A DNA stretch of 64,000 nt, taken from positions 124,001 to 188,000 of the forward strand of contig NZ_JAOYTH010000013.1 in the NCBI RefSeq assembly GCF_025847205.1, written 5' to 3'. This DNA is from Pararhizobium sp. YC-54 (GTDB taxonomy: Bacteria > Pseudomonadota > Alphaproteobacteria > Rhizobiales > Rhizobiaceae). Position 1 is the stretch's first letter. Each line of letters opens with the position of its first letter. The notes under the pieces are model-generated. The model made no database searches, was not told the DNA's origin, and saw nothing but the letters and a program-made list of their open reading frames with translations. Shown in pieces: positions 1-64,000 of the stretch. A program made the position numbers and the translations under genes.

Positions 1-969
1 CGCTTCGGCGTCCGCCCGTCCCGCATTGATTTGTTTCAAAAGCAGCTGTGCGGCCCGCCGGCCCATGCCCTGCGGATCGACCGAAATCGTCGTCAGCGCC
101 GGCACCGCCGTCTGTGCCTCGATCACGTCGTCAAAGCCGATCACGGCAAAATCCTCGCCCGGATCGAGGCGGTGAGCGCGCAAACCATCGCAAACACCGA
201 AAGCGACCGCATCGTTGAAGCAGACCGCCGCCGTCGGCCGTTCGCGCAAAAGCAGCGCCCGCTCGATGGCGGCAACGCCCCCTGCCCGCGATGGCGCGGA
301 GCTGACGACCAGCTCGTCGTGAACGGCCAGATCCACATCCGAAAGCGCGTCGCGATAGCCCTGCAGCCGCTCATTGAAAACGGCCGTATCGGGAAAGCCG
401 CCGAGAAAGGCGATGCGATGATGGCCAAGCCCAACCAGATGGCGAACCGCATCGCGCATGCCGGCGTGATTGTCTGATATCAGCGACGAAACCTTGGCGC
501 CGGCGACCTGCCGGACAACGTTGACGACCGGAATGCCGCTTGCCACCAACGGCTTCAGATCGGCCGCATCCGTGCCGCGCGCCGGCGACAGGATCAGCCC
601 GGAAATGCCATGCTCGCGCATCGAGGCGATGACCTCGCGCTGGCGATCGACACTTTCGGCGGTATTGGCGAGAAACTGCACGTAGCCGGCCGATTGCACG
701 ACCATGTCGACACCGACGGCAAGCTCGGCAAAGAAGCTGTTGGTCAGGTCGTTGACGACGATGCCGATGATTTTCGATTTGGAATTGGACTGGCGCAGGT
801 TGGCCGCACCCCGATTATAGACATAGCCGAGATCGCGAATGACGGCGTTGACCTTGGCACGGGTCACTTCGTTGACCAGCGGGCTTGCCTGCAGCACCAG
901 AGACACGGTCGACTTCGACACGCCGGCGGCGCGCGCAATATCGATAACTGTCACCCGATCCTTAGCCAC
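1..969 (-). CDS. LacI-family transcriptional regulator (3' end outside window)
   Basis: Sugar-responsive DNA-binding repressor; about 323 residues are visible and the C-terminus runs off the left edge. The N-terminus reads as a LacI helix-turn-helix (VTVIDIARAAGVSKSTVSLVL, residues about 5-25). A periplasmic-binding-protein-like effector domain follows, with the typical segments IIGIVVNDLTNSFF and GLGHHRIAFLGG. I chose the GTG at 967-969 because a GGAGG-type ribosome site precedes it at normal spacing and the HTH begins a few residues later. It is divergent from the DUF993 gene, and two related palindromes lie between them, so autoregulation and control of that gene are likely. The inducer cannot be told from the sequence. 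Confidence 0.9.
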   Translation of the reverse strand, partial: MAKDRVTVIDIARAAGVSKSTVSLVLQASPLVNEVTRAKVNAVIRDLGYVYNRGAANLRQSNSKSKIIGIVVNDLTNSFFAELAVGVDMVVQSAGYVQFLANTAESVDRQREVIASMREHGISGLILSPARGTDAADLKPLVASGIPVVNVVRQVAGAKVSSLISDNHAGMRDAVRHLVGLGHHRIAFLGGFPDTAVFNERLQGYRDALSDVDLAVHDELVVSSAPSRAGGVAAIERALLLRERPTAAVCFNDAVAFGVCDGLRAHRLDPGEDFAVIGFDDVIEAQTAVPALTTISVDPQGMGRRAAQLLLKQINAGRADAEA

Positions 970-1017
970 GTTTTCCTCCCAGTTGAGGTCTGATTGCCTC
1001 AGCACTTGCCGCAAGAT

Positions 1018-1035
1018 AATTGGAACGTTCCAATT
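1018..1035. promoter_or_regulatory. LacI-type operator, perfect 18-bp palindrome
   Basis: AATTGGAACGTTCCAATT is a perfect palindrome with the central CG typical of LacI-family operators. It lies about 49-66 bases upstream of the LacI GTG start. A degenerate second copy lies 234 bases away, centre to centre. Confidence 0.75.
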
Positions 1036-1251
1036 TTGTCAAGCGGATTTCCTAAAAACTGGGCCGATCCACAGGCGGGCACGGACAAACGGAACGGACG
1101 AAAGAAATCAACATCGCATATCATATTGAAATACATACATAATATGAGAAGTTTGCACACTTTGGCGCGTGATGTATGGCTCACCGAAAACCCACAATCC
1201 CGCATAACGGGCGCAGTTCGACACCATCGCCTCAACAAATTTCCTCTTGAA

Positions 1252-1269
1252 ATTTGGAACGATCTAAAT
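1252..1269. promoter_or_regulatory. Second LacI-type operator, imperfect
   Basis: ATTTGGAACGATCTAAAT matches the perfect site at 1018-1035 at 14 of 18 positions and keeps the central CG. It ends about 33 bases before the DUF993 start and falls in the spacer of a possible TTGAAA/TATTCG promoter, which suits direct repression. Confidence 0.6.
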
Positions 1270-1302
1270 TATTCGGCTTTCAGTGCCCAAGGAGGAGCCT
1301 GC

Positions 1303-2466
1303 ATGTCCCCCACCCTGCCGCTGCCGCGCGCCGATGGTTCGCTTGAGATCTACCGCCTGACCGGAACGCCCGTCACGCGGCCGCCAGCAGCCCCCGCTTT
1401 CAACCGTATCGCCTATGCGGCAGCACACGTCGTCTCCGATCCGTTGCGCGATCTTAACCCGTGGGGCCGTCCCGCGATCGATTGGGAGCGGACGATGGCG
1501 TTTCGCCACCATCTCTGGGCGCTGGGTTTCAAGATCGCCGAGGCGATGGATACGTCGCAGCGCGGCATGGGGCTGGATTGGGCGGGCGCCCAGGAACTGA
1601 TCCGCCGGTCGCTGACCGAAGCGCGGACCGTACCGGGCGCCGATCTCGCCTGTGGCGCCGGTACCGACCATCTTTCGCCCGCCGATACGCGCTCGCTCGA
1701 CGACGTGATCCGCGCCTATGAAACGCAGATCGGTTTCGTCGAAAAAGAAGGTGGGCGGTCGATCATGATGGCCAGCCGGGCGCTCGCCCGCATCGCCGCT
1801 TCGCCGGACGATTACCGGAAAGTCTATGGCCGCATCCTGTCGCAGACCAGGGACAAGGTCGTGCTGCATTGGCTCGGCGACATGTTCGATCCGCAGCTGA
1901 AGGGCTATTGGGGTTCGGAGAATTTCGACACCGCGCTTGAAACGGTCTTGTCGATCATCGCCGATAACAAGGCAAAGGTCGAAGGCATCAAGATCTCGCT
2001 GCTCGACAATGCCTGCGAGGTGGCGCTGCGCAACCGTCTGCCGGACGGCGTGCTCTGCTTCACCGGCGACGATTTCAATTATGCCGAACTGATCGAAGGC
2101 GACGGACAGAAATACAGCCACGCCCTGCTCGGCATCTTCGACGCCGTCGCGCCGTCCGCCTCAAAGGCGCTGGCCGCGCTTGCCGCCGGCGATGTCGCCA
2201 CCTTCCGCGCGGTGATCGAGCCGACCGTCCCCCTGTCGCGAAAAATCTTCGAGGCGCCGACGCAATACTACAAGGCGGGCGTTGTTTTCCTCGCCTGGCT
2301 GAACGGTCACCAGAAGCACTTCACCATGCCGGCCGGCATGCACTCGGCCCGCGGCGTGCTGCACTATGCCGACATCTTCCGCCTGGCCGACAAGGCCAAT
2401 GTGCTGGACATGCCGGACCTGGCCGTGGAGCGGATGAAGGCATTTCTGGTGACGCAGGGGGGCTAG
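1303..2466 (+). CDS. DUF993 protein, dihydrodipicolinate-synthase-like
   Basis: Protein of 387 residues that I recognise as the DUF993 family, usually named dihydrodipicolinate synthase family protein; a TIM-barrel lyase or aldolase is expected. A consistent stretch is KVEGIKISLLDNACEVALR (about residues 224-242), where the lysine is a candidate Schiff-base residue by analogy with the DapA/NAL superfamily; that is inference. An in-frame ORF extends to 994, but AAGGAGGAG lies just before the ATG at 1303 and the upstream part overlaps the operators, so 1303 is the start. Its stop lies 9 bases from the end of the convergent EryC-like gene. The substrate is unknown; regulation by the adjacent LacI protein is likely. 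Confidence 0.85.
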   Translation: MSPTLPLPRADGSLEIYRLTGTPVTRPPAAPAFNRIAYAAAHVVSDPLRDLNPWGRPAIDWERTMAFRHHLWALGFKIAEAMDTSQRGMGLDWAGAQELIRRSLTEARTVPGADLACGAGTDHLSPADTRSLDDVIRAYETQIGFVEKEGGRSIMMASRALARIAASPDDYRKVYGRILSQTRDKVVLHWLGDMFDPQLKGYWGSENFDTALETVLSIIADNKAKVEGIKISLLDNACEVALRNRLPDGVLCFTGDDFNYAELIEGDGQKYSHALLGIFDAVAPSASKALAALAAGDVATFRAVIEPTVPLSRKIFEAPTQYYKAGVVFLAWLNGHQKHFTMPAGMHSARGVLHYADIFRLADKANVLDMPDLAVERMKAFLVTQGG

Positions 2467-2475
2467 TCGGGAAGG

Positions 2476-3408
2476 TCATCTGCGTCCGGAATTGAAGCCC
2501 GTATCGATATGCGGCTCCCAGAACTCAACGGATTCGCGGATCATATCGACGACGAGATGGTCGGTCGGTTCGCGTTCGCGGAAGGACAGTTCAAGGCAGA
2601 TCTCATTGTCGGTGCCGCCGCCGCGCCGAATCGTGTCGAGCAGCTTTTCCGGCGTGATCCGGCCGTCCTTGTTATGGGCGGCGATGAAGGGCCAGTGACC
2701 GCCCTTGTTCATCGACGACTGCTTGATGTGGATGATCGGTGATTGCTTCGGGAAGGCTTTAGCCCAGGCATAAGGATCGATATCGTCCGGGTTGCTGGAG
2801 GTCACGTCGCCATGGTCGATATCGACCATCATCTTCATCGGGATCGGCAGGCCGGATTGCGCAAGCCGTTCGTCCAGCGCCCGGCATTCGGCAATGGTAT
2901 GGCCAAACTCGCGGCCGACCGACATCGGCTCCCAGAAGAGATAGCTGAGACCCGCGCCCTTGGCATGCTCGGCAACCTCGGCCCAGCAGTCGATGGCGAT
3001 CCGCATCAGGGCCGCGCGGCGCACAGGATCATCATAGTCCTTGTGGGTGAAGATGGCGAATTGTGTGCCCATGCCGGACGCGCCAAGTTCGGCGGAAATA
3101 TCGGCGAAGGTCTTGAACCAGTCGACATAGTAGCGCCGGACATCGGCATCGGGGTGGCCGAAATGGTTGAGCCGTCCATAGGGCCCGGTCATGCCCGACG
3201 TCACCTTGACGCCGGTTCGCCCAAGCGCCCTGTTGAACTGGCGCAACTGCTTGACAATTGTCGCGGCCGGCCAGCCGGGATTGATGAACTCGTGGGTCAG
3301 CTGGACATAGCCGATGCGGATCTTTTCGGCGATCGTGTCGATCAGGTCATCGGCCTCGGCAAAACGGTTGACCAGCGGGTTGGTGTTGAGCGACAGCGTG
3401 AACGCCAT
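2476..3408 (-). CDS. EryC-like sugar-phosphate epimerase (TIM barrel)
   Basis: Protein of 310 residues of the sugar phosphate isomerase/epimerase (xylose-isomerase-like TIM barrel) family. The N-terminus TLSLNTNPLVNRFA and the motifs TSGMTGPYGRLNHFGHPD, FWEPMSVGREFGHT, MVDIDHGD and HIKQSS look like EryC, the tetrulose-phosphate 3-epimerase of erythritol catabolism in Brucella and rhizobia. The Glu, Asp-His and His residues in those motifs are likely metal ligands. It is the last gene of the operon; 5 bases separate it from the HAD gene. The ATG at 3408 follows an AAGG site. A longer in-frame ORF reaching 3777 overlaps the HAD gene and is rejected as the start. The exact substrate in this operon is uncertain because other ery genes are missing. 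Confidence 0.8.
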   Translation of the reverse strand: MAFTLSLNTNPLVNRFAEADDLIDTIAEKIRIGYVQLTHEFINPGWPAATIVKQLRQFNRALGRTGVKVTSGMTGPYGRLNHFGHPDADVRRYYVDWFKTFADISAELGASGMGTQFAIFTHKDYDDPVRRAALMRIAIDCWAEVAEHAKGAGLSYLFWEPMSVGREFGHTIAECRALDERLAQSGLPIPMKMMVDIDHGDVTSSNPDDIDPYAWAKAFPKQSPIIHIKQSSMNKGGHWPFIAAHNKDGRITPEKLLDTIRRGGGTDNEICLELSFREREPTDHLVVDMIRESVEFWEPHIDTGFNSGRR

Positions 3409-3413
3409 GAGCC

Positions 3414-4274
3414 TTACCCCTTTGACCAGATGAATGCCGGCAGGATGAAATCGGGGATCGCGCCATGCTCGGCAAACAGCGCCCACCGCTGCGCATCCGA
3501 CGCGGTTTCCAGAATGCCCGTCGTCACCAGTATCGAATTCAGCCCGGCGCCCGCAGCACCGGCAATATCGTGCTCGATACTGTCGCCGATGCAGCAGATT
3601 TTCTCCGGCGCGATAGACCCGAGGAATTCGCGCGCCGTCGCATAGATGTCGGGAAACGGCTTGCCGATCCAGCGCACCGTGCCGCCCAGTTCCTCGTAAA
3701 GCGCGGCAATCCGCCCTGCCCCAAAGGCAGTCCCCGCCTTCGTCAGCATGATCTTGTCCGGGTTGGTGCAGAGGCACGGGACGCCGCGCGCGGCTGCAGG
3801 CGCCAGCAGCGCCTCGTAGAACGACAGCGGATGCACATCGCCTTCGCTTGCCGCCAGAAGGATGAAATCCGCATCCTCGCCATTTTCGGCCCGCGTCAGA
3901 TCGAGCCCGTCCAGCGGCGAGGTATCGCCGTCACGGCTGATCAGCAGGCATTTACGGGCGGTATTTCCGCTCCCCTGCCGGCTCTCGGACTGAAGCAGGC
4001 GCCAGGCCACCTCGCCGGATGTGAGGAACCAATCCCAGCTCTGCGGATCGAAACCGAGCGCAGCAAGACGGCGATCATTCTCCGCCGAGCGTTTGCCGGA
4101 GTTGGACAGGATGATGACCCTCTTGCCGGCCTGTTTCAGGCGGGCAAGCGTTTCCGCGGCGCGCGGATACGGCCCCTTGCCATCCCGCAGCACACCGAAC
4201 TGATCGATGAGGAAGGCGTCGAAACGCTCTTCGATCTCTTGCAATCCGGAAATGGCAAGCGGACTACCAGTCAT
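3414..4274 (-). CDS. HAD-IIA family sugar-phosphatase-like hydrolase
   Basis: Protein of 286 residues of the HAD superfamily subclass IIA (NagD-like, the TIGR01459-type group). It has the nucleophile region AFLIDQFGVLRDG near the N-terminus, motif II IILSNSGKR and a C-terminal Mg-binding motif IGDSIEHDIAGA, with GKPFPDIY before it. The second Asp of the classic DxD motif is replaced by Phe (DQFG). Such enzymes dephosphorylate small phosphates, and in an operon with two kinases it may drain a dead-end sugar phosphate. Its ATG overlaps the stop of the upstream kinase by an ATGA junction, indicating translational coupling. The substrate is unknown. Confidence 0.82.
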   Translation of the reverse strand: MTGSPLAISGLQEIEERFDAFLIDQFGVLRDGKGPYPRAAETLARLKQAGKRVIILSNSGKRSAENDRRLAALGFDPQSWDWFLTSGEVAWRLLQSESRQGSGNTARKCLLISRDGDTSPLDGLDLTRAENGEDADFILLAASEGDVHPLSFYEALLAPAAARGVPCLCTNPDKIMLTKAGTAFGAGRIAALYEELGGTVRWIGKPFPDIYATAREFLGSIAPEKICCIGDSIEHDIAGAAGAGLNSILVTTGILETASDAQRWALFAEHGAIPDFILPAFIWSKG

Positions 4275-5560
4275 AGGACACCCGCCGTTTTCGCGCCGAT
4301 CAGCGCCAGCCGCGCCGTTCCGGCAGCGGCCTCTTCGGACGCCACCGGCAGAAAGGGAACCGGTGTCTTGCGGCGGCGGATCGCCGTCCAGACCGCGTTC
4401 TTCGCACCGCCCCCAACCGTCCGGACGGAGCGCAAGGCCGGGCTGCCGAGCGAAACGAGCCGCTGATAGGCCAGCGTTTCAACACCGGCGATCCCCTCAA
4501 AGATCGCTTTCAGAAACTCGGCATCATTCTGCGGCCGCGGCGTCATGCGCGGCTTCATCGCCGGATCGTTGACCGGAAACCTCTCGCCATCCTTGACCAG
4601 TGGATAGTAGTCGAAACCCGTGCCCGTCGCTGGGTCGATCTCCGCTGAAAGGACAGCGATCCTGTCATTGTCAAAATGCGCCGACAACACAACCCCGCCG
4701 GTGTTGGATGCACCGCCCGCCAGCCACATGTCGCCGATGCGGTGGCTGTAGAGACCATATTCCGGCGCAAACAGCGGCCGGTCCGACAGCATCTTCACCG
4801 TCAGTGTCGTCCCGAGCGCCGAGACTGCGTCGCCCGGCTGATCGGCCCCCGTTGCCAGGAACGAGGCACAGCCATCCGTGGTGCCGGCGACGATGACGAC
4901 ATCATCCGCAAGACCGAAGGCATCCGCAGCATCCGTAGAAATCCCGGCAATCGGCGCGCCCGCGGGCAAGACGTCCGGCAAGAGATCGACCCGCACTCCC
5001 GTCCCGTCGATCCACTCCGGCCAGCTGCGCGAGACCGGATCGTAGCCGGTTTTCAACGCGTTGTTCTCGTCGGACACATCGTAGAGCCCGGTGAGATGCC
5101 CGGCCAGCCAATCGGCCTGATGGATGACACGAAAGACATCCGGAATGGACTGAAACGCCAGCACTTTCGCCAGCCCCGACGTCGCCCCATGGGCAGCGCT
5201 TTCCTTCGGCGCGTGGGCCGCTATGCGGGCGAGGATATCCGCGTCCTCGACCGGATCGTTATACATCATCGGCATGGCCAGCGGCGCGCCGTCGGCGCTG
5301 ACGGGCAGAACGGTGCCGGACGTGCCATCGACCGCAATTGCCCGAACCTGTGTCCGGTCGATGGCGTCAAGCACCTGCCGCAGTGCGGTCTGTACCGCCT
5401 TCCACCAAATGACGGGATCGCGATGATCGGCGGAAAAATCGGCAAGCGTTGACGATCCGGAGGCGACGACGTTGAAACCGGCATCCATCGCCACCGCCCG
5501 AGCACCGGATGTGCCGATATCGATGCCGATCACCAGCGGTGTACTTGCAGCATTGGTCAT
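4271..5560 (-). CDS. FGGY carbohydrate kinase, short ribulokinase-like type
   Basis: Protein of 429 residues with FGGY kinase features: the N-terminal ATPase motif IGIDIGTSGARAVAMD, AVDGTSGTVLPV, the second-domain motif VIVAGTTDGCASFLATG and the adenosine-site region RTVGGGAKNAVWTAIR near residue 390. It is clearly shorter than the roughly 500-residue kinases and resembles the short D-ribulose-kinase-like subgroup. It would phosphorylate a ketose or polyol. It overlaps both neighbours by ATGA junctions (aldolase upstream, HAD hydrolase downstream). The MTNAAST start is taken because it coincides with the aldolase stop; an in-frame extension to 5908 only covers the aldolase gene. It is one of two FGGY kinases in this operon, which implies two phosphorylated intermediates or substrates. 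Confidence 0.85.
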   Translation of the reverse strand: MTNAASTPLVIGIDIGTSGARAVAMDAGFNVVASGSSTLADFSADHRDPVIWWKAVQTALRQVLDAIDRTQVRAIAVDGTSGTVLPVSADGAPLAMPMMYNDPVEDADILARIAAHAPKESAAHGATSGLAKVLAFQSIPDVFRVIHQADWLAGHLTGLYDVSDENNALKTGYDPVSRSWPEWIDGTGVRVDLLPDVLPAGAPIAGISTDAADAFGLADDVVIVAGTTDGCASFLATGADQPGDAVSALGTTLTVKMLSDRPLFAPEYGLYSHRIGDMWLAGGASNTGGVVLSAHFDNDRIAVLSAEIDPATGTGFDYYPLVKDGERFPVNDPAMKPRMTPRPQNDAEFLKAIFEGIAGVETLAYQRLVSLGSPALRSVRTVGGGAKNAVWTAIRRRKTPVPFLPVASEEAAAGTARLALIGAKTAGVL

Positions 5561-6612
5561 TGCAGCGTCTTCCCGGCCCGGTTCAGTTCCTGCCGGTATT
5601 TTTCCGCGTCCCAGCCGAGCAGCTCGGCATTTTCCGCATCCGTCAGATAACGAAGCCGCGCGCCTTCGCTGATACGGCCGAGCACGTCGGAGAGGCAACG
5701 GGCCATGGCAAGCGCGCCTGCCGTAATCTCCCTGGAAACCAGCACGCCCTTGCCCGGAAAAAGCAGCGCTGGTGGGACTGCCGCCTTCTCGGCGCGAAGC
5801 CGTTTTTCGATCGACGCTGCCGTGTCGCCGGGTGCTGCAACGAACGAGCCGCGCCCGAGGAAAATGACATGGTCCGGATAAAGACTGCCGCCCGCAGCAA
5901 TGCGGCAACTGGCCAGATCGGTGGCAACATCATGGGCCAGGCTGTCGTCCGGCACGGTGAAAGCGCTGCCGACAGCAAGCCGGGACAAGGCCGGAAGGTC
6001 TGCATCCGGCGCCTTGCGGCGTGGTAGAGCCAGCCTTAGTGAAACCTCCGCCAGCAAGGTTTCCGCCTCCGCCACCGTTTCGGCCGCGACGGCAAGGCCG
6101 TGATTGCCGAGGATGAGCACGTTGGTATCCGGCCTTATTCGCGCGGCGATGGCCTTGGCCAGCGGCAGGCCGGGGCGTGCATAGGGCACGAACACATGTG
6201 GAATGCCGCCAAGCTTCGACGCGGCGATGGCCTCGCCATTCACCTGCACGGCGGTCGCAATCGTCTCGACGCAGTGGACGTGGATCACCACCTTCTGCGG
6301 CATCAGCGCATGCACGGTTGTTTCGATCGACGGCCGCAAGCCGGACGGGTTGCGGTCAGTGATGACGAAATCCTGCGCCTTTTCAGTCGAGGGATCGTCG
6401 CGCTCCAGTGCATCCAGCAGCGCATCGAGCGCCACCGGCACCATCACGTCACGCTGTCTGGCCTGCATCAGCCAGAGGCCGGAAGCCTTGATCCACAGCG
6501 TGCCGCCTTCCTTGATCGAGGTATTGCCGCCGGCCGCCTGCACCAGCGCCGGGTCGGCGCCGACCCGTGCCGAGACATCCAGAAGGGCTTCGAATTCAGA
6601 ACTTCTCACCAT
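5557..6612 (-). CDS. Class II aldolase/adducin-family protein, 351 residues
   Basis: The N-terminal part has the class II aldolase pattern: QAAGGNTSIKEGGTLWIKASG (about residues 26-46), the zinc-binding pair IHVHCVET and the third ligand in GNHGLAV. It is longer than FucA/AraD (about 220 residues). The C-terminal third has no function I can name, although long class II aldolase-like proteins of this shape occur in rhamnose-type pathways (N-terminal part of RhaD). Expected role: retro-aldol cleavage or epimerisation of a ketose phosphate using Zn2+. It is coupled by ATGA overlap to the following kinase and lies 15 bases after the GlpD-like gene. The operon also has a short FucA-like aldolase. 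Confidence 0.8.
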   Translation of the reverse strand: MVRSSEFEALLDVSARVGADPALVQAAGGNTSIKEGGTLWIKASGLWLMQARQRDVMVPVALDALLDALERDDPSTEKAQDFVITDRNPSGLRPSIETTVHALMPQKVVIHVHCVETIATAVQVNGEAIAASKLGGIPHVFVPYARPGLPLAKAIAARIRPDTNVLILGNHGLAVAAETVAEAETLLAEVSLRLALPRRKAPDADLPALSRLAVGSAFTVPDDSLAHDVATDLASCRIAAGGSLYPDHVIFLGRGSFVAAPGDTAASIEKRLRAEKAAVPPALLFPGKGVLVSREITAGALAMARCLSDVLGRISEGARLRYLTDAENAELLGWDAEKYRQELNRAGKTLQ

Positions 6613-6627
6613 TGTCTCCGATATGTC

Positions 6628-8142
6628 TCAAGCCGCCTGCGATTGCCGCAGACACCAGGACGCGAAAGCCTCGCGCTCCGCCGGCGTCATGTGCAGTCCG
6701 TGTTTGGTGCGGCGCTCCAGAATGTCCTGCGGCGTCTGCGCCCATTCGGTTTCGATGAGGAAGCGCGCTTCGCGTTCGCGCAGCAGCTTGCCGAACGGCA
6801 TCCCCAGATCGTCGAGTGACACCGCATTGCCAAGCAGGTCATGCGCACGCGTGCCGTAGAGCCTTGCATAATGCTTGGCGAGATCGGCCGGCAGCCAGCG
6901 GTACTTGGCCCTGAGATCGCCGAGAAACTGCTCGAAATCCGCCCCCGGCATATCGCCGCCCGGCAGGATGCCCTTGGAGGTCCAACCCGGCTTCATCGAC
7001 GGGAAGAACGGCCGGATCTTCTCCAACGCATGTTCGGAAAGCTTGCGGAACGTCGTGATCTTGCCGCCGAACACGGAGAGCAGCGGTGCCTTGCCACCCT
7101 CAGCATCGACCTCGAATATATAGTCGCGCGTCACGGCGGAGGGGTTTTCCGCATTGTCGTCATAAAGCGGCCGCACGCCGGAGAAGCTATGGACGATATC
7201 GCTCTGCGCCAGCTGCTGCTTGAAATAGCGGTTGACCGATTTGATCAGGTAGTCGATCTCATTGGCATCGGCCTTCACGTCTTCCGGACGGCCATCGTAG
7301 GGAATATCGGTGGTGCCGATCAGCGCCAGATCGTTTTCGTAAGGGTTGATGAAGATCACCCGCTTGTCCGGGTTCTGCACCAGATAGGCCTGCCGCCCCT
7401 CCCAGAATTTCGGCACGACGATGTGGCTGCCCTTGACGAGGCGGACATTGCGGCGGGAATTGAGCCCGGCAACGCGGCCGATCACATCGTTGACCCACGG
7501 CCCCGCGGTATTGACCACGCACCGCGCCTTGAGTTCCCTCTTGCGGCCTGTGCCGCTCTCGGTCATCTCGACATCCCAGAGATTGCCGTTACGGCGCACC
7601 GAGGTGCAGGCCGTGCGGGTATAGACTTGAGCGCCCCGCTGCCTGGCATCCAGCGCATTCAGCAGCACAAGGCGCGCATCATCCACCCAGCAATCGGAAT
7701 ATTCGAAAGCCTTGCGATAGTCCGGCTTGACGGGTGCTCCTTCCGGCGCCGTGCGCAGATCAAGCGTGCGTGTGCCGGGCAGACGCTTGCGGCCGCCAAG
7801 GTGGTCGTAGAGGAAAAGGCCCAGGCGAACGAGCCAGGCCGGCCGGTCGGACGAACTGTGCGGCAGCACGAACCGCATCGGCCAGATGATGTGCGGTGCG
7901 GATTCCAAGAGCACCTCGCGCTCGATCAGCGCCTCGCGCACAAGGCGGAACTCGTAATATTCGAGATAGCGCAACCCGCCATGCACAAGCTTGCCGGACC
8001 GCGAGCTGGTGCCCTGCGCCAGATCGTCCTTCTCGCAAAGAACAACCGACATGCCCCGCCCGGCCGCATCGCGGGCAATGCCCGCGCCGTTGATGCCGCC
8101 GCCGATGATGAACAGGTCGATGATGCCGGCTTCAACGCTCAC
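6628..8142 (-). CDS. GlpD/EryB-like FAD-dependent polyol-phosphate dehydrogenase
   Basis: Protein of 504 residues of the glycerol-3-phosphate dehydrogenase family. It has the FAD-binding motif GGGINGAG (residues 14-21), the family block SGKLVHGGLRYLEYYEF, PYDGRPEDVKAD, FSGVRPLYDD and GGKITTFRKLSEHALEK, plus a C-terminal helical domain. In an operon with EryA-like, EryC-like and SorC/EryD-like genes the likely substrate is a polyol phosphate such as erythritol phosphate rather than glycerol 3-phosphate (inference; EryB belongs to this family). The start is GTG at 8142, overlapping the preceding aldolase stop (GTGA), with GGAG upstream. It probably works at the membrane and passes electrons to quinone. 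A second GlpD-like gene lies at the right edge of the window. Confidence 0.88.
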   Translation of the reverse strand: MSVEAGIIDLFIIGGGINGAGIARDAAGRGMSVVLCEKDDLAQGTSSRSGKLVHGGLRYLEYYEFRLVREALIEREVLLESAPHIIWPMRFVLPHSSSDRPAWLVRLGLFLYDHLGGRKRLPGTRTLDLRTAPEGAPVKPDYRKAFEYSDCWVDDARLVLLNALDARQRGAQVYTRTACTSVRRNGNLWDVEMTESGTGRKRELKARCVVNTAGPWVNDVIGRVAGLNSRRNVRLVKGSHIVVPKFWEGRQAYLVQNPDKRVIFINPYENDLALIGTTDIPYDGRPEDVKADANEIDYLIKSVNRYFKQQLAQSDIVHSFSGVRPLYDDNAENPSAVTRDYIFEVDAEGGKAPLLSVFGGKITTFRKLSEHALEKIRPFFPSMKPGWTSKGILPGGDMPGADFEQFLGDLRAKYRWLPADLAKHYARLYGTRAHDLLGNAVSLDDLGMPFGKLLREREARFLIETEWAQTPQDILERRTKHGLHMTPAEREAFASWCLRQSQAA

Positions 8143-8795
8143 GCTCGTTTCTCCTGCAACCCGTAATTCGCAAAGCCCTTGCGGACGCCGGCGATCTCAG
8201 CCTCTGGCAGCACCACCGCGCCGCCGATCAGCAGCGCATGGTAATATTGCTTGGCAATGGTCTCGAGTTCGACTGCCGCCCACATCGCCTTTTCGAGGCT
8301 GGCTCCGGTGACAAGCATGCCGTGATTGGCCATCAGGCAGGCGGTGCGGCCTTCCATCGCCTTGAGGATATTGTCCGAAAGCTCCTTGGTGCCGTAGCGC
8401 GCATAGTCGCAGACCTTCACATCGTCGCCCCCGAAGGCGGCAATCATGTAATGGCAGGCCGGGATCGGCTTGTGGGCGATTGCAAGGATCGTCGAAAAGG
8501 TCGCATGCGTGTGGATGACCGCGTCAACCTCGGGCCTGCTCCTCATGATATCGAGATGAAACCGCCACTCCGTCGAGGGGTGGCGCGGGCCGTTCCAGGC
8601 GCCGTAGTCGCCCTTGAGCGGCATGGAGGCGATCATATCCGGCGTCATCTCGTCATAGGGCGCTGCCGATGGCGTGATCAGCATCCGGTCTTCGTAGCGG
8701 GCGCTGATATTGCCGGAGGTGCCTTGATTGATGCCGAGAGCATTCATCTTGCGGCAATGATCGATGATCGACTGGCGAAGGTAATTCTCTGTCAT
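8139..8795 (-). CDS. L-fuculose-phosphate-aldolase-like class II aldolase
   Basis: Protein of 218 residues, the normal length of FucA/AraD proteins. It has the GTSGNISARYEDRMLITPS motif near residue 25, the zinc pair in VIHTHATFS and the third ligand in NHGMLVTG. It would cleave a ketose 1-phosphate to dihydroxyacetone phosphate plus an aldehyde. Within this operon it could act after phosphorylation and oxidation of a polyol. The ATG at 8795 is preceded by the end of the hydroxyacid dehydrogenase gene 10 bases upstream. In-frame sequence further upstream lies inside that gene and is not aldolase-like. Confidence 0.87.
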   Translation of the reverse strand: MTENYLRQSIIDHCRKMNALGINQGTSGNISARYEDRMLITPSAAPYDEMTPDMIASMPLKGDYGAWNGPRHPSTEWRFHLDIMRSRPEVDAVIHTHATFSTILAIAHKPIPACHYMIAAFGGDDVKVCDYARYGTKELSDNILKAMEGRTACLMANHGMLVTGASLEKAMWAAVELETIAKQYYHALLIGGAVVLPEAEIAGVRKGFANYGLQEKRA

Positions 8796-8805
8796 CGCTC
8801 GGCCC

Positions 8806-9843
8806 TCAGCACGGATTGACCGGCGGCAGGCCGGCGATGTAACGGCGCACCTCTTCGGCAGCCATCTCGGCCGCATAGGTCACGGTGCGCACCGAAGCCC
8901 CGGCGATATGCGGCGTCAGCGTCACGTTCGGCAGTTGCAGCAGCGGCCAGTCTTCCGGCACCGGCTCGACGGCAAAGGTCTCCAGCATGGCGGATCCCAG
9001 CGGGCCGTTCACCAGTGCCTCGTAGAGCGCATCATAGTCGACTAGCGGGCCGCGCGCTGTGTTCACGAAGATCGCGCCGGGCTTCATCTTGGCGAAGGTC
9101 GCGGCGTTCATCATGTTGCGCGTTTCCTCCGACACCCGCGGATGCAGCGTCACCACATCGGAGCGTGACAAGAGATCGCCGAAACCGACATGCTCGACAC
9201 CGGCATTGCGGTCGTCGGCCGAGAGCTGGACATAGGGATCATGGACCAGAACCTTCGTCCCGAAGGCACGCAACAGCCGCACGACCTTGGTGCCGATATT
9301 GCCGTAGCCGACCACACCGACGGTCATTTCCGAAAGCTCGCGGCCGGTCTTGTCGGCGCGGTAGAGTTCGCCGCGCCACTCGCCCTTGCGCAGGGATTCG
9401 TGACCGGACCGGATCAGCCGGGTTTCGGCGAGAATGGCCCCCAATGTGAATTCGGCGACGGCGCTGGCATTGCGGCCGGGCGTATTGACCACCAGCACGC
9501 CGGCGTCTCGGGCAGCGTTCATATCGATATTGACCGGCCCGCCGCGCGAGACGGCAATGAACTTGAGCCCCGGCAGGCGGGAAAACATGCCGCGGGAAAA
9601 CGGCGCAAGCTGGGTGATCACCAGTTCGGCGTCACCGACGAAGTCGATGATGTCGTCGGCCTTGCCGACATATTCCTTCAGGCCGTCCATGCCCTCGACG
9701 GCATAGCCGTGCTCCATCGGTTCGTCCGGCCAGGGCTGTTCGAGAAGGCGGATATCATGCCCGTCGCCGCAGGCTTCCACGACCTTGTCGCGAAAGACGG
9801 TCGGCAGCATGAACCGGTCTCCGATGATGGCTATCTTCTTCAT
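8806..9843 (-). CDS. D-isomer-specific 2-hydroxyacid dehydrogenase
   Basis: Protein of 345 residues with a two-domain NAD-dependent D-2-hydroxyacid dehydrogenase fold. The Rossmann motif GYGNIG is at residues 179-184, and the catalytic triad is Arg264 in NTARGPLVD, Glu293 in LETFAVEP and His312 in TPHIAG. It would interconvert a 2-keto acid and a D-2-hydroxy acid. Its place in a polyol operon is not explained by the known erythritol pathway; it may process an acid formed from the aldehyde that an aldolase releases (inference). ATGA overlap with the upstream EryA-like kinase. All catalytic residues are present. Confidence 0.86.
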   Translation of the reverse strand: MKKIAIIGDRFMLPTVFRDKVVEACGDGHDIRLLEQPWPDEPMEHGYAVEGMDGLKEYVGKADDIIDFVGDAELVITQLAPFSRGMFSRLPGLKFIAVSRGGPVNIDMNAARDAGVLVVNTPGRNASAVAEFTLGAILAETRLIRSGHESLRKGEWRGELYRADKTGRELSEMTVGVVGYGNIGTKVVRLLRAFGTKVLVHDPYVQLSADDRNAGVEHVGFGDLLSRSDVVTLHPRVSEETRNMMNAATFAKMKPGAIFVNTARGPLVDYDALYEALVNGPLGSAMLETFAVEPVPEDWPLLQLPNVTLTPHIAGASVRTVTYAAEMAAEEVRRYIAGLPPVNPC

Positions 9844-11417
9844 GATGGTCTTTCCTGTTCAGATACCGGGGCAGCACCGTGGGAAAGGGCGTGCCAGACC
9901 GGGCGTAGGGACAGGCGCGATTGCCTGTAGAGTGGAAACGCCGCGTTAAAACGCGCCGCCATGGCTTTGTCGGCCGGTTCCGCCGACCGCTGATAGGGGG
10001 TGACCCATTCCTTGACGCAATCTGCCATCGAGCCGTAGATGCCGAGCGATACGGCGGCGATCATCGCCGCACCGGCTGCACCCGCCTCCTCGCGTTCGCT
10101 GGTCTGCACCGGGCAGCCAAGCGCGCCGCCGAGAATGCGCCGCAGCGACGCACTGCGCGCGGCCCCGCCTGTCAGCCGCACCCGGGACGGCAACGGCCCC
10201 ATCTCGACGTAACAATCGCGCGACGCCATCGCGAGGCCATTGAAAACCGCGCGAACCATGTCGGCAAAGCCGTGGTTCATATCGAGCCCGATGAACGATG
10301 CCCGCGCCGACGCATCGACGAACGGGCCGCGCTCGCCCGCCTCGGAAATATAGGGATGGAACAGCAGCGAGGTTTCCTTGGCCTCGGCAAGCCAGCCTTC
10401 GACATGGCCTAGAAGCTCGGGCTTGCTTTTCTCGATGCCCATGCCCTTCAGCACGCTGCCCGCCAGCGACAGGATCCAGTCGATATTCAAGGTCGCTGCC
10501 ATATTCGACTGCATCTGCGCGTAGTGGCCGGGAATGGGCAGGCACATGGTGTAGCCCGTCAGATCCGCATTGAGCTGCACGTCATCGGCATCTTTCGCCA
10601 GCCGCATGTGCATGCCGGTCGAGCCGACGATCGAGCAGCCGGTATCGGTGCCCGGCTCGTAGAGACCGGCCCCAAGCGACGTGCAGACGACATCGACATA
10701 GCCGAGCACCACCGGCGTTCCGGCAAGAAGCCCGGTCAGGGCCGCGGCCTTATCGCTGAGCGCATGCCGGGTCACCGCACCATCGACGATCTCCGGCAGC
10801 AGGTATCGCTGTTTCCTCAAATCAAGGAAATCGATGACGTCCTCGGAGTATTGCCGCGTGCGGAAATCCCCGAACGTGAAATTGGCCTCGGAGGGGTCGG
10901 TGGCCCGCTGGCCGGTCAGCTTGAAATAGAGCCAGTCCTTGCAGTGAAACCCGGTCGTTGCGCCCTTAATCATCTCCGGCGCATTGTCGAGCATCCACCT
11001 AAGCTGCGAGCCCATCTGGCAGGCGGCTAGGCCGGAGCCGGTATGGGAAAACCGGGCGCTGTCGCCACTGTCGCCGCGCAACCGCTCCACCGTTGCGCCG
11101 GCGCGGGCATCGAGCCACAGCCAGCCCTTGCCGACGGGATCGCCGTTTTTGTCGATCAGCCAGGTGCCGTCGCCCTGCCCGGTCACGGAGATCGCCGCGA
11201 CCCGGCTGGCGAGATTCTCCACCTTGCCTGCGAGATCGGCAAGCGTCCTGGCGGCGTCGGCCCAGGTCCGGTCGAGATCCTGGACGACGCTCTTGCCGCC
11301 CTCGCTTTCATAGCTGTTGGCGATGGCGCAGGCAGCGATCTGCTTGCCGCCGAGATCGAAGGCGACCGACTTGATGACGGAGGTTCCGGCATCGATCCCG
11401 ATCAGGATGTCGCGCAT
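9840..11417 (-). CDS. EryA-like FGGY polyol kinase
   Basis: Protein of 525 residues of the FGGY family. Segments such as RDILIGIDAGTSVIKSVAFD at the N-terminus, TGQGDGTWLID, WLWLDARA, CKDWLYFKLTG, RATDPSEANFTFGDFRTRQY and the C-terminal LTGGAARSASLRRILGG resemble, from memory, the erythritol kinase EryA of Brucella and rhizobia more than glycerol kinase or xylulokinase. Predicted reaction: ATP-dependent phosphorylation of a tetritol or related polyol as the first catabolic step. It sits between the ABC transporter genes and the catabolic genes, one base overlapping the ATPase gene, so uptake and first phosphorylation are co-transcribed. Other possibility: another four- or five-carbon polyol. 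Confidence 0.8.
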   Translation of the reverse strand: MRDILIGIDAGTSVIKSVAFDLGGKQIAACAIANSYESEGGKSVVQDLDRTWADAARTLADLAGKVENLASRVAAISVTGQGDGTWLIDKNGDPVGKGWLWLDARAGATVERLRGDSGDSARFSHTGSGLAACQMGSQLRWMLDNAPEMIKGATTGFHCKDWLYFKLTGQRATDPSEANFTFGDFRTRQYSEDVIDFLDLRKQRYLLPEIVDGAVTRHALSDKAAALTGLLAGTPVVLGYVDVVCTSLGAGLYEPGTDTGCSIVGSTGMHMRLAKDADDVQLNADLTGYTMCLPIPGHYAQMQSNMAATLNIDWILSLAGSVLKGMGIEKSKPELLGHVEGWLAEAKETSLLFHPYISEAGERGPFVDASARASFIGLDMNHGFADMVRAVFNGLAMASRDCYVEMGPLPSRVRLTGGAARSASLRRILGGALGCPVQTSEREEAGAAGAAMIAAVSLGIYGSMADCVKEWVTPYQRSAEPADKAMAARFNAAFPLYRQSRLSLRPVWHALSHGAAPVSEQERPS

Positions 11418-12541
11418 CAGGCAAGCTCCTGCCCGTGGCTGATTGCCTTGCCGCTGTCGCCGTCAAAGACGTGCAGGCTCGATGGATCGAGGCGGATGCC
11501 GACATTCTCGCCGATCGCCAGGTTCGTCCGGTCATGCTCGACCAGCACCATCGTGCCGCCGGCAAAATCGGCGGCAATATGGGTCTGATCGCCCAGCCAC
11601 TGATTGACCGCCACCCGTGCGCCGACACCGCCGTCGCTGCGGCGAACCGCATAAGGCCGGATGCCGAGCACGACCTTGCTGCGTTTCATCAGTTCGGCGC
11701 GCACTTCATGCGAGAAATCCGACACCTTGTAGTCGAGCTTGACGCCTTCGTTCAGGCCAAAAGACACCGTATCGCCGGAGCCTGAAATGCCGGCGGAAAA
11801 GACGTTCATCGGCGGCTCGCCGACGAATGTGCCGGTAAACAGGTTGGCCGGGCGCTCCTTGATCATCTGCGGCGTATCGAATTGCTGCAGCACGCCGCCT
11901 TCCATGACGGCGATCCGGTCGGCCAGCGCATTGGCTTCCGTCTGGTCATGGGTGACGAGAATGGCGGTCAGTCCGCGTTCCTTGATGAAATGCTTGATGC
12001 GGCCGCGCAGAAGGGCGCGCAATTGCGGCTCAAGCTGCCCCATCGGTTCATCGAGCAGATGCAGGTCTGCATCGCGGATCAGCGCCCGCCCGAGCGAGGC
12101 GCGCTGCTGCTGGCCGCCCGAGATCGAGCTCGGGTAGCGTCCCATGATATCCTCGATCTCCAACAGCTTGGCGATGTTGGCGACCTTCTCATCGACGACG
12201 CTCTGCGAAAGCTTCGAGGCCTTGAGCGCGAAGGCGATGTTTTCACGGACCGTCAACGGCGGATAGAGCGAGTAGCCTTCGAACGCCATGGCGACATTGC
12301 GCCTGACCGGTGGGAAAGTCTGGACTTCCCTGCCCTTCAGCGAGATCGTGCCGCGCGAGACGGCCTCGAAACCGGCGACCATGCGCAAGGTTGACGTCTT
12401 GCCGCAGCCGGACGAGCCAAGAAGCGCGATGATCTCGCCCTTCTTCACATCCATGTTCAGCTGTTTGACGGCGTGGACGCCATGATCGATTGGGCCATAG
12501 AACTTGTCGACGCCCTTGATGAACAGTGCGGTCTCGCTCAT
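11417..12541 (-). CDS. Polyol ABC importer ATPase, second of pair (variant motifs)
   Basis: Protein of 374 residues: an N-terminal ATPase domain and a C-terminal TOBE/OB-fold regulatory domain of the MalK/UgpC group. Walker A is intact (GSSGCGKT), but the Q-loop Gln is Glu (AFEGYSLYP), the signature is ISGGQ and the D-loop after Walker B (HLLDEP) reads MGQLEPQLR instead of the usual SNLDAKLR. It is paired with a second, differently altered ATPase gene immediately upstream, as in the rhizobial GlpS/GlpT polyol importers, so a heterodimer is likely. It overlaps its neighbours by ATGA and by one base. Substrate is presumably that of the operon, a polyol. Confidence 0.88.
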   Translation of the reverse strand: MSETALFIKGVDKFYGPIDHGVHAVKQLNMDVKKGEIIALLGSSGCGKTSTLRMVAGFEAVSRGTISLKGREVQTFPPVRRNVAMAFEGYSLYPPLTVRENIAFALKASKLSQSVVDEKVANIAKLLEIEDIMGRYPSSISGGQQQRASLGRALIRDADLHLLDEPMGQLEPQLRALLRGRIKHFIKERGLTAILVTHDQTEANALADRIAVMEGGVLQQFDTPQMIKERPANLFTGTFVGEPPMNVFSAGISGSGDTVSFGLNEGVKLDYKVSDFSHEVRAELMKRSKVVLGIRPYAVRRSDGGVGARVAVNQWLGDQTHIAADFAGGTMVLVEHDRTNLAIGENVGIRLDPSSLHVFDGDSGKAISHGQELA

Positions 12542-13656
12542 GCCGCTTCTCCATTGCGTGTCATCGGGGTGGCCGCGGACCGGATCAGCCCGCCACTCTC
12601 CTTGTCGAACAGGAAGGCCGCCTGGCCGTTGACGGCGATATGGGCCGGGCCGGACAGGGGACCGGGCGTTCCGGCCGGTCGCGACACCAGAATTTCCCGG
12701 CCGCGCGCGGTCAGAACCAGTGTCACCGTCTTCTCGTTGAGCGGCGTTTCGGCTTCCACCTTGACCGGAATGGCACCCGGCGCACCGGCATTGGTAAAGG
12801 CGATGGCTTCGGGCCTGAGGCCGATCACGCAGGTCTGTCCGGCAACACCAGCCGGCATGCCGGGAAGTGCGACCTTCACGTTCGAAAGCTCGACATAAAC
12901 CCCTTCCGGCCCGGATTTCGGCGTCACGTCGAGGAGGTTGATCGTCGGGTCGCCGAACAGGCGGGCAATCTCGATATCGGCGGGCTCATTGTAGATGTCC
13001 TGCGGCGTGCCGATCTGGCGGATGCGCCCTTGCGACATCACCGCGATCCGGTCGCCGAGCGCCATTGCTTCCTTGTAATCCTGCGTCACGTAGACGACCG
13101 TGGCGCCCTGTGCTGCCAGGAGGCGCGGCAGTTCCAGCCGCATCTCGAAGCGCAGCTTGGCATCGACGTTGCGCAATGGATCGTCGAGCAAAAGCAGCGG
13201 CGGGGAGCCGGCAAGGGCGCGGGCAAGCGCGGTGCGCTGCTTCTGGCCGTTCGACAGCGCCTTCGGGTGATGCGACAAAACGTGGTCGATCTTCAGGAGC
13301 TTGGCCACCTTGTGGACGCCTGCGGAGATCGCCTCCTTCGTCGCATTGGTCGCCGTTAACGGACTGGCGATGTTGTCGAAGGCACTCATATGCGGAAACA
13401 GCGCGAAATTCTGGAAGGCCATGCCGATGCCGCGATGTTCGGCGTCGATATCCAGGACATCCTCGCCGCCAATCAGGATCTGGCCCTCGTCGGGATCGAT
13501 CACACCGGCGACGAGCCGGAGCAGCACGGTCTTGCCCGCACCCGACGGTCCGAACAGGACCAGCGTTTCGCCATCGGCCACATCCAGCGACAGGTTGTCG
13601 AGGACCGTGTTGGTCTTGTAGCGCTTGACGATATTTTTAAGCTGAAGCGTCGTCAT
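12538..13656 (-). CDS. Polyol ABC importer ATPase, first of pair (Walker B Asp)
   Basis: Protein of 372 residues with an ATPase domain followed by a TOBE-type C-terminal domain. Walker A is GPSGAGKT and the Q-loop is normal (AFQNFALFPHM). The signature is LSNGQKQR, and Walker B reads LLLLDDPLRNVDAKLR, so the usual catalytic Glu is Asp. The pair partner (11417-12541) keeps that Glu but has a changed Q-loop and D-loop, suggesting one strong and one weak catalytic site in a heterodimer. It starts 3 bases after the upstream permease and overlaps the partner by ATGA. Confidence 0.88.
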   Translation of the reverse strand: MTTLQLKNIVKRYKTNTVLDNLSLDVADGETLVLFGPSGAGKTVLLRLVAGVIDPDEGQILIGGEDVLDIDAEHRGIGMAFQNFALFPHMSAFDNIASPLTATNATKEAISAGVHKVAKLLKIDHVLSHHPKALSNGQKQRTALARALAGSPPLLLLDDPLRNVDAKLRFEMRLELPRLLAAQGATVVYVTQDYKEAMALGDRIAVMSQGRIRQIGTPQDIYNEPADIEIARLFGDPTINLLDVTPKSGPEGVYVELSNVKVALPGMPAGVAGQTCVIGLRPEAIAFTNAGAPGAIPVKVEAETPLNEKTVTLVLTARGREILVSRPAGTPGPLSGPAHIAVNGQAAFLFDKESGGLIRSAATPMTRNGEAA

Positions 13657-13659
13657 GAT

Positions 13660-14517
13660 TTATCCCTTCACCGCGCCGAGCGACAGGCCTTCGACGAGGT
13701 AGCGCTGGGCGTAGAGTGCAAGTGCGAGTGTCGGCGTTACCGACAGCACGATCGCCGAGGCGATCTGGCCGTACTGGATGCCGGACGAGGTGACGAAGGC
13801 AAGGGCGCCGACCGTCACCGGCTGCTTGTCGGCGGATGCCAGCACCAGCGCGAAGACGAAATTGTTCCAGGCGAAGATGAAGGCAAGCAGGCCTGCTGCC
13901 GCGATTCCAGGACCTGCCAGCGGCAGGGCGATCTTGCGGAAGGTGGCAAACCAGGAGTGACCGGCGATGCGATAGGCATATTCGACATCGGCCGAGATAT
14001 CCTCGAAATAGCCGCGCACGATCCACAGGATGAGCGGCAGGCAGATCAGCTGGTAGACCCAGATCAGGCCGAAATAGGTATCCGACAGACCAAGCCATTG
14101 GAAATACTGGGTCAGCGGCAGCAGAACCAGAAGCGGCGGCGCAAACCGGAAGGACAGAAGCGTGAACGCAATGTCTTCCGAGCCCTTGAACTTGTGGCGG
14201 GCAAAGGCATAGGCGGCAGGCACACCGAGGACGAGCGCAATGGCAACGGAAGTCACCGACAGGAAGATCGAGTTCATCAGGTTGCGCATGAAGGCGATGT
14301 CGAGCGTACCTGCCGCCGTCGTCAGCTTGCCGGTGATCAAGGCCGCGTAGTTCGACAGCGTCGGCGTGAAGATCACCGAGGGTGGGATCGCCAGGATCGT
14401 CTCGTTGGTCTGGAACGACATCAGGAAGATCCAGAAGATCGGAAACATGAAGAAGACGACGACGAGCGTAAGGGCAATCAGCCGCAGCGTCTTTTCGAGC
14501 GTGGAAGTGGTTTCCAT
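13660..14517 (-). CDS. Carbohydrate/polyol ABC permease (MalG type)
   Basis: Inner-membrane permease of 285 residues with about six hydrophobic segments. The first is near residues 10-35 (LRLIALTLVVVFFMFPIFW). The cytoplasmic coupling motif EYAYRIAGHSWFATFRKIALPLAGPG is a divergent EAA loop. It forms the channel with the permease encoded just upstream. It lies 10 bases after that gene and 3 bases before the first ATPase gene. MalG-like in length and topology. Confidence 0.9.
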   Translation of the reverse strand: METTSTLEKTLRLIALTLVVVFFMFPIFWIFLMSFQTNETILAIPPSVIFTPTLSNYAALITGKLTTAAGTLDIAFMRNLMNSIFLSVTSVAIALVLGVPAAYAFARHKFKGSEDIAFTLLSFRFAPPLLVLLPLTQYFQWLGLSDTYFGLIWVYQLICLPLILWIVRGYFEDISADVEYAYRIAGHSWFATFRKIALPLAGPGIAAAGLLAFIFAWNNFVFALVLASADKQPVTVGALAFVTSSGIQYGQIASAIVLSVTPTLALALYAQRYLVEGLSLGAVKG

Positions 14518-14527
14518 GGTTTTCCCC

Positions 14528-15451
14528 TCACGCTTCGCCGCGGGCGCGTTCGCGCAGCCGCAGCCAGTTCTTGATGAAGATATTCGACAGGAAGTAGGTG
14601 ATCGCCCAGAGGATGACCATCAGCGCTGCGGAGCGCCCGACATTGGTCGACTGGAAGAAGTTGAGGTAAGCCTCCACCTGGAAAACGGTCAGCGTATTGC
14701 CCGGCCCCCCTTGCGTCATCGCGTAGATGATATCGAACTGCTGGATACTGTCGAGCAGCCGGAACAGCGTCGCCGTCAGGATATAGGGTGTGAGCATCGG
14801 CAGGGTGATGCGGAAGAACACGAAAGTCCTCGGCACGCCATCCAGCGCCGCTGCTTCGAAAGGCTGGGTCGGCAGCGAGCGCAGGCCGGCCAGAAGCAGG
14901 ATCATGATGAAGGGCGTATAGACCCAGATATCGACCAGAACGACGGTGAGCAGCGCCGTGCTGGGGGACGATGCCCAGCGGAAATCATGAAGCCCGATCA
15001 GGCTTGCGAGATAGCTGAGGATGCCGAAACTCGGATTGGTCATCAGCTTCCACATCAAGGCGGCAAGCGCCGGCGCAATCATCAGCGGCAGCAGCAGCAT
15101 GATCGAGATGAAGTTGTTGACCGTCGAACGGCGCTGCAGAAGCAGCGCGATACCAAGACCGAGCAGCAGCTCCAGCGTCACGGTGATGCCGGCGTAGAGC
15201 AGCGATACTTTCAGCGTATTCCAGAAGGCCGGATCGGTGAAGAAATTGAGGTAGTTCTCACCCCAGTTGAACTGCCGCGCCCAGGGCTGGCTGAGCCGGT
15301 AGCGCTGGAAGGAATAGATCACGGCGGTAATGAAGGGGATCAGGATACCGATGCAGACGAGCAGCGCCGGCAGGCTGAGCACATAAGGCAGCATCTTCCG
15401 GCTGATGCGGAAACCTGAAACCGGTTTGCGGAGGGTTGCTGTTGAAGCCAT
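14528..15451 (-). CDS. Carbohydrate/polyol ABC permease (MalF type)
   Basis: Inner-membrane permease of 307 residues. An N-terminal basic segment (residues 1-20) is followed by about six transmembrane segments beginning with MLPYVLSLPALLVCIGILI. The EAA loop is EAAALDGVPRTFVFFRITLPML. The ATG at 15451 (MASTATLRKP) fits the normal family length; the in-frame ORF reaching 16663 only runs through the binding-protein gene. Between this gene and the binding-protein gene lies a 149-base spacer with a strong hairpin. Confidence 0.9.
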   Translation of the reverse strand: MASTATLRKPVSGFRISRKMLPYVLSLPALLVCIGILIPFITAVIYSFQRYRLSQPWARQFNWGENYLNFFTDPAFWNTLKVSLLYAGITVTLELLLGLGIALLLQRRSTVNNFISIMLLLPLMIAPALAALMWKLMTNPSFGILSYLASLIGLHDFRWASSPSTALLTVVLVDIWVYTPFIMILLLAGLRSLPTQPFEAAALDGVPRTFVFFRITLPMLTPYILTATLFRLLDSIQQFDIIYAMTQGGPGNTLTVFQVEAYLNFFQSTNVGRSAALMVILWAITYFLSNIFIKNWLRLRERARGEA

Positions 15452-15560
15452 GTCGAGCTCCGTTCTTTGTTTGAAGAAAGCGCGCGGCACGCGGGCGATC
15501 CCGCGCCAGTCCATCGGCATCTCAGGTTGTCTCAAGGCGGCGTTCAGCCGGCGTGCGGGT

Positions 15561-15583
15561 GCCCGGCGCTCATCGCGCCGGGC
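15561..15583. terminator. Hairpin between binding-protein and permease genes
   Basis: GCCCGGCGC (15561-15569) and GCGCCGGGC (15575-15583) form a perfect 9-bp stem with a 5-base loop, in the 149-base gap after the binding-protein stop. No clear U-run follows on the minus strand, so mRNA 3'-end protection or partial attenuation is more likely than full termination. Confidence 0.7.
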
Positions 15584-15600
15584 TCTGCTTGGGAGGCAGA

Positions 15601-17037
15601 TCAGCCGAGGCCGGCTTCCTTCAGCTGGCGATCGATGCTCTCGACCAGCTGGTCGAGACCTTCGTCGACAGGCACTTCCTTGGCGACCATCTTCTGCAGG
15701 GTCGCGGCCCATTCGGTGGTGACGTCGAAGAACAGCGGCTGCGGCGTGAACTTGATCGATGCGCCGGCGGCCGAGGCGTCGAACATATCGACATAGCCCG
15801 GATACTTGTCGAGCTTGGTGCGGAAGGCTTCGTCCTTCCAGACCGACTGGCGGACCGGATCGACGAAGTCCATCTTGGTGGCGCCGAAGATCGCATGCTC
15901 CGGACCGGTGGCCCACTGCAGGAAGTACCAGGTGGCGTCCTTGTCCTTGGAGAAATTGGACATGGCGAGCGACCAGATCCAGATGTTCGGCGTCGAAGCC
16001 GTTGCATCCGGGTTGGCGGTAAAGGCGGCGTAGGACAGCTGGCCGGCCATCTTGTTGTCGCCGCCGTTCATGAAGTAGCCGAGGCAATCGGCATCGAAGA
16101 TCATCGCCGAGGCGCCGGCGCCGAGATCGGTGCCGACCTGATACCAGGTATAGGTCGACCAGTCCTTCGGGCCGCTTTCCTGGATCATCTGCACCCATTT
16201 GGCGTGGAAGGCCTTGGAGCCAGCCGTGCCCATCGCCGCCGACAGCTTGCCGTCGGTAACATTCAGGTCCTTTTCGTTGAAATTCGAATAGGCCGACAGG
16301 AAGCCCGGATGGATCGTCGCCCAGGAACGCGAACCGCGAACGCCGATACCGTAGATGCCGCCGACATCCTTCTGCAGCTTGGCCGCAACAGAGATCATGT
16401 CGTCGAGGTTCTTCGGCACCGAAACGCCGGCCTTGTCGAACATCGCCTTGTTGTAGGTGATGTTGTTCTGCTCGAACGCCCACGGAATGCACCATTGCTT
16501 GGCATCGTCGGAACCGAGCGCGCCACCGGGCTGGCCGTTCCAGGCGCAGGAATTCTTGACGCCGGGCAGGAAATCGTCCCAGGCATAGTTCGGATTGGTC
16601 TTTTCCGGATCGTTGATCCACTCCTTGAGGTCGGTGATCCAGCCGGCCGGACCATAGGTCCATGTCATATAGGCGCCGGTCATGAAGGCGTCATATTCGG
16701 TGGAGCCGGACGACAATGCTGCCGTCACCTTGTCGAAATAGACGTCTTCCGGGAACACATCATAGGTCACTTCGATGCCCGTCAGGTCCTTGAAGGACTG
16801 CAGGTTGGCGATCATCGCATCGGCATAGGGATGCTTGTTCAACAACAGCTTCAGCGACTTGCCGGAATGCTTCTTCCAGTCGAAATCGGCAGCCAGCGCC
16901 CTGGTGGACATCATGTTGAGCAGCGTTCCGGCAGAACCGGCCGTGACCCCCATGGCGCCCAGCCCCTTCAACATTCCGCGGCGGTCCACCTCTCCACGCA
17001 GGAATGCACTGATGAGGTCTTTCTCTTTCTCATGCAT
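15601..17037 (-). CDS. Extracellular solute-binding protein of polyol ABC importer
   Basis: Periplasmic binding protein of 478 residues, family-1-type solute-binding fold. The N-terminus MHEKEKDLISAFLRGEVDRRGMLKGLG has a twin-arginine pattern (RRGMLKG), then a hydrophobic stretch and a likely cleavage after TRALA. The ATG at 17037 is chosen because AAGGAGGAG stands at good spacing before it; the longer ORF start at 17073 lacks this. It resembles GlpV-like polyol-binding proteins of rhizobia in operon context, but the ligand is inferred. It is the first structural gene after the SorC regulator, separated by 189 bases, and is followed by a hairpin, which fits the higher expression usual for binding proteins. 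Confidence 0.88.
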   Translation of the reverse strand: MHEKEKDLISAFLRGEVDRRGMLKGLGAMGVTAGSAGTLLNMMSTRALAADFDWKKHSGKSLKLLLNKHPYADAMIANLQSFKDLTGIEVTYDVFPEDVYFDKVTAALSSGSTEYDAFMTGAYMTWTYGPAGWITDLKEWINDPEKTNPNYAWDDFLPGVKNSCAWNGQPGGALGSDDAKQWCIPWAFEQNNITYNKAMFDKAGVSVPKNLDDMISVAAKLQKDVGGIYGIGVRGSRSWATIHPGFLSAYSNFNEKDLNVTDGKLSAAMGTAGSKAFHAKWVQMIQESGPKDWSTYTWYQVGTDLGAGASAMIFDADCLGYFMNGGDNKMAGQLSYAAFTANPDATASTPNIWIWSLAMSNFSKDKDATWYFLQWATGPEHAIFGATKMDFVDPVRQSVWKDEAFRTKLDKYPGYVDMFDASAAGASIKFTPQPLFFDVTTEWAATLQKMVAKEVPVDEGLDQLVESIDRQLKEAGLG

Positions 17038-17226
17038 CGGTCTTCTCCTCCTTGACGGGCAAAACATGCTCATTCCTTGAGCGGCACCGGTTACCCGACC
17101 GGTATTTCCTCCAGATCGCAGCGCGTGCAGCCGGCGGCACTGGCCGGGCGGATGCCGTTACTGCGAAAGGCTTGAACCGAACCGCCACGCCGGTCATCAG
17201 CCGTCTTTCCCGATGACAACGCCTTG

Positions 17227-18192
17227 TCAGGCGGCGTCTTCCATCAGTGTCTGCGCGGTTTTCTCGTCGGTGATCAGGCCGCTCAGGAAGCGGCTTTCCA
17301 GCACGGCGCGGATGGCGCGCGCCTTGACCTTGCCGCCGGCAACGGCGACCGTGCGGCGGTTCTTCAGGTCCTCGCGGCTCAGTGTGAATGTGCGGTTGGA
17401 CAGCGACGTTTCGATCGGCTGGCCCTTGTCGTCGAAGAAATGGCCGAGCAATTCGCCGGCACCGCCGCCGTTCTTGATCTCCTCGATCTCGCCCTTCTCG
17501 ATCATGCCGGTCGCCACCAGCGACGCCTCGCGCTCGACGGTGCCGATACCGACCAGCAGAAGGTCGGCACTGCTGGCAAGATCAAAAACCTCGCGCACGC
17601 CGCGCTGGTTGAACAGAACATCGCGATCCTCGACCGTGTTGGCGAAGAAGGGCACAGGCATGACGTAGGCTTCCGCTCCGGTGCGCTCGGCCAACCGGTG
17701 GATAACGTCATGCGGATTGGCGGAAAACCGTCGGGTCAGGCCGCCGAGCAGCGAGACGAAGCGAACATCGTGATTGGTGGTGCGCGGCAGATATTCGACG
17801 CAGGCTGCCAATGTCCGGCCATGACCCATGCCGATCAGCACCGGCCCGTCCTTCTCGATCTCGCGCTTGAGAAACTGCGCCCCGGAAATACCGAGCGCCT
17901 TCAGCGGCAGGTCTTCCGGATCGAAATCCGGCACCACTTCGCAATAGTCGAGGCCATAGCGGGCAGACAGTTTTTGCTCCAGCTCGACGCATTCGGAGAC
18001 TTCACCGTCGATATAGACCTTCACCAGGCCTTCCTGGTTAGCCTTGGTGATCAGGCGGTGCGCCTTGAGCGAGGACAGACCGAGACGCTTGGCAACTTCG
18101 GATTGGGTCAGGCCGCCAGCGTAATGCAGCCATGCCGCACGCGTCGCCATGCTCGACTCGTCGTCCCGAAGTGAACCTCCGCCCAGAACCAT
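17227..18192 (-). CDS. SorC-family regulator, EryD-like
   Basis: Transcriptional regulator of 321 residues: an N-terminal helix-turn-helix (GLTQSEVAKRLGLSSLKAHRLITKA, about residues 30-54) and a C-terminal sugar-phosphate-binding domain (GMGHGRTLAACVEYLPR, LLLVGIGTVEREASL). This is the SorC/DeoR-like family that includes EryD, the erythritol repressor of Brucella and rhizobia. The ATG at 18192 is preferred over 18219 because GGAGGA lies 6 bases before it. It heads the polyol operon in the same direction and probably controls it with a phosphorylated intermediate as inducer. Confidence 0.85.
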   Translation of the reverse strand: MVLGGGSLRDDESSMATRAAWLHYAGGLTQSEVAKRLGLSSLKAHRLITKANQEGLVKVYIDGEVSECVELEQKLSARYGLDYCEVVPDFDPEDLPLKALGISGAQFLKREIEKDGPVLIGMGHGRTLAACVEYLPRTTNHDVRFVSLLGGLTRRFSANPHDVIHRLAERTGAEAYVMPVPFFANTVEDRDVLFNQRGVREVFDLASSADLLLVGIGTVEREASLVATGMIEKGEIEEIKNGGGAGELLGHFFDDKGQPIETSLSNRTFTLSREDLKNRRTVAVAGGKVKARAIRAVLESRFLSGLITDEKTAQTLMEDAA

Positions 18193-18242
18193 GTCCGTCC
18201 TCCATGCTATTTCTTTCATTGCCTGATATTTTTATCTCTTAA

Positions 18243-18256
18243 TGAAAGAATTTTCA
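18243..18256. promoter_or_regulatory. Possible SorC/EryD operator
   Basis: TGAAA-GAAT-TTTCA is a 5-bp inverted repeat about 50 bases upstream of the EryD-like start, with further TTTCAT/ATGAAA copies on either side (18214-18219 and 18260-18265). Position and repetition suit autoregulation, but the repeat is short. Confidence 0.4.
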
Positions 18257-18432
18257 CGCAATGAAAAATTTGTCAAGCACGATCGATGCGGCACCGCAGC
18301 AATTCGACCGGTGATCGTCCGGCGGCGTGTATGAACAAACAAAACGCGCGCCCGGCTGGCTCGGACGCGCGTGGGATGGAACTGATGGAGAACCCAAAGC
18401 GCTGGCAGGCGCAGGACGGCTTGCATCGCGCC

Positions 18433-18460
18433 TGAAGGCGTTTTTGCAGAAACGCCTTCA
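18433..18460. repeat. 11-bp perfect inverted repeat upstream of FkbM gene
   Basis: TGAAGGCGTTT (18433-18443), a 6-base loop, and AAACGCCTTCA (18450-18460), followed by TTTCCC. It ends 56 bases before the FkbM start. It could be an attenuator or protein-binding site in the leader. Confidence 0.6.
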
Positions 18461-18516
18461 TTTCCCGCTCAATCTCGTGTTGAACAGGATCAAGACACGA
18501 TGGAGACGGGCAAGGC

Positions 18517-19380
18517 ATGCAAGCGATGAAATCCTGGAAACGCCGGCTGCGCAAATGGCGCAATCGACTGGCAAAGCGGTTTCTCGCCACCCGCATCGGC
18601 CGCGAAATGCTCGTCAATGCCGTCAGCCCGAAAATCCTGTCGATGACCGCCGATTGCGGCGACCATCTGATGACCTTCTCTCCGCATGATTACATTGGCA
18701 GGAAAATCTATCGCAAAGGCCATTTCGAACGCGAAAACGTCGAGCGGCTTCTGACCGTGCTACGGCAACGGGCTCTGTTGCAACCGGAAAAAATCCTGCT
18801 GGAGCTCGGCGGCAATATCGGCACGCAGACCCTCTATTTCGCGCTGAGCAAGACTTTCCGCCACATCGTCACAGTGGAGCCGGATCCGCGCAACTTCAAG
18901 CTTCTCAAAACCAATATCGGCCAGAATGATCTGAGCGACGAGATTACCGCGATCAACACCGCAGCCGGAGAGAGCGAAGGCACGCTCGATTTTTTCCTGC
19001 ACCCGGACAATCACGGCAAGAGCAGCGCCCTGCGCCAGAGCGAACGGGATATCGAGATCAAGGTTCCGGTAAAGCCGGTCACCGCCATGCTCACCGACGC
19101 GGGCGTCGCAGCTGATGACATCGGGCTGGTCTGGATGGATATCGAAGGGTACGAGCCGGTCGCAGCCAGGTCCATGCAGCCGCTCCTCGCCCGGCGCGTG
19201 CCGTTCTACATGGAGTTTTCCCCGGTCTTCTACGGACCGGCCGGATCGAGGGCATTCGTCGATTATCTGGCCGGCTTCTATGAAAACTGCATCGTCTTTT
19301 ACGAGGACAGCCAGGTGGATATGAAGGTCACGGCCCTGCCCATCGAGCAGGACCAGTTCGACGTCCTCTTCCTGCCCTGA
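18517..19380 (+). CDS. FkbM-family SAM-dependent methyltransferase
   Basis: Protein of 287 residues. A basic N-terminus (KSWKRRLRKWRNRLAKR) precedes an FkbM methyltransferase domain: the SAM-binding motif ILLELGGNIGTQTLYFAL (about residues 93-110), HIVTVEPDPRNFKLLKTNI and the WMDIEGYE motif near residue 206. Such enzymes O-methylate sugars of polysaccharides, lipopolysaccharide or other natural products. The basic N-terminus could hold it at the membrane. An alternative ATG at 18526 has better spacing from AAGG. It is convergent with a second methyltransferase, 10 bases away. Confidence 0.88.
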   Translation: MQAMKSWKRRLRKWRNRLAKRFLATRIGREMLVNAVSPKILSMTADCGDHLMTFSPHDYIGRKIYRKGHFERENVERLLTVLRQRALLQPEKILLELGGNIGTQTLYFALSKTFRHIVTVEPDPRNFKLLKTNIGQNDLSDEITAINTAAGESEGTLDFFLHPDNHGKSSALRQSERDIEIKVPVKPVTAMLTDAGVAADDIGLVWMDIEGYEPVAARSMQPLLARRVPFYMEFSPVFYGPAGSRAFVDYLAGFYENCIVFYEDSQVDMKVTALPIEQDQFDVLFLP

Positions 19381-19390
19381 ACCGTCGCCG

Positions 19391-19873
19391 TCAGCGTTTC
19401 CGGTAGAAATAGGTCCGCCCCGGATCGGCACCGGCAGGCAGCGGCAGTGGCTCGAGTTCGGGATGGGCAAGCGGCAGCCCGCTTGCGGCAACGCCACCGG
19501 ACTTCAGGGTTGCGGCGATGGACTGCGGCAGCCAGGTCAGCGTCCTGGCATCCTTTTCCGGATAGGCCGTGCCGATATCGGCATGCGCAAACGCGACGCC
19601 CCTGCCGGAAAACTGCCCAATTGTTTCCTGGATGTCACCCAGGATAAGGTCCGCCTCCGGCGGCGTCGAATCGGGATGCGAACCGATAGCCCGGTCGAAA
19701 ACGATGATCCGGTTGTTTGGAAACAGTTCGCGGATATGATCGTAGGTTCGGCCGTTGCCGAGCCCGATTTCCAGGATCACGCCATCGGGCGCGATCATCG
19801 AGGCCTCCTTGATATGGTTGAGAACAGCACGCTGGGAGTGCATGCGGGAGATAAAACCATCAAGGCGACTCAT
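19391..19873 (-). CDS. Small class I SAM-dependent methyltransferase
   Basis: Protein of 160 residues with a SAM-binding core: VILEIGLGNGRTYDHIRELFP (about residues 33-53), IIVFDRAIGSHP and ADLILGDIQET. The length and the N-terminus SRLDGFISRMHSQRAVLNH match the compact alphaproteobacterial methyltransferase family that I associate with Pfam Methyltransf_17. The substrate is unknown. It is preceded by a 205-base divergent region shared with the DUF3095 gene; TTCA is repeated in tandem just upstream of the start. Confidence 0.75.
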   Translation of the reverse strand: MSRLDGFISRMHSQRAVLNHIKEASMIAPDGVILEIGLGNGRTYDHIRELFPNNRIIVFDRAIGSHPDSTPPEADLILGDIQETIGQFSGRGVAFAHADIGTAYPEKDARTLTWLPQSIAATLKSGGVAASGLPLAHPELEPLPLPAGADPGRTYFYRKR

Positions 19874-20078
19874 CTATTTCCATCCATTCATTCATTCAAA
19901 TCATGCCGGTTGCATCGCTTAACACGAGACTAAGTCGTGGGTCGACCGCAAGAGCGGGAAATTTGCTCCAAACTCCAATCAGGAGTGGAGAGCGATGAAG
20001 CTGTTTTCGCCAGGTTTTTCCAGCGGCTTGTTGTCAAACCACGTCGCCTGCCCGGCGCGAATATGTTAGCCTCAAAGC

Positions 20079-21257
20079 ATGGGCCAGCTTTCCAGTGAAA
20101 CATTCTTCAGCGCGCTTCCGGTCTTCGTCGAATTCGCCGGCGTTGCCAACAGCGACAACTATCGGGCATTGCCCGCCGACTGGGCGCTGGCAACGGCGGA
20201 CATCGTTGATTCGACAGGGGCGATCGAGGCCGGCCGCTACAAGGCGGTCAATATGGCCGGCGCCAGCGTCATCTCGGCCATCCTGAACGCGCTCGGCAAC
20301 AACGACCTTCCCTTCGTCTTCGGCGGCGATGGCGCGCTGGTGGCAGTCCCTCCCTCAGGAGTGGAAAAGGCGCGAGACGCTCTATCCGCCGTCCAAAGCT
20401 GGGTCGGCGAGGAGCTGCAGCTGAGCCTGCGCGCCGCCCTCGTTCCCGTTGCCGATGTCATCGCGGCAGGGCTTTCCGTTCGTGTCGCCCGTTTTCAGGT
20501 CAACCCCGATATTTCCTACGCGATGTTTGCCGGTGGCGGTTCGAGTTGGGCGGAAGCACGCATGAAGGAAGGCCTGTTTGCCGTACCACCGGCACCGGCG
20601 GGTGCACGGCCGGACCTGACCGGCCTTTCCTGCCGATGGAACCCCATTCAATCCCGGCATGGCGAGATCGTCTCCATCATCGCCATTCCCGCGGGATCAG
20701 AAAACATAGCCGCATTTCAGGCCCTGGTCGCCGACATCGTCGCGCTCGCCGCGGGCGTGGAGCGCAATGGTCACCCGGTGGCGGTCGAAGGCCCGCAGAT
20801 CGGCCTGTCGATGGCGGGACTTGCGGCAGAAACCAAAACGGCGCCCAAGGGAAAACGGTTCACGCACTGGCTTTTCATTCTGGCGCAGTATCTGCTGATG
20901 GCCGGTCTCTTTCGTTTCGGTCTGACGCTCGGCCGGTTTGATCCAAAACTTTACCGGCAGGACGTTGCCCGCAATACCGATTTCCGCAAGTTCGACGATG
21001 GCCTGAAAATGACCATCGACGTCGATCCGCAAAGGTTTCGCCAGATCGAGCGACGGCTTGACGAGGCATCGGCCGCCGGCATCTGCCGCTTCGGCCTGCA
21101 TCGCCAGGATTCGGCACTGATGACCTGCATCGTGCCGACACCGCTCAGCCGCGATCATATGCACTTCATCGATGGCGCCGCCGGCGGTTATGCCGTGGCG
21201 GCCAGCCGGATGAAGAAGCAGATGCCCGCCGCTCCCGCTATCGCAGCTACGCCCTGA
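20079..21257 (+). CDS. DUF3095 protein with cyclase-like motifs
   Basis: Protein of 392 residues recognised as DUF3095. The motifs ADIVDST (40-46) and FGGDGALVAV (81-90) resemble the two metal-Asp motifs of class III nucleotidyl cyclases (Asp41 and Asp84), so a cyclase-related catalytic or sensory role is plausible. I believe DUF3095 belongs to the nucleotide cyclase clan, but this needs a profile search. A single hydrophobic stretch (about residues 263-285) could anchor it at the membrane. A bona fide class III cyclase is encoded 1.6 kb downstream. No strong ribosome site precedes the ATG. Confidence 0.8.
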   Translation: MGQLSSETFFSALPVFVEFAGVANSDNYRALPADWALATADIVDSTGAIEAGRYKAVNMAGASVISAILNALGNNDLPFVFGGDGALVAVPPSGVEKARDALSAVQSWVGEELQLSLRAALVPVADVIAAGLSVRVARFQVNPDISYAMFAGGGSSWAEARMKEGLFAVPPAPAGARPDLTGLSCRWNPIQSRHGEIVSIIAIPAGSENIAAFQALVADIVALAAGVERNGHPVAVEGPQIGLSMAGLAAETKTAPKGKRFTHWLFILAQYLLMAGLFRFGLTLGRFDPKLYRQDVARNTDFRKFDDGLKMTIDVDPQRFRQIERRLDEASAAGICRFGLHRQDSALMTCIVPTPLSRDHMHFIDGAAGGYAVAASRMKKQMPAAPAIAATP

Positions 21258-21263
21258 GGCCGG

Positions 21264-22607
21264 CTACGCCTTGATAATGGCGCCGCTTTCGATCCCCCGC
21301 CGGGCAAAGGCATTGCGCGTATCGACGATCAACGGCGACCAGCGGGCAATTGCGGCGTAGTCGACCGCATCATGGTCCGTTGCGATCAAAACCGCATCGA
21401 ACGCCTTCACCGATTGTTCGTCCAGCGGCACCGAAGTCCGCCCCTTCAGCGCCATATATTCGCGCGTCTTCGGAATCTCTGTGACATGCGGATCGTGGTA
21501 GGCAGCGCTTCCGCCCCGCTCCTCGATCAGTTCGATCAGCTTCAGCGACGGGCTTTCGCGGATATCCGGCACGTTCTTCTTGTAGGCGAGACCGATCACC
21601 AGAATCTTCGACCGGCTGAGCGCCTTGCCAAGGTGGATATCCAGCGCTTCGGCAAGCCGTCCGACCACATGCCGCGGCATGGCCGAATTGATTTCCCCGG
21701 CAAGCTCGATGAAGCGGGTCGGCAATTCGTATTCGCGTGACTTCCATGTCAGGTAGAAGGGATCGATCGGAATGCAGTGGCCGCCAAGCCCCGGACCCGG
21801 ATAGAACGGCATGTAACCGAACGGCTTGGTCTTGGCCGCATCGATGACTTCCCAGATATCGATGCCCATCGCCTCGTAGACGACCTTCAACTCGTTGACG
21901 AGGGCGATGTTGACCGCACGAAAAATGTTCTCGGTCAGCTTCACCGCCTCGGCCGTCGCCGGCGAGGACACCGGCACGACCGACTGGACGACGGCGCCAT
22001 AAAAGGCCTTCATCAGGTCCAATGCCGCATCGCCGTCACCGGCGACGACCTTGGGGATGCTCGACGTGTGGAAATCGCGATTGCCCGGATCCTCACGTTC
22101 CGGCGAAAAGCCAAGGAAGAAATCCTGCGTCGATTTCAAGCCGGTCTTTTCAAGGATCGGCCGGACGACCTCATCCGTCGTGCCGGGATAGGTGGTCGAT
22201 TCCAGCACAATCAGCTGTCCGGGCTTCAACGTCTCGGCGATGCGGTCACAGGTGCGGGTGACGAACGAAAGATCCGGATCGCGATGCTTCGTCAGCGGTG
22301 TCGGCACGCAGATGACGATGATATCGCAGGCGCTGAGCTGGCTGAAATCGGTCGTGGCACGAAAACGGCCTTCCGCGGTCTCCTTGGTTAGAACCGCATC
22401 CGGAACCGCCTCGATATAGGATCGTCCGGCATCGATGGCGACGATCTTGAGCGGGTCGATATCGAACCCGGTCACGGTAAAACCATTGCGGGCAGCGGTG
22501 ATCGCAAGGGGCAGGCCAACATAGCCGAGCCCGATGACCCCGGCATGGGCGCTACGGCCGGCGATCTTTGAAAGAAGGGTCTCGCTCACGGAAGAATGGA
22601 CGGTCAA
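21264..22607 (-). CDS. UDP-N-acetylhexosamine dehydrogenase (WbpA-like)
   Basis: Protein of 447 residues of the UDP-glucose/GDP-mannose dehydrogenase family. It has the NAD-binding GLGYVGLP (residues 26-33), FSPEREDPGN and the catalytic Cys278 in GPGLGGHCIPIDP, with a C-terminal UDP-binding domain. It performs the four-electron oxidation of a UDP-sugar C6 alcohol to the uronic acid. The group with SPERxDPGN and GHCIPIDP includes UDP-GlcNAc and UDP-ManNAc 6-dehydrogenases. The product would feed surface glycan synthesis and fits the nearby glycosyltransferases. The start shown is TTG; a GTG at 22589 is possible, and neither has a strong ribosome site. Confidence 0.9.
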   Translation of the reverse strand: MTVHSSVSETLLSKIAGRSAHAGVIGLGYVGLPLAITAARNGFTVTGFDIDPLKIVAIDAGRSYIEAVPDAVLTKETAEGRFRATTDFSQLSACDIIVICVPTPLTKHRDPDLSFVTRTCDRIAETLKPGQLIVLESTTYPGTTDEVVRPILEKTGLKSTQDFFLGFSPEREDPGNRDFHTSSIPKVVAGDGDAALDLMKAFYGAVVQSVVPVSSPATAEAVKLTENIFRAVNIALVNELKVVYEAMGIDIWEVIDAAKTKPFGYMPFYPGPGLGGHCIPIDPFYLTWKSREYELPTRFIELAGEINSAMPRHVVGRLAEALDIHLGKALSRSKILVIGLAYKKNVPDIRESPSLKLIELIEERGGSAAYHDPHVTEIPKTREYMALKGRTSVPLDEQSVKAFDAVLIATDHDAVDYAAIARWSPLIVDTRNAFARRGIESGAIIKA

Positions 22608-22640
22608 ATGGATGTTCTCGACTGATCGTGACGCGCTGAA

Positions 22641-22707
22641 GCGCCTTTGCGGATGTGGGTCAGTTGAGGATAAATTGGTTTGAAGTCAAGGACCGCGGCA
22701 AAGGCGC
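22641..22707. repeat. 10-bp inverted repeat with long loop
   Basis: GCGCCTTTGC (22641-22650) is the exact reverse complement of GCAAAGGCGC (22698-22707), 47 bases apart, in the 265-base divergent region between the UDP-sugar dehydrogenase and the cyclase gene. It could be a pair of protein sites or a long hairpin; nothing else notable is seen in this region. Confidence 0.4.
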
Positions 22708-22872
22708 ATCTCGCCGCACCCGGAACAATTCTCCAGTTTTTGCCGGCGCTGAATCTGGTTTTGCCATTTTCACCACCTATATTGGTCGGGTGTAAACGCC
22801 TGATCTATCGAGACGCAGACCGGACAACCGGCGACCGCCGGGATTTTCGTTGAGAAAGCGACACGTCACGCG

Positions 22873-24222
22873 ATGAACATCCATAAGACGAATGTTTCCA
22901 CCCACCTGCTGGACCGCGTATCGAACTGGCTGCAGCAGGCGGCCCTCAACGGCGAAACGCTCGAGACGGTCGTGACGGGCTTCTGCGAAAGACTGGCTGC
23001 CTCCGGCCTGCCGCTCAATCGCGTCCACTTAAGCTTTTCGATGCTGCATCCGCTCTATGACGCGCTGGGTTTCACCTGGCTGCGCGGTGAGGGCGTCACC
23101 GTCGAAGGCTATCGTGCCGACCCGACCGACGACAAACCGGACCGGTTTTTGCTCAGCCCCTACTATTATCTCTTGAGCAACAATCTCGATCACCTGCGCC
23201 GGCAGATCGATCCGTCCATGCGTTCGGAATTTCCGATCTTCGATGATCTGAAGGAAATGGGCGTCACCGACTATATCGCCTTCGTCCAGTCTTTCGGCGA
23301 AACCTCTGGCCAGGGCATGATCGGTTCCTGGTCCACCGACGCCTATGGCGGTTTCAGCGACAATGTCATCGAGGCCCTGCTTCGCATCCAGAACAATCTG
23401 GCTGTCGCCGCCAAAATGGCGGTTCTCGGCAAGCTCGCCGACAATATGCTGACCACCTATCTCGGGGAAAATGCCGGCAAGCGCGTCCTGTCCGGCCAGA
23501 CCCGGCGCGGCGATGGCGAAACGATCCGGGCGGCACTGGTGATGGCGGACATGCGCCAGTCGACCTTGCTTGCGGAAAAGGAGGGGCGTCAGGTCTATAT
23601 CGATACGCTGAACCAGTTCTTCGACGCCATCGCCACCCCGTTCAGCCGCAATGGCGGCGAGATCCTCAGTTTCGTCGGCGACGGCTTTCTTGCCGTCTAT
23701 CCCTGCGGCCGCCACCGGGAGCCGTCGCAGGTCGCAGCCCTTGCAGCGATGGCGGCGGTTCGTCAGGCAGTAGCACGGATGGCCGAACTCAATGCCGATC
23801 GCCGCCGGCAAGGTCTCGCCGATGTCAATTATGGTATCGGCCTGCATGTCGGCAATGTCATGTTCGGCAATGTCGGCCTCAAGGACCGACTGACATTTTC
23901 CGCCTTCGGCGCTGCCGTCAACGAGGTGGAACGGCTCCAGGGGCTGACGAAGAAATACGCCCAGCCGATCGTGGCCAGCCAGGCATTCGCCACCTATAGC
24001 GGCGGCGAATGGGTGACGCTTGGCCAGGAAAAACTGCGCGGCGTGCGCCAGAAGGTAACCGTGCTCCTGCCTGGGGACCAAAACCTGAAACTGGACGCGG
24101 GCGAGACCGTGCAAAGCCGTTCGCTGGAGACTCGCTCCGAGGCCGAGCAGGTCATGCTGCTCTATCGCAACAGCAAGAAATCGCAGCCACGCGACCTGCT
24201 CTGGAACAAGCTGCTGCAGTAA
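22873..24222 (+). CDS. Class III nucleotidyl (adenylate/guanylate) cyclase
   Basis: Protein of 449 residues: an N-terminal sensor-like region (about 1-190, no membrane segment) and a C-terminal cyclase domain (about 215-400). Metal-binding Asp226 lies in ADMRQST and Asp270 in FVGDGFLAV; the transition-state pair Asn350/Arg354 lies in AAVNEVERL; GIGLHVG and GNVG are present. The residue that usually selects adenine (Lys before the second Asp motif) is Ser (ILSFVGDG), so the base made is open. It would produce cAMP or cGMP. A cyclic-nucleotide-binding protein is encoded 14 kb downstream on the same strand. Confidence 0.9.
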   Translation: MNIHKTNVSTHLLDRVSNWLQQAALNGETLETVVTGFCERLAASGLPLNRVHLSFSMLHPLYDALGFTWLRGEGVTVEGYRADPTDDKPDRFLLSPYYYLLSNNLDHLRRQIDPSMRSEFPIFDDLKEMGVTDYIAFVQSFGETSGQGMIGSWSTDAYGGFSDNVIEALLRIQNNLAVAAKMAVLGKLADNMLTTYLGENAGKRVLSGQTRRGDGETIRAALVMADMRQSTLLAEKEGRQVYIDTLNQFFDAIATPFSRNGGEILSFVGDGFLAVYPCGRHREPSQVAALAAMAAVRQAVARMAELNADRRRQGLADVNYGIGLHVGNVMFGNVGLKDRLTFSAFGAAVNEVERLQGLTKKYAQPIVASQAFATYSGGEWVTLGQEKLRGVRQKVTVLLPGDQNLKLDAGETVQSRSLETRSEAEQVMLLYRNSKKSQPRDLLWNKLLQ

Positions 24223-24482
24223 GGATCAAGGCGCCGGGCGCCTATCCGGCACCGATTGCCGTAGCGGAACGCAGAAACAGCGCCATCCCGCTCGAATGAT
24301 TGCTGTTTTTTCAAATCGCGACGCTTCCGGGCCGCGAATATATCCGCGCGCACTTTACCAGCCGAAGATCATGGACACACCAATTTCCGTGCGATAGTCT
24401 CCTTGCATTGAAGCCGGGCTTCCACCCGGAGGTGCGCTCTGCGCGATCGCAGGCGACCCAAGAGACAAGGACATAGGCTGGC

Positions 24483-26380
<1,898 letters not shown>

Positions 26381-26384
<4 letters not shown>

Positions 26385-28282
26385 TCACCCGACGCACCAC
26401 CCTTGGCCTGCTTGCCTCCGCTTTCGTTCCCGGCGTCGCGCGAGCGACCCCGGAGCCGCCCTTCCTGCGGCCTTATCTGCGCGCCCAGACGCTTCCCGAC
26501 CTCAGCGAGCGCATCCCGAAGAATCCGCGGCGCATCAACGTTGCCGCCATGGGCCGGCAGCCCGGTAAGTACGGCGGAACCGTCCGCATGCTGATCGGTA
26601 GCCAGAAGGATATCCGGATGATGACGATCAACGGCTATGCCCGTCTGGTCGGCTATACCGAGGACCTGCAATTCCAGCCCGACATTCTGGAAAGCTTTGA
26701 CGTTCAGGAAGGCCGGATTTTCACGTTCAAGATTCGCGACGGCCATCGCTGGTCGAACGGCAGCTATCTGACATCCGAGGATTTCCGCTACACTTGGGAG
26801 GATGTGATCCTCAACAAGGATCTGCGCAAGGGCGGCATCCAGCGGGAGCTTCTCGCCGACGGCGAAGGGCCGACATTCGAGGTCATCGACGAACTGACGG
26901 TCCGCTACACCTGGAAAATACCAAACCCGGACTTTCTTCCGGGCCTTGCTGCCGCCTCGCCGGTCGTCATCCTGATGCCGTCGGCCTATATGCGGCACTT
27001 CCACAAGAAATATCAGGACGACTTCCGCCTGTCGGCACTGATGAAACAGTATCGCGTCAAGAAATGGGCCGATCTGCACATCAAGATGTCGCGCCAGTAC
27101 CGTCCGGAAAATCCCGACCTGCCGTCGCTGGATCCGTGGATTCCGCGCACAGCCCCGCCGGCCGAACAATTCGTGTTCGAGCGCAACCCGTTCTTCCACC
27201 GGATCGACGAAAACGGCCTGCAGCTTCCCTACATCGACCGTTGGCTGCTCAATATCAGCTCGTCGGAAATCATCGCAGCCAAGACCGGCGCGGGCGAGAC
27301 GGACCTGCAATCCACCGGCGTCGATTTTTCCGACTACGCATTCTTCAAGGATGCGGAAAAGCGCTATCCGGTGAAGGTCAATCTCTGGAAGCGCATCCAG
27401 GGGTCGCGCCTCGCCCTTTTGCCGAACCTGAACAGCGCCGACAAGGTCTGGCGCGATCTGTGGTGGGATGTGCGTGTCCGGCGCGCACTGTCATTGGCGA
27501 TCGACCGGCACGAAATCAACATGGTAAGCTTCTACGGCCTTGCCAACGAAAGCGCCGATACCATCCTGCCCGACAGCCCGCTTTTCAAGCCGGAATATGC
27601 ATCGGCATGGGCCAGCTACGATCCGGATCAGGCCAATAAGCTGCTTGACGAAGCCGGCCTGACCAAACGCAACAGTGACGGCATCCGGCTCTTGCCGGAT
27701 GGCCGCGACGCGCAGATCGTTGTCGAGACTTCCGGCGAAAGCACGCTCGAAACCGACGTCCTTGAACTGATCAAGGACCATTGGGCGAAAATCGGCTTTG
27801 CGCTTTTTATCAAGACCTCGCAACGGGACGTTTTCAGCAGCCGGACGATGAGTGGCGAGATCATGATGTCCATGTGGTCAGGCATCGAAAATGGGGTGCC
27901 CACAGCCGATATGAACCCCGGCGATCTTGCGCCGAGCAGAGACGACCAATTTCAATGGCCGGCATGGGGCATGTACTACCTGTCCATCGGACAGAATGGC
28001 AGCGCGCCGGAGCTGCCGGAGGCGATCAAGCTGATCGATCTGCTCAAGGAATGGCGAAAGACCGTCGACAACGAAGACAGAACGCGTATCTGGCACCAAA
28101 TGCTGGAAATCTATACGCAAAACGTCTTTTCGATCGGGATCGTCAACGCCGCACTCCAGCCGATCCTGCATTCCTCCTATATCCGCAACATTCCCGAGAA
28201 AGGCCTCTACGGCTTCGACCCGACCTGCTATCTCGGGGTCTACATGCCAGACACGTTCTGGTACAGCGAAGAGGTTAGCTGA
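26381..28282 (+). CDS. Peptide/oligosaccharide-type ABC substrate-binding protein (SBP family 5)
   Basis: Periplasmic binding protein of 633 residues. The N-terminus MITRRTTLGLLASAF has an RR pair before a hydrophobic stretch, compatible with a Tat or Sec signal, with probable cleavage after VARA. Family-5 features are GKYGGTVRMLIG, FTFKIRDGHRWSNG and LTSEDFRYTWED. The family binds peptides, but also alpha-galactosides and opines in rhizobia, and the neighbouring glycosyltransferases leave a glycopeptide or oligosaccharide ligand open. It is followed by two permease genes. Confidence 0.9.
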
Positions 28283-28284
28283 GC

Positions 28285-29283
28285 ATGTTGCGTTACATCT
28301 TCTGGCGCATTCTGGCGATGATCCCGACGCTGGTGATCATCTCCGCGCTGGTGTTCACCATTATCGAACTACCACCTGGCGATTATTTCGAGAGCTACAT
28401 TGCCGAACTTCGCGCCCAGGGCGAAGCTGTGGACACCGCTGAGATCGATGCATTGCGCAAGGAGTACGGCTTCGATCAGCCGCCGGTGATGCGGTATTTC
28501 CATTGGGCGGCAGGCCTGGTGCAGGGCGATTACGGCTATTCCTTCGAGTATCAGCTGCCGGTCAACGAGGTGGTCGGCGACCGTCTGTGGCTGACGGTGC
28601 TGGTCTCGTTCGTCACCATCCTGTTCACATGGCTGATCGCCTTTCCGATCGGCATCTATTCCGCCACCCATCAATACAGCTGGGGCGATTACGGGCTGAC
28701 TTTCCTGGGGCTGATCGGTATCGCCATTCCGAACTTCATGTTCGCGCTGATCCTGATGTATTTCGCCAATATCTGGTTCGGCACCTCGATCGGCCATCTG
28801 ATGGATCAGAAGTATCTGTCCGAACCGATGAGCTGGGAAAAGGCGAAATCGATCCTTGAGCATCTCTGGATACCCGTCCTGATCGTCGGCACGGCGGGCA
28901 CCGCCGGCATGATCCGCCGCCTGCGTGCCAATCTGCTGGACGAACTGCAGAAACAATACGTCGTGACGGCCCGCGCCAAGGGCCTGCATCCGTTCCGGAC
29001 ACTGATGAAATATCCGCTGCGCATGGCACTCAACTTCTTCATCTCGGATATCGGCTCGATCCTGCCGGCGATCATTTCCGGGGCCGAAATCACCGCAATC
29101 GTGCTTTCGCTCGAAACGACCGGACCGATGCTGATAAAAGCGTTGCAAAGTCAGGATATGTATCTGGCCGGCTCGTTCCTGATGTTCCTGGCCTTCCTCA
29201 CCGTGATCGGCGTGCTGATTTCAGACATCGCGCTCGCGTTCCTCGACCCGCGCATCAGACTGCAAGGCGGTAGCACCAAGTGA
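28285..29283 (+). CDS. Peptide-type ABC permease (DppB/YejB-like)
   Basis: Inner-membrane permease of 332 residues: the first transmembrane segment at residues 8-30 (LAMIPTLVIISALVFTIIE), then a periplasmic loop and five more segments. The C-terminal half carries VTARAKGLHPFRTLMKYPLRMAL, the DppB-type EAA loop. It lies 2 bases after the binding-protein gene, and its stop overlaps the GTG start of the second permease. It forms the transport channel with that partner. Confidence 0.92.
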   Translation: MLRYIFWRILAMIPTLVIISALVFTIIELPPGDYFESYIAELRAQGEAVDTAEIDALRKEYGFDQPPVMRYFHWAAGLVQGDYGYSFEYQLPVNEVVGDRLWLTVLVSFVTILFTWLIAFPIGIYSATHQYSWGDYGLTFLGLIGIAIPNFMFALILMYFANIWFGTSIGHLMDQKYLSEPMSWEKAKSILEHLWIPVLIVGTAGTAGMIRRLRANLLDELQKQYVVTARAKGLHPFRTLMKYPLRMALNFFISDIGSILPAIISGAEITAIVLSLETTGPMLIKALQSQDMYLAGSFLMFLAFLTVIGVLISDIALAFLDPRIRLQGGSTK

Positions 29284-30455
29284 CGGTATCCCTTCCCCAA
29301 TCCGGCGAACCGCTTTCGCACTATGTCTCGACAGCACCGTTCGATCCCCATTCCGTCGACGTGATGAGCGAGGAGCAGTCGCGGATCTATCAGGCCTCGC
29401 AGCTGCGGCTGATGTGGTGGAAATTCAAGAAGCACCGGCTTGCGCTGTTTTCCTTGTATTTCCTCGCCTTTCTCTACGCGACCATTGCCATCGTCGAGTT
29501 CCTGGCGCCGTACAATCTACACACGCGCAACGTCGATTTCATCCATTCGCCGCCGCAGCGCGTCCATCTGTTCCATGACGGCAACTTTGTCGGGCCGTTC
29601 GTCTACGGACGCACGATGACACTCGACATGGATACGCTGCGCCGGATCTACACCGAGCAACCGGACAAGGTCGAACCGATCCGTTTCTTCTGCCGGGGCG
29701 ACGGCTACAAATTCTGGGGCCTGGTACAGACCAATATCCATCTGGCGTGCCCGGCCAAGGACGGACAGCTCTTCCTTTTGGGCAGTGACCGCCTCGGCCG
29801 CGACGTGCTGTCACGTATCCTTTACGGAGCCCGGATATCCTTGACCATCGGCCTGCTCGGCATCACCATGAGCTTTGTGCTGGGCATCACCATCGGTGGA
29901 CTTGCGGGCTATCACGGCGGCGTCTTCGACCTGATCGTCCAGCGCATCATCGAGGTGCTGCAATCGATACCGAGCATCCCGCTATGGATGGCGCTCGCAG
30001 CCATCATGCCGGTCACATGGAGCCCGATCCTGATCTATCTCGGCATCACCGCCATTCTCGGCCTGCTCGACTGGACAGGGCTCGCGCGCGCCGTCCGCTC
30101 GAAACTTTTGGCCCTGCGAGAAGAGGACTACGTTCTGGCAGCACAGCTGATGGGCGCCGGTTCGAGCCGCATCATCGGCCGCCATCTCGTCCCCGGCTTC
30201 ATGTCGCATCTGATCGCGACCGCGACGCTGGCGATCCCCGGCATGATCCTCGGCGAGACCGCGCTAAGCTTCCTTGGCCTTGGTCTTCGCCCGCCGATCA
30301 CCAGCTGGGGCATTCTTCTGACCGAAGCCCGCAGCGTCAGCGTCATTGCTTTTTATCCGTGGCTGTTGTTTCCAACCATTCCGGTCATTCTCGTGATTCT
30401 GGCGTTCAATTTCCTGGGCGACGGGCTGCGCGACGCTGCCGATCCGTACAAGTGA
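29280..30455 (+). CDS. Peptide-type ABC permease (DppC/YejE-like) with long periplasmic insert
   Basis: Inner-membrane permease of 391 residues, about 100 longer than ordinary DppC. After the first transmembrane segment (about 60-80) there is a soluble stretch of about 100 residues (NVDFIHSPPQRVHLFHDG to CPAKDGQLFLLG) before GSDRLGRDVLSRILYGARIS, the start of the canonical domain. This long insert is seen in YejE-like permeases. The EAA loop is AAQLMGAGSSRIIGRHLVPGF. The start is GTG at 29280, overlapping the upstream stop. The operon ends here or continues into the glycosyltransferases 72 bases on. Confidence 0.9.
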   Translation: MTVSLPQSGEPLSHYVSTAPFDPHSVDVMSEEQSRIYQASQLRLMWWKFKKHRLALFSLYFLAFLYATIAIVEFLAPYNLHTRNVDFIHSPPQRVHLFHDGNFVGPFVYGRTMTLDMDTLRRIYTEQPDKVEPIRFFCRGDGYKFWGLVQTNIHLACPAKDGQLFLLGSDRLGRDVLSRILYGARISLTIGLLGITMSFVLGITIGGLAGYHGGVFDLIVQRIIEVLQSIPSIPLWMALAAIMPVTWSPILIYLGITAILGLLDWTGLARAVRSKLLALREEDYVLAAQLMGAGSSRIIGRHLVPGFMSHLIATATLAIPGMILGETALSFLGLGLRPPITSWGILLTEARSVSVIAFYPWLLFPTIPVILVILAFNFLGDGLRDAADPYK

Positions 30456-30527
30456 AGTGGATACCGATATGCTCAGGATACTCCTTGCGGAGATAGGCAA
30501 CGCCATGGGAGACAAGAGGCTGCGCTC

Positions 30528-31736
30528 ATGACGCGCCGGATCGAGGATGCGCGCATCCTGATGTACAGCCACGACACGTTCGGCCTCGGTCACCTCAGGC
30601 GGTGCCGGACGATTGCGCATTCGCTGGTCGAGGATTATCGCGGCGTCAATATCCTGATCATCTCGGGCGCAACGATCGCCGGTGCGTTCGACTACCGCGC
30701 CCGCGTCGACTTCGTGAAGATCCCCAGCGTCATCAAGCTGCGCAACGGCGAGTACACGTCGATGGACAGGCATATCGACCTGCACGAGACGCTGAAGATG
30801 CGCCGGTCGATCATCCGCCACACGGCCGAGACCTTCCAGCCGGATGTCTTCATCGTCGACAAGGAGCCGATGGGCCTGCATGGCGAAGTCGAGGAGACGC
30901 TCGCTTACCTGAAGAAACAGGGGACAACCCTGGTTCTCGGCCTGCGCGAGGTCATGGACGCGCCGCACCTGCTTGATGCGGAATGGAAGCGCAACGACGT
31001 GATGCGCAAGATCGGCCAGTTCTACGACAGCATCTGGGTCTATGGCCCACCCGATTTCTACGATCCCCTCGTCGGCCTCGACGTTCCACCGGTCGTGCGC
31101 GGCAAGATGGATTTCGTCGGCTTTCTGCAGCGAAGTGTCTCGCAGGATGTCGAATCCGAGCACAAGCCGAAGGGCGACTATATTCTGATCACCACGGGCG
31201 GTGGCGGTGACGGCTCCGACCTGATCCATGATGTGATCGACGCCTACCAGGAAGACCCGACGCTGACGCACAAGGCGCTGATCGTGCTTGGCCCCTACAT
31301 GCCGGTCAAGCAGCGCCACAAGCTTTTGATAAAATGCGCCAAGATCCCCTATCTCGAGGTGATCGAGTTCGACAACCGGATGGAAGAGCTGATTGCCGGC
31401 GCCAAGGGCGTCGTCGCCATGGGCGGCTACAACACCTATTGCGAAATCCTGTCCTTCGACAAGCCGGCCCTGATCGTCCCCAGGGTCATGCCGCGCGAAG
31501 AGCAGCTCATCCGAGCCAGCCGCGCCGCAGAACTTGGCCTGATCGATATGCTTTTGCCGGAGGAAGCGGCCGATCCCCTGCGCTTTGCTGCAGCACTCAA
31601 GGCACTGCCGGATCGCGCCCCGCCCTCCAAGAGCGCCATGGGCATGACGCTCGAAGGGTTGGCGAACATATCGCAGATCGTTGGAGAATGGCTTGGTCGC
31701 CGCGACCACGAGCACCTGACGGTCGTGAAAGGTTGA
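30528..31736 (+). CDS. Glycosyltransferase, MurG-like fold (COG4671 type)
   Basis: Protein of 402 residues of the predicted glycosyltransferase group with a GT-B, family-28-like fold. The N-terminal motif is MYSHDTFGLGHLRRCRTIAHSL; the C-terminal donor-binding region has ITTGGGGDG and GGYNTYCEILSFDKPALIVPR. It would transfer a sugar from a nucleotide donor. The product is unknown. It begins a run of three glycosyltransferase genes (next gene 7 bases downstream). A relative of the same group lies two genes on (32988-34133), so two paralogous enzymes flank a GT4 enzyme. Confidence 0.85.
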   Translation: MTRRIEDARILMYSHDTFGLGHLRRCRTIAHSLVEDYRGVNILIISGATIAGAFDYRARVDFVKIPSVIKLRNGEYTSMDRHIDLHETLKMRRSIIRHTAETFQPDVFIVDKEPMGLHGEVEETLAYLKKQGTTLVLGLREVMDAPHLLDAEWKRNDVMRKIGQFYDSIWVYGPPDFYDPLVGLDVPPVVRGKMDFVGFLQRSVSQDVESEHKPKGDYILITTGGGGDGSDLIHDVIDAYQEDPTLTHKALIVLGPYMPVKQRHKLLIKCAKIPYLEVIEFDNRMEELIAGAKGVVAMGGYNTYCEILSFDKPALIVPRVMPREEQLIRASRAAELGLIDMLLPEEAADPLRFAAALKALPDRAPPSKSAMGMTLEGLANISQIVGEWLGRRDHEHLTVVKG

Positions 31737-31743
31737 GCCTAAG

Positions 31744-32991
31744 TTGACCCAACGCCGCAAGATCGTCGTGGTGCTCAAGGGCTATCCGCGCCTTTCGGAA
31801 ACCTTCATCGCGCAGGAACTGCTCGGCTTGGAAAAGGCCGGTTTTGAACTCGCGCTTGTTGCACTGCGCCGGCCGACGGACAAGAAGCGCCACCCCGTCC
31901 ATGACGAGATCAGGGCTCCGGTCCACTACTTGCCGGAATATCTGCATGAGGAGCCGCTGCGGGTGGCACGCGCGCTGATCACGTGCCTGCCAAAACCGGG
32001 CTTCTGGCGCGCCTTGCCGGCGTTTTTCTCCGACCTTTGGCGCGACTGGACGCGCAACCGGGTCCGGCGTTTCGGACAGGCGATGGTGCTCTCAGTCGAA
32101 TGGCCGGCCGGCGGAAAATGGCTGCACGCGCATTTCATTCACACGCCAGCCTCCGTCGCCCGCTATGCCAGCATGATCAGCGGGACACCCTGGACCTGCT
32201 CGGCCCATGCGAAGGACATCTGGACGTCGCCCGACTGGGAGCTTGCCGGCAAGCTCGCCGACACCCGCTGGACCGTGACCTGCACGCAGACCGGATTTGA
32301 ACAGCTGCGCCATCTTTCCGGCGGCAGGCCGCATGTGCACCTGAGCTATCACGGCCTGGATCTTGGCCGCTTCGGTCCGTTTGACGGCATTCGTCCGGCC
32401 TATGACGGGTCCGATCCCGCAAACCCGGTGACGATCGTCAGCGTTGGCCGTGCGGTCGAGAAGAAGGGTTTCGACATCCTGCTGCGGGCGCTGAGCCTGC
32501 TGCCCGCCGGGCTCAACTGGCGGTTCGTCCATATCGGCGGCGGTGAACTGCTGGAAAAGCTGCAGGCGCTGGCATCCGAACTCGGCATTGCCCAGAAGAT
32601 TACCTGGTACGGGTCCCTGTCGCAGACCGAAGTGCTGCAGCATTATCGCGACGCCGATATATTCGCCCTTGCCTGCCGCATCACCGCCGATGGCGACCGT
32701 GATGGATTGCCAAACGTCCTTGTCGAGGCGTCGAGCCAGGCGCTGGCCTGCATATCGACGAATATTTCCGGGGTGCCCGAATTGCTCGTTGATGGAGAAA
32801 ACGGCTTTGTCGTCCCGCCGGAAGACCCGCAGGCGCTGGCCGAGGCGCTGGCAAAAGCCATCCGCGATCCGGCGCTACGCAAGCGGCTCGGAGAAGCAGC
32901 AGAACGCAAGGTGCGCAGCCAGTTCGATCATCAAACCAGCATCCGCCAGCTGAAAGACCTGTTCGAGACCGAATGGCGGATTGCACCATGA
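31744..32991 (+). CDS. Glycosyltransferase family 4
   Basis: Protein of 415 residues with GT-B fold. The N-terminus VVVLKGYPRLSETFIAQELLGLE is typical of GT4 enzymes of exopolysaccharide synthesis. The C-terminal domain has VGRAVEKKGFDILLRAL, TWYGSLSQTEVLQHYRDAD and the donor-site motif DGLPNVLVEASSQ with the conserved Glu. The start is TTG at 31744, 7 bases after the previous gene; the next possible start (GTG, 31768) would remove part of the first strand. The stop overlaps the next gene's ATG (ATGA), so the three transferases are probably made together. Confidence 0.88.
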   Translation: MTQRRKIVVVLKGYPRLSETFIAQELLGLEKAGFELALVALRRPTDKKRHPVHDEIRAPVHYLPEYLHEEPLRVARALITCLPKPGFWRALPAFFSDLWRDWTRNRVRRFGQAMVLSVEWPAGGKWLHAHFIHTPASVARYASMISGTPWTCSAHAKDIWTSPDWELAGKLADTRWTVTCTQTGFEQLRHLSGGRPHVHLSYHGLDLGRFGPFDGIRPAYDGSDPANPVTIVSVGRAVEKKGFDILLRALSLLPAGLNWRFVHIGGGELLEKLQALASELGIAQKITWYGSLSQTEVLQHYRDADIFALACRITADGDRDGLPNVLVEASSQALACISTNISGVPELLVDGENGFVVPPEDPQALAEALAKAIRDPALRKRLGEAAERKVRSQFDHQTSIRQLKDLFETEWRIAP

Positions 32992-34133
32992 CCGACGGCC
33001 AGAACCGCCCCCCCCGCGCTTTTTTCTACGTCCAGCACCTGCTCGGCATCGGCCACCTTGCCCGCGCCAGCCGCATCGCCCGCGCGCTGGCCGAGGATGG
33101 TTTCGACGTGACAGTGGTGACCGGTGGAACACCGGTGACCGGTTTTCCCGGCCCGCTCGTCCATCATGTCGCCTTGCCGCCGATCACCGCCGGCGATGCC
33201 GGTTTTTCGGGGCTGGCTGACATCGACGGCAAGCCGGTCGATGATGCCTTCAAGGAAAACCGCAAGGAGCGGTTGCTGGCAGCTTTCCGCCAAAGCCAGC
33301 CTGATATCGTCATCATCGAGGCCTTTCCCTTCGGCCGCAGGCAGGTCCGCTTCGAACTCTTGCCGCTGCTCGATACCATTGCCGCGATGGACAGGAAGCC
33401 GCTGGTGGTCACGTCGCTGCGCGATATCCTGCAGGAACGCTCCAAGCCCGGCCGCGACGAGGAAACGGTCGCACTGGTGAAGCAATATTTCGACCGGGTT
33501 CTGGTCCATGGCGATCCGGCCTTTGCCAGGCTGGAAGATACCTTTCCGCTGGCCGCCGAGATCACCGGCAAGGTGATCTATACCGGGCTGGTGGCAGCCC
33601 CGGCCCCCGCGCAACCAACCGAGTGTTTCGACGTCATCGTCTCGGCCGGCGGTGGTGCGGTCGGCAATGCCCTGATCCGTGCAGCACTTGAGGCCGCAAA
33701 GTCGATCGGCAAGCCTTTGTCCTGGGCACTGATCACCGGTCCCAACCTGCCGCAGCCGGATTTCGACGCAATCCTAGCCGATGCTCCCGCCCAGGTCAGC
33801 GTCTACCGCTTCCGCCCCGATTTCGCCAGCCTGCTGGCCGGCGCCAGGCTGTCCGTGTCACAGGCGGGCTACAACACCGTTTGCGACATTCTGCGCGCCG
33901 GATGCCATGCCCTGCTTATCCCCTTCACCGCCGGCGGTGAAACCGAGCAGACCGTCCGGGCCGAGCGTCTCGAAAAGCTTGGGCTGGCACATGTCCTGAC
34001 TGAAGACGACCTGTCGGCTGACAGTATGACACGGGCAATCGATAAAGCGCTCGCGGCAACAGACCGGCCGCCCCACAGCCTCGATCTTGACGGCGCACAT
34101 CGCACCGCCGAAATTCTGCGCGGGCTGATCTGA
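32988..34133 (+). CDS. Glycosyltransferase, MurG-like fold (COG4671 type), second copy
   Basis: Protein of 381 residues (386 if the ATG at 32973 is used). The start at 32988 is preferred because it forms an ATGA overlap with the GT4 stop. The N-terminus FFYVQHLLGIGHLARASRIARALAE parallels the HDTFGLGHLRRCRTIAHSL motif of the gene at 30528. The C-terminal donor site has VSAGGGAVG and SQAGYNTVCDILRAGCHALLIPF. It is paralogous to that gene but quite diverged, which suggests two different sugar linkages. It is convergent with a methyltransferase gene 7 bases downstream. Confidence 0.85.
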   Translation: MTDGQNRPPRAFFYVQHLLGIGHLARASRIARALAEDGFDVTVVTGGTPVTGFPGPLVHHVALPPITAGDAGFSGLADIDGKPVDDAFKENRKERLLAAFRQSQPDIVIIEAFPFGRRQVRFELLPLLDTIAAMDRKPLVVTSLRDILQERSKPGRDEETVALVKQYFDRVLVHGDPAFARLEDTFPLAAEITGKVIYTGLVAAPAPAQPTECFDVIVSAGGGAVGNALIRAALEAAKSIGKPLSWALITGPNLPQPDFDAILADAPAQVSVYRFRPDFASLLAGARLSVSQAGYNTVCDILRAGCHALLIPFTAGGETEQTVRAERLEKLGLAHVLTEDDLSADSMTRAIDKALAATDRPPHSLDLDGAHRTAEILRGLI

Positions 34134-34140
34134 TCGTCGA

Positions 34141-34818
34141 TCAGACCGTGCCGATCACCATGAAGCGGGTATATTTCTTCATCTTCAGCGACCCGGCAAA
34201 GGCCACCTGGCTGAGCGACGTCTGCTCCCGGAACGCCTCCAGCGACGGCACGCAGTTGATGTGGGTCGGCTCGCTGAAATAGTCGTTCGACTGCAGGAGA
34301 ACCTTCGTGCCGCGCGGCAGCAGCGAAAGCCATGCCGGAAGATCGGCAATGTGTTCGCAACTGGTGTTGATGACGAGATCCGCACCGCGGGTACCGTAAT
34401 CGAGCGCGTACATATCCTGCGTCACCGTGCGAAAATGCGCACCGGCCCTGGCATTCAGCGTTTCGGCGATTTCACCGACCTCCGGGTCGATATCGATGCT
34501 CTCGAATAGCTCGATGTCGAAGCGGCCGTCATCGAAAAACATTGCCGGAAGCACGCCATACCAGCCGCCGAGCAGGACGATGTGTTTAAATTTTCCGCCA
34601 AGGCTTTCAAAAAGCTTTTCGCGCGCCCATATCTTGCTTCCAACCTGCTTGTGGTTGAAGGCCGTGCCGAGGTCCGCGTCCGGATATTTGGCGATAACTT
34701 TTGCAAGGCCTTCTATCAGAGAGCTTCCCGTATAGGCGGAAAGACCGCGGATAATATCGAAGGCATTCTCGTGCCAATCTGTTGTGTTTGCTTCGTTTGG
34801 TCGGGTGGTTTTCATCAT
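34141..34818 (-). CDS. Class I SAM-dependent methyltransferase-like protein
   Basis: Protein of 225 residues with a Rossmann methyltransferase pattern: HIVLLGGWYGVLPAMFF (about residues 79-95) in place of the usual glycine-rich loop, ELFESIDIDPEVGEIAETLN (acidic ribose-binding residue), then GADLVINTSCEHIADLPAW. It is oriented against the surrounding run of genes. I cannot name the substrate. It is divergent from another methyltransferase-like gene with only 38 bases between the starts. Confidence 0.72.
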   Translation of the reverse strand: MMKTTRPNEANTTDWHENAFDIIRGLSAYTGSSLIEGLAKVIAKYPDADLGTAFNHKQVGSKIWAREKLFESLGGKFKHIVLLGGWYGVLPAMFFDDGRFDIELFESIDIDPEVGEIAETLNARAGAHFRTVTQDMYALDYGTRGADLVINTSCEHIADLPAWLSLLPRGTKVLLQSNDYFSEPTHINCVPSLEAFREQTSLSQVAFAGSLKMKKYTRFMVIGTV

Positions 34819-34856
34819 GCGCGTGTTGTAGTCTGGACTTTTCTGGAGTGCAAGGA

Positions 34857-35456
34857 ATGCAAGTCAACCTGAAGGATGCCGTCTCCGATCTACCGCCGTT
34901 GGAGGCGGGAAAGGATATACCGCATCTGGCAGGACTGGGCGCAACGATGCGGCAGGTCTTCGCCGCCCACTTCATGCGCGACTGCCCGCATATCCTGGAA
35001 ATCGGCGGCCATATCCGGCCGGTCACCCCTTATCTCACCCATCATCCGCTGTCGGTCACCTCCGTCGATCCGAAAACCGAGGCTTACGAGGCAAACGAAC
35101 TGAACGGAAAACAATGCCATGTGCGGCATATTGCGGCGAAGTTCCAGCAGATCGACTATCACTACCAACCGGGAAGCTACGGCCTCGTCCTGCTCGGCTA
35201 TTCGCTGAAACCGTTCGGCCGCAAGGATCCGCTGGGCGACCTCCTGTTCTCGCTGATCGAAAACGCCAAAACGGTCGTGATCGAATATGCGCCCGAACTC
35301 GAACGCGCCGCCTCCCAGGTGCCGCATATCGTCAGCCGTCCGGCCGTCAGAATCCGGGGACAGTTCGATCTTCATCTGCACGACCCGGAGATCGCCGGCA
35401 CGCCTTACGCTGCCCGGCGCTTCTACGTCCTCGACACCCGCTACACGGCCAGTTGA
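34857..35456 (+). CDS. SAM-dependent methyltransferase-like protein of unknown function
   Basis: Protein of 199 residues. The core ILEIGGHIRPVTPYLTHHPLSVTSVDPKTEAYEAN (about residues 46-80) resembles the SAM-binding glycine loop and acidic strand end of class I methyltransferases, and YGLVLLGYSLKPFG follows where motif IV would be. The rest is not recognisable. The ATG at 34857 has GGAG at 8 bases; an in-frame start at 34782 would overlap the divergent gene and is less likely. It is 8 bases upstream of the degenerate ABC gene, so probably co-transcribed with it. Confidence 0.65.
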   Translation: MQVNLKDAVSDLPPLEAGKDIPHLAGLGATMRQVFAAHFMRDCPHILEIGGHIRPVTPYLTHHPLSVTSVDPKTEAYEANELNGKQCHVRHIAAKFQQIDYHYQPGSYGLVLLGYSLKPFGRKDPLGDLLFSLIENAKTVVIEYAPELERAASQVPHIVSRPAVRIRGQFDLHLHDPEIAGTPYAARRFYVLDTRYTAS

Positions 35457-35464
35457 ATCCACCC

Positions 35465-38182
35465 ATGGAAAAAAACATCGCCCGCTACATCTGGACCCAC
35501 ACCAAAGGCCAGCAGCTCTGGATCCTTCTGGTCGTCGCCGTCTCGATGATCCCCTACTTCCTGTCGTTCGACCTGCCCAAGCAGATCGTCAACGGGCCGA
35601 TTCAAGGCGAGGGCTTCGACCAGCCGGGCGCCACCCAGCTGTTCATGAACATCAGCTTCGACCTGCCCTGGCTCGGAACCGTGACGCTCTTCGACGGTGT
35701 CGAACTGACCCGCATGCAGACCCTGTTTGCGCTGAGCATGGTCTTCCTGCTGCTGGTCATCATCAACGGTCTCTTCAAGTTCTACATCAATACCTACAAG
35801 GGCCGGCTCGGCGAACGCCTGCTCCGGCGCATCCGCTTCGAGCTCGTCGACCGGATCCTGCGTTTTCCGCCAAGCCAGTTCAAGCGCATGAAGGGTGCGG
35901 AAGTCTCCAGCATGGTCAAGGACGAGGTCGAGCCGCTCGGCGGCTTTACCGGCGATGCCTTCGTCCAGCCTGCGCTGCTCGGCGGGCAGGCATTGACGGC
36001 CCTGTTCTTCATCTTCATGCAGAATACCTGGCTCGGCGTGATCGCGGCCGTGATGGTCGGCGTCCAGGCCGTGATCATTCCCCGTATGCGCCGGCGCCTG
36101 CTGGTGCTCGGCCGCGAACGCCAGATCACCGCCCGCGAACTTGCCGGCCGCGTCAGCGAGATCGTCGACGGCATCGGCACCATCCATGCCTATGATACGT
36201 CGAATTATGAGCGCGCCGACATCGCCTCGCGCCTCGGCCGCATCTTCAAAATCCGCTACGACCTTTATCAGTGGAAATTTCTGGTCAAGTTCATCAACAA
36301 CTTCCTCGCCCAGCTTACCCCCTTCCTGTTTTATTGCATCGGCGGCTATCTGGCGCTGCAGGGCCGTCTCGACATCGGTCAGCTGATCGCCGTGATCAGC
36401 GCCTACAAGGACCTGCCCGGCCCCTTGAAGGACCTGATCGACTGGGATCAGACCCGCCAGGACGTCCAGGTGAAATATGTCCAGGTGGTCGAGCAGTTCA
36501 GTGTCGACAGAACGATCGATCCCTCCATCCAGGCCGTTGCCATCAAGGACGCCGGTTCGATCAAACATCCGCTGGCAGCGGTCAACCTGTCGCTGGCAGA
36601 CGATAGCGGCGCCAAGCTTCTCGAGCGCGTGTCGGTACAGATCCGCCCCGGCGAGACCGTTGCCATCGTCGGGGGTGCCGCCGGCGGCGGCGAAATGCTG
36701 GCGGAAGCCTTTGCGCGCCTCACATGGCCGGAGAGCGGCAAGGTAACGGCCGGCGGCGACGATCTTCTGGAACTGCCCGAATCCGTGACCGGTCGCGCCA
36801 TCTCCTATGTTTCGTCCGATGCCTACTTCTTCTACGGCACCTTGCGCGACAACCTGCTTTACGGCCTCAAGCATGCGCCGCTGCAGGACGCCGTCTACGA
36901 GGGCAGCGGTGCCGCGCATCGCAAATGGCAGATCAACGAGGCACGATTGGCTGGCAATCCGGATTACGACGTCAACAGCGACTGGATCGACTATACCGCC
37001 GCCAACGCGACGAACCGCGACGATCTTTTCGCGCCGGTTCTCTCGGTGCTCGATACGGTTCAACTGTCGAAAGATATTCTCGATCTTGCCCTGCGCAGCA
37101 TCGTGTCTCCGAACGAGCATCCGGGTCTTGCCGAGGGTATCGTCGAGATGCGCCATGCGCTTCGCGACGAGCTGGAAGAGGCAGGCCTCAGCAGCCTCGT
37201 CGTCTCCTTCGAGCCCGGCGCCTACAATACCGAGGCGACGGTCGGCGAAAACCTCTTGTTCGGCACCGCGACCGGCCCGGCGCTCATCGGCAAGGCGATC
37301 GGCAAGAACGCCTATTTCCGTTCCGTCATCGGCCGCTCCGGCCTCGATCGCATCATGTTCGACATGGGCTACAGCATTGCCGAGAACGCGGTCGAACTGT
37401 TCTCCGACCTGCCGCCGGATCATCCGTTCTTCCAGCAGCTGACCTTCATGACCGCGGATGACATTCCCGAATACCAGCTGCTGTTGCAGAAGCTGAAGGG
37501 CAAGGGTTTTGACGCGGCGTCCGAGGATGACCGCGGACAGATCATTCGCCTGAGCTTCCGCTACATCGAACCGCGGCATCGTTTCGGTCTTCTGACCGAC
37601 GAACTGATGGCGAAGATCGTCGATGTCCGCCGTCAATTCCATGAAGGGCTGCCGGAAGAAATGCGCGGCGATATCGAGCGCTACGATCCGGAGCACTATC
37701 AGGCGTCGGCAAGCCTGATGGACAATATCCTGTTCGGCCGCATCAGCCACAAGCATACCGACGGATCCAAGCGTATCCGTTCGATCGTCAGCTCGCTTCT
37801 GAACTCACTCGGCCTTCTGGAGCGCGTGATCGATATTGGCCTGGATTTCAATCTCGGCGCCGGCGGCAAACGGCTGACGGCGGTGCAGCGGCAGAAGCTC
37901 AATCTGGCACGTGCCCTGGTCCGCCGGTCCGATTATTATATCTTTAACCGGCCGCTGCCCGGCCTCGACCACCGCCTCCAGGACGAAATCGTCCGCGATG
38001 TCTTGAAGCTCGTACGCCGTGACGGGCGCGATCCGGCCATCGTCTGGGTGCTCTCGAATACCGCACTTTCCAGCCTGTTCGACCGCGTCCTCGTCTTCGA
38101 CAGGGGCTTGCTTGTGGAAGAAGGCACACCTGCGGCGCTGGCCGAGAATAACGGTATCTTTAAGGAGCTTGTGTCATCATAA
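35465..38182 (+). CDS. ABC-exporter-like protein with degenerate ATPase domain and large insert
   Basis: Protein of 905 residues. Residues about 1-330 are an exporter-type transmembrane domain (hydrophobic segments near 15-35, 85-105, 175-215 and 280-305, with the LGERLLRRIRFELVDRILRFP coupling region). The C-terminal part is ABC-ATPase-like, but every catalytic motif is altered. Walker A reads VGGAAGGGEM (about 400) with no Lys-Ser/Thr; the Q-loop is SYVSSDAYFF; the signature is LTAVQRQ (about 803); Walker B is YYIFNRPLPGLD (about 824). About 290 extra residues separate the Q-loop region from the signature. Three similar segments are visible: GTLRDNLLYG (about 459), ATVGENLLFG (about 591) and SLMDNILFG (about 750). 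It is unlikely to hydrolyse ATP alone; a regulator, scaffold or flippase partner is possible. A cyclic-nucleotide-binding gene follows. Confidence 0.8.
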   Translation: MEKNIARYIWTHTKGQQLWILLVVAVSMIPYFLSFDLPKQIVNGPIQGEGFDQPGATQLFMNISFDLPWLGTVTLFDGVELTRMQTLFALSMVFLLLVIINGLFKFYINTYKGRLGERLLRRIRFELVDRILRFPPSQFKRMKGAEVSSMVKDEVEPLGGFTGDAFVQPALLGGQALTALFFIFMQNTWLGVIAAVMVGVQAVIIPRMRRRLLVLGRERQITARELAGRVSEIVDGIGTIHAYDTSNYERADIASRLGRIFKIRYDLYQWKFLVKFINNFLAQLTPFLFYCIGGYLALQGRLDIGQLIAVISAYKDLPGPLKDLIDWDQTRQDVQVKYVQVVEQFSVDRTIDPSIQAVAIKDAGSIKHPLAAVNLSLADDSGAKLLERVSVQIRPGETVAIVGGAAGGGEMLAEAFARLTWPESGKVTAGGDDLLELPESVTGRAISYVSSDAYFFYGTLRDNLLYGLKHAPLQDAVYEGSGAAHRKWQINEARLAGNPDYDVNSDWIDYTAANATNRDDLFAPVLSVLDTVQLSKDILDLALRSIVSPNEHPGLAEGIVEMRHALRDELEEAGLSSLVVSFEPGAYNTEATVGENLLFGTATGPALIGKAIGKNAYFRSVIGRSGLDRIMFDMGYSIAENAVELFSDLPPDHPFFQQLTFMTADDIPEYQLLLQKLKGKGFDAASEDDRGQIIRLSFRYIEPRHRFGLLTDELMAKIVDVRRQFHEGLPEEMRGDIERYDPEHYQASASLMDNILFGRISHKHTDGSKRIRSIVSSLLNSLGLLERVIDIGLDFNLGAGGKRLTAVQRQKLNLARALVRRSDYYIFNRPLPGLDHRLQDEIVRDVLKLVRRDGRDPAIVWVLSNTALSSLFDRVLVFDRGLLVEEGTPAALAENNGIFKELVSS

Positions 38183-38292
38183 TGTCAATGGTGAAGTCCA
38201 TGCGTGCGACGGGGACGCAGGCAGGGCAACCTTCCCGGCGGCAGGGCTGGTGACCAGCACCGGGCGATGATCCGGGAAAGAGAAAATGGGGA

Positions 38293-38766
38293 ATGGGCAC
38301 GACTATGCTTCTGAAGGATGAAGTTCAAATGCTGCGGCGCGTGCCGCTGTTTTCGAATGTAGAGCCGGGCAAGCTGAAGCTTCTCGCGTTCACGTCCGAC
38401 CGTGTCAGTTATGATCCGGGTGAGGCCATCTTCCATCAGGGCGATACCGGCGACGCGGCCTATGTCGTTTTGGCCGGCAAAGCGGACATCCTGGTCGATT
38501 CCTCGACCGGCCCGATCAAGATCGCCGAGGTCGAAACCAATTCCATCGTCGGCGAGATCGCCATCCTCTGCGACGTTTCGCGAACCGCGACCGTACAGAC
38601 GACGACACCGCTGGAGGCCCTGCGCATCCGCAAGGAGCACTTCCTCAAGCTGCTCACCGATTTCCCGGAAATCACCATCGAGATCATGCGGGTGCTGGCC
38701 GATCGCCTGAGCCATACGACAAGCGAATTGTCGGAAGCCCGCAGCCGCGCGCGCAAGACGGATTGA
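38293..38766 (+). CDS. Stand-alone cyclic-nucleotide-binding domain protein
   Basis: Protein of 157 residues consisting of a Crp-like cyclic-nucleotide-binding domain without a DNA-binding domain. The phosphate-binding cassette is complete: VGEIAILCDVSRTATV, with the Glu and Arg that contact cAMP or cGMP. FSNVEPGKLKLLAF and FHQGDTGDAAYVVLAGKADI are the usual N-terminal blocks, and a helical C-terminal tail follows. It must act through a protein partner, and the degenerate ABC protein encoded 110 bases upstream is the obvious candidate. An alternative ATG lies at 38305; the GGGGA site is very close to 38293. Confidence 0.9.
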   Translation: MGTTMLLKDEVQMLRRVPLFSNVEPGKLKLLAFTSDRVSYDPGEAIFHQGDTGDAAYVVLAGKADILVDSSTGPIKIAEVETNSIVGEIAILCDVSRTATVQTTTPLEALRIRKEHFLKLLTDFPEITIEIMRVLADRLSHTTSELSEARSRARKTD

Positions 38767-38814
38767 CGGCAGACGCATCGACAACGCCTCCTCTGCGGGC
38801 GCTGTTTCCTCGTG

Positions 38815-40578
38815 CTACCCCGGCACATTTCGGGTGATCGCCCCGTTCGTGCGGTCTATGCTGAAATTGCGTGAAGGCAGGCCGCCGGCGTATTTCCTAA
38901 ACATCCGGAAGATCAGCGCGAACCGCGCCTGCGCCGAGCCGGCATCGCTCCAACCGCCATTCGCAAACAGCTGCCCGACCGCCCGGTACAGCGCCAGCCG
39001 CTCCGGCGCGATCCAGTCGAACGCCAGTTCGCTGCCCATCCGTAGCCGGTACCAGTCGGCCAGAAACGCCATCGCGGAAATGCCCGTAAGCCCTGCACTG
39101 TCAAGCCCCGCTTCCGTCAGGAGCTGCCGCACGCCGGGATCGTTGCGGGCCGCAGCGATTGCAGCGACAGCATCTCCCGCTGCAACCGGTTCATCGATCA
39201 GCGCCAGTGCCGCGAGGTCCGCAACATCGAGACTGCGGATCATTGCCGCAATCTCCTTCGGCCATTCACGCTTGAGATAGCGCCGCCCGACCAGATGACC
39301 GATATGCGTAAACAGAAAGCCACCATAGTCGGTGACATCGAGCATACCGCCGGCATCGAGCCGCGACGGCACGATCTCGCGGTCATAGGCCAGCCGCAAA
39401 TCGTCGTTGAGCGGCATCGCATCGATCCCGACCGTCTCGATATCAATGTGCTGCTCGCCGATAGTGAGAACCTTGTAGGCTCCCGGGAAGGCAACGAGAG
39501 ACGGCATGGCCACGTTGATCAGGAAGCGCCCGTCATCGTCGTGGCGCGCCGTATCGTTGACATGCAGATGCCCGCTGAAGTGAATGTCGATGCCCGCCGC
39601 GATCAGCGCCTTGGCAACACCGGCCTGTGGAATGCGCTCCACCATGCCCGTCCGGCCAAGCAGCGCCACCTCGTCATCGAGCGTGCCATCGAGCGGATCG
39701 AGAACAGGATAATGTGAAAACGCCAGCAGGCATTTGCCCTCAAGGCGCGCACGCCGGGCAACATCCGCCATCCAGTCGAGAACGAACCGCTTGTGAACGA
39801 GCATCGCGTTCCAGCCGGCGCTGGTGCTGTCGGCAAGATCGCCCTCGTCGCCCGGCGCCACGCCATCGGCGGGAACGAAAACATTGGCGTCGATCATCAG
39901 CAGCCAGACGCCGGGGAAAGGCTCGACGAGATAGGAGGCGTCCATCAGCCTGCGTGTGGTTTTTCCATCCGGCGAATGGACCTCATAAAGCCGCGCTGCC
40001 GGATCGCCATCCGCACCGAACGGCGTTTCCCAGTGAAGATCGCCTGGCCTTGGATAAAAGCCGAAATCCGCCATGGCTTCGAGCCCATCCGGATAGCCCT
40101 GGCAATACATGCGCTTGCTGGCGATGACCGCATGCGCGCCGCGGTCGCGCAGATGCGGGTCGCTGCTGAGGATGCTGTAGCCGCCGTCCTCGTTGAGGAA
40201 GCGCTTGGCGCGGTGACGTCCATCCGCCCCGAAAATATCGTGATTGCCGGTGGTGGCATAAAACCGCATGCCGAACCGCGCCGCATAGCTGTCGAGCACC
40301 CGTTTCACACCCCTGACGGTCTCCACCTGTCCGTCGTCGGAATAATCGCCCAGCAGCACCACATGGCGGATGCCGCGTTCAGCGATATCGTCAAGCGCGT
40401 GATGGAATGCGAAATAGCTTTCGTTGAACACCCGCGTCGAGCGGGCCGTATCGGCCAGCAGCCTGAACGTCAGCCGCCGTTCGTCTTGAACGATGCCGGC
40501 AAAGCCATAATCGGCATACAGATCGTGAAAATGCGCGTCGGCGATAACGGCGATACGCGGGTGCTTCAGGGACGGCAT
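38815..40578 (-). CDS. Metallophosphoesterase, 587 residues
   Basis: Calcineurin-like phosphoesterase. The full metal-ligand series is visible: DAHFHD (Asp14, His16), GDYSDDG (Asp78), GNHD (Asn112, His113), FSHYP and GHLH in the central part. The catalytic domain covers about residues 1-390; the remaining 200 residues are helical and unassigned. Family members include cAMP phosphodiesterase CpdA, acid phosphatases and UDP-sugar hydrolases. With a cyclase and a cyclic-nucleotide receptor nearby, cyclic-nucleotide hydrolysis is a reasonable but unproven guess. It is convergent with the binding-domain gene and divergent from the MBL gene (228-base gap). Confidence 0.87.
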   Translation of the reverse strand: MPSLKHPRIAVIADAHFHDLYADYGFAGIVQDERRLTFRLLADTARSTRVFNESYFAFHHALDDIAERGIRHVVLLGDYSDDGQVETVRGVKRVLDSYAARFGMRFYATTGNHDIFGADGRHRAKRFLNEDGGYSILSSDPHLRDRGAHAVIASKRMYCQGYPDGLEAMADFGFYPRPGDLHWETPFGADGDPAARLYEVHSPDGKTTRRLMDASYLVEPFPGVWLLMIDANVFVPADGVAPGDEGDLADSTSAGWNAMLVHKRFVLDWMADVARRARLEGKCLLAFSHYPVLDPLDGTLDDEVALLGRTGMVERIPQAGVAKALIAAGIDIHFSGHLHVNDTARHDDDGRFLINVAMPSLVAFPGAYKVLTIGEQHIDIETVGIDAMPLNDDLRLAYDREIVPSRLDAGGMLDVTDYGGFLFTHIGHLVGRRYLKREWPKEIAAMIRSLDVADLAALALIDEPVAAGDAVAAIAAARNDPGVRQLLTEAGLDSAGLTGISAMAFLADWYRLRMGSELAFDWIAPERLALYRAVGQLFANGGWSDAGSAQARFALIFRMFRKYAGGLPSRNFSIDRTNGAITRNVPG

Positions 40579-40806
40579 TCTGTCGGTATTTTCCGTCTAC
40601 ACGTTCAAACCGGATTCGTTTCTTTTCGTCTCTCGCATATGTGGAAAGAAAAAGCGAATTGAAGTCTCGCTTAACCCATGCAGTTTAGCTAACATGATGG
40701 AAATGCGGCTTGGTTAACTAGGCACGACCAAAAGACGACCTTAAGGGTTAAGTGGGACAGTTGCAGACGGAAAGGCAAGATAGCTTTTCGGGACTGAGGC
40801 GAGAGA

Positions 40807-41637
40807 GTGAACGAAAACGTGTTTCGGGTGCGGTTATGGGGTGTGCGTGGCAGCCTCCCGGTCTCGGGGGCCGAGTTCCAGAATTATGGCGGCAACACCA
40901 TCTGCATCGAAATGCAATGCGGACCCCATAGGCTATTGTTCGATGCCGGCTCCGGCTTGATGCCGGCCGGCCAGGCGCTGAAATCCGAAGGCGCTTCCGA
41001 TTTCAACCTGTTCTTCACCCACTGCCATTACGATCATATCGTCGGCCTGCCCTATCTGCCGGCACTGTTCGATCCGCACGCATCGGTGACCTTGTGGTCC
41101 GGGCATCTGGCCGGGCGCATGTCCACCCGCCAGATGATCGGCGAGTTCATGCGTCCACCGTGGTTTCCCGTCGAACCGGACATCTGCCGCGCTTCGATCA
41201 ACTGCCGCGACTTCCGCTCCGGCGACGTGCTCGTCCCCTATCCGGGCGTGGCGATCAGGACCGGCAGCCTCGATCATCCCGGCGGCGCGATCGGTTACCG
41301 GGTCGAATGGGGCGGCCGCGCCGTGGCGCTGATTACCGACACCGAGCATAAACCGGGCACGCTCGATCCCGCCGTTCTCGACCTGATCGATGGCGCCGAT
41401 CTCTTCCTCTACGATTGCATGTATACCGACGAGGAGATGCAGCGCCATGTCGGCTATGGCCATTCCACCTGGCAGCAGGCCATACGGCTTGCCAAGACGG
41501 CAAAGGCCAAGCAGGTCGCCTTCATCCATCATTCGCCGCTGCGTACCGACAGCGAACTCGATGCCATCCAGCGGCTTGCCGAGCGGGATTTCGGCGGCGC
41601 CTTCACCGCCCGCGACGGTCAGGTGATCGACCTCTGA
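40807..41637 (+). CDS. MBL-fold metallo-hydrolase
   Basis: Protein of 276 residues with the metallo-beta-lactamase fold. It has HCHYDH (His72, His74, Asp76, His77), the later Asp in ITDTEHKPG and a C-terminal His in IHHSPL; the N-terminus VRLWGVRGSLPVSG is followed by YGGNTICIE. This subgroup is close to PhnP/RNase Z-like phosphodiesterases and often stands beside signalling genes. A phosphodiesterase acting on a cyclic nucleotide or a modified nucleotide sugar is possible. The start is GTG at 40807, directly in front of the conserved first strand. Confidence 0.85.
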   Translation: MNENVFRVRLWGVRGSLPVSGAEFQNYGGNTICIEMQCGPHRLLFDAGSGLMPAGQALKSEGASDFNLFFTHCHYDHIVGLPYLPALFDPHASVTLWSGHLAGRMSTRQMIGEFMRPPWFPVEPDICRASINCRDFRSGDVLVPYPGVAIRTGSLDHPGGAIGYRVEWGGRAVALITDTEHKPGTLDPAVLDLIDGADLFLYDCMYTDEEMQRHVGYGHSTWQQAIRLAKTAKAKQVAFIHHSPLRTDSELDAIQRLAERDFGGAFTARDGQVIDL

Positions 41638-41649
41638 GAAAACTGGAGT

Positions 41650-42396
41650 TCACTGCCCCCGCAGGATATCCGCAACCGGGGTCCAGCGGCAGGCTGGATG
41701 ACGCGCCGTCACCTCAAACAAGGCGCTCATGAAGTCCCAGACGGCTTCGTCATGGACCAGATGATGCGTTAAAAGCCCCATCGTTCCGCCATTGTCGAAC
41801 ATGTGCCTCAAGCGCGCGGCGATCTCGACGGCCAGCGCCTGCGGATCACGCCCGCCCCGCGTTCCGTGCCAGTCCATGACATCAACATGCGTATTGATCA
41901 GCGGCAGGGCAGCCGGCTTTTCCGGCCCGTAGACCGACAATGCCTGATAGCCCAATACGGCCAGATGCGGCACAAGCCCGGCATCGATCCGGTTCCAGGG
42001 CGGCACGAGCATCGGCACGAACCGTTCTCCGTGCAGTCCGGCGAGGCGATCAAACCCCTGTTTCAATTCGGCAAGAACGTCCGCCGCCGCGCGGTGCCCC
42101 CCAAGCTCCTGCTTCTTTTCATCAGGGCCTGCATGGTTGCGGTGCGACCATCCGTGGACGGTGACGGAACACGATGGTTCCTGCCGCAACCTTTCGGCAA
42201 GTGCCTCGCCGGTGTAGGCAGGAATAACCGCCAGTGTCAGCGGCACGGAAAATGTCGCCGATATGTCCAGCAACCGGTCGAGCAGCGCGGTCGGCTCGAC
42301 GGCGTCGTCATCGCGCAACCAGAACTGCGCGGCCTTGCCTGCCTGTTGCCAGCGATCCAGTTCGCCTGCAATCACGCTTTCGAAATCATCCATCAT
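41650..42396 (-). CDS. Polysaccharide deacetylase-family protein
   Basis: Protein of 248 residues with NodB-homology-like features: WLRDDDAVEP (acidic metal or catalytic pair, about residue 27), LTLAVIPAY, the HGWSHRNHAG motif supplying metal-binding His residues, and PPWNR and TH..VDVMDWHG further on. It would remove acetyl groups from a GlcNAc-containing glycan. The start ATGATG at 42396/42393 overlaps the end of the GT4 gene by 11 bases, indicating coupling. No signal peptide is visible, so it may act in the cytoplasm on a precursor. Confidence 0.85.
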   Translation of the reverse strand: MMDDFESVIAGELDRWQQAGKAAQFWLRDDDAVEPTALLDRLLDISATFSVPLTLAVIPAYTGEALAERLRQEPSCSVTVHGWSHRNHAGPDEKKQELGGHRAAADVLAELKQGFDRLAGLHGERFVPMLVPPWNRIDAGLVPHLAVLGYQALSVYGPEKPAALPLINTHVDVMDWHGTRGGRDPQALAVEIAARLRHMFDNGGTMGLLTHHLVHDEAVWDFMSALFEVTARHPACRWTPVADILRGQ

Positions 42397-43501
42397 GTCG
42401 TGCCCGCTTGAGATATTCGTCGAGAATGGTGCCGAGCCGCGCCGACGCCTGGCCGAGCGAACGGTGCTCGCACGCAAACGGTCTTGCCGCGCGGGCAAGC
42501 GCCATACGGTTTCCATCGTCCGTCAACAGCCGTTCGATGGCCTGCGCATAGGCATCAATGTCGCCCGGCGGTGTCAAAAGGCCCGTGCGCCCGTGCACCA
42601 CCACCTCCGGCACGCCGGCGATCTCCTGCGCGACGACAGGCAAACCGGCCGCCTGTGCCTCAAGGTAAGCCAGGCCATAGGCCTCGCCGCAGCCGGGCCA
42701 GACATAGAGCGCCGAGCGCGACAAAAGATCGGCGATCACGGCAGCCGGCTGTTCGCCGTGCCAGAGTATCCGGTCCTTGTCGAAGCCTGAAAACAGCGAC
42801 CGCACCTCGGCGGCACGCGGACCGTCGCCAACGACAGACAATTGCCACGGCAGATGGGTCAGCCGCGACAGGGCATCGGCCAGCATGACGTAGCTGTCCA
42901 TCTTGTCGCCCGACCGCATCATCGCCACGGTGATCAACCGGCCGGGTTCCGGCATCGGTTGCCTGTCGCGAAACAATGCCGGGTCGATGAAAGGCGGCAA
43001 TACAGCAAGCCGCGCGCCGGGCGCCGCGGCTGCAAGCCCGTCAAGATCGCGCTGTGTGAAGCAGATATTCACAGATGCCTGCCGCACCGTTTCCAGCACA
43101 TCCTGCTGCATCTTTGCCCATAGCCCGGTATTGCGCCGCGCGGAATAGGAGGCCTCCGCCGTCACGTAACCCAGGTTGAATTCACGGGCGAGCGATGGCC
43201 CGATCAGGTCGGGCGCCTTGTAATAGGGGTGGTAGCAAAACCAGACATCCGGCGCACCACCTTCTCGCCCACCGCGCTCTCGCCACAGCGCCGAAAGCCG
43301 CGCCCGCTCAGCGTCCGCTGCAGACCGTACCTCCATCGCATCAACCGAAGCATCCGGCAGGAAGGCCCGCAACTCCGAGGCGATCTCCACCTGATGCCCC
43401 GCCCTGGCCAAGGCCGCCATCAGCAGACGCGCCATCAGGCGGTCGCCGGAGGGAACGGGGTGGTTGGGGGATTTGAGCGGACTATAGAAAGCGATCTTCA
43501 T
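42386..43501 (-). CDS. Glycosyltransferase family 4
   Basis: Protein of 371 residues, GT-B fold. The N-terminus MKIAFYSPLKSPNHPVPSGDR has the glycine/serine acceptor loop; the C-terminal donor domain has LSVVGDGPRAAEV, ILWHGEQP and EAYGLAYLEAQAAGLPVVA, including the conserved Glu pair of GT4. It is coupled to the deacetylase gene by an 11-base overlap, so the pair probably makes and trims an N-acetylated sugar. The ATG at 43501 gives normal GT4 length; the in-frame ORF to 43765 crosses the neighbouring operators and is rejected. Confidence 0.9.
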   Translation of the reverse strand: MKIAFYSPLKSPNHPVPSGDRLMARLLMAALARAGHQVEIASELRAFLPDASVDAMEVRSAADAERARLSALWRERGGREGGAPDVWFCYHPYYKAPDLIGPSLAREFNLGYVTAEASYSARRNTGLWAKMQQDVLETVRQASVNICFTQRDLDGLAAAAPGARLAVLPPFIDPALFRDRQPMPEPGRLITVAMMRSGDKMDSYVMLADALSRLTHLPWQLSVVGDGPRAAEVRSLFSGFDKDRILWHGEQPAAVIADLLSRSALYVWPGCGEAYGLAYLEAQAAGLPVVAQEIAGVPEVVVHGRTGLLTPPGDIDAYAQAIERLLTDDGNRMALARAARPFACEHRSLGQASARLGTILDEYLKRARHDG

Positions 43502-43648
43502 CGGATGCGGTTCTAGAACATAGCACCGCCGTTGGGAACCTGTGCCGCCGCATCGATTTGCAACCGACCCGAAGCCTTGCGCTGTTTGTCGCCAAACTCG
43601 CTCCTTCCCACCCGCAAGCGCGGAATGGTTTCTCACGATGCAATGCAA

Positions 43649-43666
43649 AATAAAAACGTTTTTATT
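43649..43666. promoter_or_regulatory. LacI-type operator, perfect 18-bp palindrome
   Basis: AATAAAAACGTTTTTATT is a perfect palindrome with central CG, 66-83 bases upstream of the LacI gene at 43732. A second copy lies 21 bases on, centre to centre. Confidence 0.75.
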
Positions 43667-43669
43667 ATC

Positions 43670-43687
43670 GTTGAAATCGTTTTTATT
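43670..43687. promoter_or_regulatory. Second LacI-type operator, tandem half-conserved copy
   Basis: GTTGAAATCGTTTTTATT matches the adjacent palindrome at 14 of 18 positions; its right half is identical. The 21-base spacing puts both sites on the same helix face, favouring cooperative binding. TTGAAA (43671-43676) within it could be a -35 element, with a poor -10 (TACGAG) 17 bases on. Confidence 0.6.
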
Positions 43688-43731
43688 GTCTGCTACGAGT
43701 CCCTCATCGGAACTGGAGCTGGGAGGCAAGC

Positions 43732-44796
43732 ATGGCAGAGATTGAAGCCTCGGCGCGCCGTACACCGCCGACCATCAAGACGCTGGCCGATCTCACCGGC
43801 TATTCCATCGCCACCATCTCCAAGGCGCTCAGGGATTCCCCGGTCGTGGCTCAGGCCACCAAGGACGCGATCTTCAAGGCGGCACAGGAAATCGGCTATC
43901 AGGCCAATGCCCGCGGCATGGCGCTTAGAACCGGCAAGACCTACCAGGCTGCCGTCTTGATGCCGGTCACGGCAGTGCGGGACTACGAATGGGACGGTGT
44001 CGAGTACACCCAGATTCTCAGCGGCATCAGCCAGGCGCTTGATGGTTCCGACTACCGGATATCCGTGCATGTCATTCGCGATACTGAGGATGGCTGCGAA
44101 ATGGCGCGCCGGATCATCGATCAGGGCCTTGCCGACGGCATCATCTTTTCGGGCATCCTGGCAGACGATCCGCGCATTGACCTCCTGGTCGAAAGCGGCT
44201 TTCCCTTCGTCTCGCTCGGCCGCTGCCGCAAGCCGCTGGTCTATGCGCATGTGGATATCGACAACGAATGGGCGGCTTTTGCCGCAGCTCAGCGGCTGAT
44301 TGCCGGCGGTCATCGCCGCATCGCGCTGATCAATCCGCAACGCCCCCTCTCCTACGCCATGGACAGGATCGACGGTTTTACCCGTGCGTTCGGTGAAGCG
44401 GGGCTTGAGACGCCCACCGATCTCATCGCCGAGGGTGATCTGTCCACCCGCTTCGGCCGCGAAAGCGCCATCGATCTCTTGCAGCAGCCAGAGCCGCCGA
44501 CGGCCTTTATCTGCATCAACGAATCCACGACGCTCGGCGTCCTTTCGGGGCTTGGCAGCCTCGGGCGGCACGTGGGCACCGACATCGATGTCATTGCCTA
44601 TGACGACATCAACGTCAGTGCCTATTTCACCCCGCCGATCACCACTTTCTACCAACCCATCGAAGTCCTGGGGAGGACGCTCGGACAATTCCTGTTGCAG
44701 CGCATGGCGGGCGAAGATCCGCAGATGCTGAGGCAGGTTTTCAGGCCAACATTGATCGAAAGGCAGCCCGACAATCTCGGGGCGCGCCCGGCCTGA
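43732..44796 (+). CDS. LacI-family transcriptional regulator
   Basis: Protein of 354 residues. The HTH is TIKTLADLTGYSIATISKALRD (about residues 14-35), then the hinge helix region ANARGMALRTGKTYQ, which is less typical than the usual hinge, and a ribose-binding-protein-like effector domain (FAAAQRLIAGGHRRIALIN, VIAYDDINVSAYFTPPITTF). It is the first gene of an operon with a binding protein, permease, beta-glucosidase and dehydrogenase, and probably represses it and itself through the tandem palindromes upstream. The inducer may be a glycoside or its product. Confidence 0.92.
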   Translation: MAEIEASARRTPPTIKTLADLTGYSIATISKALRDSPVVAQATKDAIFKAAQEIGYQANARGMALRTGKTYQAAVLMPVTAVRDYEWDGVEYTQILSGISQALDGSDYRISVHVIRDTEDGCEMARRIIDQGLADGIIFSGILADDPRIDLLVESGFPFVSLGRCRKPLVYAHVDIDNEWAAFAAAQRLIAGGHRRIALINPQRPLSYAMDRIDGFTRAFGEAGLETPTDLIAEGDLSTRFGRESAIDLLQQPEPPTAFICINESTTLGVLSGLGSLGRHVGTDIDVIAYDDINVSAYFTPPITTFYQPIEVLGRTLGQFLLQRMAGEDPQMLRQVFRPTLIERQPDNLGARPA

Positions 44797-44823
44797 CATC
44801 CATTCACAAACGGAGGAATGAAC

Positions 44824-45570
44824 GTGAAGACATTGCTGATTGCCCTTGCCATGACTGCTCTTGCAGCCGGCGTCTCCCATGCGGCCGATCTCGGCGGCAA
44901 GCTGGTGAAGGTCGGCTCCGACACCACCTCGCCGCCGATGGAAAGCGTCGATCCGGCCAGCGGCCAGATCGTCGGTTTCGATGTCGATGTGGTCAACGCC
45001 ATCTGCGCCAAGATCAACTGCCAGGCGGAATTCGTCACCACCGGCTGGGACGGCATCTTCGCAGCGCTCGATCAGGGCAGCTTCGACCTCGTTGCCTCCG
45101 GCGTCTCGATCACCGACGAGCGCAAGAAGGCGATGGACTTTTCCGACCCCTACATCGTCAACAGCCAGGCCGTGCTGATGCGCGTCGCCGACCAGGGCAT
45201 TTCACTCGACGATTTCAAGTCGCAAGGCAAGAAGCTCTCGGCTCAGGCCAACACGACGGACGCGCAGGTTGCCGAGGGCATCGTCGGCAAGGAAAACGTT
45301 ATCGCCTATGACAGCTTCTCAGCCTCTGTCATCGCGCTGAAGAACAAGGATGTCGATGGTGTCGTCATCAACGGCGCCAATGCCGCGGCCTATGAGCGCG
45401 AGTTCGCCGGCGAACTGGTCGTCGCCATCAAGGACCTGCAGTCCGATCCGCTCGGCCTGGTCTTCCGCAAGGACGACGCCAACATCGCCGCCTTCAATGA
45501 AGGCCTGAAGGCGATCAAGGACGACGGCACGCTCGACCAGCTGATCGGCAAGTACTGGGGCCTCAAATAA
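44824..45570 (+). CDS. Amino-acid-type ABC substrate-binding protein (SBP family 3)
   Basis: Periplasmic protein of 248 residues. Sec signal MKTLLIALAMTALAAGVSHA, then the family-3 core: GSDTTSPPMESVDPASG, IVGFDVDVVNAIC, FDLVASGVSITDERKKAMDFSDPY and LDQLIGKYWGLK at the C-terminus. The GTG at 44824 is preferred over the ATG at 44818 because GGAGG ends only one base before the ATG but 7 bases before the GTG. Polar amino acids or opines are usual ligands; the adjacent beta-glucosidase suggests the ligand could instead be a glycosylated compound. A 15-bp hairpin follows the stop. Confidence 0.9.
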   Translation: MKTLLIALAMTALAAGVSHAADLGGKLVKVGSDTTSPPMESVDPASGQIVGFDVDVVNAICAKINCQAEFVTTGWDGIFAALDQGSFDLVASGVSITDERKKAMDFSDPYIVNSQAVLMRVADQGISLDDFKSQGKKLSAQANTTDAQVAEGIVGKENVIAYDSFSASVIALKNKDVDGVVINGANAAAYEREFAGELVVAIKDLQSDPLGLVFRKDDANIAAFNEGLKAIKDDGTLDQLIGKYWGLK

Positions 45571-45585
45571 GCCTTTGACGTTGCA

Positions 45586-45619
45586 ATATCCCGGAGCGCA
45601 CCCATGCGCTCCGGGATAT
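45586..45619. terminator. Strong hairpin after binding-protein gene
   Basis: ATATCCCGGAGCGCA (45586-45600) and TGCGCTCCGGGATAT (45605-45619) form a perfect 15-bp stem with a 4-base loop, between the binding-protein stop and the permease start. No U-run follows, so mRNA stabilisation with partial termination is the likely role. Confidence 0.8.
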
Positions 45620-45654
45620 CGCTTTCGAATGTTCCCGAACCTGCGGAGGAATGA

Positions 45655-47304
45655 ATGTCATTCCTGAAACGCGTGCGGCCCAGCAATCTCATCATTCTGA
45701 CCGCGCTGCCCTTCATCATCTACCTGTTCACGTCCTCGGCAGACTACCAGCGCTCGCTTCGCGCCATCCTCGGCGTCGAAAACGGCTCGTCCGCCTTCGT
45801 GCCCGGCTTTCTGGCGCTGGCGATCGCCTTTTCGTCCGGCATCGCCGTGCTGGTCTTTTCGCGCGCCAAGGCAAACCGGCCTCAGCTGGCCCTTGCCGCC
45901 GCCGCCCTCAATCTGGCGGCAGCCGTGACCATTGTTGCCAGCGGCGCTGTCCATCCCTTCGCCGCATCGATCGTCGCCAATGCCGTCGATCCCTTCACCT
46001 CGGCCCTTGTTGCCAAAGGCGTGACGCCCCGGCAGTTGACGGAGGCTGCCGATCTCATGGTGCGCGGTGTCGAGGCCGTGCTCTATCCCGCCTATCTCGG
46101 GCTGACGTTGCTCGGCCTTGGCATTTTCCTTGCCACGCTGCGTGCCGCTGCGGACAACCGCCTGCGCCGCGCCGGCCGCTGGGTTCTCGGCCTCACCAAT
46201 GGTGCGGGCGCACTCTTCGTCTTCTTCTTTGCCCATATCGCCTTTGCCGCAGGCGTTGCCACCACCATCCGCGCAGCCCTTGCCGCCTATGTGCTTGCCG
46301 CCATCATGGGACTGATCTGGGTCGGCCTGCTGCAGTTGCATTATGCAAAGCGGACCGGCCTGTACTTCGCGGCAGCAACACTTCTGCTGGCCATTGCCTC
46401 GGGCTGGTTCCTGCTGCAACCGCGCGACAATTATGTGCTGACAGGCACGCTCAGCGGCAAGGTCGCAATCATCAGCAATACGCCATCGTCGCTGATCGGC
46501 GCTGTCCGCTACGGCCAGTATCCGGGCGGACCGAGCACCGAAACGCCGGTCAGAACCTTCCTTGGCCCGGCTGAAGCAATCGCCGCCCTTGAGAAGAAAG
46601 AGGATGTCAGCGCCGCCCTGATGCCCGCGGCATCGGTTCCGGCCGGCTGGCCAGTTCTCTGGCAGGTGGAAACGCTGAACGATCATGACCGCTCAGCGGG
46701 CATCACCATGGCCGTGCTGGCGATCATCCTGGGACTGCTTACCTTCGGCGGTTATCTGCATCGCCGGCACCCGCTGGCGATCGGTTCGGAATTCATCGTC
46801 GATACCATCCGCGGCATCCCGATGCTGGTGATCGTGCTCTATGTCGGCCTGCCGCTCAGCGGCGCGCTGAAGGATGCAACCCAGGGCGTCGTCGATCCGC
46901 CAAACCTGGTGCGCGGCATCTTTGCCATGGCGGTCGCCTATTCTGCCTATCTCGCCGAAATCTTCCGCTCGGGGATCAACGCCATTCCGGCAGGCCAGGT
47001 TGAAGCCGCCTACAGCATCGGCCTCAACCGCTGGCAGACGGCCCGTCTCGTCGTCCTGCCGCAGGCGTTCCGGATCATCATCCCGCCGCTCGGCAACGAA
47101 CTGATCGCCATTCTCAAGGACACCTCGCTTCTGTCCATCCTGTCGATCCGCGACATCACCCAGCGCATGCGCGAGTTCCAGTCGGCAAGCTTCCTGCCGT
47201 TCGCTCCCTATAACTCCGCTGCCATCTTCTACATCTTCCTGACGCTTGCCGCAGCGAGCCTCGTCAACACCATCGAGAGAAAATATGACGTCAAACATCG
47301 CTAA
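45655..47304 (+). CDS. Long amino-acid-type ABC permease with extra N-terminal membrane domain
   Basis: Membrane protein of 549 residues, more than twice the length of a HisM-type permease. Residues about 10-260 hold several extra hydrophobic segments. Residues about 262-340 form a soluble stretch (GKVAIISNTPSSLIGAVRYG to LWQVETLND) that looks like one lobe of a solute-binding domain. The canonical permease domain occupies about 345-545, with the EAA loop EAAYSIGLNRWQTARLVVLPQAF. No ATPase gene lies in this operon, so it must borrow one. GGAGG precedes the ATG. The end overlaps the beta-glucosidase start by 20 bases. Confidence 0.85.
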   Translation: MSFLKRVRPSNLIILTALPFIIYLFTSSADYQRSLRAILGVENGSSAFVPGFLALAIAFSSGIAVLVFSRAKANRPQLALAAAALNLAAAVTIVASGAVHPFAASIVANAVDPFTSALVAKGVTPRQLTEAADLMVRGVEAVLYPAYLGLTLLGLGIFLATLRAAADNRLRRAGRWVLGLTNGAGALFVFFFAHIAFAAGVATTIRAALAAYVLAAIMGLIWVGLLQLHYAKRTGLYFAAATLLLAIASGWFLLQPRDNYVLTGTLSGKVAIISNTPSSLIGAVRYGQYPGGPSTETPVRTFLGPAEAIAALEKKEDVSAALMPAASVPAGWPVLWQVETLNDHDRSAGITMAVLAIILGLLTFGGYLHRRHPLAIGSEFIVDTIRGIPMLVIVLYVGLPLSGALKDATQGVVDPPNLVRGIFAMAVAYSAYLAEIFRSGINAIPAGQVEAAYSIGLNRWQTARLVVLPQAFRIIIPPLGNELIAILKDTSLLSILSIRDITQRMREFQSASFLPFAPYNSAAIFYIFLTLAAASLVNTIERKYDVKHR

Positions 47305-48700
47305 CGACCGCAAGATCCTTGAAGCACGCGCTTCAGGCCTCGTCCTGCCGCAGGGCTTCGTCTTCGGTGCCGCCACCTCCGCCTACCAGATCGAAGGCGC
47401 GCCTTCAGCCGACGGCAAGGGCGAAAGCATCTGGGACCGGTTCTGCAAGGTGCCAGGCGTCATCACCGACGCCACCAGCGGCGACATCGCCTGCGATCAC
47501 TATCATCGTTGGGGCGAGGACATCGCTGTCCTGAAAGCCATCGGGCTCGGTGCCTACCGGTTTTCGTTTGCCTGGGCGCGTCTCATTCCGGAAGGCACCG
47601 GCACCGTCAACCAGAAGGGCATCGCCTTCTACGACCGCCTGATCGACGATCTGCTTGCGGCCGGCATCGAACCCTATGCGACGCTCTACCACTGGGACCT
47701 GCCGCAGGCGCTGCAAGATCGCGGCGGCTGGTACAATCGCCAGACGGCACAGCATTTCGCCGATTATGCCGCCGTAGCAGCGCGCGCCTTTGGCGACCGG
47801 GTCAAGAAATGGACGACGCTCAACGAACCCTGGACATTCTGCTGGTCGGGACATGCGAGTGGCGAAGACGCGCCCGGTCTGCATGACGGCACCAAGGGCG
47901 GCGTCACCGCCAGCCATCATGCCCTCCTGGCCCATGGTCTCGCCGTTCCCATCATCCGCTCGCAAGTGCCGGATGCCGCCGTCGGCATCGTCTTCGATCT
48001 CAATGTGACCGAGCCCGCAACGGACGACCCGCGCGACGTCGCGGCCGCCAGGCGTTTCGACGGCGCCCAGAACCGCTGGTTCCTCGATGCCGTCTTCAAG
48101 GGCAGCTATCCGCAGGACATGCTCGACCTCTACGGCGACCTCTTGCCGCCGATCCACGCCGAAGACAACGCCATCATCGCCGCACCGGTCGATTATCTCG
48201 GCGTCAACATCTATCGCCGCTCGGTGATGGCCGAGGGCACGGAACTGGCACCTTTGAACTTCCAGCGCATCCAGCCGGAAGGCACGTACTCGCAGGTCAA
48301 TTACGAGATCTGGCCGCGCTGCATCTACGACATCCTGCACTATGTGCACGAAAACTATGCCCCGAAGGAAATCTTCATTTCCGAAAACGGCGTCGCCACC
48401 GCGCCCGAAACCGTTTCGGCTGACGGCCATGTCTGGGACGATCTGCGCGCCACCTACTATGTCGATCATCTCGAACAGGTCGCCAAGGCCGCCAGCGAAG
48501 GTGTTCCGGTCAAGGGCTATTTCGCCTGGACGCTGACCGACAATTTCGAATGGGCCTATGGCTACACAACGCCGTTCGGCATCACCCATGTCGATTTCGA
48601 AACGCAGGTGCGGACCATCAAGTATTCCGGCGAAATCTATGGCCGGATCGCCGCACAGAGCCATTCGGAGCGGGCAAGGAGCGCCGGCCTTGGCCGGTAG
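47285..48700 (+). CDS. Glycoside hydrolase family 1 beta-glucosidase
   Basis: Protein of 471 residues, the usual GH1 length and complete. It has the FVFGAATSAYQIEGA N-terminal signature (about residues 25-39), acid/base Glu181 in TTLNEP and nucleophile Glu367 in FISENGVAT. There is no signal peptide, so it acts in the cytoplasm on an imported beta-glycoside, releasing glucose or another sugar. The ATG at 47285 overlaps the permease end; the in-frame ORF start at 47246 is inside the permease and less likely. The TTG start of the next gene overlaps its end by 11 bases. Confidence 0.93.
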   Translation: MTSNIANDRKILEARASGLVLPQGFVFGAATSAYQIEGAPSADGKGESIWDRFCKVPGVITDATSGDIACDHYHRWGEDIAVLKAIGLGAYRFSFAWARLIPEGTGTVNQKGIAFYDRLIDDLLAAGIEPYATLYHWDLPQALQDRGGWYNRQTAQHFADYAAVAARAFGDRVKKWTTLNEPWTFCWSGHASGEDAPGLHDGTKGGVTASHHALLAHGLAVPIIRSQVPDAAVGIVFDLNVTEPATDDPRDVAAARRFDGAQNRWFLDAVFKGSYPQDMLDLYGDLLPPIHAEDNAIIAAPVDYLGVNIYRRSVMAEGTELAPLNFQRIQPEGTYSQVNYEIWPRCIYDILHYVHENYAPKEIFISENGVATAPETVSADGHVWDDLRATYYVDHLEQVAKAASEGVPVKGYFAWTLTDNFEWAYGYTTPFGITHVDFETQVRTIKYSGEIYGRIAAQSHSERARSAGLGR

Positions 48701-49391
48701 AGACAGCCAGCCCCAATCTCCGACGGTGCTGATCACCGGTGCATCTCGCGGCCTTGGCCGCGAGATGGCGCAGCAATATGCGGCGGCCGGCTGGCGCGTC
48801 ATCGCCTGCGGCCGCGCCGCCACATCGCCGGTTGGGGACGGCATCGTGCCGGAGACGCTTGACGTTGCCGACCCGGCCTCCATCCTTGATCTCGCATATC
48901 GTCTTGATGGTGTGGCGATCGACGTCTTGATCAACAATGCCGGTATCCGTGGCGATACCGGCGGACTTGCGACGCTGGAGCCTGGCGACTTCCTCAACGT
49001 CATGCGCATTAACACGCTCGGCCCATTGCTGGTCACGCGTGCGCTGCTGCCGAACCTTCTGTCCGGCAGCCAAAAAATAATTGCCAATATCAGCAGCCGC
49101 GCCGGCTCGATCGCCGAGGGCACGCTGGATGATGACGATGGCGACTATGCCTATCGCTGCTCGAAGGCAGCACTGAACATGGCGACAGTAAAGCTCGCAC
49201 AGGATCTGCATGCCGATGGCGTCTGCGTGCTGTCGCTGCACCCCGGCTGGGTAAAAACCGACATGGGCGGTGATGACGCCGTCATTGCCGTCGCAGACAG
49301 CGCCGCCGGGTTGCGCCGGATCATCGACACAGCAATCCTGGCAGACAGCGGCAGCTTCCACGCTTTCGACGGGCGAACCGTTTCCTGGTAA
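48690..49391 (+). CDS. Short-chain dehydrogenase/reductase
   Basis: Protein of 233 residues of the classical SDR family: the cofactor motif TGASRGLG (16-23), NNAG, a catalytic Ser in NISSRAGS (about 134), and Tyr154/Lys158 in YRCSK. The start is taken as TTG at 48690 because AAGGAG precedes it at about 8 bases and the cofactor strand begins shortly after; a longer in-frame ORF from 48558 would overlap the beta-glucosidase widely. It may oxidise or reduce the aglycone or sugar released by the hydrolase. It is convergent with the next operon. Confidence 0.87.
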   Translation: MAGRDSQPQSPTVLITGASRGLGREMAQQYAAAGWRVIACGRAATSPVGDGIVPETLDVADPASILDLAYRLDGVAIDVLINNAGIRGDTGGLATLEPGDFLNVMRINTLGPLLVTRALLPNLLSGSQKIIANISSRAGSIAEGTLDDDDGDYAYRCSKAALNMATVKLAQDLHADGVCVLSLHPGWVKTDMGGDDAVIAVADSAAGLRRIIDTAILADSGSFHAFDGRTVSW

Positions 49392-49416
49392 GGCTCACGG
49401 CTGACCGGTAGCCCGG

Positions 49417-50496
49417 TCAGCCGAGCGCCAGTTCCGTCTGCGCATCGAAGAGATGCAGCGCATCCTCGTCAAAGCCAAAAGCCTGTTTCATGCCGACGGT
49501 CAGCTTGGTACGCGGCGGCAGGCAGGCGGTCACCCGCTGTGCACTGGCCCTGCCCGTCACCACCAGTTCCGGGCCGGTCAGTTCGACAACCTCGATCTCG
49601 ACATCGATCACCGGATGTTCGATTTCCTGCCCCACCAGGCGAAGCGCTTCCGGACGAACACCCAGCTTGACCCGCCGTCCGGCCGCCGCCGCATGTTTGA
49701 GCCGGGCCGGCAGGGCGATGAACGCGCCCGATCCGTCCAGTTGCACGCCCTCGCCTGTCGCCACGCCATCCAGCACGTTCATCGGCGGCGAGCCGACGAA
49801 ACCGGCGACATAAAGGGTGGCCGGATGGTCATAGACCTCTTCCGGCGTGCCAAGCTGCTCGATCCGCCCGTTGCGCATGACAGCAATACGCGTCGCCAGC
49901 GTCATTGCCTCGATCTGGTCATGGGTGACGTAAACGATCGTGGTGCCAAGCATCTGGTGCAGCCGCTTCAGCTCGGTGCGTGTCTCCATGCGCAGTTTGG
50001 CGTCGAGATTGGACAGCGGTTCGTCGAACAGGAAGACCTGCGGCTTGCGCACCAGCGCCCGGCCAATCGCCACCCGCTGGCGCTGGCCGCCGGACAGCTG
50101 GCCTGGCTTGCGATCCAGCAAATTCTCGATCTGCAGCAGCTTGGCCGTTTCCTGCACGGCCTTTTCCCGCTCAGCAAGCGGGACCTTGCGCATCTCCAGC
50201 CCGAAACCGATATTGCGGTGAACCGAGAGGTTCGGATAGAGCGCATAGGACTGAAAGACCATGGCGATGTCGCGGTCTTTCGGATGCACGCCGAGGATCG
50301 AGCGTCCGCCGATCCGGATATCGCCGCCCGACGCCTCGGCAAGGCCGGCGATGATATTGAGCAGGGTTGACTTGCCGCAACCCGACGATCCCAGAAGCAC
50401 CAGGAACTCGCCGCTTTCCAGCGAAATATCGATGCCCTTCAGCGTTTCGAGCGCCCCATAGGTCTTGCGGATATTCTCGATTTCGAGCGCGCTCAT
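49417..50496 (-). CDS. Sugar ABC importer ATPase (UgpC/MsmK-like)
   Basis: Protein of 359 residues: an ATPase domain with Walker A GSSGCGKST, signature LSGGQRQR and Walker B VFLFDEPLSNLDAKLR, all intact, and a C-terminal TOBE domain (GVRPEALRLVGQE). It powers the importer encoded upstream in the same operon. Its ATG overlaps the kinase stop by ATGA; in-frame sequence up to 50595 is kinase-gene overlap. ATPases of this group are often shared, so it could also serve the ATPase-less operon to its left, although that permease is of the amino-acid type and a match is doubtful. Confidence 0.93.
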   Translation of the reverse strand: MSALEIENIRKTYGALETLKGIDISLESGEFLVLLGSSGCGKSTLLNIIAGLAEASGGDIRIGGRSILGVHPKDRDIAMVFQSYALYPNLSVHRNIGFGLEMRKVPLAEREKAVQETAKLLQIENLLDRKPGQLSGGQRQRVAIGRALVRKPQVFLFDEPLSNLDAKLRMETRTELKRLHQMLGTTIVYVTHDQIEAMTLATRIAVMRNGRIEQLGTPEEVYDHPATLYVAGFVGSPPMNVLDGVATGEGVQLDGSGAFIALPARLKHAAAAGRRVKLGVRPEALRLVGQEIEHPVIDVEIEVVELTGPELVVTGRASAQRVTACLPPRTKLTVGMKQAFGFDEDALHLFDAQTELALG

Positions 50497-51428
50497 GGTG
50501 CGGTCTCTCCGGTCGCGGCCACCAACGGGCCGCCATAGTTGCGGGGAAGCGTGGAAATGGCGCGGGAAGCGACAGTGGTCCCTGCCGCCAGGCAATCGGC
50601 GAGCGGCTTTTGATCGGCAAGCGCCGCCAGAAAGGCCGCGTTGAACACATCGCCCGCACCGATGGTATCGACGACCTTGACGCTTGGCGCCGTCGCGGAA
50701 ACGAACCTGCCGTCGGCATCGATGGCGAGCGCGCCGGCCGGACCGCGCTTGACCACCGCGATGGCGTCCTTGGGCATATGGCGCTTGAGTTCACGGGCGG
50801 CCTCTGCCGGATCGGCAAGACCGGAAAGCGTCGTCGATTCCACCTCGTTGAGCAGCGCGCAGCCGCAGCGGGAAAGCCAGTCGCGCGCCGCCTGCCGGTT
50901 TTTCTCGGTCCAGCCGTCGAGCGGCCAGCCGGTATCGAGCGCCAGCGTGATGCCGTGGCTGTCGGCCCAGTCGAACAGAGAAGGATAATCAGCCGTCAGA
51001 TCGTCGGTCAGGAAGGAGCCGCACAGCAGCGTGTAGCCACCTGACAGCCGCGTGCCATCGAGGGCGGCGAACACGCAATCGAGCGAAAATCGTGGCAGGT
51101 GACCGCGCGTGGTGAAGAACGTCCGCTCGCCGTCGGGATGGGTGATGCCGACAGACAGCGTCGTGCCCTCCGGCCGGATCGGCCACTTCTCCGCCTGGTG
51201 GCCGAAAGACTCGCGCAGCCAGCGGCCGAACTCGTCGGTGCCGGTATTGGCGGCAATGTCGAAATCGACCCCGAGCGCCTTCCACGCAAGGGCTGAATTG
51301 CCGGCCGAGCCGCCGACCCGCAATTCATCGTGATCGACGATGATCTCCGTGCCGGCCTTCGGCCAGGGCTCGGCCGGCCCGAGGATCAGGTCGACATTGA
51401 CGTTTCCGATCACGGCAAGCGGACGCAT
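50493..51428 (-). CDS. PfkB-family carbohydrate kinase (FrlD/ribokinase-like)
   Basis: Protein of 311 residues with PfkB features: the N-terminal signature VIGNVNVDLILG and GGSAGNSALAWKALG, and the C-terminal signature DTIGAGDVFNAAFLAAL with catalytic base Asp260. It would phosphorylate a sugar or sugar derivative. The gene just upstream codes for a SIS-domain protein; a PfkB kinase plus SIS deglycase is the arrangement of fructoselysine (FrlD/FrlB) utilisation, so a fructosamine is a possible substrate. The ATG at 51428 is one base after the SIS gene stop. Confidence 0.88.
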   Translation of the reverse strand: MRPLAVIGNVNVDLILGPAEPWPKAGTEIIVDHDELRVGGSAGNSALAWKALGVDFDIAANTGTDEFGRWLRESFGHQAEKWPIRPEGTTLSVGITHPDGERTFFTTRGHLPRFSLDCVFAALDGTRLSGGYTLLCGSFLTDDLTADYPSLFDWADSHGITLALDTGWPLDGWTEKNRQAARDWLSRCGCALLNEVESTTLSGLADPAEAARELKRHMPKDAIAVVKRGPAGALAIDADGRFVSATAPSVKVVDTIGAGDVFNAAFLAALADQKPLADCLAAGTTVASRAISTLPRNYGGPLVAATGETAP

Positions 51429-51429
51429 C

Positions 51430-52452
51430 TCATTCGCTCCGGGTAATCTTGGTGGAGCGCACCGGCGTTCCGGCATTGTCCACGCGCGCCTCGGCAAAGG
51501 CGATCATGAAGCGCTGGGCAACCGGCAGCATCGAGAAAATTGCAGCCAGACCGGCCGCCGGCGCAAAGCTGAGTGTCGTCGCTCCCGCCACCGGCACCTG
51601 GCCGGAGGAATCGAACACAACGACCGGCGCGCCGGTCTCCACCGCCGATACCGCCATCGCCGTCACCAGATCAGCGGTCGCGTCATTGCCCCGGAACAGC
51701 ACGACCCCGACCTTCGGGCCCAGCATTTCCATCGGCCCATGCCGAAGCTGCCCGCCCTCCAGCGAAAAACAGGGATAGCGTGAAAGCTCGGTCAATCCGA
51801 GTGCCAGCGCTTCGGCAAGTCCTTGCAGGCGACGGCCCGAAGTGACGACCGCAGCGACGTTTTCGCACGCGGCGAGCGCTGTGGCAATATCGTTGGTAGC
51901 CGGCGCTGCAAGTGCGGCCAGCGCCGGTGCCGGATCCTCGCCAAGCGCCGACAGGATCGCCAGGTGCAACGCGAAGCTGACCGTCAGGCTGCGGGTTGCA
52001 GCAAAAGCGAGTTCGGTGCCGCCGGCCCCGACGAGACATGCCGTTCTTTTGGCGAGAAAGGAGGTTCCCTCCAACGTCAGGCCGAACGTATCCTCCGATC
52101 CACCGGTTTCCGAAAACCACCGCAGAACTTCAGCGCTCTCGCCCGATTGCGAGGTAATCAGCACGGCGCGACCTTCGATCGCAAGCGGCTCTCCCAGCTG
52201 TTCGGACAAAGGGATGGCAATCGCCTCGATACCGAGCGTCCGGTAGAGCGGCTCGACGGCACGGTTGACGGCATGCGACCCGCCCATGCCGAGCAAAAGC
52301 AGGCCGCCTGTTTCCCGCAATGACGCGGCGATCACTTTGGCGCGCTCGCCTGCGCTCTCGAAGGATGCGATGGCATCGGCATTCTGCCTTGCCATTTCGC
52401 GGTCGATCGCTTGAAGCCCGATCGGGCGGTAGCCGTTTGAAGTCATGGTCAT
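51430..52452 (-). CDS. SIS-domain sugar isomerase/deglycase (FrlB/AgaS-like)
   Basis: Protein of 340 residues with two SIS domains. The first has LLLLGMGGSHAVNRAVEPLY and VLITSQSGESAEVLRWF; the second has AAVVTSGRRLQGLAEALALGLTE and SLEGGQLRHGPMEMLGP with the Glu/His of the active site. SIS proteins of this shape isomerise amino-sugar phosphates or split fructosamine 6-phosphates. The start at 52452 forms an ATGA overlap with the permease stop; a second ATG is two codons later. With the PfkB kinase next to it, phosphorylation followed by deglycation is the favoured scheme (inference). Confidence 0.85.
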   Translation of the reverse strand: MTMTSNGYRPIGLQAIDREMARQNADAIASFESAGERAKVIAASLRETGGLLLLGMGGSHAVNRAVEPLYRTLGIEAIAIPLSEQLGEPLAIEGRAVLITSQSGESAEVLRWFSETGGSEDTFGLTLEGTSFLAKRTACLVGAGGTELAFAATRSLTVSFALHLAILSALGEDPAPALAALAAPATNDIATALAACENVAAVVTSGRRLQGLAEALALGLTELSRYPCFSLEGGQLRHGPMEMLGPKVGVVLFRGNDATADLVTAMAVSAVETGAPVVVFDSSGQVPVAGATTLSFAPAAGLAAIFSMLPVAQRFMIAFAEARVDNAGTPVRSTKITRSE

Positions 52453-53294
52453 CCCTTGACGCCGCCGCTGGTGAGCCCGGAAATCAGGGCCCGCTGCATG
52501 ACAAGGCCGATCACCACGGGCGGCAGGGCGGCAAGCACGCCCGCGGTTGCGATCAGTCCGTAGTCGGAAACGCGGCCACCGGCGAGATCGGCGATGGCGA
52601 CGGTGAGGGTTTTGGCGCGCAGGTCGGAGGTGAACAAAAGCGCGTAGAAGAATTCGTCCCAGGCCAGCAGGAAGGCAAACAGCGCCGAGGTCGCCATGAC
52701 GGGTGCGGCCAGCGGCAGGGTGATGATGCGCAGCGTCGCAAACAGCCCGGCCCCGTCCATCATCGCCGCCGCCTCGATCTCCTTCGGGATTGCATCGAAG
52801 CCGGATTTCATCAGCCAGGTGGTAAACGGCGCCAGAATGGTCAGATAGACCAGCGCCAGCCCGAACACGGTGTTGAGCAGGCCAAGATGCGCAAGGCCGA
52901 AATAGAGCGGCACGGCCAGCGCCACCGGCGGCAGCATGTAGGTGGCGATGACCATGTAGAGCGACCAGCCGACCGATGGCGTCCGCGACACGGTCCATGC
53001 GGCGGGAATGGCAAGCGCCAGAGCCGCGATGGTCGCCATGCCGGCAACAAGGATGCTGTTGACCAGCGAGGCGACAAAGGCAGCGCCGGCGCTGTTCTCG
53101 ACGCTGGAGAGCAACACGCCATAACGCGAAAAATCGACCGATTGCGGCCACCAGACAAGCGGCTTGGCCGTCAGTCCAGCGGCGGGCGAGATGCTCATGA
53201 TGAACAGCCAGACCACCGGTGCAAGGATGACGATGGCAAGCAGCAGCGCGCAGGCATGGATGAAGAAGGAAAACAGAAAGCTCCTGCGTTCCAT
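52449..53294 (-). CDS. Carbohydrate ABC permease (MalG type)
   Basis: Inner-membrane protein of 281 residues with six predicted transmembrane segments, the first at residues 10-33. The EAA loop is EIEAAAMMDGAGLFATLRIITLPLAAP. It forms the channel with the permease encoded just upstream; the stop of that gene and this ATG share a base (TAATG). The ORF extending to 54185 in this frame lies inside that gene and is rejected. Confidence 0.92.
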   Translation of the reverse strand: MERRSFLFSFFIHACALLLAIVILAPVVWLFIMSISPAAGLTAKPLVWWPQSVDFSRYGVLLSSVENSAGAAFVASLVNSILVAGMATIAALALAIPAAWTVSRTPSVGWSLYMVIATYMLPPVALAVPLYFGLAHLGLLNTVFGLALVYLTILAPFTTWLMKSGFDAIPKEIEAAAMMDGAGLFATLRIITLPLAAPVMATSALFAFLLAWDEFFYALLFTSDLRAKTLTVAIADLAGGRVSDYGLIATAGVLAALPPVVIGLVMQRALISGLTSGGVKG

Positions 53295-54178
53295 TATGCC
53301 GTACTCCCCGCGGTGCGCCGAACAAGCACGCCATAGGCCGCCGCCAGCACGGCCACCAGCAAGGTGACGATCAAGGCCAGCGAAGCACCCGAGCCTGCCC
53401 GCTGGAAGGAAAACGCCTCCTGATAGACAAGGATCGACAGCGTGCGCGTGCTGTTGGCCGGGCCGCCGCGGGTCATCACCCAGATGATGTCGAAGACCTT
53501 GAACGCCTCGATGGTTCTGAGCACCAGCGCAACGATCAGCGGCCCGGCAAGGTATGGCAGGATGACAAAGCGGAACCGGGCAAAGGGTCCGGCGCCATCG
53601 ACCAGCGACGCGGCGGTGATATCGCGCGGCACGGCCTGCAGTGCCGCAAGCGCGATCAGCGCCACCAGCGGAAAATTCTTCCAGCAGTCGGCGATGATCA
53701 GCGAGGCGAGCGCCGTGCCGGGTTCGCCAAGCCAGGAGCGATAGGCATCGAGCATGCCGATCTGGGTGAGCGCCGCGTTCAGCGCGCCATATTCCGGATT
53801 GTAGATCAGCCGCCAGAGTGTGGCGTTGACGACGGTCGGCAATGCCCAGGGCAGGATCATCAGCCCGCGCAGCATGGTGCGTCCGTAAAATTGCTGATTG
53901 AGCAGAAGTGCAGCCAGAACGCCCAGAACCATTTCGGCAAAGACGGAGACGACGGCAAAGATCGTCGTGGTGACCAGCGTGCGCTGGAAATTGGAACCGG
54001 TGAGCGTCTTCACATAGTTGTCGATGCCGACAAAATTGCCGGCCGTGCCGACAAGTTTCGCATCGGTAAAGGAGAGCCCGACCGTATCGACGAGCGGCCA
54101 GCCGATGACGGCGATCATGACAGCGAGCAACGGCAGCATCAGCAGCCATGCGCGTGTGGTCATCGATGTCCCGGACAT
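53294..54178 (-). CDS. Carbohydrate ABC permease (MalF type)
   Basis: Inner-membrane protein of 294 residues with about six transmembrane segments (first at 10-30, AWLLMLPLLAVMIAVIGWPLV). The EAA loop is DITAASLVDGAGPFARFRFVILPYLAGP. It follows the binding-protein gene after a 129-base spacer that contains a hairpin. A typical subunit of a family-1 carbohydrate importer. Confidence 0.92.
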   Translation of the reverse strand: MSGTSMTTRAWLLMLPLLAVMIAVIGWPLVDTVGLSFTDAKLVGTAGNFVGIDNYVKTLTGSNFQRTLVTTTIFAVVSVFAEMVLGVLAALLLNQQFYGRTMLRGLMILPWALPTVVNATLWRLIYNPEYGALNAALTQIGMLDAYRSWLGEPGTALASLIIADCWKNFPLVALIALAALQAVPRDITAASLVDGAGPFARFRFVILPYLAGPLIVALVLRTIEAFKVFDIIWVMTRGGPANSTRTLSILVYQEAFSFQRAGSGASLALIVTLLVAVLAAAYGVLVRRTAGSTA

Positions 54179-54240
54179 GGGGCAACTCTTCCTGAAAATA
54201 TCATGGGATGCAAGGGCGGATACGAGGGGGATGAAAGTAT

Positions 54241-54267
54241 CCGGGCGGCAGGGAGGCCGCCGCCCGG
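54241..54267. terminator. Hairpin between binding-protein and permease genes
   Basis: CCGGGCGGC (54241-54249) and GCCGCCCGG (54259-54267) form a perfect 9-bp GC stem with a 9-base loop, 41 bases after the binding-protein stop on the minus strand. No U-run is seen. Confidence 0.65.
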
Positions 54268-54307
54268 AGATCGGTGGATGCGAGACGAAGGGGCGGACCC
54301 CGGCGCC

Positions 54308-55546
54308 TTAGAGACCGCTATTGTCGGCGGCGGTCTTCAGGGCATCCTCCGGACTGGTCTGGCCAAGCAGCGCCTCCTGAATGGCCTGCTGCAGCGCCAC
54401 GGAAAGCTCCTGGTACTTCGGCGTCGTCGGCCGCGGATACATCGCAGCCAGCGATTGCTTGGCAGCGGCGATCAGCTCTTCCTGATCCTTGCTGACGGCC
54501 GGATCGTCATAGGACGAGGCCCAGATCGGCAGGCTGAGCTTGGCATACTGGTTCTGCACGGATTGCGAGGTCATGAAGGTGATGTATTTCCAGGCCTCGT
54601 CCGGATGCTTGCTGGTCGCGGTGATGCCAAGGCCCATCGAACCGTTGACGGCCGAGACCTCACTCTTGCCCGCAACACCCGGCGCCGGAACGACACCGAC
54701 CTTGCCGGCCACCTTGCTGTCCTTGCCGGTATTGGCGAGGTTGTACATATAGGTCCAGTTCAGCGCGAACGCGGCTTCGCCGTTTTCAAACACCTTGCGG
54801 ACGTCTTCCTCGAGGAATTCCTTGGAATTCGGATTGGAGATGCCGGACGTGTAGCTCGACACCATGTATTTCAAAGCATCGAGACCGCCATCCGTCTGGA
54901 AGGCCGGCTTGCCGCCGTCGAGGAACTTGCCGCCATAGGCGCTGACCAGCGTGGTGTAGTCGCAGATCGCGGCTTCCGCCTGCGACCAGCTCCAGGCGAT
55001 CGGGGTCGCCAGCAGGCCCTTGTCCTTGATGGTCTTGGCCTGTTCGGCAAGCTCGTCCCAGGTCTTCGGCGGCGTCTTGATGCCGGCCTTTTCCAGGATC
55101 TCCTTGTTGTAGAACAGGTATTTCGTATCGAGAATCCACGGCATGCCGTAATAGGCGCCGTCATACTCGACCGTCGTCCAGGCGCCGGGCAGCACGCCCT
55201 TCTTCATATCGTCGGTGACGCGCGAGGACACGTCGACCAGAACCTTGTTGCTGGCATATTCGGCCGGCCAGATCACGTCGAACAGCACGACATCGTAGCC
55301 GCCACCCGAACCCTGCGCCAGAACGGTCTTGTCGTGCAGGCCTTCGTAAGGCACGAATTCGAGATTGACCTTGACGTCCGGATTGGCCTTGGCAAAGGCA
55401 TCGGTCATGGCGCGGACATCGGCTTCGCTATAGGCGGCCTGCGCCATGAACAATGCATTGAGCGTCGTTTCGGCATAGGCATTGGTCGCAAAGAATGCAC
55501 TGGCCAGGGCAGCCCCCATCAGCGCGTTGCGGTTGGATTTCAGCAT
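54308..55546 (-). CDS. Carbohydrate ABC substrate-binding protein (SBP family 1)
   Basis: Periplasmic protein of 412 residues. Sec signal MLKSNRNALMGAALASAFFATNAYAE with cleavage after AYA. Family-1 features: PDVKVNLEFVPYEGLHDK, YYGMPWILDTKYLFYNKEILEKAG, and GSMGLGITATSKHPDEAWKYITF. Ligand unknown; operon context suggests a sugar conjugate such as a fructosamine. It is the first gene of the operon and divergent from the ROK regulator, with an inverted repeat between them. Confidence 0.92.
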   Translation of the reverse strand: MLKSNRNALMGAALASAFFATNAYAETTLNALFMAQAAYSEADVRAMTDAFAKANPDVKVNLEFVPYEGLHDKTVLAQGSGGGYDVVLFDVIWPAEYASNKVLVDVSSRVTDDMKKGVLPGAWTTVEYDGAYYGMPWILDTKYLFYNKEILEKAGIKTPPKTWDELAEQAKTIKDKGLLATPIAWSWSQAEAAICDYTTLVSAYGGKFLDGGKPAFQTDGGLDALKYMVSSYTSGISNPNSKEFLEEDVRKVFENGEAAFALNWTYMYNLANTGKDSKVAGKVGVVPAPGVAGKSEVSAVNGSMGLGITATSKHPDEAWKYITFMTSQSVQNQYAKLSLPIWASSYDDPAVSKDQEELIAAAKQSLAAMYPRPTTPKYQELSVALQQAIQEALLGQTSPEDALKTAADNSGL

Positions 55547-55714
55547 GTCTTTTCCCTCCGGTGATGGACAACAGTCGCCAGCCCGCTGAAACGCGCGCCC
55601 TTCCGTGAAACCGCGCTGACGCGGTGTCCGGCATGCTTGTCGAAGCGTTGTACGCCCACTAGGACTGGTCCCGTGGTGCCGTTTGTTCCCTTAAAAGCTC
55701 TGCGGCTCTTTTAT

Positions 55715-55735
55715 TAAGTCAATTGCTTTGACTTA
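55715..55735. promoter_or_regulatory. Probable ROK-regulator operator
   Basis: TAAGTCAA (55715-55722), 5 bases, TTGACTTA (55728-55735): a perfect 8-bp inverted repeat in the 232-base divergent region. Its right half includes the TTGACT -35 element of the ROK gene, so binding should block that promoter. Confidence 0.75.
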
Positions 55736-55756
55736 TTTCTTGTTCAATATTCTAAT
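55728..55756 (+). promoter_or_regulatory. Sigma-70-type promoter of ROK gene
   Basis: TTGACT (55728-55733), a 17-base spacer, TCTAAT (55751-55756), ending 22 bases before the ATG at 55779. Spacing and both hexamers fit the housekeeping consensus. It overlaps the right half of the inverted repeat. Confidence 0.65.
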
Positions 55757-55778
55757 GGTGTCAAGGGGATTTTGCGGG

Positions 55779-57005
55779 ATGAACGAGATGCGGCCGATCC
55801 GGGCCAAGAGCGGCACCAATCAGGAGGGCACCAGCGCCCACAACCGTCGCGTCATGATCGATGCGCTGCGGCTGAACGGGCAATTGTCGCGCGCCGATCT
55901 CGCCCGGGCGACAAAGCTTACCAAGCAGACGGTTTCAAACATCATCGAGGACCTGGAACGGGACGGGCTGGTCGTGTCGCTGGCAGCCGTGCGCAACGGC
56001 CGCGGCCAGCCCTCGACCCCCTACCGGCTGGTGCCGGACGGCGCCTTTGCCATCGGCCTGCAGATCGACCGGCATGTGACAAGGGCAATCGCGGTGGACC
56101 TCGTCGGCACCGTTCTGGTGCGCGCCCAGGCAAACCTGCCGCCGGGCGGGCCGGCCAATGGCGCCAAGGTCATTCTCGATCTCATCGAGCATGTCAGGAC
56201 TGAACTCGCCAGTCTCGACGGTCAGGCCGAGAAGCGGCTTGTCGGTCTCGGCGTTGCCATGCCGGGACCGTTCGGGCTGGCCGCCGACAATGACGACCAA
56301 TGGATGATGGCCGCCTGGCAGAATTTTCCGCTGCTCGAAACGCTGGCCGCCGGCACCGGGCTTGAAGTCGCCCTGCAGAACGACGCCGCCGCCTGCGCCA
56401 CCGCCGAACGCATGGTGGGGGCTGCCCACGGCATCGATCACGCGGTCTGCCTCTATGTCGGCTTCGGTATCGGCGCCGGCCTCATTCTCAACGGTGAACT
56501 CTACGCCGGCGGAAACGGCAATGCCGGCGAAATCGGCATGGTGCTTCTGCCCCCTACCCTGCAGCGCCCGGACCGGACGCCGCTCGAACACCGCGCATCG
56601 CTGGCCTCGCTCTACCAGCATCTCGGCGCCGACCCGGCCGATCCCGGCCTTGCCGAACGGGTGAACATGCTGGTGAACACGGACGATCCCGTCATCGCAT
56701 CGTGGATCGATGGAGCCGCCGAAGAACTGCGCTGGGGCGTGCAGATCATCGAGACGATCTTCGATCCCCAGACCGTCATCCTATGCTCCACCGGGCCGGA
56801 GGCGCTGACACGCAAGCTTCTGGAGGCCATCCACCCCCTGCTTCCGTCCAACGCAAACCGTCCGGGCCGTTCGATACCGCGCCTGCAGCTGGGCATGACC
56901 GATCCCTGGTCGGTGGCGCTCGGCGCTGCCGCCGAACCGATCAGCCGCGCCTTCGACCCGCGTTTTTCGGCAATCCTCAAGACGCGGGCCAACGCGCTGG
57001 TTTAG
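55779..57005 (+). CDS. ROK-family transcriptional regulator
   Basis: Protein of 408 residues: an N-terminal winged HTH (LSRADLARATKLTKQTVSNIIEDLERDGLV, about residues 37-66) and a C-terminal ROK sugar-binding domain (VGLGVAMPGPFGL, ALQNDAAACATAER, VGFGIGAGLILNGELYAGG). The usual zinc-binding His after GEIG is Met (GEIGMVLL) and the Cys cluster is missing, so it is likely a non-kinase sensor lacking the structural zinc. It is divergent from the SBP/ABC/SIS/PfkB operon, which it probably controls. An in-frame start at 55728 would lie inside the promoter; ATG at 55788 is a second option. Confidence 0.9.
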   Translation: MNEMRPIRAKSGTNQEGTSAHNRRVMIDALRLNGQLSRADLARATKLTKQTVSNIIEDLERDGLVVSLAAVRNGRGQPSTPYRLVPDGAFAIGLQIDRHVTRAIAVDLVGTVLVRAQANLPPGGPANGAKVILDLIEHVRTELASLDGQAEKRLVGLGVAMPGPFGLAADNDDQWMMAAWQNFPLLETLAAGTGLEVALQNDAAACATAERMVGAAHGIDHAVCLYVGFGIGAGLILNGELYAGGNGNAGEIGMVLLPPTLQRPDRTPLEHRASLASLYQHLGADPADPGLAERVNMLVNTDDPVIASWIDGAAEELRWGVQIIETIFDPQTVILCSTGPEALTRKLLEAIHPLLPSNANRPGRSIPRLQLGMTDPWSVALGAAAEPISRAFDPRFSAILKTRANALV

Positions 57006-57487
57006 AGCGCTCGGAAAGCCATGACGAAGCAACCTAGTGCGCCGATCGACGACAGTGTGCGCACATGGTTCCACCGGACCCAGTCGACGAGATAGGTCGA
57101 TGACCACAGGCGCGCGGCGTCTTCGCTACCCGGCTGCAACGCGTCGAGCGCATTGTTCATCGGCACGTTGACGATCATCGTCACCAGGATCGTGCCGCCG
57201 AGAAAAAGAAGTCCGCCCGCAATCAGATAGAAACGCGCCGGTCCGCCATAGACAAACCCGCCGGCAACGAGCACGAGTGCCAGCACCGCCGTTCCCATGA
57301 AGGCCAGCAGAAACCAGGGATTGAGGATCACCACATTGATCGCCTGCATGGCGGCAATGCCCTGTTCGGCCGGCAAACGGGCAAGCGCCCCCATGATGCA
57401 GACCGAGAAGATGAAGAACAGGCCCGCATTCAGCCCGGCCCCGAGCACGGCCGAAAAGATCAACCAGGGAAAAAGTGCGGCAATCAT
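57002..57487 (-). CDS. DUF1772 (anthrone-oxygenase-like) membrane protein
   Basis: Integral membrane protein of 161 residues with four hydrophobic segments (about 5-32, 55-77, 83-107, 140-160). The pattern N-A-G-F-F-x-F near the N-terminus and VPMNNALDAL plus W..WNHVRTLSS later are typical of DUF1772, a family that includes anthrone oxygenase-like proteins. Role here unknown. It is coupled to the NAD(P)-binding gene by ATGA overlap; its stop overlaps the end of the convergent ROK gene by 4 bases. Confidence 0.85.
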   Translation of the reverse strand: MIAALFPWLIFSAVLGAGLNAGLFFIFSVCIMGALARLPAEQGIAAMQAINVVILNPWFLLAFMGTAVLALVLVAGGFVYGGPARFYLIAGGLLFLGGTILVTMIVNVPMNNALDALQPGSEDAARLWSSTYLVDWVRWNHVRTLSSIGALGCFVMAFRAL

Positions 57488-58314
57488 TTCAGGTCCTCCC
57501 AGACACCGGTTGCAGCTGTTTCCCGCACATAATCGGCAAAGTCGCGCGGCGGACGGCCAAGCGCCTGGGCAACACCATCTGTCGTGGTCTCGTTGCGGCC
57601 ATCGAGAACGCTGGTGAAGAGGTAGCGTATCAGCCAGATATAGTCAGCCGGAATTTGCTCCTGTTCCAGCATGGCAACATAGTCGCCGATATCGACGGTC
57701 GTGAAGCGGATATCGCGACCCGTCTGCCGGGCGATCTCCGCCACGGCGTCGCCGAATGTCAACAGCCGCGGGCCTGTCACCTCATAGGTCTTGCCGGCAT
57801 GACCCGGTTCCGTCAAAGCGGCAACCGCGATATCGGCGATATCATCGGCATCGATGAACGGCTCCTTGACATTGCCGACCGGCAGCACCAGTTCGCCCGA
57901 CTGGATACCCTCCAGAAAGAAAGTCTCGCTGAAGTTCTGGAAGAACCAGCTGGCGCGAATGATGGTGTAGGCAACGCCGGAATGCTTCAATGTCTCTTCT
58001 GCTGCCAGGGCTTCGTCCTCTCCGCGTCCCGACAGCAGGACAAGGTGCTTTACGCCCTTCTCGGCCGCCAGCCGGCATAGCGTGCCAATCGCCTCCACCG
58101 CACCCGGCACGGAAAGATCCGGCTGATAGCTGACATAGGCGGCATCGACGCCTTCAAGCACTGCTGTCCAGCCCGACGGATCGGTCCAGTCGAACGCCGG
58201 AACGGTCGACCGCGACGCAAGCCTGACCTGTTTTCCCTTTGCCGTCAGGCGTCCTACAACCCGGCGGCCGGTCTTGCCACTGCCACCCAGGATCAAAATC
58301 GTTTCGCTGCTCAT
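57484..58314 (-). CDS. NmrA-like NAD(P)-binding protein
   Basis: Protein of 276 residues of the atypical SDR/NmrA group: N-terminal ILILGGSGKTGRRVVGRL (about residues 5-22), HLVLLSGRGED, IIRASWFFQNFSETF and a domain for substrate binding. No classical Tyr-x3-Lys motif, so it may be a redox sensor or a quinone/NADPH reductase. The start at 58314 gives the nucleotide-binding strand immediately; the in-frame ORF to 58356 includes part of the operator. It forms an operon with the DUF1772 gene and is divergent from a TetR gene. Confidence 0.86.
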   Translation of the reverse strand: MSSETILILGGSGKTGRRVVGRLTAKGKQVRLASRSTVPAFDWTDPSGWTAVLEGVDAAYVSYQPDLSVPGAVEAIGTLCRLAAEKGVKHLVLLSGRGEDEALAAEETLKHSGVAYTIIRASWFFQNFSETFFLEGIQSGELVLPVGNVKEPFIDADDIADIAVAALTEPGHAGKTYEVTGPRLLTFGDAVAEIARQTGRDIRFTTVDIGDYVAMLEQEQIPADYIWLIRYLFTSVLDGRNETTTDGVAQALGRPPRDFADYVRETAATGVWEDLK

Positions 58315-58352
58315 TGTCTCGCTCCCTTTGATATCCACAACATGAGTAATCC

Positions 58353-58371
58353 TCACATTTGCTAAATGTGA
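58353..58371. promoter_or_regulatory. Probable TetR operator
   Basis: TCACATTT, 3 bases, AAATGTGA: a perfect 8-bp inverted repeat of 19 bases total in the 105-base divergent region between the NmrA-like and TetR genes. Size and position are typical for a TetR-family site controlling both directions. Confidence 0.75.
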
Positions 58372-58419
58372 TAAACCCTCGTATTTTGATCGTCAAGCGA
58401 ATTATCGAAAGGACATATC

Positions 58420-59070
58420 TTGGCCGTAGACCAGACAGCCCCCTCGACGGCCCCGGAGGACGATGGGGCGATGCGCAAGGCGCCGACGCAAAAGCGCAGC
58501 CGCGAGCGGGTCGAGCATATTCTGAGCTCTGCCTCCCGGCTGATTGCCGAGCGCGGCAGCGATACGATGCGAATGAGCGAAGTGGCCGAACTGAGCGGCA
58601 TCTCGATCGGCTCGCTCTACCAGTATTTTCCCGACAAGGCGGCAATCATCCGGACGCTGGCCGAGCGCTACAATGCCGTCTGCCGTGCCTGCATCGCCAA
58701 GGGACTTGCCAACGTCACAACGATCGGCGAACTGCGGCAGGCTTTTTCCGCGCTGATTGATGAATACTACGACATTTTTTTTGCCGAACCGGTCATGCGT
58801 GACATCTGGTCGGCAATGCAGGCAGACAAGGCGCTGCGAGAAATCGAGCTTGCCGAAAGCCGGCAGAATGCCGCTCTCCTCGCCGATGCCATGAAACGCG
58901 CCCTGCCCGGCGAAGCGATGGAAACGCTGCAGACTTCGGCCTTGCTGGTGATGTGTTTCGGCGATTGCGCAATGCGCCTGGCTGTGTCAACCGACGAGAC
59001 GGAAGGGCGGGCACTGGTGGAGGCCTACAAGCGCATGGCAGCCCGCAGTTTTGCGCCGGAAACAGGTTGA
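58420..59070 (+). CDS. TetR-family transcriptional regulator
   Basis: Protein of 216 residues. The HTH is MRMSEVAELSGISIGSLYQYFPDK (about residues 50-73), preceded by the basic segment KRSRERVEHILSSASRLIAERG; the C-terminal ligand-binding domain is unassigned. The start is TTG at 58420 with GAAAGGA at normal spacing; ATG at residue 18 is an alternative that would still retain the HTH. It probably represses itself and the divergent NmrA/DUF1772 operon through the inverted repeat between them. Confidence 0.9.
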   Translation: MAVDQTAPSTAPEDDGAMRKAPTQKRSRERVEHILSSASRLIAERGSDTMRMSEVAELSGISIGSLYQYFPDKAAIIRTLAERYNAVCRACIAKGLANVTTIGELRQAFSALIDEYYDIFFAEPVMRDIWSAMQADKALREIELAESRQNAALLADAMKRALPGEAMETLQTSALLVMCFGDCAMRLAVSTDETEGRALVEAYKRMAARSFAPETG

Positions 59071-59092
59071 GCGATCAATTGCGGACAAGGCC

Positions 59093-60718
59093 TCATACCC
59101 TCCCCAAAATCAGTTCCGCTGCCTTTTCCGCAATCATGATCACCGGCGAGTTGGTGTTGCCCGAGACGATCGTCGGCATGATCGAGGCATCGACCACCCG
59201 CAATTTCGCCAGCCCATGCACCCGCAGCTGCGGATCGACCACCGCCATGGTGTCGCTGCCCATCTTGCAGGTCCCGACCGGATGGAAGATCGTCGTGGCG
59301 ATATCGCCCACACGGCGGATCAGGTCCTCGTCGCTCTGGTACTCCGCGCCCGGCAGCATTTCCTGTGGCCGGTACCTGGCGATGGCGCCGGCCTCCATCA
59401 GCCGGCGGGCATGCCGGATGGATTTGGTCGCAACGATCCGGTCTCCGGCAGTCGTAAGATAATTCGGGCGGATTTCCGGAGCTGCGGAAAGGTCCGGTCC
59501 ACCGATATGTACCGTCCCGCGGCTTTCCGGCCGCAGGTTGCAGACAGAGACAGTGACGGCGGGATATTTGTGCAGCGGCTCGCCGAGCCGGTCGGTGCTC
59601 AGGGGCTGCACGTGATATTCGAGATCGGCGGTCGCCACCGCCGGATCGCTCTTGGCAAAGATGCCGAGCTGGCTCGGCGCCATCGACAGCGGCCCGGAAC
59701 GGCGCAACATATATTCAAGCCCCATGCCCGCCCGCGTAAACAGGTTGTGATAGAGCTGGTTCAGCGTCTTTGCGCCCTCGATGCGGAAGACCGTACGGAT
59801 CTGCAAATGGTCCTGCAGGTTTTCGCCGACACCCGGAAGGTCATGGATTGGTTCAATTCCGGCACGGGACAACACATCCGGACGGCCGGCCCCGGAAAGC
59901 TCCAGGATTTTCGGCGAATTGATCGCCCCGGCAGACAGAATGACCTCGCGGTTGGCGCGGGCGAAATGTGTCTGCCCGTTCAACCGGAACCGCACGCCGG
60001 TCACTGTTCTGCCGTCGAACGCCAGCCGCTCGGTCTCGGCTCCGGTCAGCACACGCAGATTGGCCCGCTTCATCGCCGGGCGCAAAAAGGCCTTGGTCGT
60101 GTTCCAGCGCAGGCCGCCACGCTGGTTGACCTCGAAATAGCCAGACCCCTCATTGTCGCCGTCGTTGAAATCGTCGGTCTTTGGAATACCGAGTTCCTCG
60201 GCTGCATCGCGAAAGGCATCGAGGATCGGCCAGGAGAGCCGCTGCTTTTCCACCCGCCATTCGCCGCCTGCCCCGTGCATCGAAGACCTGCCGCGATAAT
60301 TGTCCTCGGATTTCAGGAAATAGGGCAGCACGTCGTCCCAGCCCCAGCCGGAATTCCCCGCCTGCCGCCAGCCGTCGTAATCCGCCGCCTGGCCGCGCAT
60401 GTAGATCATGCCGTTGATCGAGGAGCAGCCGCCCAGCACTTTTCCACGTGGATAGGGCAAGGACCGGCCGTTCAACCCGGCTTCTGCCACCGTCTTCATC
60501 ATCCAGTCGGTGCGCGGATTGCCCATGCAATAGAGATAGCCGATCGGCACATGCACCCAGTGATACCGGTCGCTGCCGCCGGCTTCGAGCAAGAGGACGC
60601 GGGTTTTCGGATCGGCCGACAGCCGGTTGGCCAAAACACATCCCGCCGATCCCGCGCCGACGACGATGAAGTCGTAGCTTCCCGCATCGATGGCCTGATC
60701 ATTCACACGCATGTTCAC
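59093..60718 (-). CDS. GMC-family FAD oxidoreductase (choline-dehydrogenase-like)
   Basis: Protein of 541 residues. The FAD motif [19 protein letters not shown] is at residues about 16-34, the GMC signature 1 region [22 protein letters not shown] at about 105-126, signature 2 [17 protein letters not shown] in the middle, and the C-terminal [10 protein letters not shown] and [15 protein letters not shown] carry the active-site His and Asn. It oxidises an alcohol or polyol to aldehyde or ketone. The start is taken as GTG at 60718, which overlaps the kinase stop (GTGA) and has GGGAG 7 bases upstream; ATG at 60712 is the alternative. It is the last gene of the second polyol operon. Confidence 0.9.
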
Positions 60719-62244
60719 GCCGCCACTCCCGCAACAACCGGCTGGACCGCCGTCAGACGCCGCCACAGCGGCGCCATCGCTTCGGCAATATCCCGATAAA
60801 GAGCGTAGCGCCGCGCATAATGCGCCTCAAGTAAGACGTTCTGACGATAATGCCGTTCGGTGCGCACCATGGCCGCAGCACCGGCTGCGAAGTCAGAAAA
60901 GACGCCGACGCCGGTTCCGGCCGCAATCGCCGCCCCGAGCGCGCCGGTTTCGCGCGACCTTGCAACGGATACCGGAACGCCGAGCACATCGGCAAAGATC
61001 TGCGGCCAGATCAGGCTGCGCGATCCGCCGCCGGACAGGACCGCCTCGCTAAACGGCGCACCGGCCGAGCGCATCGTCTCGATATGGGCGCGATGGCCGA
61101 AAGCCACGCCTTCCAGCACGGCGCGAACCAGATGTCCCTTCGTATGCCAGCCCGCAATGCCATAGAAACCGGCCCGTGCATTGCCGTCCTGCTGGGCACC
61201 GTAGAGGAAGGGATGATAGATCGGATCGTCAGACGCCGGCTCGATTGCGGCTGCGAATTCGCAGCAGACATCGAACGGCGAGCGCCCCTGCGGGCAGGCA
61301 TCCGCGAAGAATTCGCGGACCAGCCACTCAAGATTTGCCGCCGACGTGGCGCTTGATTCGATCGCCATATAGCGGTTTCGGTCGAAGGTCGACGACATGA
61401 ACACCGGGCCATTCAACTCCGGCCGGTCGATGATCACCTGATTGATGCTCCAGGTTCCGGCGATGATCGAGGCAGCGCCCGTGCGCGTCACGCCGGAACC
61501 GATCGCCGATGCCACCACGTCGAACAGGCCGCCGACAACCGGCGTACCCACGGCAAGGCCGGTCTGTGCGGCGGCTTCCACGGTCACATGCCCGGCAATA
61601 TCGGCGCTTTCGATCAAGGGCGGCAAAAGCTCCATGCATTCGCCCAGTCCATAGGCATCCATCAGGCCTTGATCGTAACGGCGGGCAGCAACGTTGAGCA
61701 GCCCGCAGCCGGTCATGTCCGAGACGTCGCTGACGCGCTTGCCGGTCAGCCGGTTGACGATGAAATCCTTGCAGAGGAAGACCGTGCCGATCTTGCCGAA
61801 GGTTTCCGGCCGGTGGCGTTTCAGCCAGGCCAGCAGCGTCGGCGTCTGCGACGGCCAGGGCCGCTGCTGGCCGAGCGGATAGGTCCGGTCGCCAACACCG
61901 GCATCCCGCCATTCGTCAACCAAGCCGGCCGCCCGCGTGTCGAGCGACTGGATGCCGAGAAGCGGCGCGCCTTCGCGATCGAGCGCATAGAGGCCGTTGC
62001 CATGCCCGGCACAACCGATCGCGGCGATGTACTCCGGCTTTATCTTCGCCTTTTCGATGCAGGCGCGGATGACGTGGCGTGCATTCGTCCAGAGTTCGTC
62101 CAGACCGCGCTCGACATGCCCCGGGCACGGCATGCGGCTGTGCCCTTCCTCGGATGCAGCGGCGATTTCGTTGCCCGCCCGGTCGAAAATCACCGCCTTG
62201 ATGACAGTGTTTCCGGCGTCGAGCCCCAAAAGATATTCTTTCAT
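60715..62244 (-). CDS. FGGY carbohydrate kinase, L-xylulose-kinase-like (LyxK)
   Basis: Protein of 509 residues: [20 protein letters not shown] at the N-terminus, [44 protein letters not shown] and [22 protein letters not shown] near the C-terminus. The blocks around [12 protein letters not shown] and YPL..Q..W resemble LyxK (L-xylulose kinase) more than glycerol kinase; a relationship to EryA-like kinases is also visible. Expected reaction: ATP-dependent phosphorylation of a ketose or polyol. It lies 32 bases after the aldolase gene and overlaps the GMC gene. Confidence 0.84.
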
Positions 62245-62276
62245 TCTGAACCCCTCCCAAGGTTCGAAATCGCTAC

Positions 62277-63119
62277 TCAGCCCTGCTGATAGAGCGCGAA
62301 GGCCTGTTCGCCGCTCGCGTCCTCATGCACGATTGCCATCAGCCCGCGCACAACGGCGCTCGGATTGGCGTGCTGATAGATGTTGCGCCCGTAGACCATG
62401 CCCATTGCGCCCTGCCGCATCAAGGCCGCAGATTTGTCGAACACCGCGCGGAGGTCTTCCTTGCCACCACCGCGCACCAGAACCGGGCAGCGCGCCGCCT
62501 CCACGACCCTGTGAAAATCTTCCGCGTTGTCGGTCGGGTCGGCCTTGACGATATCGGCGCCCATCTCGCGGGCCAGGCGCGTCAGCGTGACGATCTTGTC
62601 GGCATCGCCATCGACCATGTAGCCGCCCTTTTCGGTCACCGGCTGCATCACCAGCGGCTCGATCATCAGCGGCATGCCGTATTTGTCGCAATCGGCGCGC
62701 ACGCGGGAAATATTCTGCACGCATTGGCGAAACAGGTCCGGCTCGTCCGGCAGCATGAACAGGTTGACGACGACGCAGGCCGCATCCATCTCAAGCGCAC
62801 CGATCAGCGGCTCGGCCTCGTTCTGCAGCACCGCCCACATGTCGCGGTGGCGGATGCGGTTATAGGGATTGCCCATGTCGATGCGCATGACCAGCGCCGG
62901 CTTGTCCTTGCCGGGCACGTCCTGCAACAGGTCCGCCTGGCCGTAGTTCATCTGGATCGCATCCGGGCCGGCAGAAACCAGCGCCTTGACGACAGCCTGA
63001 ATGTCCTCCAGCCCACTCAGGAAGGACGGTTCGTTGCAGACGCCGTGATCGATCGCCACGTCGAGGCAGCGGCCGCCGCCGAACAGCCGGTTCATCCGGA
63101 CTTTGCTGTTGTGTCGCAT
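62277..63119 (-). CDS. Class I aldolase, LsrF/DeoC-FbaB type
   Basis: Protein of 280 residues, TIM-barrel class I aldolase family. CLDVAIDHGVCNEPSFL is at about residues 18-34, ADIVKADPTDN contains the likely Schiff-base Lys (about residue 191), and VLVRGGGKEDLRAVFD is the phosphate-binding glycine loop. This group includes LsrF and the LacD/FbaB-type aldolases. With the kinase and FAD dehydrogenase it could split a ketose phosphate. It overlaps the GlpD-like gene by 28 bases, indicating tight coupling. Confidence 0.85.
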   Translation of the reverse strand: MRHNSKVRMNRLFGGGRCLDVAIDHGVCNEPSFLSGLEDIQAVVKALVSAGPDAIQMNYGQADLLQDVPGKDKPALVMRIDMGNPYNRIRHRDMWAVLQNEAEPLIGALEMDAACVVVNLFMLPDEPDLFRQCVQNISRVRADCDKYGMPLMIEPLVMQPVTEKGGYMVDGDADKIVTLTRLAREMGADIVKADPTDNAEDFHRVVEAARCPVLVRGGGKEDLRAVFDKSAALMRQGAMGMVYGRNIYQHANPSAVVRGLMAIVHEDASGEQAFALYQQG

Positions 63120-64000
63120 TCTGTGCTCCTTGGTTCGTTCCTTGCGGAAAGCATGTCTTCGTCGACGCCATGGCGTTCGTTGAGAAGGGTGAGAAAACGG
63201 GTGCGCTCGGTCGCGCGCTGCGCTGGGCTCCAGTGTTTTTCCTGCGCCAGCAGCTCGAGCACGGCATCCATCATGTCGAATGAAAGCTCTCCCGAGACGG
63301 CCAGCGTCGTGCGCCGTAAAAGCAGGTCGTCGAGATGTTCCGCCGCCTCATGGCGGATCAGGAACTGCAATTCGCGCACCGAGTAGCCGGCATGCGGCAG
63401 CGGTGCATCGGGGCCTGCGGCGATGAAACCGGCGATCGCTTCTGCATCCGTGCCGTAGCGGCCAAACAGCTCAGCCATCCGCTCACCGGACATGTTCTTG
63501 GCTGTAGCGGCATGCGCAAGCCAGGCGGGCACATTGGCAGGAAATGCCCGCCCGCCGCCGATCGGCCGGTCGGTCGTCGCAACGCGGCGCTGCCTGCCGA
63601 GCCGTTCCAGGGCCATGTCGGCCGCCAGTTCCCCGAAGGACCGGAACGTCGTCCACTTGCCACCGATCATGCACAGCACCGGCGGGCCGCCGTCGCCCGG
63701 TTCCACGACCGTACAGAAATGATCGCGCGGAATGCGACCGGTAAAGCTGTCGGTGCTGGCCGGCAGCGGCCGCACGCCGGAAAACTGGAAGACGATCTCG
63801 TCCTGCCGGATGACGATATCAGGCAGAACGAAGGCGAGCGATTGCAGGATGTAATCCCGCTCGTCGGCCTCGCAGCGCACCGTTCCCGGATCATCGACGC
63901 GGATATCGGTGGAACCGACCAGAACCTTGCCGAGATAGGGAAACAGGATGCAGATCCGCCCGTCCTCGTTCTCGTAATAGATCATGTGATCGGCAAGGGC
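63092..64000 (-). CDS. GlpD-like FAD-dependent dehydrogenase (5' end outside window)
   Basis: The C-terminal 302 residues are visible and the N-terminus with the FAD-binding motif lies beyond the right edge. The reading frame stays open to base 64000. Family blocks seen are MIYYENEDGRICILFPYLGK, STDIRVDDPG, FQFSGVRPLPASTDSF and GGKWTTFRSFGELAADMALE, followed by the C-terminal helical domain (about 160 residues). It oxidises glycerol 3-phosphate or another polyol phosphate. Its segments differ clearly from the GlpD-like protein at 6628-8142 (for example GGKWTTFRSF here, GGKITTFRKL there), so the two are not a recent duplication. It is the most upstream gene seen of an operon with aldolase, kinase and GMC oxidoreductase. 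Confidence 0.88.
   Translation of the reverse strand, partial: ALADHMIYYENEDGRICILFPYLGKVLVGSTDIRVDDPGTVRCEADERDYILQSLAFVLPDIVIRQDEIVFQFSGVRPLPASTDSFTGRIPRDHFCTVVEPGDGGPPVLCMIGGKWTTFRSFGELAADMALERLGRQRRVATTDRPIGGGRAFPANVPAWLAHAATAKNMSGERMAELFGRYGTDAEAIAGFIAAGPDAPLPHAGYSVRELQFLIRHEAAEHLDDLLLRRTTLAVSGELSFDMMDAVLELLAQEKHWSPAQRATERTRFLTLLNERHGVDEDMLSARNEPRSTECDTTAKSG

Follow-up and report, generated by a model that had tools for sequence, protein, structure and literature searches.

A possible cyclic-nucleotide-switched pseudo-ABC exporter conserved in Alphaproteobacteria

ABC exporters are textbook examples of ATP-driven transport, and in the sulfonylurea receptors and CFTR the exporter fold has been converted to a regulator and a channel. 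NHLM bacteriocin exporters (TIGR03796) occur together with the bacteriocin-type transport-associated proteins of TIGR03896, and in Pycsar systems a cyclase is encoded together with a cyclic-nucleotide-binding (cNMP) partner. The nearest precedent that we found for the locus described here is HetC of Nostoc PCC 7120, an ABC exporter with a cyclic-nucleotide-binding-type domain that is required for HetC function; this domain binds ppGpp, and protection by cAMP was not significant (PMC10986499).

We analyzed a window of 64,000 nucleotides from Pararhizobium sp. YC-54 (contig NZ_JAOYTH010000013.1, positions 124,001 to 188,000 of the forward strand); all coordinates below refer to this window unless another replicon is named. 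The window encodes an exporter-like protein of 905 residues (35465..38182, plus strand) and a stand-alone cNMP protein of 157 residues (38293..38766, plus strand). Sulfonylurea receptors and CFTR, in contrast to what is predicted for the former, still bind ATP at one site or more, and a comparable linkage to a cNMP domain is not known from them. With MsbA/ABCB-type exporters (TIGR02203, PF00664) the protein has the exporter membrane domain in common. MsbA is also its best NCBIfam match; however, with 158.8 bits it stays far under the cut-off of 602 bits and is not assigned to that family, its catalytic motifs are lost, and approximately 297 residues are inserted. The matches to the bacteriocin-type families are likewise below cut-off, both for the exporter (TIGR03796, 1.6e-39, 135.8 of 853.3 bits) and for the cNMP protein (TIGR03896, 3.9e-12, 46.2 of 161.05 bits). 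A search for a C39 peptidase domain in the exporter, using Pfam at E values up to 1, returned ABC_membrane and ABC_tran only. HetC differs in this peptidase as well as in its essential ATPase, the N-terminal position of its nucleotide-binding-type domain and the ppGpp ligand (PMC10986499). Since the HetC domain binds ppGpp, the ligand of the window's cNMP protein may be something other than a cyclic nucleotide.

The exporter gene has a stop-free translation. Its mechanical open reading frame begins at 35114; 35465 was preferred as the start because of the lengths of homologues and because it lies 8 bases past the preceding gene. An earlier note, made from the sequence alone, had claimed that the protein retains an exporter transmembrane domain, and Pfam bears this out: PF00664 (ABC_membrane) matches residues 87-312 with 78.2 bits (1.1e-21, cut-off 28) within a domain spanning residues 1-345 approximately (35465..36499), identifying an ABC exporter by descent. 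The first part of the ABC_tran model matches residues 386-485 (39.3 bits, cut-off 25), and the C-terminal 110 residues or so (about 793-903) correspond to the second half of the nucleotide-binding domains (NBDs) in solved exporter structures.

The same note held that all ATPase motifs were altered, and every catalytic position that we checked indeed differs from those of canonical exporters. In the alignment, the lost Walker A (GGAAGGGE, residues 403-410, 36671..36694) has Gly409 in place of Lys and Glu410 in place of Ser/Thr, and the Q-loop Gln is replaced by Ser451. The lost signature (LTAVQRQ, residues 804-810, 37874..37894) reads TAVQ where [ST]GG[QE] is expected, with Ala806 and Val807 replacing the Gly pair. 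In the lost Walker B (YYIFNRP, residues 824-830, 37934..37954) the acidic pair is gone, Asp being replaced by Asn828 and the catalytic Glu by Arg829, and the H-loop His is Ser864. None of seven catalytic features is kept, and the protein is probably devoid of ATPase activity. Among the 121 closest proteins, including that of the window, Asn828 is invariant (121/121), and position 409 is Gly in 78, Ala in 43 and never Lys. Across 330 insert-bearing members of at least 800 residues each, Walker A GK[ST] occurs in 3, [ST]GG[QE] in 16 and Walker B D[ED] in 11; 303 members have none of these motifs, 24 have one, three have two, and none has all three.

The insertion lies between the Q-loop region and the signature, where the earlier note had estimated about 290 extra residues and had pointed out three segments resembling the post-Q-loop motif. 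Both observations were confirmed, with a count of approximately 297 residues and with motif copies at residues 458-467 (GTLRDNLLYG, 36836..36865), 591-600 (ATVGENLLFG) and 750-758 (SLMDNILFG). Counted by hand, the first copy follows Walker A at a distance of 60 residues, equal to that in L003, a canonical exporter from this genome, and the third copy precedes the signature by 50 residues, versus 44 in L003; the extra residues therefore sit between the motif copies. Comparison by hhalign of the non-overlapping profiles 535-640 and 690-850 aligned residues 552-637 (37118..37375) with 711-794 (37595..37846) over 84 columns, with a probability of 99.0 and a score of 103.6. Column shuffling gave a maximum of 22.2 (0/60 reached the score), and the reversed profile gave 18.6. 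For the region of the first motif, the alignment to one of the other copies spanned 23 columns (probability 54, score 27.8; shuffle maximum 19.5) and that to the other spanned 31 columns (probability 66, score 30.0; shuffle maximum 18.0), with 0/60 shuffles reaching the score in either case. The Asn of the motif is retained in 89, 90 and 90 of 90 non-redundant members in copies 1, 2 and 3, respectively. For copies 2 and 3, these profile comparisons support a real duplication of a unit organised around the Q-loop motif; copy 1 is related to them as a short motif only. Thus, the proposed internal duplication stands for copies 2 and 3 but is reduced to the motif for copy 1. Two or three partial NBD folds, about which the note had asked, did not emerge: when the insert was compared with the canonical NBD profile, the motif region alone aligned (17% probability), and solved structures gave no match up to an E value of 10.

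Within the class, 131 of 385 genomes matched the insert, counting that of the window. In a phylum-wide draw of 398 genomes, 31 matched, all within the window's class, and none was found outside it. Carriers include Rhizobium, Pararhizobium, Phyllobacterium, Mesorhizobium, Agrobacterium, Sinorhizobium, Azospirillum and Ruegeria, and laboratory organisms are among them: S. meliloti 2011 has an ortholog of the exporter on pSymB. Genes of the family bear the database label 'ABC transporter ATP-binding protein', which is misleading. A literature search of titles and the openings of abstracts, with most subscription journals outside its scope, found no description of the family, which apparently is so far uncharacterised.

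The cNMP protein matches PF00027 (cNMP_binding) with 4.6e-19 and contains the phosphate-binding motif G-E...R[TSA][AV] in the form VGEIAILCDVSRTA; its PDB matches include PKA regulatory subunits and SthK. From these features we infer that it binds a cyclic nucleotide. Pfam at E values up to 1 detected no DNA-binding domain, and the protein does not qualify as a Crp/Fnr transcription factor; one S. meliloti record labels the ortholog a Crp/Fnr regulator. In 140 exporter loci, an ORF with a cNMP domain is located directly downstream on the same strand in 114, fused to the C-terminus of the exporter in 14, located elsewhere in 6 and absent from the sequence stretch examined in 6; in one more locus the nearest cNMP gene is 884 bases off. 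PF00027 was found at the C-terminus in all eight of the 14 fused proteins that were scanned. All fused members group in a single clade (14 rows, SH-aLRT 95, from a quick tree search with long-branch warnings), and on this tree several independent fusions were rejected. A Ruegeria record of the family protein is named after the cNMP domain. The phosphate-binding motif occurs in 120 of 134 cNMP domains, and seven of the 14 domains without it belong to fused proteins, so half of the fused clade may have a different ligand site. A tie between the exporter and its cNMP neighbor, as initially proposed, is strongly backed by this linkage (114/140) and fusion (14/140), although gene linkage is not proof of physical contact between the two proteins.

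A class III nucleotide cyclase (22873..24222, plus strand; Pfam Guanylate_cyc, 5.3e-8) is encoded at the head of the same-strand gene run. In a profile search, a cyclase ORF was found in 39 of 142 exporter loci, 38 of them on the same strand, a count that is not independent because many loci are related to one another, nine related-locus ORFs served as the seed of the profile (all nine match Guanylate_cyc) and the reach of the flanks is uneven. This genome has 23 cyclases in 6.24 Mb, a density at which approximately 7 to 8 would be expected in the 2.04 Mb covered by the search. In two loci (L136, L201) the cyclase lies immediately upstream of a fused gene on the same strand, and a 2Fe-2S domain is present in several of the linked cyclases (L125, L194, L195, L090).

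Between cyclase and exporter, the window encodes an oligopeptide-type ABC uptake system consisting of a double-NBD ATPase, an SBP_bac_5 protein and two permeases (24483..30455, plus strand), three glycosyltransferases (30528..34133, plus strand), a methyltransferase-like protein (34141..34818, minus strand; Methyltransf_25, E 0.0037, below cut-off) and, directly upstream of the exporter, a protein without a Pfam match at E values up to 1 (34782..35456, plus strand), whose gene overlaps the previous one by 37 bases. Downstream of the cNMP gene follow a calcineurin-like phosphoesterase (38815..40578, minus strand), which is variably present in related loci, and genes for a metallo-beta-lactamase-fold protein (plus strand), a polysaccharide deacetylase and a GT4 glycosyltransferase (both minus strand; 40807..43672). 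The order DUF3095, nucleotide-sugar dehydrogenase, cyclase, double-NBD ATPase, SBP_bac_5, two permeases, three glycosyltransferases, two small methyltransferase-like or unknown genes, exporter and cNMP gene is kept in four genomes of the same genus; the stretch of L241 stops short of the cNMP gene. It recurs on pSymB of S. meliloti 2011, minus the second small gene, and the block is annotated on pRL3b4 of R. leguminosarum, where both small genes are missing. Of 60 loci distributed across the class, 31 have glycosyltransferases of the window type as neighbors: 31 of the 46 unfused and 0 of the 14 fused loci. A glycan role therefore cannot be general; what is general in the family is the cNMP partner, with the glycan genes as one common setting. 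In S. meliloti, succinoglycan genes as well as genes of a pSymB polysaccharide cluster are activated by the cAMP-dependent regulator Clr, perhaps indirectly (PMC5498481). These data are consistent with cAMP-linked surface glycans; none of the genes named there is shown to be the family ortholog.

To determine whether the S. meliloti ortholog, which likewise has glycosyltransferases upstream, is msbA2, we compared the exporters of pSymB. According to PMC12239276, msbA2 is a pSymB exporter gene whose loss is harmful only while upstream glycosyltransferase genes remain, and PMC10945364 gives SMb20813 as the msbA homologue. Six ABC_membrane exporters are encoded on pSymB. The MsbA profile scored 508 bits at 599950-601617, 358 at 1165857-1167467, 334 at 941443-943023 and 115 at the family ortholog (841727-844435). 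The gene at 941443-943023 encodes an ordinary exporter and immediately follows genes for a GT2 glycosyltransferase and an acyltransferase, fitting the description of msbA2; that at 599950-601617 lies near genes for KpsF-like, pyruvyl- and sulfotransferase proteins. Based on these scores and surroundings, msbA2 is more likely the exporter at 941 kb or 599 kb, and identity with the family ortholog is unlikely. If the two were identical, a symbiotic phenotype of the family would already be in print. The locus tags SMb2125x-2127x were not mentioned in those portions of the literature that were checked.

Taken together, we propose that the protein is a conserved pseudo-ABC exporter switched by a cyclic nucleotide instead of by ATP hydrolysis and linked, in this lineage, to glycans; we give this reading a probability of about one half. 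The protein would combine an ABCB/MsbA-like membrane domain with an NBD apparently unfit as an ATPase, this pseudo-NBD being enlarged by a duplicated segment at the boundary of Q-loop and helical subdomain. This boundary is where NBD and membrane domain touch in ordinary exporters. Input would come from the adjacent cNMP protein or, in one clade, from the C-terminally fused domain: the linked cyclase would make a cyclic nucleotide that binds the cNMP domain, the ligand-bound domain would dock on the pseudo-NBD, and docking would determine which conformation the membrane domain adopts, the part that ATP binding would play in ordinary exporters. For the lineage of the window, the most likely role would be to control how a surface glycan produced by the neighboring glycosyltransferases is handed over or passes through. 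Ligand binding, docking, conformational control, the glycan role and the lack of ATP hydrolysis are all predicted from sequence comparison and gene context. More tentatively, the protein could be an ATP-independent, ligand-gated conduit of exporter fold, in which the cyclic nucleotide replaces ATP and the duplicated segments form the docking surface.

The chief rival, possible though rather doubtful, is that the protein is a scaffold only. Its membrane domain would carry nothing and would hold the cNMP sensor and the glycosyltransferases in place at the membrane, making the protein a regulatory subunit, like the sulfonylurea receptor for its channel. This fits the absence of a visible energy source in the protein and the glycosyltransferases adjoining the exporter in many unfused loci. 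However, the membrane domain is the best-conserved region in the family: within the first 330 columns, 66 reach ≥90%, compared to 5 of 101 and 7 of 116 columns in the NBD halves, which goes beyond the needs of an anchor, and the fused members do not have such glycosyltransferases to hold.

That the protein is still an ATP-driven exporter, acting through an unusual site of its own or by pairing with an intact exporter in a heterodimer, is unlikely. Among 90 non-redundant members, 27 retain the P-loop Lys, 23 have Glu at the position of the catalytic Glu and 13 the H-loop His, and intact exporters of the genome could pair in trans. The maximum is four of the seven catalytic features, reached by 4 of the 90. 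On the other hand, 43 of the 90 share with the window protein the loss of all seven, and the Mg-binding Ser/Thr position is acidic in 304 of the 330 insert-bearing members. An ATPase supplied by an adjacent exporter partner was rejected, as no other exporter-like ORF occurs in 142 loci; the only two matches were the S. meliloti orthologues themselves. Since three of the 330 members have two of the three motifs and 27 of the 90 keep the P-loop Lys, motif loss varies in degree among family members, and in the window protein it is complete. The earlier note had asked whether the motifs are always lost in homologues: no member has Walker A, signature and Walker B all intact, but distant members retain some residues. 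With up to four of seven features, some of these might bind nucleotide, and for them ATP-driven action is less improbable.

Much less probable is a Pycsar-like antiphage module, in which the cyclase would be turned on by infection and the membrane protein would be opened by its cNMP-binding partner. All three components share one gene block, and the PADLOC matches were to PycC for the cyclase (4.9e-16) and to PycTIR for the cNMP protein (5.5e-16). The same cNMP models were matched by a fused member (L187), which also matched mads_3 and mads_8 over parts of the NBD. However, these matches fall on domains common to many proteins, and neither the exporter nor the metallo-beta-lactamase-fold protein of the window was matched by PADLOC, so the exporter fits no named Pycsar effector model. 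In contrast to Pycsar, the membrane partner is exporter-like and is kept across genera in a conserved block among glycan genes, not in a variable island. A decaying pseudogene, to which the loss of every motif might point, is ruled out by dN/dS values of 0.046-0.116 over the whole gene (Nei-Gojobori, 15 chosen orthologues, 83-96% identity) and of ≤0.145 in every region, which show strong purifying selection that extends to the pseudo-NBD, as well as by the spread of the insert through the class, in agreement with the original view of an intact gene.

If the proposed conduit is real, such ATP-independent, ligand-gated conduits would be common in Alphaproteobacteria. The family lends itself to asking whether, in nature, a ligand other than ATP can switch the exporter fold. 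For second-messenger signalling in the cyclase-rich rhizobia and their relatives, it represents a candidate target that lies in the membrane and is not a transcription factor.

Members of the pseudo-ABC exporter family differ in how much of the ATPase motifs is left. At three related loci (L153, L154, and L156), the exporters have retained two of the three motifs Walker A, signature, and Walker B. The most nearly intact member of the family is that of L153, in which GKS and D-E are present and the signature is absent. Fusion to a cyclic-nucleotide-binding (cNMP) domain was checked for the L153 and L154 copies, which are the same copies as L187 and L188, and was found in both. The members at L062, L065, L066, and L138 are broken over different frames in their assemblies, by frameshift or sequencing error.

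Directly 5' of the fused member at L187, genes encoding an ion channel and an Apyc1-like metallo-beta-lactamase are located (L187 2061-3880; Ion_trans, 3.8e-41; Apyc1-like, 6.7e-29). Apyc1-like metallo-beta-lactamases are known for cyclic nucleotide cleavage. In the window, a gene for a calcineurin-like phosphoesterase (38815-40578, minus strand) sits between the cNMP gene and the metallo-beta-lactamase-fold gene, and is missing from some related loci. This protein could function in cyclic nucleotide degradation.

A DUF3095 protein is encoded near the window cyclase (20079-21257, plus strand; 446 bits). This gene is kept close to the exporter block in four of four same-genus genomes compared, likewise in S. 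meliloti, and in five of five further rhizobial genomes, in which it adjoins the deacetylase-glycosyltransferase end. The literature searched did not mention DUF3095 by name. In the linked cyclases of L125, L194, L195, and L090, a 2Fe-2S ferredoxin domain immediately precedes the catalytic domain, an arrangement which suggests a redox input to the cyclic-nucleotide signal.
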